A stretch of 15,967 bases of DNA from Eubacteriales bacterium (GTDB lineage: Bacteria > Bacillota_A > Clostridia > Christensenellales > Aristaeellaceae): NCBI GenBank assembly GCA_029974855.1, contig JARKQO010000063.1, positions 1 to 15,967 of the forward strand, read 5' to 3'. The notes under the pieces are model-generated. The model saw only the letters and a list, made by a program, of their open reading frames with translations. It was not told where the DNA came from and made no database searches. Shown piece after piece: positions 1 through 15,967 of this stretch. The first letter of the stretch is position 1. Each line of letters opens with the position of its first letter. Both the position numbers and the translations under genes were made by a program.

Positions 1-67
1 CAAACCCCTGCTTACAGGGTTCAAAAGCATACCGCATGGCGTAGCGCCGCATGGGCGATAGCAGCGG
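1..67 (-). other. Continuation of the interrupted ROK reading frame beyond its TAG
   Basis: Directly after the TAG at 68-70 the same minus-strand frame stays open for 22 codons to the window edge. It reads P-L-L-S-P-M-R-R-Y-A-M-R-Y-A-F and onward. This is what usually follows the GGGVS motif in ROK proteins: a 'GGGVS..G(E/D)PLL.P(I/M)R' helix. I read it as the displaced C-terminal part of the upstream gene, separated by a nonsense codon. It could also be untranslated sequence that still resembles its ancestor. Confidence 0.6.
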
Positions 68-856
68 CTACCCCAGATTGGACACGCCGCCGCCGATGGC
101 GATCCGCTGGGGATGCAGCAGCGTCAGCACATTGCCAAGCCCCAAGCCAAAGCTTTCCGCCACGCGGTCGATCTCCGCCAGGGCGAAGGCGTCGCCCGCC
201 TCCGCCGCCTGCCCCAGATGCCGGCAGGTGAGGGGCCCGCCCTGGGCCATTTGGGCCAAAACGCTGGAGGCCGGCACATAACCCGTGCTGTTCAGCCGGC
301 CCTCGATGGCAAAGCCCGAGCAGAGGTTTTCGATCTTCTCCGGCCGCCCCACCTCAGTCCAGGAAGGCACCCAGGTGTGCCCGAAGTACGCGCAGCCCAA
401 GTCCTGCCCACGGATCAGGCGGCCGCCCGTGAACAGCGCCCCGCCGATGCCGCTGCCGATGTTGGTGTAGAAGAAGCCCTCCGTGCCGCGCCCGCTGCCC
501 AGAAGGTATTCCGCATAGCCCCCGCACACCGTGTCGTTTTCCACCACACAGGGCGTCCCAAAGGTCTGCTCCAGGTATGCCCGCAGGGGAAAATCCTCCC
601 ATCCGGCCACCTGCACGGACATCAGGGTGCTGCCGTTTTTGCGGGACACAATGCCCCCAAAGCCGACGCCGATGCCCTGCGGCGGCGCGGGGGAAAGGGC
701 CTCAAGCTCGCGCACCGCCCCCAGGACCCACGCCAGGATGCCCTGGGCCCCCAGGGCCCTATCCACCGCGTGCCAGCGCATGCCCCGCAGGGTTCCATCC
801 GTGTCCAGATAGCAGGCTTGCAGCTTCGTCGCGCCGATCTCCACCCCGATATACAT
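68..856 (-). CDS. ROK family protein, C-terminus cut off by an in-frame TAG
   Basis: This is a ROK-fold sugar kinase or kinase-like protein, 262 residues as it stands. The N-terminal phosphate loop is present but altered (VEIGATK at residues 5-11, where ROK kinases have DxGGTK). The putative catalytic pair N107-D108 (VENDTVCGGYAE), the glycine-rich NIGSGIGGALFTGG segment (132-145) and the late GGGVSNLG motif (255-262) are visible. The zinc-binding CxCGxxGC cluster of classical ROK kinases is missing, although a GH (159-160) remains. ROK proteins normally run about 40-50 residues beyond GGGVS, and here a TAG stops the frame at that point. I chose the ATG at 856 because AAGGGGGAG sits just upstream; the open frame above it lies inside the preceding gene. 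It is the last gene visible in the operon, starting 22 nt after the UroD-family gene. The substrate is unknown. It could be a pseudogene or contain a sequencing error. Confidence 0.8.
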   Translation of the reverse strand: MYIGVEIGATKLQACYLDTDGTLRGMRWHAVDRALGAQGILAWVLGAVRELEALSPAPPQGIGVGFGGIVSRKNGSTLMSVQVAGWEDFPLRAYLEQTFGTPCVVENDTVCGGYAEYLLGSGRGTEGFFYTNIGSGIGGALFTGGRLIRGQDLGCAYFGHTWVPSWTEVGRPEKIENLCSGFAIEGRLNSTGYVPASSVLAQMAQGGPLTCRHLGQAAEAGDAFALAEIDRVAESFGLGLGNVLTLLHPQRIAIGGGVSNLG

Positions 857-878
857 TCCCCGCTCCCCCTTTCCGGCG

Positions 879-2117
879 TCACCCGCGCGGGTAGCCGCCG
901 TTGTCACGCACGGAGCGCAGCATGGCTTCCACATTGGCGGGCGGGACCCCGTACTGCAGGTTGTGCACCGGCGAGAACACAAAGCCGCCGCCAGGCGCGA
1001 AAATGTCCAGGCGCTCCTTGACGTGGCGGTATACCTCCTCCGGCGTGGCGTTTGGCAGCACGCTTTGGGTGTCCGCCCCGCCGCCCCAGAATACCAGCTT
1101 GTCCCCAAACTCGCGCTTCAGCTGCTCCGGGTCCATGCCCGTGGCCGAGGTCTGCACCGGGTTGATGATATCCACGCCGCCTTCGATCATATAGGGCAGG
1201 ATGTTCCGGATGGAGCCGCAGGAGTGGTAGAAGGTCTTGCAGCGGGAGTGGGCGTGGATGTAGCCGTTGATGGTTTTCATGTGGGGCATATACTGGTCCC
1301 GGAACACATCCGGCTGGAACAGCTCGCTGGCCTGGATGCCGTAGTCCATGCCGGATACCGCCACCGCGTCGCAGTAGCGGCCCGCAGCTTCCAGATAGAG
1401 CCTGAAGTTCTCCACCGCTTTTTCCGCGTGGGTGGCCAGAATGTCGTAGGTGTATTCCGGCTCAGTCATCAGCAGCACCAGCCAGTCGGTGATGGTGCAG
1501 TTGGCGTACAGGCCGAAGGTGCTCAGCTGGCCCTTATTGCACGCGCCAAATACCGACAGCTCCGTTTCCCCGTACAGCCGCGCGGCTTCCCGCTGGATGG
1601 TGCGCAGCTCCTCCTCGGTATAGAGGGCGATGGACTCGCCAAAGGCCTGAAGGCTCATGGGCTCAAAATCGTCGCGCATGTGCACGGGGCAGCACCGCTC
1701 AAAATACAGGCCGCCCTTGTTGATCATGGCAAGGTTTTCCCCCTGGCCGTCGCGCAGGTACAAAAACCCGTCGCCCCCGTCCACAGGCGCGAAGTCCCCC
1801 GGCATCAGCACGGTATTGCCCCGGTAGGTGGTCCAGGGCTTCCAGCCCTCGTTCCTCAGCCCCCAGGTCATCACCGGGCTTTCCACCACCGCCACGTCCC
1901 CCATCAGCCACCGCCGCATGGGCTCGTCAATGCGGGCCAGCATCTGAAACTGCTCGTATATCATGGGCGGCAGCGATGCGGGGCTGTACGCCTTTGCCAG
2001 CTCGCAATACTCGTCCATATGGATACCCGTCCATAGGGTGCCGCCGATGTCCAGCGGCACCCGGTCCGCCTCCTGATGGGCCAGGGCCAGCCGGACCCGT
2101 TCCCTGGATGTCATCAT
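879..2117 (-). CDS. UroD/MtaA-family protein (uroporphyrinogen decarboxylase-like)
   Basis: A 412-residue protein of the uroporphyrinogen decarboxylase superfamily (PF01208). The family includes true UroD and the MtaA/MtbA/CmuA-type methyltransferases that move methyl groups between corrinoid proteins and thiols. The N-terminal signature TSRERVRLALAHQEADRVPLD (from residue 3), a YHSCG motif (H298, C300) and the C-terminal GGGFVFSPVHNLQYGVPPANV region are visible. MtaA-type enzymes bind zinc with H-x-C plus a later cysteine; here the later position seems to offer His385 instead. Length exceeds that of haem-pathway UroD (about 350), and no haem genes are nearby. The start overlaps the larA-like stop in ATGA, with AGGAGGTGA 7 nt upstream, so the two are probably translationally coupled. 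No corrinoid protein gene is visible, so the methyl donor or substrate is unknown. I would not call it hemE. Confidence 0.85.
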   Translation of the reverse strand: MMTSRERVRLALAHQEADRVPLDIGGTLWTGIHMDEYCELAKAYSPASLPPMIYEQFQMLARIDEPMRRWLMGDVAVVESPVMTWGLRNEGWKPWTTYRGNTVLMPGDFAPVDGGDGFLYLRDGQGENLAMINKGGLYFERCCPVHMRDDFEPMSLQAFGESIALYTEEELRTIQREAARLYGETELSVFGACNKGQLSTFGLYANCTITDWLVLLMTEPEYTYDILATHAEKAVENFRLYLEAAGRYCDAVAVSGMDYGIQASELFQPDVFRDQYMPHMKTINGYIHAHSRCKTFYHSCGSIRNILPYMIEGGVDIINPVQTSATGMDPEQLKREFGDKLVFWGGGADTQSVLPNATPEEVYRHVKERLDIFAPGGGFVFSPVHNLQYGVPPANVEAMLRSVRDNGGYPRG

Positions 2118-3370
2118 AGCCTCACCTCCTCCGGCAAAGTAGAGCCGCCATAGGGCATCACGATCACGCTGGCGTCGCTCCCCAGGGCCCGCCGGGCGGC
2201 GCGGTAGGCCTCCTCCAGCGTGGGGAAGGGGGTGAAAAAGATGCGCGAAGCAAAGTCCGCGGGCAGGTCGGACACCAGGTACACGCCGCAGCGCTCCATC
2301 ACCAGCCCGATGGCGGCGGCCTTGTGGCCGCCCAGCTCGAAGCGGCGCTGGATTTCCTCCGTCATATACCGGGTGCTGGGGCAGGTGGTCATCCAGCGTT
2401 CAAACACGCCTTCCCCCATGCCCTCGGCGCAGGACGCGCACAGCACGATGACGCCGCCGTCCCGCACGGCGTGCTTGGCGTTATCCAGCGCCTTTTGGGC
2501 CTGATACAGGTTGATATCCTTGGGATAGCCCCCCGGCGACACCAGCACGATATCCGCACGCCTGGGGATGCTGATTTTATAGAGCCTGTCCAGAAAAGCG
2601 CAGCCCTGGCGGTGCGCCCTGACCGCGTCCCCGCAGACGGCGTACAGAATCTCCTTATGCTCGTCCAGCACCACATTGACGATAAAATCCACCGGGCAGC
2701 AGTCCAGCACCTCGTCGATATCCTCGCGGACCGGATTGCCGGCCAGCTTGCCCGCAAAGGCCTCCTGGCGCACCATCATCGAATGGTTGGCTTGTATGGT
2801 GTCCCGGGTGCACACCCCCGGCATGATGGCCTTGGCCCCGCCCGAGAACCCCGCGAAGTAGTGGTATTCGATATTGCCAAGGCAAATGCGCCTGTTGGCC
2901 TGGGCCACGGGCCGGTATACATCGTAGGGGGTGCCCATGGAGGATACGCCCATGCGCACGGTATCCGCAGGGTCGTGGTCCATGCAGCGGACCCGCTCAA
3001 ACACCCTGTCCCCCACCAGCTTTCGCATCTCCGCCTCCGTATGCTTCCTGTGGGAGCCCAGGGCAAAAACGACGCTTACATCCCCCATGGAAACCCCCGC
3101 TGCCTCCAGCTCCTCCAGAAGAGGCGGCAGCACCTGCCACGCCGGAAAGGGGCGCGTGATGTCGCTGGTGACGATGGCCACGCTTTCGCCGGGGCGCACG
3201 ATCTCGCCTACGCGCGGGGTCCCGATGGGGTGGGCCAAAGCCGCCCGCACGGCATCCTGTCCGCGCGGGCCCGCATCCTCCAGTACATTAGGGGTGAGGG
3301 TTGCCACCAGATGCTCCTCTGCCACGGTGGCTTCCTGATAGGTTTTGGCAAACGCCAGCTTCACTTGCAT
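2114..3370 (-). CDS. LarA-type nickel-dependent lactate racemase family protein
   Basis: A 418-residue LarA homologue (DUF2088 plus C-terminal domain). LarA enzymes racemise or epimerise 2-hydroxy acids with a nickel-pincer nucleotide bound covalently to a lysine. The catalytic set known from Lactobacillus plantarum LarA appears complete: D70 and R73 in SDITRP, H107 in GSHR, H170 in YHYFAGFSGG, K180 in GGAKAIMPG, H196 in ANHSMM, and Y289-Q290...K293 in YQAQK. The H-K spacing of 10 and K-H spacing of 16 match the characterised enzyme. The substrate cannot be read off, because the family also covers malate and other hydroxy acids. The cofactor-making larB, larC and larE genes are not in the window. 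The gene begins 10 nt after the E3 gene. Its ribosome binding site TAGGAG includes the E3 stop codon, so it belongs to the dehydrogenase operon. Confidence 0.9.
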   Translation of the reverse strand: MQVKLAFAKTYQEATVAEEHLVATLTPNVLEDAGPRGQDAVRAALAHPIGTPRVGEIVRPGESVAIVTSDITRPFPAWQVLPPLLEELEAAGVSMGDVSVVFALGSHRKHTEAEMRKLVGDRVFERVRCMDHDPADTVRMGVSSMGTPYDVYRPVAQANRRICLGNIEYHYFAGFSGGAKAIMPGVCTRDTIQANHSMMVRQEAFAGKLAGNPVREDIDEVLDCCPVDFIVNVVLDEHKEILYAVCGDAVRAHRQGCAFLDRLYKISIPRRADIVLVSPGGYPKDINLYQAQKALDNAKHAVRDGGVIVLCASCAEGMGEGVFERWMTTCPSTRYMTEEIQRRFELGGHKAAAIGLVMERCGVYLVSDLPADFASRIFFTPFPTLEEAYRAARRALGSDASVIVMPYGGSTLPEEVRL

Positions 3371-3380
3371 ATCGGTACTC

Positions 3381-4742
3381 CTACAGCTTGTGGCAGCTTT
3401 GGTGGTGTACGTCGTGGGCCGCTTCCATGATCATTTCGCTGACGGTGGGGTGCGGGTGGATGGTGTCCGCCAGCTCCTCGATGGTCCCCTCCGCCCGCAT
3501 GACGGCGGCGATTTCACCAATGATATCGGTGGCCCGGGGGGCCATCAGCTGCGCGCCCAGAATCTCGCCCGTGCGGGCGTCGGTCACGATCTTCGCCACG
3601 CCCTCCGCGATGTTCATGATGGCGCTGCGACCGTTGGCGGCCACCGGAAAGGTGCCCAGCTTCACGTCGATGCCCTTGTCCCGGGCCTGGGCCTGGGTGA
3701 GCCCGACGCTGGCGATCTCGGGGGTGGTGTAGATGCACGAGGGCACGATATCATAGCGCATGCGCCGCTGCCCGCCGCAGGCGTTGTGGGCCGCCACCAG
3801 CCCCTGGGCGCTGGCCACATGGGCCAGCTGCATTTTGCCCGTGATGTCGCCGATGGCGTACACATCCGGCACACTTGTGCGCATGGCTTCATCCACCTTC
3901 ACAAAGCCGCGCTCCATGGCCACGCCGCAGGCCTCCAGCCCGATGCCCCCGGTGGCGGGTTTCCGTCCCACCGCTACCACCACCATTTCCGCCTCGGCGC
4001 GCCGCGCCTGCCCGTCCAACTCAAACAGGCAGGCCTTGCCCGCCTCCACGGCCAGCACCTTCGCGCCGGTGTAAAGGGTCACGTTCCTTTTCTCCAGGGT
4101 TTTGCGCATCGCCGCCGCGATCTCCCCGTCCGTGTCCGGCAAAATTTGGGGGGCCATCTCCAGAACCGTCACCTCCACATCCAGCGAGGCAAACAGCGTG
4201 GCAAACTCCACGCCGATGACCCCGCCGCCGATGATGACGCAGCTCCCCGGCAACGCCCGCATGGCCAGCACATCGTCGGAGGTTTTGGCCGTTTCGATGC
4301 CCGCAATGGGCAAGGTGGCGGGGCTGGAGCCCGTGGCCAAAATGACGCGCCCGGCGGTGAGGGTTTCTTCGCCCACCTTTAGGGTATGGGCGTCCAACAG
4401 CCGCCCCTCGGCGGGAAACACGGCGATCCGGTTGCCCTTCATCAGCCCAGCGATGCCCTGCCGCAGCTTTTGGACCACGCTGTCCTTGCGCCGGGCCATT
4501 TTTTCATAGTCAAAGGCAAGCCCCTCCACATGGATGCCAAGGCCCTCCGCCTCTTTGACGGCATGGTACAGCTCCGCGCTGTGCAGCAGCGCCTTGGTGG
4601 GGATGCAGCCCCGGTTGAGGCAGGTGCCGCCCAGCTCCCGCTTTTCCACCAACGCCACCGTTTTGCCCAGCTTCGCGGCGCAAATGGCGGCCACATACCC
4701 CCCCGGGCCGCCGCCCAAGACGGCGATATCAAACTGGTTCAT
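3381..4742 (-). CDS. lpdA: Dihydrolipoyl dehydrogenase (E3)
   Basis: A 453-residue flavoprotein that reoxidises the dihydrolipoyl group of E2 and passes electrons to NAD+. The FAD-binding VLGGGPGGYVAA lies at residues 8-19, the redox-active disulfide GGTCLNRGC has C41 and C46, and an NAD-binding GGGVIGVEFA follows in mid-protein. The C-terminal HPHPTVSE supplies the H431/E436 pair that serves the partner active site in the dimer. There is no N-terminal lipoyl domain, unlike some Gram-positive E3 proteins. The ATG at 4742 is preceded by GAGGGAGG, and the longer open frame above it overlaps the E2 gene and carries no family sequence. It is the fourth gene of the complex operon, 50 nt after E2, and its TAG stop overlaps the ribosome binding site of the LarA-like gene. 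Confidence 0.96.
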   Translation of the reverse strand: MNQFDIAVLGGGPGGYVAAICAAKLGKTVALVEKRELGGTCLNRGCIPTKALLHSAELYHAVKEAEGLGIHVEGLAFDYEKMARRKDSVVQKLRQGIAGLMKGNRIAVFPAEGRLLDAHTLKVGEETLTAGRVILATGSSPATLPIAGIETAKTSDDVLAMRALPGSCVIIGGGVIGVEFATLFASLDVEVTVLEMAPQILPDTDGEIAAAMRKTLEKRNVTLYTGAKVLAVEAGKACLFELDGQARRAEAEMVVVAVGRKPATGGIGLEACGVAMERGFVKVDEAMRTSVPDVYAIGDITGKMQLAHVASAQGLVAAHNACGGQRRMRYDIVPSCIYTTPEIASVGLTQAQARDKGIDVKLGTFPVAANGRSAIMNIAEGVAKIVTDARTGEILGAQLMAPRATDIIGEIAAVMRAEGTIEELADTIHPHPTVSEMIMEAAHDVHHQSCHKL

Positions 4743-4792
4743 GGCGGTCGTCCTCCCTCTGTCGGTTCCTTTCGCCGCGCACCCCGTGCCTG

Positions 4793-6112
4793 TTACAGCA
4801 GCAGGTACGGGTTTTCCAGATACTCCTTGACCCGCGCCAAAAACCGGGCGGCGGGCGCGCCGTCCACCACCCGGTGGTCGTAGGTGAGGGTCAGGCACAT
4901 CATGGACCGGATGACGATCTCATCATCCACAACCACGGGCTGCTTTTCGATTTTGCCCACGCCCAAAATGCCGGATTCCGGCGTGTTGAGGATCGGCACA
5001 AAGCACTCGATGCCAAACATCCCAAGGTTACTGACCGTAAAGCTGGAGCCCGTGTACTCCGCCGGCGTCAGCTTGCCATCCTTGGCTTTTTCCGCCAGCT
5101 CGGCTGCGCAGGCACTGAATTCTTCCAGGCGCAGCAGGTCCGCGTCCCGGATCACCGGCACGATGAGCCCGGTGGGCGTATCCACCGCCATGCCCAGGTG
5201 CACGTAGTCCTTTTGCAGAATCCCCCCGTCCGTCAACTCCGCGTTCACCATGGGGAACTCCAGCAAAGCCCGCGCCGTGCACAGCAAGATGATGTCGTTG
5301 TAGGAAACCTTGCGCCCAGCCGCCTTCAAGCCCTCCCGCAGCTGGACCGCCCGGCTCATATCCACCTTGATTTGGTGGGAGAGCTGGGCGTGGGTGCGCA
5401 GGGATTCCATCATCTTCTCCCCGATCATACGGCGCTTGCCCTCGTAGGGTAACAGCGTGCCGCGCCGCGCCTCCTGCGCGCCCCTGCGGGCAGCCACCAG
5501 CGCGTCGATATCGGCCCGGGTCACCTTGCCCTGGGGGCCGCTGCCCGCCGCGTCGCTGACCTCCACGCCCTCCTGGCGGGCTATGGCACGGGCCAAAGGC
5601 GTGGCCTTCCGGGGCGTATAGGCCAGCACATCCCGCTCGATGATCAGCCCCTCCGGCCCGCTGCCGGGAATCTGCTCCACCCGCAGGCCCTTTTCCTCGG
5701 CCCGCAACCTGGCCCTGGGCGTGGCGTAGACCGGGCCGGCAGGCGCGGCCACCGGCGCGTTGGATGATCCCGCCGCCTGCGCGGGCGCGGCGGCCGGCAC
5801 AACCGGAAGCTCCCCGGCGGGAGTGTTCGCCGAGGGCGGCTTCCCCTGTGCCAGCAGCCCGGAGATATCCTCGCCGTCTTGTCCCACAATGGCGATGGTT
5901 TCCGTGATGGGCACGGTTGCGCCTTCCGGCGCGATGATTTTCAGCAGCTTGCCGGAGACGGCCGCGTCGATGGTGATCACCAGCTTATCCGTTTCCATTT
6001 CAAAGAGGGGCTGGCCGCTTACGCAGTTTTCGCCCTCCCGCACGAGCCATCTGGTGATGGTCCCCTCCGTCATTTGAAGGCCCTGCTTGGGCAGGATGAT
6101 CCTTTCCGCCAT
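4793..6112 (-). CDS. acoC: E2 dihydrolipoyl acyltransferase with two peripheral-subunit-binding domains
   Basis: The 439-residue acyltransferase core of the complex. It accepts the acyl group from E1 on a swinging lipoyl arm and hands it to CoA. One lipoyl domain (residues 1-80) has the modification lysine K43 in ETDKL. An Ala/Pro-rich linker (about 92-128) follows. Two consecutive peripheral-subunit-binding domains come next, at about 129-165 (ATPRARLRAEEKG...GSGPEG) and 170-207 (ATPLARAIARQEG...GSGPQGKVTRADID). The catalytic domain (about 220-439) ends in DHRVVDG with H413 and D417. Most bacterial E2 proteins have a single binding domain. The start is supported by AAGGAGG 8 nt upstream, and only 3 nt separate it from the E1-beta stop. 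The symbol acoC assumes the complex is acetoin-type; a pyruvate or branched-chain role is possible. Confidence 0.93.
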   Translation of the reverse strand: MAERIILPKQGLQMTEGTITRWLVREGENCVSGQPLFEMETDKLVITIDAAVSGKLLKIIAPEGATVPITETIAIVGQDGEDISGLLAQGKPPSANTPAGELPVVPAAAPAQAAGSSNAPVAAPAGPVYATPRARLRAEEKGLRVEQIPGSGPEGLIIERDVLAYTPRKATPLARAIARQEGVEVSDAAGSGPQGKVTRADIDALVAARRGAQEARRGTLLPYEGKRRMIGEKMMESLRTHAQLSHQIKVDMSRAVQLREGLKAAGRKVSYNDIILLCTARALLEFPMVNAELTDGGILQKDYVHLGMAVDTPTGLIVPVIRDADLLRLEEFSACAAELAEKAKDGKLTPAEYTGSSFTVSNLGMFGIECFVPILNTPESGILGVGKIEKQPVVVDDEIVIRSMMCLTLTYDHRVVDGAPAARFLARVKEYLENPYLLL

Positions 6113-6115
6113 ACC

Positions 6116-7105
6116 TCACGCCTCCTTATGATACAGCGCCTGCTTCGCGGCTTGAACGATCTGCGCCACCTGCGGCACCACCGCGTTTTCCAGGCCGAGA
6201 TTGAAGGGCAGCGTGCATTGCTTCGCCCCAAGGCGGATGGGCGGCGCGTCCAGGTAGCGGAACGCCTTCTCCACCACCTGGGAGGCCACCTCAGCCCCCC
6301 AGCCGCCCTCCCGGTGGGCTTCGTGCACGGTAATCAGCCGCCCGGTTTTCCGCACGCTGTTCACAATGGTGTCCATATCCAGCGGCACCAGCGTAAGGGG
6401 GTCGATCACTTCCGCACTGACGCCTTCCTTCTCAAGGATTTCGGCGGCCTCCAGCGCCTTGCCCACATACAGGAGGTTGGCGACGATGGTCACATCCTTG
6501 CCCTCTTTTTTTACGGCGGCCTTGCCAAAGGGGATGGCAAATTCCGGGTCGTCCGGCACCTCCCCCTTGGTGGCGTAGAGCGCCTTGTGCTCGAAAAACA
6601 TCACCGGGTTATCGTCCCGGATCGCCGTGCGCAGCAGGCCCGCCGCCTCCGCCGGGGTGGACGGGCAAGCTACCTTCAAGCCCGGGATGTGCATAAACAG
6701 GGATTCCACGCTCTGGCTGTGCTGGCCCGCGTTGCCGCGCCCGATGCCCTGCTGCCCGCGAATCACCAGCGGCACCTTGGCCTTGCCGCCGAACATATAG
6801 CGGATCTTCGCCGCCTGGTTTAAAATCTGGTCCATGGCCACATAGGTGAAATCCATATACATCAGTTCCACGATAGGCCGCATGCCCGCCGTGGCCGCGC
6901 CCACCCCCGCGCCCACGAAGGTCGCCTCGGTGATGGGCGTGTTGCGCACCCGCTCGGTACCAAACTCCTTGGCCAGGTCCCGGGTGCAGCCAAAGATGCC
7001 GCCCAGCACCTCGATATCCTCGCCCATGATAAACACCCTGTCGTCACGCCGCATTTCCTGGGCGATGGCGTCGCGGATAGCCACCGCGTATGTCTTGATG
7101 CTCAT
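6116..7105 (-). CDS. acoB: E1-beta subunit of acetoin/2-oxo-acid dehydrogenase
   Basis: The 329-residue beta subunit of a heterotetrameric thiamine-diphosphate E1. The family landmarks are GEDIEVLGG (28-36), TPITEATFVG with E60 (the glutamate that activates the thiamine aminopyrimidine), RGQQGIGRGNAGQHSQS with H129 (116-132), and ACPSTPAEAAGLL. The C-terminal transketolase domain carries the usual EVIDPLTLVPLD. The length and the close partnership with a 319-residue alpha subunit fit AcoB-like or Gram-positive branched-chain types. The gene lies 15 nt after E1-alpha with AAGGGGGG as ribosome binding site. The substrate choice among acetoin, pyruvate and branched 2-oxo acids cannot be settled from this subunit alone. 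Confidence 0.93.
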   Translation of the reverse strand: MSIKTYAVAIRDAIAQEMRRDDRVFIMGEDIEVLGGIFGCTRDLAKEFGTERVRNTPITEATFVGAGVGAATAGMRPIVELMYMDFTYVAMDQILNQAAKIRYMFGGKAKVPLVIRGQQGIGRGNAGQHSQSVESLFMHIPGLKVACPSTPAEAAGLLRTAIRDDNPVMFFEHKALYATKGEVPDDPEFAIPFGKAAVKKEGKDVTIVANLLYVGKALEAAEILEKEGVSAEVIDPLTLVPLDMDTIVNSVRKTGRLITVHEAHREGGWGAEVASQVVEKAFRYLDAPPIRLGAKQCTLPFNLGLENAVVPQVAQIVQAAKQALYHKEA

Positions 7106-7120
7106 TGCTCTCTTCCCCCC

Positions 7121-8080
7121 TTACCCTACAAAAAAGACGTCGTCCATGACTTGGGCGGGATCCGGCTCCGGGCTGTTGAGGGCGAACTCGGTGGCGGCTT
7201 CCATTTCGGTGGTGGCCGCCTGTTCAATTTCGTCCAGCTCCTTGCCTTCCGCGACGCCGCTGTTCAGCAGATAGGCCCGAAACGCCTTGATAGGGCAGCG
7301 CTCCATCCAGGCGGCCACCTCCTCCCGGGTGCGGTAGGGCTCCGGGTCCCCGGTCCAATGCCCGCGCCAGCGGTAGGTTTTGCATTCAATGAAGGAGGGA
7401 CCCTCGCCGTTGAGGGCTCGGGCCACCGCGCGGCCCATGGCGGCGTCGATGGCCATCACGTCATTGCCGTCCACGGTTTCCCCGGGCATGTTGTAGCCCG
7501 CCGCCCGCACGGACACGTCCTTGACGCTGGTGGACTGCCACGTGGGCACCGAGATGCCGAAGCCGTTGTTTTCGCAGACGAAAATGACCGGCAGCTTCCA
7601 CAGGGACGCCAGGTTCATGGACTCGTGCACAGTGCCCTGGTTGGCCGCCCCGTCCCCAAAGAAGCTCACGGTAAAGTGCTTCTCGCCCCTCATTTTCTGC
7701 GCCAGCGCGCCCCCCACCGCGATGGGCACGCCCCCGCCCACGATGGCGTTGGCCCCCAGGTTGCCCTTTTCCAGATCCGCGATGTGCATGGAGCCGCCGC
7801 GCCCCTTGCAATATCCCGTGGCCTTGCCCATCAGCTCCGCCAGGGCCCGGTCCAGGGTGGCGCCCTTGGCGATGGCGTGGCCGTGGCCCCGGTGGGTGCT
7901 GGTGATGTAGTCCCGGTCGGTCATCAGGGAACCCACGGTGGCGGCGATGGCCTCCTCGCCGATATACAGGTGTACCGAGCCCCGCAGCTTGTTGGCTTCA
8001 AACAACTGCACGGCTTTCTCCTCAAATTTGCGGATGCGGTTCATGGTTGCGTAAATCAGCAACGCCCGTTCTCTGTCCAC
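7121..8080 (-). CDS. acoA: E1-alpha subunit, acetoin dehydrogenase-like (ThDP-dependent)
   Basis: The 319-residue alpha subunit, which binds thiamine diphosphate and performs the carbon-carbon cleavage step. Visible motifs are VHLYIGEEA (36-44), ITSTHRGHGHAIAKG (59-73), CKGRGGSMHIAD (91-102), NLGANAIVGGGVPIAVG (107-123), and the ThDP-Mg motif from GDGAANQG (142-149) to ENN (170-172). The sequence and length resemble acetoin dehydrogenase AcoA more than the approximately 370-residue Gram-positive PdhA; this is my recollection of the families, not a search. It is the first gene of the left-hand operon, with AGGAGG 8 nt before the ATG. The leader also holds a GC-rich 6-bp hairpin (8109-8124). 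It diverges from the GntR gene across a 103-nt spacer, which suggests control by that regulator. I found no convincing promoter on this strand. Confidence 0.93.
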   Translation of the reverse strand: MDRERALLIYATMNRIRKFEEKAVQLFEANKLRGSVHLYIGEEAIAATVGSLMTDRDYITSTHRGHGHAIAKGATLDRALAELMGKATGYCKGRGGSMHIADLEKGNLGANAIVGGGVPIAVGGALAQKMRGEKHFTVSFFGDGAANQGTVHESMNLASLWKLPVIFVCENNGFGISVPTWQSTSVKDVSVRAAGYNMPGETVDGNDVMAIDAAMGRAVARALNGEGPSFIECKTYRWRGHWTGDPEPYRTREEVAAWMERCPIKAFRAYLLNSGVAEGKELDEIEQAATTEMEAATEFALNSPEPDPAQVMDDVFFVG

Positions 8081-8108
8081 GGAAACACCCTCCTACTCCT
8101 TTGCGCGG

Positions 8109-8124
8109 CCCCGGGCCGCCGGGG
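8109..8124 (-). other. GC-rich hairpin in the leader of the dehydrogenase operon
   Basis: CCCCGG (8109-8114) and CCGGGG (8119-8124) pair around a 4-nt loop, about 15 nt upstream of the AGGAGG of the E1-alpha gene. It has no T-tract, so it is not a terminator on either strand. It may only reflect base composition, or it may affect translation or mRNA stability of the operon. Confidence 0.3.
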
Positions 8125-8128
8125 ATCG

Positions 8129-8157
8129 TTGTATTGCAAGCATCGATATGGTATCAT
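8129..8157 (+). promoter_or_regulatory. Probable gntR promoter with a palindromic element over the -10
   Basis: TTGTAT (8129-8134), a 17-nt spacer and TATCAT (8152-8157, five of six matches to TATAAT) make a plausible sigma-70-type promoter 27 nt before the GntR start. The -10 lies inside the imperfect palindrome ATGGTATCAT (8148-8157; four of the five base pairs are complementary). FCD-type GntR proteins bind short GT...AC palindromes of this style, so autoregulation is reasonable. Both the promoter and the operator are inferences from pattern. Confidence 0.5.
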
Positions 8158-8183
8158 GGGGAAAACGCCAAGTGAGGTCCGCC

Positions 8184-8885
8184 ATGCTGACACCCCTGAA
8201 AAAAACGAAGCTCCACGAGCAGGTTATAAAGCAGCTCATGGATCTGATCCTCTCCGGCGAGCTGAAGGCCGGGGACCATCTGCCCACGGAGCGGGAGCTT
8301 TCCGCGCAGCTTGGGGTAAGCCGCACCGCCATCCGGGAAGCCCTGGCGCAGATGGAGCGCGGAGGCTATCTGCAAACCCGGGCCGACGGCGGAGCCACCG
8401 TGCGGGAGGTCACCTTCGAGACCATTTTGCCCTATGTGAGCGGCGTGCTGGGCGCGGACCGCCGCCTACTTGCGGACCTGTTGGGCGTGCGCAAGCTGCT
8501 GGAGGCGGAAATGGCCAGCGATGCGGCCAAGAACATCACCTCCGAGAAGGCGGAGCGGCTCCGGGCCCTGGCGGATCAGTTTTCCGCCGAGATCCGGGAG
8601 GGAAAAACCGGCCTTTCCGCCGATAACCGCTTCCACAGCTGCATCGCCGAGCTGGCCCAGAACAGCGCCATGCAGCTGATCAACGAGATGTGCTCCGGCC
8701 TGCTGTCCGATACCCGGCTGGCGACCCTGCGGGTGCCCCAGCACCGGGCCCAGACCATTCAGGACCATTATGGCATCTGCGAGGCCATCGCGGCGGGGGA
8801 CCCGCAGCTGGCCGCCTCCCGTATGCGGGAGCATCTGACCCGGGCGCACCGGGTGCTGCTGGCCTCCGGCGAGCCCGGCGCGTAA
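8184..8885 (+). CDS. GntR-family transcriptional regulator, FCD (FadR/PdhR-type) subfamily
   Basis: A 233-residue repressor or activator with an N-terminal winged helix-turn-helix (about 8-75: LHEQVIKQLMDLILSGELKAG, then LPTERELSAQLGVSRTAIREAL, the GntR signature) and a C-terminal all-helical FCD ligand-binding domain (about 95-225). The FCD metal ligands fit D147, H151, H195 and H217, so a small carboxylate bound through a metal is a likely effector, as in PdhR or LldR. The ATG at 8184 has GAGG 6 nt upstream; an in-frame ATG at 8148 lies on the promoter and adds no family sequence. It is divergent from the dehydrogenase operon and convergent with the ligase alpha gene. By position it probably controls the dehydrogenase operon and perhaps both flanking units. 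The effector is unknown. Confidence 0.93.
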   Translation: MLTPLKKTKLHEQVIKQLMDLILSGELKAGDHLPTERELSAQLGVSRTAIREALAQMERGGYLQTRADGGATVREVTFETILPYVSGVLGADRRLLADLLGVRKLLEAEMASDAAKNITSEKAERLRALADQFSAEIREGKTGLSADNRFHSCIAELAQNSAMQLINEMCSGLLSDTRLATLRVPQHRAQTIQDHYGICEAIAAGDPQLAASRMREHLTRAHRVLLASGEPGA

Positions 8886-8922
8886 GCGGATACGCAACGG
8901 CGCGCGATAACTCCTGCCCCAC

Positions 8923-8950
8923 GCCCCGGCGCATGCCGCCGGGGCTTTTT
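8923..8950 (+). terminator. Rho-independent terminator of the GntR gene
   Basis: A 9-bp perfect GC stem (GCCCCGGCG at 8923-8931 with its complement at 8937-8945), a 5-nt loop and TTTTT (8946-8950) stand 38 nt after the GntR stop codon. The T-tract overlaps the stop codon of the convergent ligase alpha gene (8949-8951). No T-tract exists on the other strand, so it acts for plus-strand transcription only. Confidence 0.88.
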
Positions 8951-9824
8951 AGCGGATGCCCAGGCCCTGTAAAATGTCGCCAATCTGGTAGGTGCTCTCG
9001 GCAATGTACGCGCCCGCGGCCCGCAGCGCGCTTTCCTTGCTCTGGGCGCTGCCGGTGCCGTCCGCCGCCACGATGGCCCCGGCATGGCCCATGGACCTGC
9101 CCTTGGGCGCGTTCTTACCCGCGATGAACGCCACAACGGGCTTGGCGCTGTGCTCCATCAGGTACGCCGCCGCCAACTCCTCCTCGTTTCCGCCGATTTC
9201 CCCGATCATCACGATGGCTTTGGTTTCGGGGTCGGCCTCAAAATCGGGCAGCAGGTCCACAAAGGTGGAGCCGGGGATCATATCCCCGCCCACGCCGATG
9301 GCGGTGGAGATGCCGATGCCAAGCTCCGTCAGGCGGAAGGCCGTTTCATAGCCGTTGGTGGCGCTGCGCGTCATCAGCCCTACGCCGCCCTGGGTGAAAA
9401 TCCTGTGGGCCATAAAGCCCGCCTTGGATTTGCCCGGGGAAATGATGCCGAAGGAATTGGGGCCGAAGAGCCTGAGCCCCTTTTGCCGCGCCAGGGCATA
9501 GCAGCGCATCATGTCATGCACGGGCACATGCTCGGCGATGGTCATGATCAGCGGCACCCCCGCGTCGCAGGCCTCATATACCCCCGCCGCCGTAAACCTG
9601 GCGGGCACGAAGAGGACCGTGGCGTTGGCCCGGGTGGCTTCCATGGCCTCCTTGACGGTGTTGTACACGGGCACGCCCAGCACATCCTGCCCCGCCTTGC
9701 CGGGGGTGACCCCGGCCACCACGTTTACCCCATAGTCCAGCATCTGCCGGGTATGGAAGGTGCCCTCGCGGCCCGTGATGCCCTGCACCATCAGGCGCGT
9801 GTTTTGATCCACCAAAATGCTCAT
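8949..9824 (-). CDS. Succinyl-CoA synthetase alpha-like subunit of an ADP-forming acyl-CoA ligase
   Basis: The 291-residue alpha subunit, which carries CoA binding and the phosphohistidine of a SucCD-type ligase interconverting acyl-CoA + ADP + Pi with acid + CoA + ATP. The N-terminal CoA-binding fold has QGITGREGTFHT (14-25), GEIGG lies near 208-212, and the phospho-acceptor is H247 in KGRSMGHAGAI. Several normally strict SucD stretches are altered: GPNSFGIISPG where GPNCPGIITPG is usual, and MTRSATNGYE where a SRSGTLTYE-like segment is usual. The fold and catalysis look intact, but the acid may not be succinate. Candidates are acetate, malate, sulfoacetate or another short acid. It lies 23 nt after the beta gene, with GGAGGAGGG before the ATG. 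I withhold the symbol sucD because of the substrate doubt. Confidence 0.88.
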   Translation of the reverse strand: MSILVDQNTRLMVQGITGREGTFHTRQMLDYGVNVVAGVTPGKAGQDVLGVPVYNTVKEAMEATRANATVLFVPARFTAAGVYEACDAGVPLIMTIAEHVPVHDMMRCYALARQKGLRLFGPNSFGIISPGKSKAGFMAHRIFTQGGVGLMTRSATNGYETAFRLTELGIGISTAIGVGGDMIPGSTFVDLLPDFEADPETKAIVMIGEIGGNEEELAAAYLMEHSAKPVVAFIAGKNAPKGRSMGHAGAIVAADGTGSAQSKESALRAAGAYIAESTYQIGDILQGLGIR

Positions 9825-9847
9825 GGGTGCTCACCCTCCTCCGCCGG

Positions 9848-10999
9848 TCAGGCCTGGCGCTTTTGGGCCAGAATGTCAACGGCGTCCGGGATACTGCCGG
9901 CCGTTGTGATCTGGTCGGAAACGCGCTGTACGATTTCCATGGCGCACTCCTTGTTGGTGCCCTCCATGCGGATCACCACCGTCTTTTTCTCCGGCTGCTC
10001 CAAAAGCGCCAGCCGCACGCCCTCCACCACCTCGTCGCAGCGGGTGATTCCGCCGAAGATGCAGATCAGCAGCGTGTGCACCCGGCCGGAGGAAAGCAGA
10101 ATGCGCACCGCTTCCTTGATGCGCTCCGAGGTGGCCCCGCCGCCCAGGTCCAAGGCGGCGGCTACGGCCATGCCCTTTTGGGCCAGCAGGTCGATGCAGC
10201 TCATCAACAGGCCGGAGCCGTTGCTCATCACGACGATGTCGCCCTCTTCCTCCACGGGGATATAGAGGAAGTCGTATTTCCGGGCTTCCAGCACCAGCGG
10301 GTCCTCCTGGAGATGGTCCCGGCAGGCCACGATGTCCGGCAGCTTGCATAAGGCCGAATCGTCGATGTCGATCTTGCCGTCCAGCGCCACCAGGTCTCCG
10401 GCCTCGTCCGTGGCCAGGGGGTTGATTTCCACCAGCAAAGCGTTGTAATCGGTAAAGAGCCGGTAAAGGTTCCGCACCATGGCCCCGAAGGGCTGCCGGC
10501 AGCTTTTGTCCGCGCCGGTCACATCCAGCAGATAGTCGATGTGGTAGTCCTGCACCCCCACAAAGGGGTTCACCGTCGCCCTGGCGATGGCCCCGGGGTC
10601 GGTTTTGGCGGTTTCCTCGATCTCCATGCCGCCCTTGGCCGAGAAGATGATCATGGGGGATTTGGAGCCCCTGTCCAGCAAAATGGACAGGTACCACTCC
10701 CGGGTGATCTCCGCCTTTTCCACGATCAGCAGCTCACGGGCCGTCAGCCCCCGGATGTCCTTGAACAGCAACTCCCGCGCCCGGGCGATAGCCTCTTCCT
10801 CGCTGTCCGCAAACTGGATGCCTCCCGCCTTGCCCCGCCCGCCGATCTGCACTTGGGCCTTGATCACAACCGGATACCGAAGGCCCGCCGCTTTCACGTT
10901 TTCCGGTATGGTGGCCAGCGTATCCACCACGCAGCCCTTTTTCACCGGCAGGCCGTACTTGGCGAACAGCTCCTTTGCCTGATATTCCAGCAGTTTCAA
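9848..10999 (-). CDS. Succinyl-CoA synthetase beta-like subunit (ATP-grasp), TTG start
   Basis: The 383-residue beta subunit, giving the nucleotide-binding ATP-grasp domain and part of the acid site. It shows KLLEYQAKELFAKYGLP at the N-terminus, KAQVQIGGRGKAGG (48-61), the magnesium/nucleotide region EINPLATDEAGDLVALDGKIDIDD, then a C-terminal ligase domain with ALDLGGGATSE, IFGGITRCD and IRMEGTNKE. All are variants of standard SucC motifs. The start is a TTG at 10999: AAGGAGG stands 8 nt upstream and the frame meets a TGA a little further up with no ATG between. It follows the aldehyde dehydrogenase by 33 nt and precedes the alpha subunit by 23 nt, so the three form one unit that can link an aldehyde, its CoA thioester and ATP. 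The exact acid is unknown. Confidence 0.9.
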   Translation of the reverse strand: MKLLEYQAKELFAKYGLPVKKGCVVDTLATIPENVKAAGLRYPVVIKAQVQIGGRGKAGGIQFADSEEEAIARARELLFKDIRGLTARELLIVEKAEITREWYLSILLDRGSKSPMIIFSAKGGMEIEETAKTDPGAIARATVNPFVGVQDYHIDYLLDVTGADKSCRQPFGAMVRNLYRLFTDYNALLVEINPLATDEAGDLVALDGKIDIDDSALCKLPDIVACRDHLQEDPLVLEARKYDFLYIPVEEEGDIVVMSNGSGLLMSCIDLLAQKGMAVAAALDLGGGATSERIKEAVRILLSSGRVHTLLICIFGGITRCDEVVEGVRLALLEQPEKKTVVIRMEGTNKECAMEIVQRVSDQITTAGSIPDAVDILAQKRQA

Positions 11000-11032
11000 C
11001 CTGCGTCCCTCCTTCCTGCCGGGGCAAACTCG

Positions 11033-12400
11033 TCATTCGCTCCAGATTTCCTCATCCGTGGGCTGCCGCCACGAGGGCTTTTCAAAGGCGATGCGCTGGG
11101 TGTTGTAAAAATGTCTGTAGGAGAGGTTTTCGCTGATGGAATTGTTGCCCCAGCTGCCACAGCCCAAGGTGGTGGTGGGGCTCAGGCCGTTGGCGAACGC
11201 CCCGCCGTTCATGGTGGCGCAGCTTTGGTTCACCAGCACCCGGCTCACCGGCAGGTGCAAGCCCGCGTACACCAGACGCTCCCGGTTGTTGGACTGGATG
11301 GAAACCGAATGCCCGGCGCCCTCGTACAGCAGGTTCCGCCTGGCGATCTCCACGGCTTCCTCCCAGGTGTCATAGGCATAGGCGCTCATGAAGGGGCACA
11401 TCTTCTCCTTGCTGAGCACATCCTCCGCGCCGGCCTTTTCCGCCTTCACGATGACCAGCTTCGTGCCCTGGGGCACCTGCACGCCCGCGGCGGCGGCCAG
11501 CTTCTCCACGTCCTGCCCCACCAGGTGCTTGTTCATCACCCCCCCCGGAAAGATGGCGTTCCGCCACAATTCCACCTCCGCCGGGTCCTGGGTGTAGTAC
11601 GCGCCCTGCTTGATAAACTCGTCCATGATCCGGCTGTAGGTGGCCCGGGGCGCGATGATGGTCTGGTCGGCGGAGCAGATGATGCCGTTGTCAAAGATGC
11701 GGGAGGCCACGGCCTTGGTCACGGCGGCGGGGATGTCGATGTCGTCGTCGTAAATGCCCTGCACATTGCCCGGCCCCACCCCAAAGCTGGGCTTGCCGGA
11801 GGAATAGGCGCTTTTGACCATGGCGCTGCCGCCGGTGGCCACCACGATGTCGCAGGCGCTCATGAGCATCTGGGTCATCTCCACAGACGAATCCTCCAGG
11901 GTCAGGAAGATATCCTTGGGGCAGCCCAGCTTTTCAAATTCCGCGTCGAACAGCTCCTTGACCCGGGCCGTGCAGCGCAGGCCCCGGGGATGCGGGGCCA
12001 CGATGATGGTGTTGGCGGATTTGACGGCGAACATCGCGTTGCACATGGGGGTTACGATGGGGTTGGTGCAGGGCAGCACCGCGCACACCACGCCCATGGG
12101 CTTGGCGATCTCCACAAGCCCCTCCTCGGGTATCTCCCGCAGCACCCCCACGGTTTTTTTGCCCTTCAGCGCGTTCCAGATGATGCGGGCCTTGCCCTTG
12201 TTCTTAGTGACCTTGTTCTCGTACACGCCCATGCGGGTCTCTTCCACAGCCAGTTGGGCCAGCGGCTCCGCGTTGTCATAGACCGCCTTGGCCATGGCGC
12301 GCACGACGGCGTCCAGCTGTTGCTGCGTATAGCCTTCCAATACCGCCTGGGCCTTGCGGCTGCGGGCCACCAGCGCCTGGATCGCTTCCCTGTTTTCCAT
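11033..12400 (-). CDS. CoA-acylating aldehyde dehydrogenase
   Basis: A 455-residue enzyme that interconverts an aldehyde + CoA + NAD(P)+ with an acyl-CoA + NAD(P)H. It resembles the EutE/AdhE N-terminal/CoA-dependent succinate-semialdehyde dehydrogenase group. The catalytic cysteine is C242 in FDNGIICSADQTII (236-249). GVVCAVLPCTNP (103-114) and ATGGSAMVKSAY (188-199) belong to the coenzyme-binding part, and LGCGSWGNN is the usual late motif. There is no iron alcohol dehydrogenase domain, so it is not AdhE. I chose the ATG at 12400: AGGAGG lies exactly 8 nt upstream, whereas the in-frame GTG at 12407-12409 overlaps that site. Substrate options are acetaldehyde, succinate semialdehyde or sulfoacetaldehyde. 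The neighbours (acetoin-type complex and ADP-forming ligase) make acetaldehyde the simplest guess. Confidence 0.9.
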   Translation of the reverse strand: MENREAIQALVARSRKAQAVLEGYTQQQLDAVVRAMAKAVYDNAEPLAQLAVEETRMGVYENKVTKNKGKARIIWNALKGKKTVGVLREIPEEGLVEIAKPMGVVCAVLPCTNPIVTPMCNAMFAVKSANTIIVAPHPRGLRCTARVKELFDAEFEKLGCPKDIFLTLEDSSVEMTQMLMSACDIVVATGGSAMVKSAYSSGKPSFGVGPGNVQGIYDDDIDIPAAVTKAVASRIFDNGIICSADQTIIAPRATYSRIMDEFIKQGAYYTQDPAEVELWRNAIFPGGVMNKHLVGQDVEKLAAAAGVQVPQGTKLVIVKAEKAGAEDVLSKEKMCPFMSAYAYDTWEEAVEIARRNLLYEGAGHSVSIQSNNRERLVYAGLHLPVSRVLVNQSCATMNGGAFANGLSPTTTLGCGSWGNNSISENLSYRHFYNTQRIAFEKPSWRQPTDEEIWSE

Positions 12401-12402
12401 GT

Positions 12403-12414
12403 GGATCACCTCCT
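12403..12414 (-). promoter_or_regulatory. Ribosome binding site with 12-nt match to the 16S rRNA 3' end
   Basis: On the minus strand the bases read AGGAGGTGATCC, which is the full complement of the conserved 16S 3' tail (GGATCACCTCCT). AGGAGG is 8 nt from the ATG of the aldehyde dehydrogenase. This decides the start codon and predicts very strong ribosome recruitment. Confidence 0.8.
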
Positions 12415-12512
12415 GTTACATCGTTTTTGGCATCACAAAATAGAACAAGAGGATACGTTCCCCCCTGCCTGTTGCCTGTGTGGCGGGTTGGCAGCCGCAC
12501 TCCCCGGCGGAA

Positions 12513-12526
12513 AGGGCGGCGGCCCT
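12513..12526 (-). other. Weak hairpin after the malic enzyme gene
   Basis: AGGGC and GCCCT (5 bp, 4-nt loop) followed by only three T on the minus strand stand 7 nt after the malic enzyme stop. It is too weak to call a terminator, but could attenuate or partly separate the malic enzyme from the three genes that follow. The rest of the 133-nt spacer turns A/T-richer near the aldehyde dehydrogenase; I see no clear promoter there. Confidence 0.3.
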
Positions 12527-12533
12527 GGTTGGG

Positions 12534-13706
12534 TCAGATCCGCGCTACGCTGCTGCTGCGGGCGGCATCGGCCACCGCTTTGGCCACCGTGGTGGCGACG
12601 CGCGGGTCAAAGGGCGCGGGAATCACATACCCCGGGCTCAGCTCGTTGTCGGCCACCAGCCCGGCGATGGCATAGGCCGCGGCGATCTTCATCTCGTCGT
12701 TGATATCGCTGGCGCGCACATCCAGCGCGCCCCGGAATCTCCCCGGAAACGCAAGCACGTTGTTGATCTGGTTGGCAAAGTCCGAGCGCCCGGTGCCCAC
12801 CACGGCGGCCCCGGCCTTGAGGGCCAGATCGGGCATGATCTCGGGGGTGGGGTTGCTCATGGCAAACACGATGGGGTCCTTGTTCATGGCGCGGACCATG
12901 TCCTCGGTTACGATGCCCGGACCGGAAACGCCGATGAGGATATCCGCGCCCTTCAGCGCGTCGGCGATGGAGCCCTTTTTCATCTGCCGGTTGGAAATCT
13001 TCGCCATTTCGGCCTTGGCGGGGTTCAGCCCGTCGCGCCCTTCCCAGATGGCGCCCTGCCGGTCGCACAAAATCACGTTCTTCAGCCCCATGTTCATCAG
13101 CAGCTTGGTGCAGGCCACGCCGGCCGCCCCCGCGCCCACGACCACGCATTCCTGCTCCGCCAGGTTCCGCCCGGTGACCTTGAGGGCGTTGATCATGGCT
13201 GCGGCGGTCACCACCGCGGTGCCGTGCTGGTCGTCATGAAAAATCGGGATATCGCAAAGGGCCTTCAGCTTTTCCTCGATCTCGAAGCAGCGGGGGGCGG
13301 AGATGTCCTCCAGGTTCACGCCGCCAAGGCTGCCGCTGATCAGGTACACCGTGCGGACGATATCGTCCACTTCCTTGGATTTGACGCACAGCGGTATGGC
13401 GTCCACATCGCCAAAGGCCTTGAACAGCACGCACTTGCCTTCCATCACCGGCATGCCCGCCTCGGGGCCGATATCCCCAAGGCCCAGCACCGCCGTACCG
13501 TCCGTGACCACGGCCACGGTGTTCCAGCGGCGGGTGAGCTCATAGCTCTTGGTTACGTCCTTTTGGATTTCCAGGCAGGGCTCGGCCACGCCGGGGGTAT
13601 AGGCCAGGGAAAGGTCCTCCTTGGTCTTGACGGGCACGGTGGTCACAACCTCGATTTTGCCCTTCCATTCGTAATGCTTGCGCAGGCTCTCCGCTCGGTA
13701 GTCCAT
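12534..13706 (-). CDS. Malic enzyme, short NAD(P)-dependent form
   Basis: A 390-residue oxidative decarboxylase turning malate into pyruvate and CO2 with NAD(P) reduction. The catalytic tyrosine Y36 is in LSLAYTPGVA, the lysine-containing MPVMEGKCVLFKAFG is at 85-99, the metal-binding FHDDQHGTAVV at 156-166, and the nucleotide fold VVVGAGAAGVA at 188-198. SNPTPEIMPD is the usual late substrate-side motif. The length matches the short bacterial form without a phosphotransacetylase domain. The ATG at 13706 has GGAGGAAAG upstream; an upstream in-frame ATG (13751) adds a tail without family sequence. It follows the ribokinase-like gene by 80 nt and has its own possible promoter in that gap. Cofactor preference (NAD or NADP) cannot be told by eye. 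Confidence 0.94.
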   Translation of the reverse strand: MDYRAESLRKHYEWKGKIEVVTTVPVKTKEDLSLAYTPGVAEPCLEIQKDVTKSYELTRRWNTVAVVTDGTAVLGLGDIGPEAGMPVMEGKCVLFKAFGDVDAIPLCVKSKEVDDIVRTVYLISGSLGGVNLEDISAPRCFEIEEKLKALCDIPIFHDDQHGTAVVTAAAMINALKVTGRNLAEQECVVVGAGAAGVACTKLLMNMGLKNVILCDRQGAIWEGRDGLNPAKAEMAKISNRQMKKGSIADALKGADILIGVSGPGIVTEDMVRAMNKDPIVFAMSNPTPEIMPDLALKAGAAVVGTGRSDFANQINNVLAFPGRFRGALDVRASDINDEMKIAAAYAIAGLVADNELSPGYVIPAPFDPRVATTVAKAVADAARSSSVARI

Positions 13707-13741
13707 TTCGCTTTCCTCCGATGTGCAGCGTTCATGGGCCC

Positions 13742-13770
13742 ATCTTACCATCTAGGTTTTGGGAGCGCAA
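13742..13770 (-). promoter_or_regulatory. Candidate promoter of the malic enzyme gene
   Basis: On the minus strand TTGCGC (13765-13770) and TAAGAT (13742-13747) are separated by 17 nt, with a start site expected near 13735 and a ribosome binding site shortly after. The matches are only moderate (three and four of six). Its place directly downstream of the 27-bp palindrome adds some weight. Confidence 0.4.
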
Positions 13771-13777
13771 GGGCTTT

Positions 13778-13804
13778 GGGAATGGTTTATAATAAACCAT
13801 TCCC
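13778..13804 (-). repeat. 27-bp perfect inverted repeat overlapping the ribokinase-like stop codon
   Basis: Two 13-nt arms (13778-13790 and 13792-13804) are exact inverse complements around a single central base. The core is A/T-rich (TTTAT/ATAAA), with GGGAATGG and CCATTCCC outside. One arm encodes the last codons of the ribokinase-like gene. There is no T-tract on either side. It can be read as a regulatory operator for the malic enzyme promoter, whose -35 lies 7 nt away, or as an RNA hairpin that ends or protects the upstream transcript. Confidence 0.75.
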
Positions 13805-14725
13805 GCCGTCCCGGTACAGGGCCAGCGTTTCCGCCTCGGTGGGCGCGGCCTCAAACACGCCCAGCCGCTGCACCGAGATGGCCGCCGCGTCGTTTGCGTA
13901 GCGCACGGCCTCCACCAGCGGATAGCCCTTGGCCAAAGCCGCCAGGAACGAGCCGGAGAAAATGTCGCCCGCGCCGGTGGTGTCCGTGGCATGGACCGGC
14001 CGGGCGGGCACAAAGGCCCTTTCCTCCGCCGACACGATCACCGTGCCCTTTGCCCCCAGCGTGACGATGGCGGTTTTCACGCCCCGCTCCATCAGGATCT
14101 CCCCGGCGGCATAGGCCTCCTGGGGCGATGTGATGCGCACGCCGGTCAGGATCTCCGCCTCATACTCGTTGGGCTTGATGATATCGATGGCCGGGTACAC
14201 CTCCATGGGCAGCGGGGCTGCGGGCGCGGGGTCCAGCAGCGTTTTCACCCCGGCCGCGTGCAGGCGGATCATGGCCTCGCACATCTGCCCCACGTCGCAT
14301 TCCAGCTGGAAGCCCACCATGAACACATCCCGCTCCGCCTCCACCTCATGCACGATCTCGTCCGCCGTGAGGGCCAGATTCGCGCCGGGCACCACCATGA
14401 TGGAGTTGTTGCCGGCCCCGTCCACAAAAATCAGGGCGATGCCCGTCTGCACCCCGTCCACCTGCCGGATGCCCCCGCCCTCCAGCCCTCCGTACTGCCG
14501 AAGGAGCCGCACCGCCTCATCCCCATAGGGGTCCTTGCCCAGCTTGCACAAAAAGCGCACATCCGCCCCCTGGAGGCTGGCGGCCACCGCCTGGTTGGCC
14601 CCCTTGCCCCCGGGCCCGGTGAAGAAGGTATCGCCGATGAAGGTTTCGCCCACGCCGGGGATGGCCGGGCCCTTGGCCACGATGACTCCGTTGTAGCTGC
14701 CCGCGATGATGATCTTTGGCTTCAA
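13787..14725 (-). CDS. PfkB/ribokinase-family sugar kinase, TTG start
   Basis: A 312-residue PfkB-family kinase closest in layout to ribokinase. The N-terminal substrate-side motif GGKGANQAVAA lies at 39-49, DPAPAAPLP at 165-173, IKPNEYEAEILTG at 183-195, and the ATP/anion-hole signature DTTGAGDIFSGSF at 248-260 with catalytic base D254. The early motif reads GSYNGVIV (9-16), whereas ribokinase has GSxNxD, where the Asp binds ribose hydroxyls; here that place is V14. Ribose is therefore unlikely to be the true substrate. The start is TTG at 14725 with AAGGA 9 nt before it and no suitable ATG. It follows the ROK kinase by 36 nt in one unit and ends inside a 27-bp palindrome. The actual substrate (another sugar, nucleoside or polyol) is unknown. 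Confidence 0.9.
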   Translation of the reverse strand: MKPKIIIAGSYNGVIVAKGPAIPGVGETFIGDTFFTGPGGKGANQAVAASLQGADVRFLCKLGKDPYGDEAVRLLRQYGGLEGGGIRQVDGVQTGIALIFVDGAGNNSIMVVPGANLALTADEIVHEVEAERDVFMVGFQLECDVGQMCEAMIRLHAAGVKTLLDPAPAAPLPMEVYPAIDIIKPNEYEAEILTGVRITSPQEAYAAGEILMERGVKTAIVTLGAKGTVIVSAEERAFVPARPVHATDTTGAGDIFSGSFLAALAKGYPLVEAVRYANDAAAISVQRLGVFEAAPTEAETLALYRDGGNGLL

Positions 14726-14761
14726 GCGGTATCGTCCTTTCCAATGCGTGATGTAGGGCTG

Positions 14762-15706
14762 TCACCAAATATGCTCCCGGGTCAAAAACGCGGCCCCCAC
14801 CATGGGGGCTTCCGGCCCCAGCACGGCTTGCAGCACCTTCAGGCGCTGGCTTTGGGCCCAGGGCGGATAGGCATATGCCCGTATTTTTTGCTCCAGGGGG
14901 TCGATCAGCAGCGCCTTGTGGGCGGACACCCCGCCCGAGAGCACCACCGTATCCACAGCCAGCAGGTCGATGGCCAGCGACAGCCCGTAGGCCAGCCAAT
15001 CCGCGCACTCCCCGATCAGCGCCAGCGCGTCCCCGTCCCCCCCATAGGCAAGGGTAAACACCGATTCCGCCTTGGGCGGCAGGCCGTGCAGCTTCTCCGG
15101 AAAGCGCTCCAGGGCCTGGGCGTAAATCGCCGTGCCGCTCACATAGCGCTCCAGGCAGCCGCGCCGCCCGCAGGAGCAGGGCTTGCCCTCAAAGACCACC
15201 GGCACATGGCCCAGCTCGCCCGCAGTGCCCAGCGCGCCGCCAAACACCCGCCCGCCCAGGATCACGCCGCAGCCGACCCCGGTGCCCACGGTGACGCAGA
15301 GCATATCCGGGGTTTGCCGCTTCCTGCCGAACTCGTACTCGGCATAGGCCGCCGCCCAGCTGTCCTGCACCACGAAGGGCCGCAGGCCCAGTTCCCGCTC
15401 AAACAGATCGGCCATGGGCAGCTGCACCGCGCCGAACAGGTTGGGGCAGTAGCGCACCACGCCGGTTTTCCATTCCACGGTGCCGGGCACCCCAACGCCC
15501 AAGGCCTCCACCTGGGAAAGGGCCACCCCGGCCTGGGCCAGCAGCGCCCGCAGCGCGCCGCAAAGCTCCGCTACGAAAGCCTCCGGGCCCCGGTCGATGG
15601 AAGGCGTAGGCATCACGCTTGTGCGTAGGACGGCACCGCTGCCCTCCAGCAGCCCCAGCCCTGTCTTGGTACCTCCCACATCGATCCCCGCGCGGTATCC
15701 CGGCAT
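14762..15706 (-). CDS. ROK family glucokinase-like sugar kinase
   Basis: A 314-residue, complete ROK kinase that would phosphorylate a hexose or amino sugar with ATP. The phosphate-1 loop AGIDVGGTKTG lies at 6-16, the catalytic aspartate is probably D115 in VVQDSWAAAYAE, VGTGVGCGVILGG spans 140-152, and the ROK zinc site is formed by GH (H167) and CSCGRRGC (C177, C179, C184). VLSGGVSAHKALL occurs in the C-terminal helix region. There is no N-terminal helix-turn-helix, so it is an enzyme and not a ROK repressor. The ATG at 15706 has a modest GGATGAGGG upstream. It is the first gene after a strong promoter with a LacI-type operator, so expression is probably induced by a sugar. The substrate is not readable; glucose is one option among several. 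Confidence 0.92.
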   Translation of the reverse strand: MPGYRAGIDVGGTKTGLGLLEGSGAVLRTSVMPTPSIDRGPEAFVAELCGALRALLAQAGVALSQVEALGVGVPGTVEWKTGVVRYCPNLFGAVQLPMADLFERELGLRPFVVQDSWAAAYAEYEFGRKRQTPDMLCVTVGTGVGCGVILGGRVFGGALGTAGELGHVPVVFEGKPCSCGRRGCLERYVSGTAIYAQALERFPEKLHGLPPKAESVFTLAYGGDGDALALIGECADWLAYGLSLAIDLLAVDTVVLSGGVSAHKALLIDPLEQKIRAYAYPPWAQSQRLKVLQAVLGPEAPMVGAAFLTREHIW

Positions 15707-15778
15707 GTCGAACCCTCATCCTTCAGCCATATCCGCCCCGCACCCGGGGGCATGGCGTGTTATTGGGTATACGGAATA

Positions 15779-15841
15779 AACATTTGCCGTACCTTGGATC
15801 GGTCGGCCTTGGCCGGCCCGAACAGTGAAACGGCAAACGTT
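15779..15841 (-). other. Possible structured RNA element in the ROK kinase leader
   Basis: The minus-strand transcript can pair AACGUUUGCCGU (15841-15830) with ACGGCAAAUGUU (15790-15779) over 12 bp with one G-U pair and no mismatch. The 39 nt between contain a second GC-rich hairpin around 15801-15818. The mismatch in the DNA becomes a G-U pair only in the transcribed strand, which favours an RNA role. It lies 73 nt before the ATG. I do not recognise a known riboswitch class. Confidence 0.4.
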
Positions 15842-15860
15842 CTATGCTTGCGGTTATGCT

Positions 15861-15897
15861 ATGGGCGGCGGCCCTTTCCCCTGCGCTCCACGCCCAT
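15861..15897 (-). other. Hairpin after the LacI-type operator
   Basis: ATGGGCG (15861-15867) and CGCCCAT (15891-15897) are exact inverse complements separated by 23 nt in the same leader. On the minus strand the first arm also begins a 12-codon open frame ending in TAG with no ribosome binding site. This may be chance in GC-rich sequence. Confidence 0.3.
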
Positions 15898-15908
15898 TTT
15901 TCGGTTGC

Positions 15909-15920
15909 GTAACCGGTTAC
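15909..15920. promoter_or_regulatory. LacI/GalR-type operator
   Basis: GTAACCGGTTAC is a perfect 12-bp palindrome with the central CG and AAnCGnTT core typical of LacI-family operators. It lies about 10-20 nt downstream of the expected start site of the ROK kinase promoter, where a bound repressor would block transcription. No LacI-family gene is in the window, so the regulator must lie elsewhere. Confidence 0.75.
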
Positions 15921-15936
15921 ATTTTTGTGTGCTTAT

Positions 15937-15965
15937 ATTTTACATCATAAAAAAACCGTTGTCAA
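15937..15965 (-). promoter_or_regulatory. Strong sigma-70-type promoter of the kinase unit
   Basis: On the minus strand there is a perfect -35 TTGACA (15960-15965), a 17-nt spacer and a -10 TAAAAT (15937-15942), in an A/T-rich patch that stands out from the GC-rich surroundings. Transcription would start near 15930 and leave a leader of about 220 nt before the ROK kinase. This 261-nt region has no gene of its own. Confidence 0.85.
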
Positions 15966-15967
15966 TC

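What the first reader, a model, noticed from the sequence alone, without database searches (positions are those of the whole stretch)
68..3370. LarA-UroD-ROK trio attached to a 2-oxo-acid dehydrogenase operon
A nickel-pincer racemase homologue, a UroD/MtaA-family protein and an atypical ROK protein follow the E3 gene with a 10-nt gap, an ATGA overlap and a 22-nt gap. Such packing implies joint expression with the E1-E2-E3 complex. I know of no pathway combining these families. A 2-hydroxy acid epimerised by LarA might be prepared for, or produced from, the reaction of the complex, with the UroD protein doing a decarboxylation or a C1 transfer. This is the best candidate in the window for an undescribed pathway.
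Basis: partly seen in the sequence, partly recalled or inferred. Interest (0 to 1): 0.75.

Follow-up and report, generated by a model that had tools for sequence, protein, structure and literature searches.

The report
Malate-racemase gene in a catabolic operon
An uncultured bacterium related to clostridia carries a nickel malate-racemase gene, a methyltransferase-like gene and a sugar-kinase-like gene right behind its pyruvate-dehydrogenase-type genes, which suggests a malate-to-acetyl-CoA route inside a larger, still unassigned sugar or sugar-acid pathway.

Summary
The trio is real: LarA (3370-2114), UroD-like (2117-879) and ROK (856-68) follow E3 with a 10-nt gap, an ATGA overlap and a 22-nt gap; one relative (L001) keeps order and packing under purifying selection. 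LarA passes the curated cut-off for the LarAH6 malate racemase (547.6 vs 500 bits) and has its signature residues; malic enzyme lies within 1 kb of LarA in 23 of 73 related loci and is in this window. Likely route: malate, racemase, malic enzyme, pyruvate, E1-E3, acetyl-CoA. The surrounding genes (SucD-type acylating aldehyde dehydrogenase, SucCD, kinases; in relatives also DeoC, dehydrogenases, importers) form a recurrent clostridial module whose starting compound is unknown. UroD is probably a corrinoid methyltransferase (MtaA first by fold, His-Cys-His site candidate), not a decarboxylase. The window's ROK stops early near the contig end; intact copies exist. Cofactor genes LarB/C/E were mostly not found in the relatives searched. 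A known racemase in a new setting; the pathway is inference.

The parts
14762..15706 (-). second ROK kinase of the window, with the CxCGxxGC motif
   Evidence: NCBIfam TIGR00744 173 bits, below cut-off 260; motif found
13787..14725 (-). ribokinase-like PfkB kinase
   Evidence: TIGR02152 279.5 bits, below cut-off 299.65
12534..13751 (-). malic enzyme
   Evidence: Pfam malic 107 and Malic_M 97 bits; NF009501 366 bits, below that long model's cut-off 1178
11033..12409 (-). CoA-acylating aldehyde dehydrogenase of the SucD (succinate semialdehyde) type
   Evidence: best solved relative 8cei, 518 bits; Lys70 and Ser243 equivalents kept
9848..10999 (-). SucC, succinate-CoA ligase beta
   Evidence: NF001913 371 bits, cut-off 370; below TIGR01016 (358.9 vs 375.55)
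8949..9824 (-). SucD, succinate-CoA ligase alpha
   Evidence: NF004230 373.5 bits, cut-off 336
8148..8885 (+). GntR/FCD regulator, divergent from E1a
   Evidence: Pfam GntR and FCD; same arrangement in L001
7121..8080 (-). E1 alpha of a 2-oxo-acid dehydrogenase complex
   Evidence: Pfam E1_dh 294 bits; TIGR03182 373.7 bits, just below cut-off 393.85
6116..7105 (-). E1 beta
   Evidence: NF006667 374 bits, cut-off 321
4793..6112 (-). E2 with lipoyl domain
   Evidence: Pfam 2-oxoacid_dh, E3_binding, Biotin_lipoyl
3381..4742 (-). E3 dihydrolipoyl dehydrogenase
   Evidence: TIGR01350 545 bits, cut-off 409 (given one codon longer, from 4745)
2114..3370 (-). LarA homologue, LarAH6-type nickel-dependent malate racemase
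   Evidence: NF052593 547.6 bits, cut-off 500; Mar2 6d6z 392 bits; signature residues
879..2117 (-). UroD/MtaA-superfamily protein, likely corrinoid methyltransferase, with conserved H297, C299 and H384 (numbering of P0001, which starts at the second Met)
   Evidence: URO-D 59 bits; mtaA_cmuA 48 bits, below cut-off 235; conservation; fold; alignment to MtaA
68..856 (-). atypical ROK protein without CxCGxxGC, truncated (262 aa; L001 orthologue 314 aa)

Best explanation
The gene 3370-2114 encodes a nickel-pincer malate racemase that works with the adjacent pyruvate-dehydrogenase-type complex and the malic enzyme of the same window. Malate of the wrong configuration is racemised, malic enzyme decarboxylates it to pyruvate, and E1-E2-E3 turns pyruvate into acetyl-CoA. 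This is the lower end of a larger carbohydrate or hydroxy-acid catabolic module, in which the SucD-type acylating aldehyde dehydrogenase plus SucCD turn an aldehyde (most likely a carboxylated C4 one) into an acid with ATP formation, and the ROK and ribokinase-like enzymes act on the incoming sugar. The UroD-like protein is an accessory methyltransferase of a sub-lineage, probably moving a methyl group with a corrinoid protein encoded elsewhere. Shown by computation: family membership, residues, conserved gene order, dN/dS. Inferred: substrate, direction, pathway order and the UroD role.
For: NF052593 547.6 bits over cut-off 500. Mar2 is the best solved relative. His-Lys at the malate-racemase positions in 80 of 80 aligned rows (78 loci, Mar2 and the window), and the cofactor and catalytic positions read are kept in the window (positions from PMC7583248 section 7 and PMC11770544 section 6). 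Malic enzyme (55% identity or more) within 1 kb of LarA on the same strand in 23 of 73 loci and in this window. LarA in the stretch of 4 of 5 family genomes that have the E2, malic enzyme behind E3 in the fifth. Acylating dehydrogenase: C. kluyveri SucD is the best solved match; in G903 a 62% relative sits beside Fe-ADH- and HpaB-family genes, compatible with the 4-hydroxybutyrate route. UroD: MtaA is the top fold match and its H-x-C aligns with MtaA.
Against: LarA is optional: of 14 class-wide genomes with the acylating dehydrogenase only 2 carry LarA in the stretch fetched, plus G001 on another contig; some of these stretches are short. E3 lies beside LarA in only 2 of 73 LarA loci. E1 alpha is just below the pyruvate dehydrogenase cut-off, so another 2-oxo acid or acetoin is open. 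LarB, LarC and LarE, which make the nickel cofactor, were mostly not found (LarC 1 of 6, LarE 0 of 6, LarB 1 of 7 genomes over cut-off). The Lys70/Ser243 test is weak, since three 33-34% relatives keep both. The malic enzyme lies in the neighbouring gene group, beyond the divergent regulator, not in the LarA operon itself. No corrinoid-protein gene was recognised in the window.
Confidence: 0.55

Rival explanations
1. The module is a route from a hydroxy-semialdehyde to malate: a C4 hydroxy acid or deoxy-sugar product is oxidised to malate semialdehyde, acylated to malyl-CoA by the SucD-type dehydrogenase, cleaved to malate plus ATP by the SucCD pair, racemised by LarA, and sent through malic enzyme and E1-E3 to acetyl-CoA.
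For: It gives nearly every enzyme of the core a place. G842 has AldDH-SucC-SucD-LarA-alcohol dehydrogenase-GntR behind a TRAP transporter, with no E1-E3 in the stretch. AldDH and SucCD resemble C4-acid enzymes. LarA and malic enzyme alternate behind E3.
Against: Activity on malyl-CoA or malate semialdehyde is not shown. The malate-CoA ligase model scores below the succinate one (263.5 vs 371 bits). No upstream enzyme making malate semialdehyde is identified. No paper describing it was found.
Confidence: 0.25
2. Deoxyribose-type pathway: kinase plus DeoC give glyceraldehyde 3-phosphate and acetaldehyde; the acylating dehydrogenase makes acetyl-CoA; SucCD acts as an ADP-forming acetate-CoA ligase; LarA is a side function.
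For: DeoC over its cut-off in L001 and L118 (261.6 and 181 vs 117.3 bits); DeoC-like genes near module genes in G001, G017, G077, G369, G683 and G980; ribokinase-like gene in the window; sugar-importer (Rbs-like) genes in G077, G017 and G335.
Against: AldDH is closest to a succinate-semialdehyde enzyme rather than to acetaldehyde enzymes, and SucCD scores as succinate ligase. It does not explain malate racemase or malic enzyme.
Confidence: 0.2
3. E1-E2-E3 is an acetoin-type dehydrogenase whose aldehyde product feeds the acylating dehydrogenase; LarA, UroD and ROK are a separate passenger unit sharing the promoter.
Against: E1 beta passes a pyruvate dehydrogenase subfamily model; E1 alpha's best solved relative is mitochondrial PDH E1 alpha; malic enzyme can stand in LarA's place behind E3. 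Known acetoin dehydrogenases were not compared.
Confidence: 0.15

Closest known systems
LarAH6/Mar2 malate racemase (Thermoanaerobacterium thermosaccharolyticum; PDB 6d6z; NF052593)
   Same: Passes the curated cut-off; cofactor, catalytic and His-Lys positions match; malic-enzyme context was already noted for this group (PMC7583248, passages)
   Different: Phe in place of Mar2 Lys173; lies behind a 2-oxo-acid dehydrogenase operon; activity not measured
MtaA and other UroD-superfamily corrinoid methyltransferases (4ay7; CdmB 9rui)
   Same: Top fold match; H-x-C aligned with MtaA; weak profile matches to CdmB (its C-terminal part only) and MtaA
   Different: His where MtaA has its last Cys; about 70 residues longer than MtaA; far below the mtaA_cmuA cut-off; no corrinoid protein recognised in the operon. 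PMC13222342 reports that CdmB needs no zinc (passages)
CoA-acylating succinate semialdehyde dehydrogenase SucD of Clostridium kluyveri (8cei)
   Same: 518 bits over the full length; Lys70, Ser243, Cys242 and His364 kept
   Different: Ser for Thr365; sits with SucCD and E1-E3 instead of 4-hydroxybutyrate genes
ROK family kinases
   Same: Pfam ROK 118 bits; Asn-Asp near residue 105-110 kept
   Different: CxCGxxGC absent from it and from all 120 listed proteins of its search; window copy truncated

Membership tests
LarAH6 nickel-dependent malate racemase | score over the curated NF052593 cut-off | tested here: met
   547.6 vs 500 bits
LarAH6 nickel-dependent malate racemase | NPN-binding Arg/Lys/His (R74, K181, H197 of Mar2) and catalytic Asp, two His, Lys | tested here: met
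   Asp, Arg, His171, Lys181, His197 and Lys294 equivalents identical in the window; the other catalytic His was read by eye in the alignment (GSHRKH vs GYHRKH), since my index fell one residue before it
LarAH6 nickel-dependent malate racemase | His/Gln then Lys at the positions of LarA W358/T359 | tested here: met
   His-Lys in 80 of 80 rows, window included
LarAH6 nickel-dependent malate racemase | genome makes NPN (LarB, LarC, LarE) | tested here: inconclusive
   own genome not held; relatives mostly negative, many of them drafts
LarAH6 nickel-dependent malate racemase | malate racemisation activity | not testable with these tools
   needs an assay
MtaA/CmuA methyltransferase | score over the TIGR01463 cut-off | tested here: not met
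   47.9 vs 235.4 bits
MtaA/CmuA methyltransferase | His-Cys-Cys metal site | tested here: not met
   His and Cys aligned, third position His
UroD superfamily (PF01208) | Pfam cut-off and fold | tested here: met
   59.4 vs 23.9 bits; model matches MtaA and UroD structures
uroporphyrinogen decarboxylase (HemE) | hit to a HemE model | tested here: not met
   none among the 4 NCBIfam hits at E<=1e-3
pyruvate dehydrogenase complex | E1 alpha over an equivalog cut-off | tested here: inconclusive
   E1 alpha 373.7 vs 393.85; E1 beta 374 vs 321
succinate-CoA ligase | SucC and SucD over cut-offs | tested here: met
   371 vs 370 (NF001913) and 373.5 vs 336 (NF004230); SucC below TIGR01016 (358.9 vs 375.55)
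ROK kinase | CxCGxxGC zinc motif (recalled) | tested here: not met
   0 of 120 listed proteins, the window's copy among them

The most novel reading that the evidence does not exclude
An undescribed anaerobic pathway in Clostridia that turns a deoxy-sugar or hydroxy acid through a hydroxy C4 semialdehyde and its CoA thioester to malate with substrate-level ATP, fixes the malate configuration with a nickel racemase, and oxidises it to acetyl-CoA; in the window lineage a His-Cys-His UroD-type methyltransferase adds the use of O-methylated substrates.
Probability: 0.2. Interest if true: 0.7.

Novelty: new variant of a known kind. Interest (0 to 1): 0.42.

Why it matters
It assigns the striking gene to malate racemisation and so gives a testable substrate. 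It also exposes a recurrent clostridial module (acylating aldehyde dehydrogenase, SucCD, E1-E3, with LarA or malic enzyme) for which the searches showed no described pathway, and a UroD-superfamily branch with a conserved His-Cys-His metal-site candidate.

Tried and rejected
Decarboxylase role for UroD: not favoured; no HemE model among its NCBIfam hits and MtaA first by fold, with decarboxylases close behind. UroD as a fixed partner of LarA: rejected as a general rule (3 of 13 close LarA clusters; 3 of 73 loci within 3 kb, two of them with only 29-31% relatives). My rough estimate is that one or two such neighbours would arise by chance in genomes with many UroD paralogues, so recurrence is not claimed. 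Mobile-element origin: no match for UroD in phages, none confirmed for LarA in viral contigs, no tRNA or Rfam hit in the window. A plasmid search with E1 alpha gave only relatives under 60% identity. UroD contexts: in the 8 stretches fetched around 35-43% relatives (of 18 genomes other than G001 with such a hit) none held a LarA or AldDH hit; one lies near a GH95 gene (L172) and one near a B12-binding protein (L170); other neighbours were judged by eye only. Terminator scan: on the - strand there are hits inside the LarA and UroD coding regions; 13 were found against 6.2 expected over the 9 kb scanned, which I do not interpret. Inverted repeats in the GntR-E1a gap gave only short ones.
Full report
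Observation. The three genes are present as described. LarA 3370-2114, UroD-like 2117-879 and ROK 856-68 lie on the - strand behind E1a-E1b-E2-E3 (8080-3381), with a 10-nt gap, an ATGA overlap and a 22-nt gap. A GntR/FCD gene (8148-8885, +) diverges from E1a. Beyond it, also on the - strand, lie SucD, SucC, an acylating aldehyde dehydrogenase (AldDH), malic enzyme, a ribokinase-like gene and a second ROK gene. A GC-rich terminator-like hairpin sits between the ends of GntR and SucD (8923-8945), which suggests two neighbouring transcription units; malic enzyme is in the other unit than LarA.

Conservation. L001 (Eubacteriales MAG, JAJFVI010000183.1) has GntR and E1a-E1b-E2-E3-LarA-UroD-ROK in the same order, at 72-93% identity, with the 10-nt gap before LarA, the ATGA overlap and a 23-nt gap before ROK. 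The operon goes on there with an Asp/Glu-racemase-family gene, DeoC (261.6 bits, cut-off 117.3) and DUF4432. dN/dS window against L001: E1a 0.047, E1b 0.037, LarA 0.106, UroD 0.046, ROK 0.127; dS is 0.96 to 2.28, so the values are rough. Close copies are rare in the genomes held: among 150 relatives of L001's genome 52 had a LarA match, only L001's own above 60% identity.

Is it a trio? Among 13 LarA clusters at 73% identity or more other than the window's own (P0122-P0134), a ROK orthologue (68% or more to the L001 ROK) is listed on a contig of the same length in 8 (11132, 24051, 49071, 97459, 24966, 61694, 43868, 64754), a UroD orthologue (82% or more) in 3 (11132, 24051, 156211). The 11132 contig is L001 itself. 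I matched lengths by eye. Length identity is circumstantial, only the longest contig of each cluster is shown, only the best 120 proteins are listed, and one LarA contig (2762) is too short to hold the others. LarA-ROK is thus the steadier pair and UroD an addition. In 396 genomes drawn from the order of L001's genome, UroD at E<=1e-85 was found only in that genome; in 381 of the class, 19 had one at E<=1e-70, the 18 others at 34-43% identity.

LarA. It exceeds the curated cut-off for LarAH6 malate racemase (547.6 vs 500) and stays below those of LarAH5, LarAH10 and lactate racemase. The best solved relative is Mar2. Residues at the cofactor, catalytic and substrate positions given in PMC7583248 (section 7 read) and PMC11770544 (section 6 read) match; the His-Lys pair typical of malate racemases is in 80 of 80 aligned rows, 78 of them loci that were fetched by similarity to this LarA. 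One substrate-loop residue differs (Phe where Mar2 has Lys173). In the 73 loci malic enzyme lies within 1 kb on the same strand in 23, E3 directly before LarA in 2 (L001, L002), UroD within 3 kb in 3 (L001, L069, L072); 64 of the 73 have at least 1 kb on both sides. PMC7583248 had already linked this group with malic enzyme (passages).

The module. A search for the E2 in 308 genomes of the family gave 5 at E<=1e-100. Their stretches hold E1a-E1b-E2-E3 with LarA right behind E3 (G001, G369), about 0.5 kb behind it (G017, where SucCD lie further on and no AldDH hit was seen), about 8 kb on after importer and dehydrogenase genes (G077), or malic enzyme right behind E3 (G335). AldDH-SucC-SucD precede E1a in G077, G369 and G335; in G001 they follow malic enzyme on a separate short contig (L149). 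In a class-wide sample 14 of 391 genomes had the AldDH at E<=1e-120. Of these 14, 8 have SucC beside it and 5 also E1a-E1b in the same stretch; LarA is in the fetched stretch of 2 (G997, G842), and on another contig in G001; the other six (G903, G983, G121, G143, G958, G671) have no SucC hit. Four of the 14 stretches are under 12 kb, so absence there is weak. Recurrent partners are DeoC-like, ribokinase-like, MDR and SDR dehydrogenases, a UlaG-like hydrolase, GntR and ROK. In G842 AldDH-SucCD-LarA-MDR-GntR follows a TRAP transporter without E1-E3 in the stretch.

AldDH. The closest solved protein is C. kluyveri succinyl-CoA reductase. The residues reported to hold the distal carboxylate, Lys70 and Ser243 (PMC10249356, passages), are kept in the window and in 19 of 20 relatives aligned (21 loci given, no hit in L117): 16 of 17 at 45% identity or more, L148 having Leu for Ser243, and also 3 of 3 at 33-34%, so the test does not discriminate well. 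In G903 a 62% relative sits beside Fe-ADH- and HpaB-family genes, which I read from general knowledge as the 4-hydroxybutyrate route; the 4-hydroxybutyrate dehydrogenase model stays below its cut-off (116.6 vs 500). So a carboxylated C4 aldehyde is the better guess, not a proof.

UroD. The AlphaFold2 model (mean pLDDT 92.1) matches MtaA first (4ay8, 4ay7; TM 0.68-0.70 by target length), then uroporphyrinogen decarboxylases; the E-values are about tenfold apart, so fold alone does not separate them well. A profile search finds CdmB (E 0.0005, C-terminal part) and MtaA (E 0.007), a decarboxylase at E 0.1. In 120 sequences, the window's among them, H297, C299, D315 and H384 are 99-100% conserved. 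H297 and C299 align with the H-x-C of MtaA and H384 with its last Cys; that these are the MtaA zinc ligands is partly recalled. PMC10418091 (passages) gives His-Cys-Cys for S-methyltransferases and carboxylates or non-coordinating residues in place of Cys for O-methyltransferases; a third His is neither. Relatives lie beside B12-binding proteins in L072 (LarA, B12-binding protein, UroD in a row) and L170. G001 has a free-standing B12-binding protein on another contig that also carries two URO-D genes. A corrinoid methyltransferase is the best guess, substrate unknown.

ROK. The window copy ends at a TAG 67 nt from the window start; the window length equals the contig length listed for its UroD (15967). 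The frame after the stop, translated apart, still resembles the L001 ROK, so this is either a recent truncation or an error near the contig end; intact copies exist in relatives.

Cofactor supply. LarC was over cut-off in 1 of 6 genomes (G017), LarE in 0 of 6 (one 97-bit sub-threshold hit in G002, C. hongkongensis), LarB in 1 of 7 (G842). Five of the six (not G335) and all seven have a LarA seen here. Many are drafts and the window's genome is not held, so this is open.

Literature. Searches listed no paper that I recognised as describing this module; some searches asked for it most directly. I read passages or sections of PMC7583248, PMC11770544, PMC10418091, PMC13222342 and PMC10249356 only. 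Abstract starts (listing only) show dihydroxybutyrate routes built synthetically in which malate semialdehyde is counted often.

Verdict. Real, conserved in one close genome read directly, mostly explained by malate metabolism, with an unassigned pathway around it. The pathway reading is inference; the enzyme-family calls are computed.

Noticed in passing
window 68-70: ROK gene interrupted by an early stop close to the contig end; the 11 closest listed orthologues are 306-316 aa.
   Followed up: partly
L001 9027-11132: The operon continues with an Asp/Glu racemase-family gene, DeoC and DUF4432, beyond where the window ends.
   Followed up: partly
genomes G001, G002, G017, G077, G369 (LarB, LarC, LarE) and G997, G842 (LarB only): LarA-bearing genomes in which the NPN cofactor genes were mostly not detected over cut-off; where the cofactor would come from is unexplained.
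   Followed up: partly
L072 9209-13146: Tissierellales: an aldolase-like gene (by eye), LarA, a B12-binding protein and a UroD-like gene in a row.
   Followed up: partly
L069 1527-7761: Actinomycetota MAG: DeoC/LacD-family aldolase, UroD-like (31%) and LarA (44%) within about 6 kb.
   Followed up: partly
window 8923-8945: GC-rich hairpin with T run between the ends of the convergent GntR and SucD genes, terminator-like.
   Followed up: no
L119 7760-9066: CRISPR-like repeat array read through as repetitive ORFs downstream of the G077 module (by eye).
   Followed up: no
G121, G706, G751, G926, G735, G851: 20-38 first-look UroD-superfamily candidates per genome in some Clostridia.
   Followed up: partly
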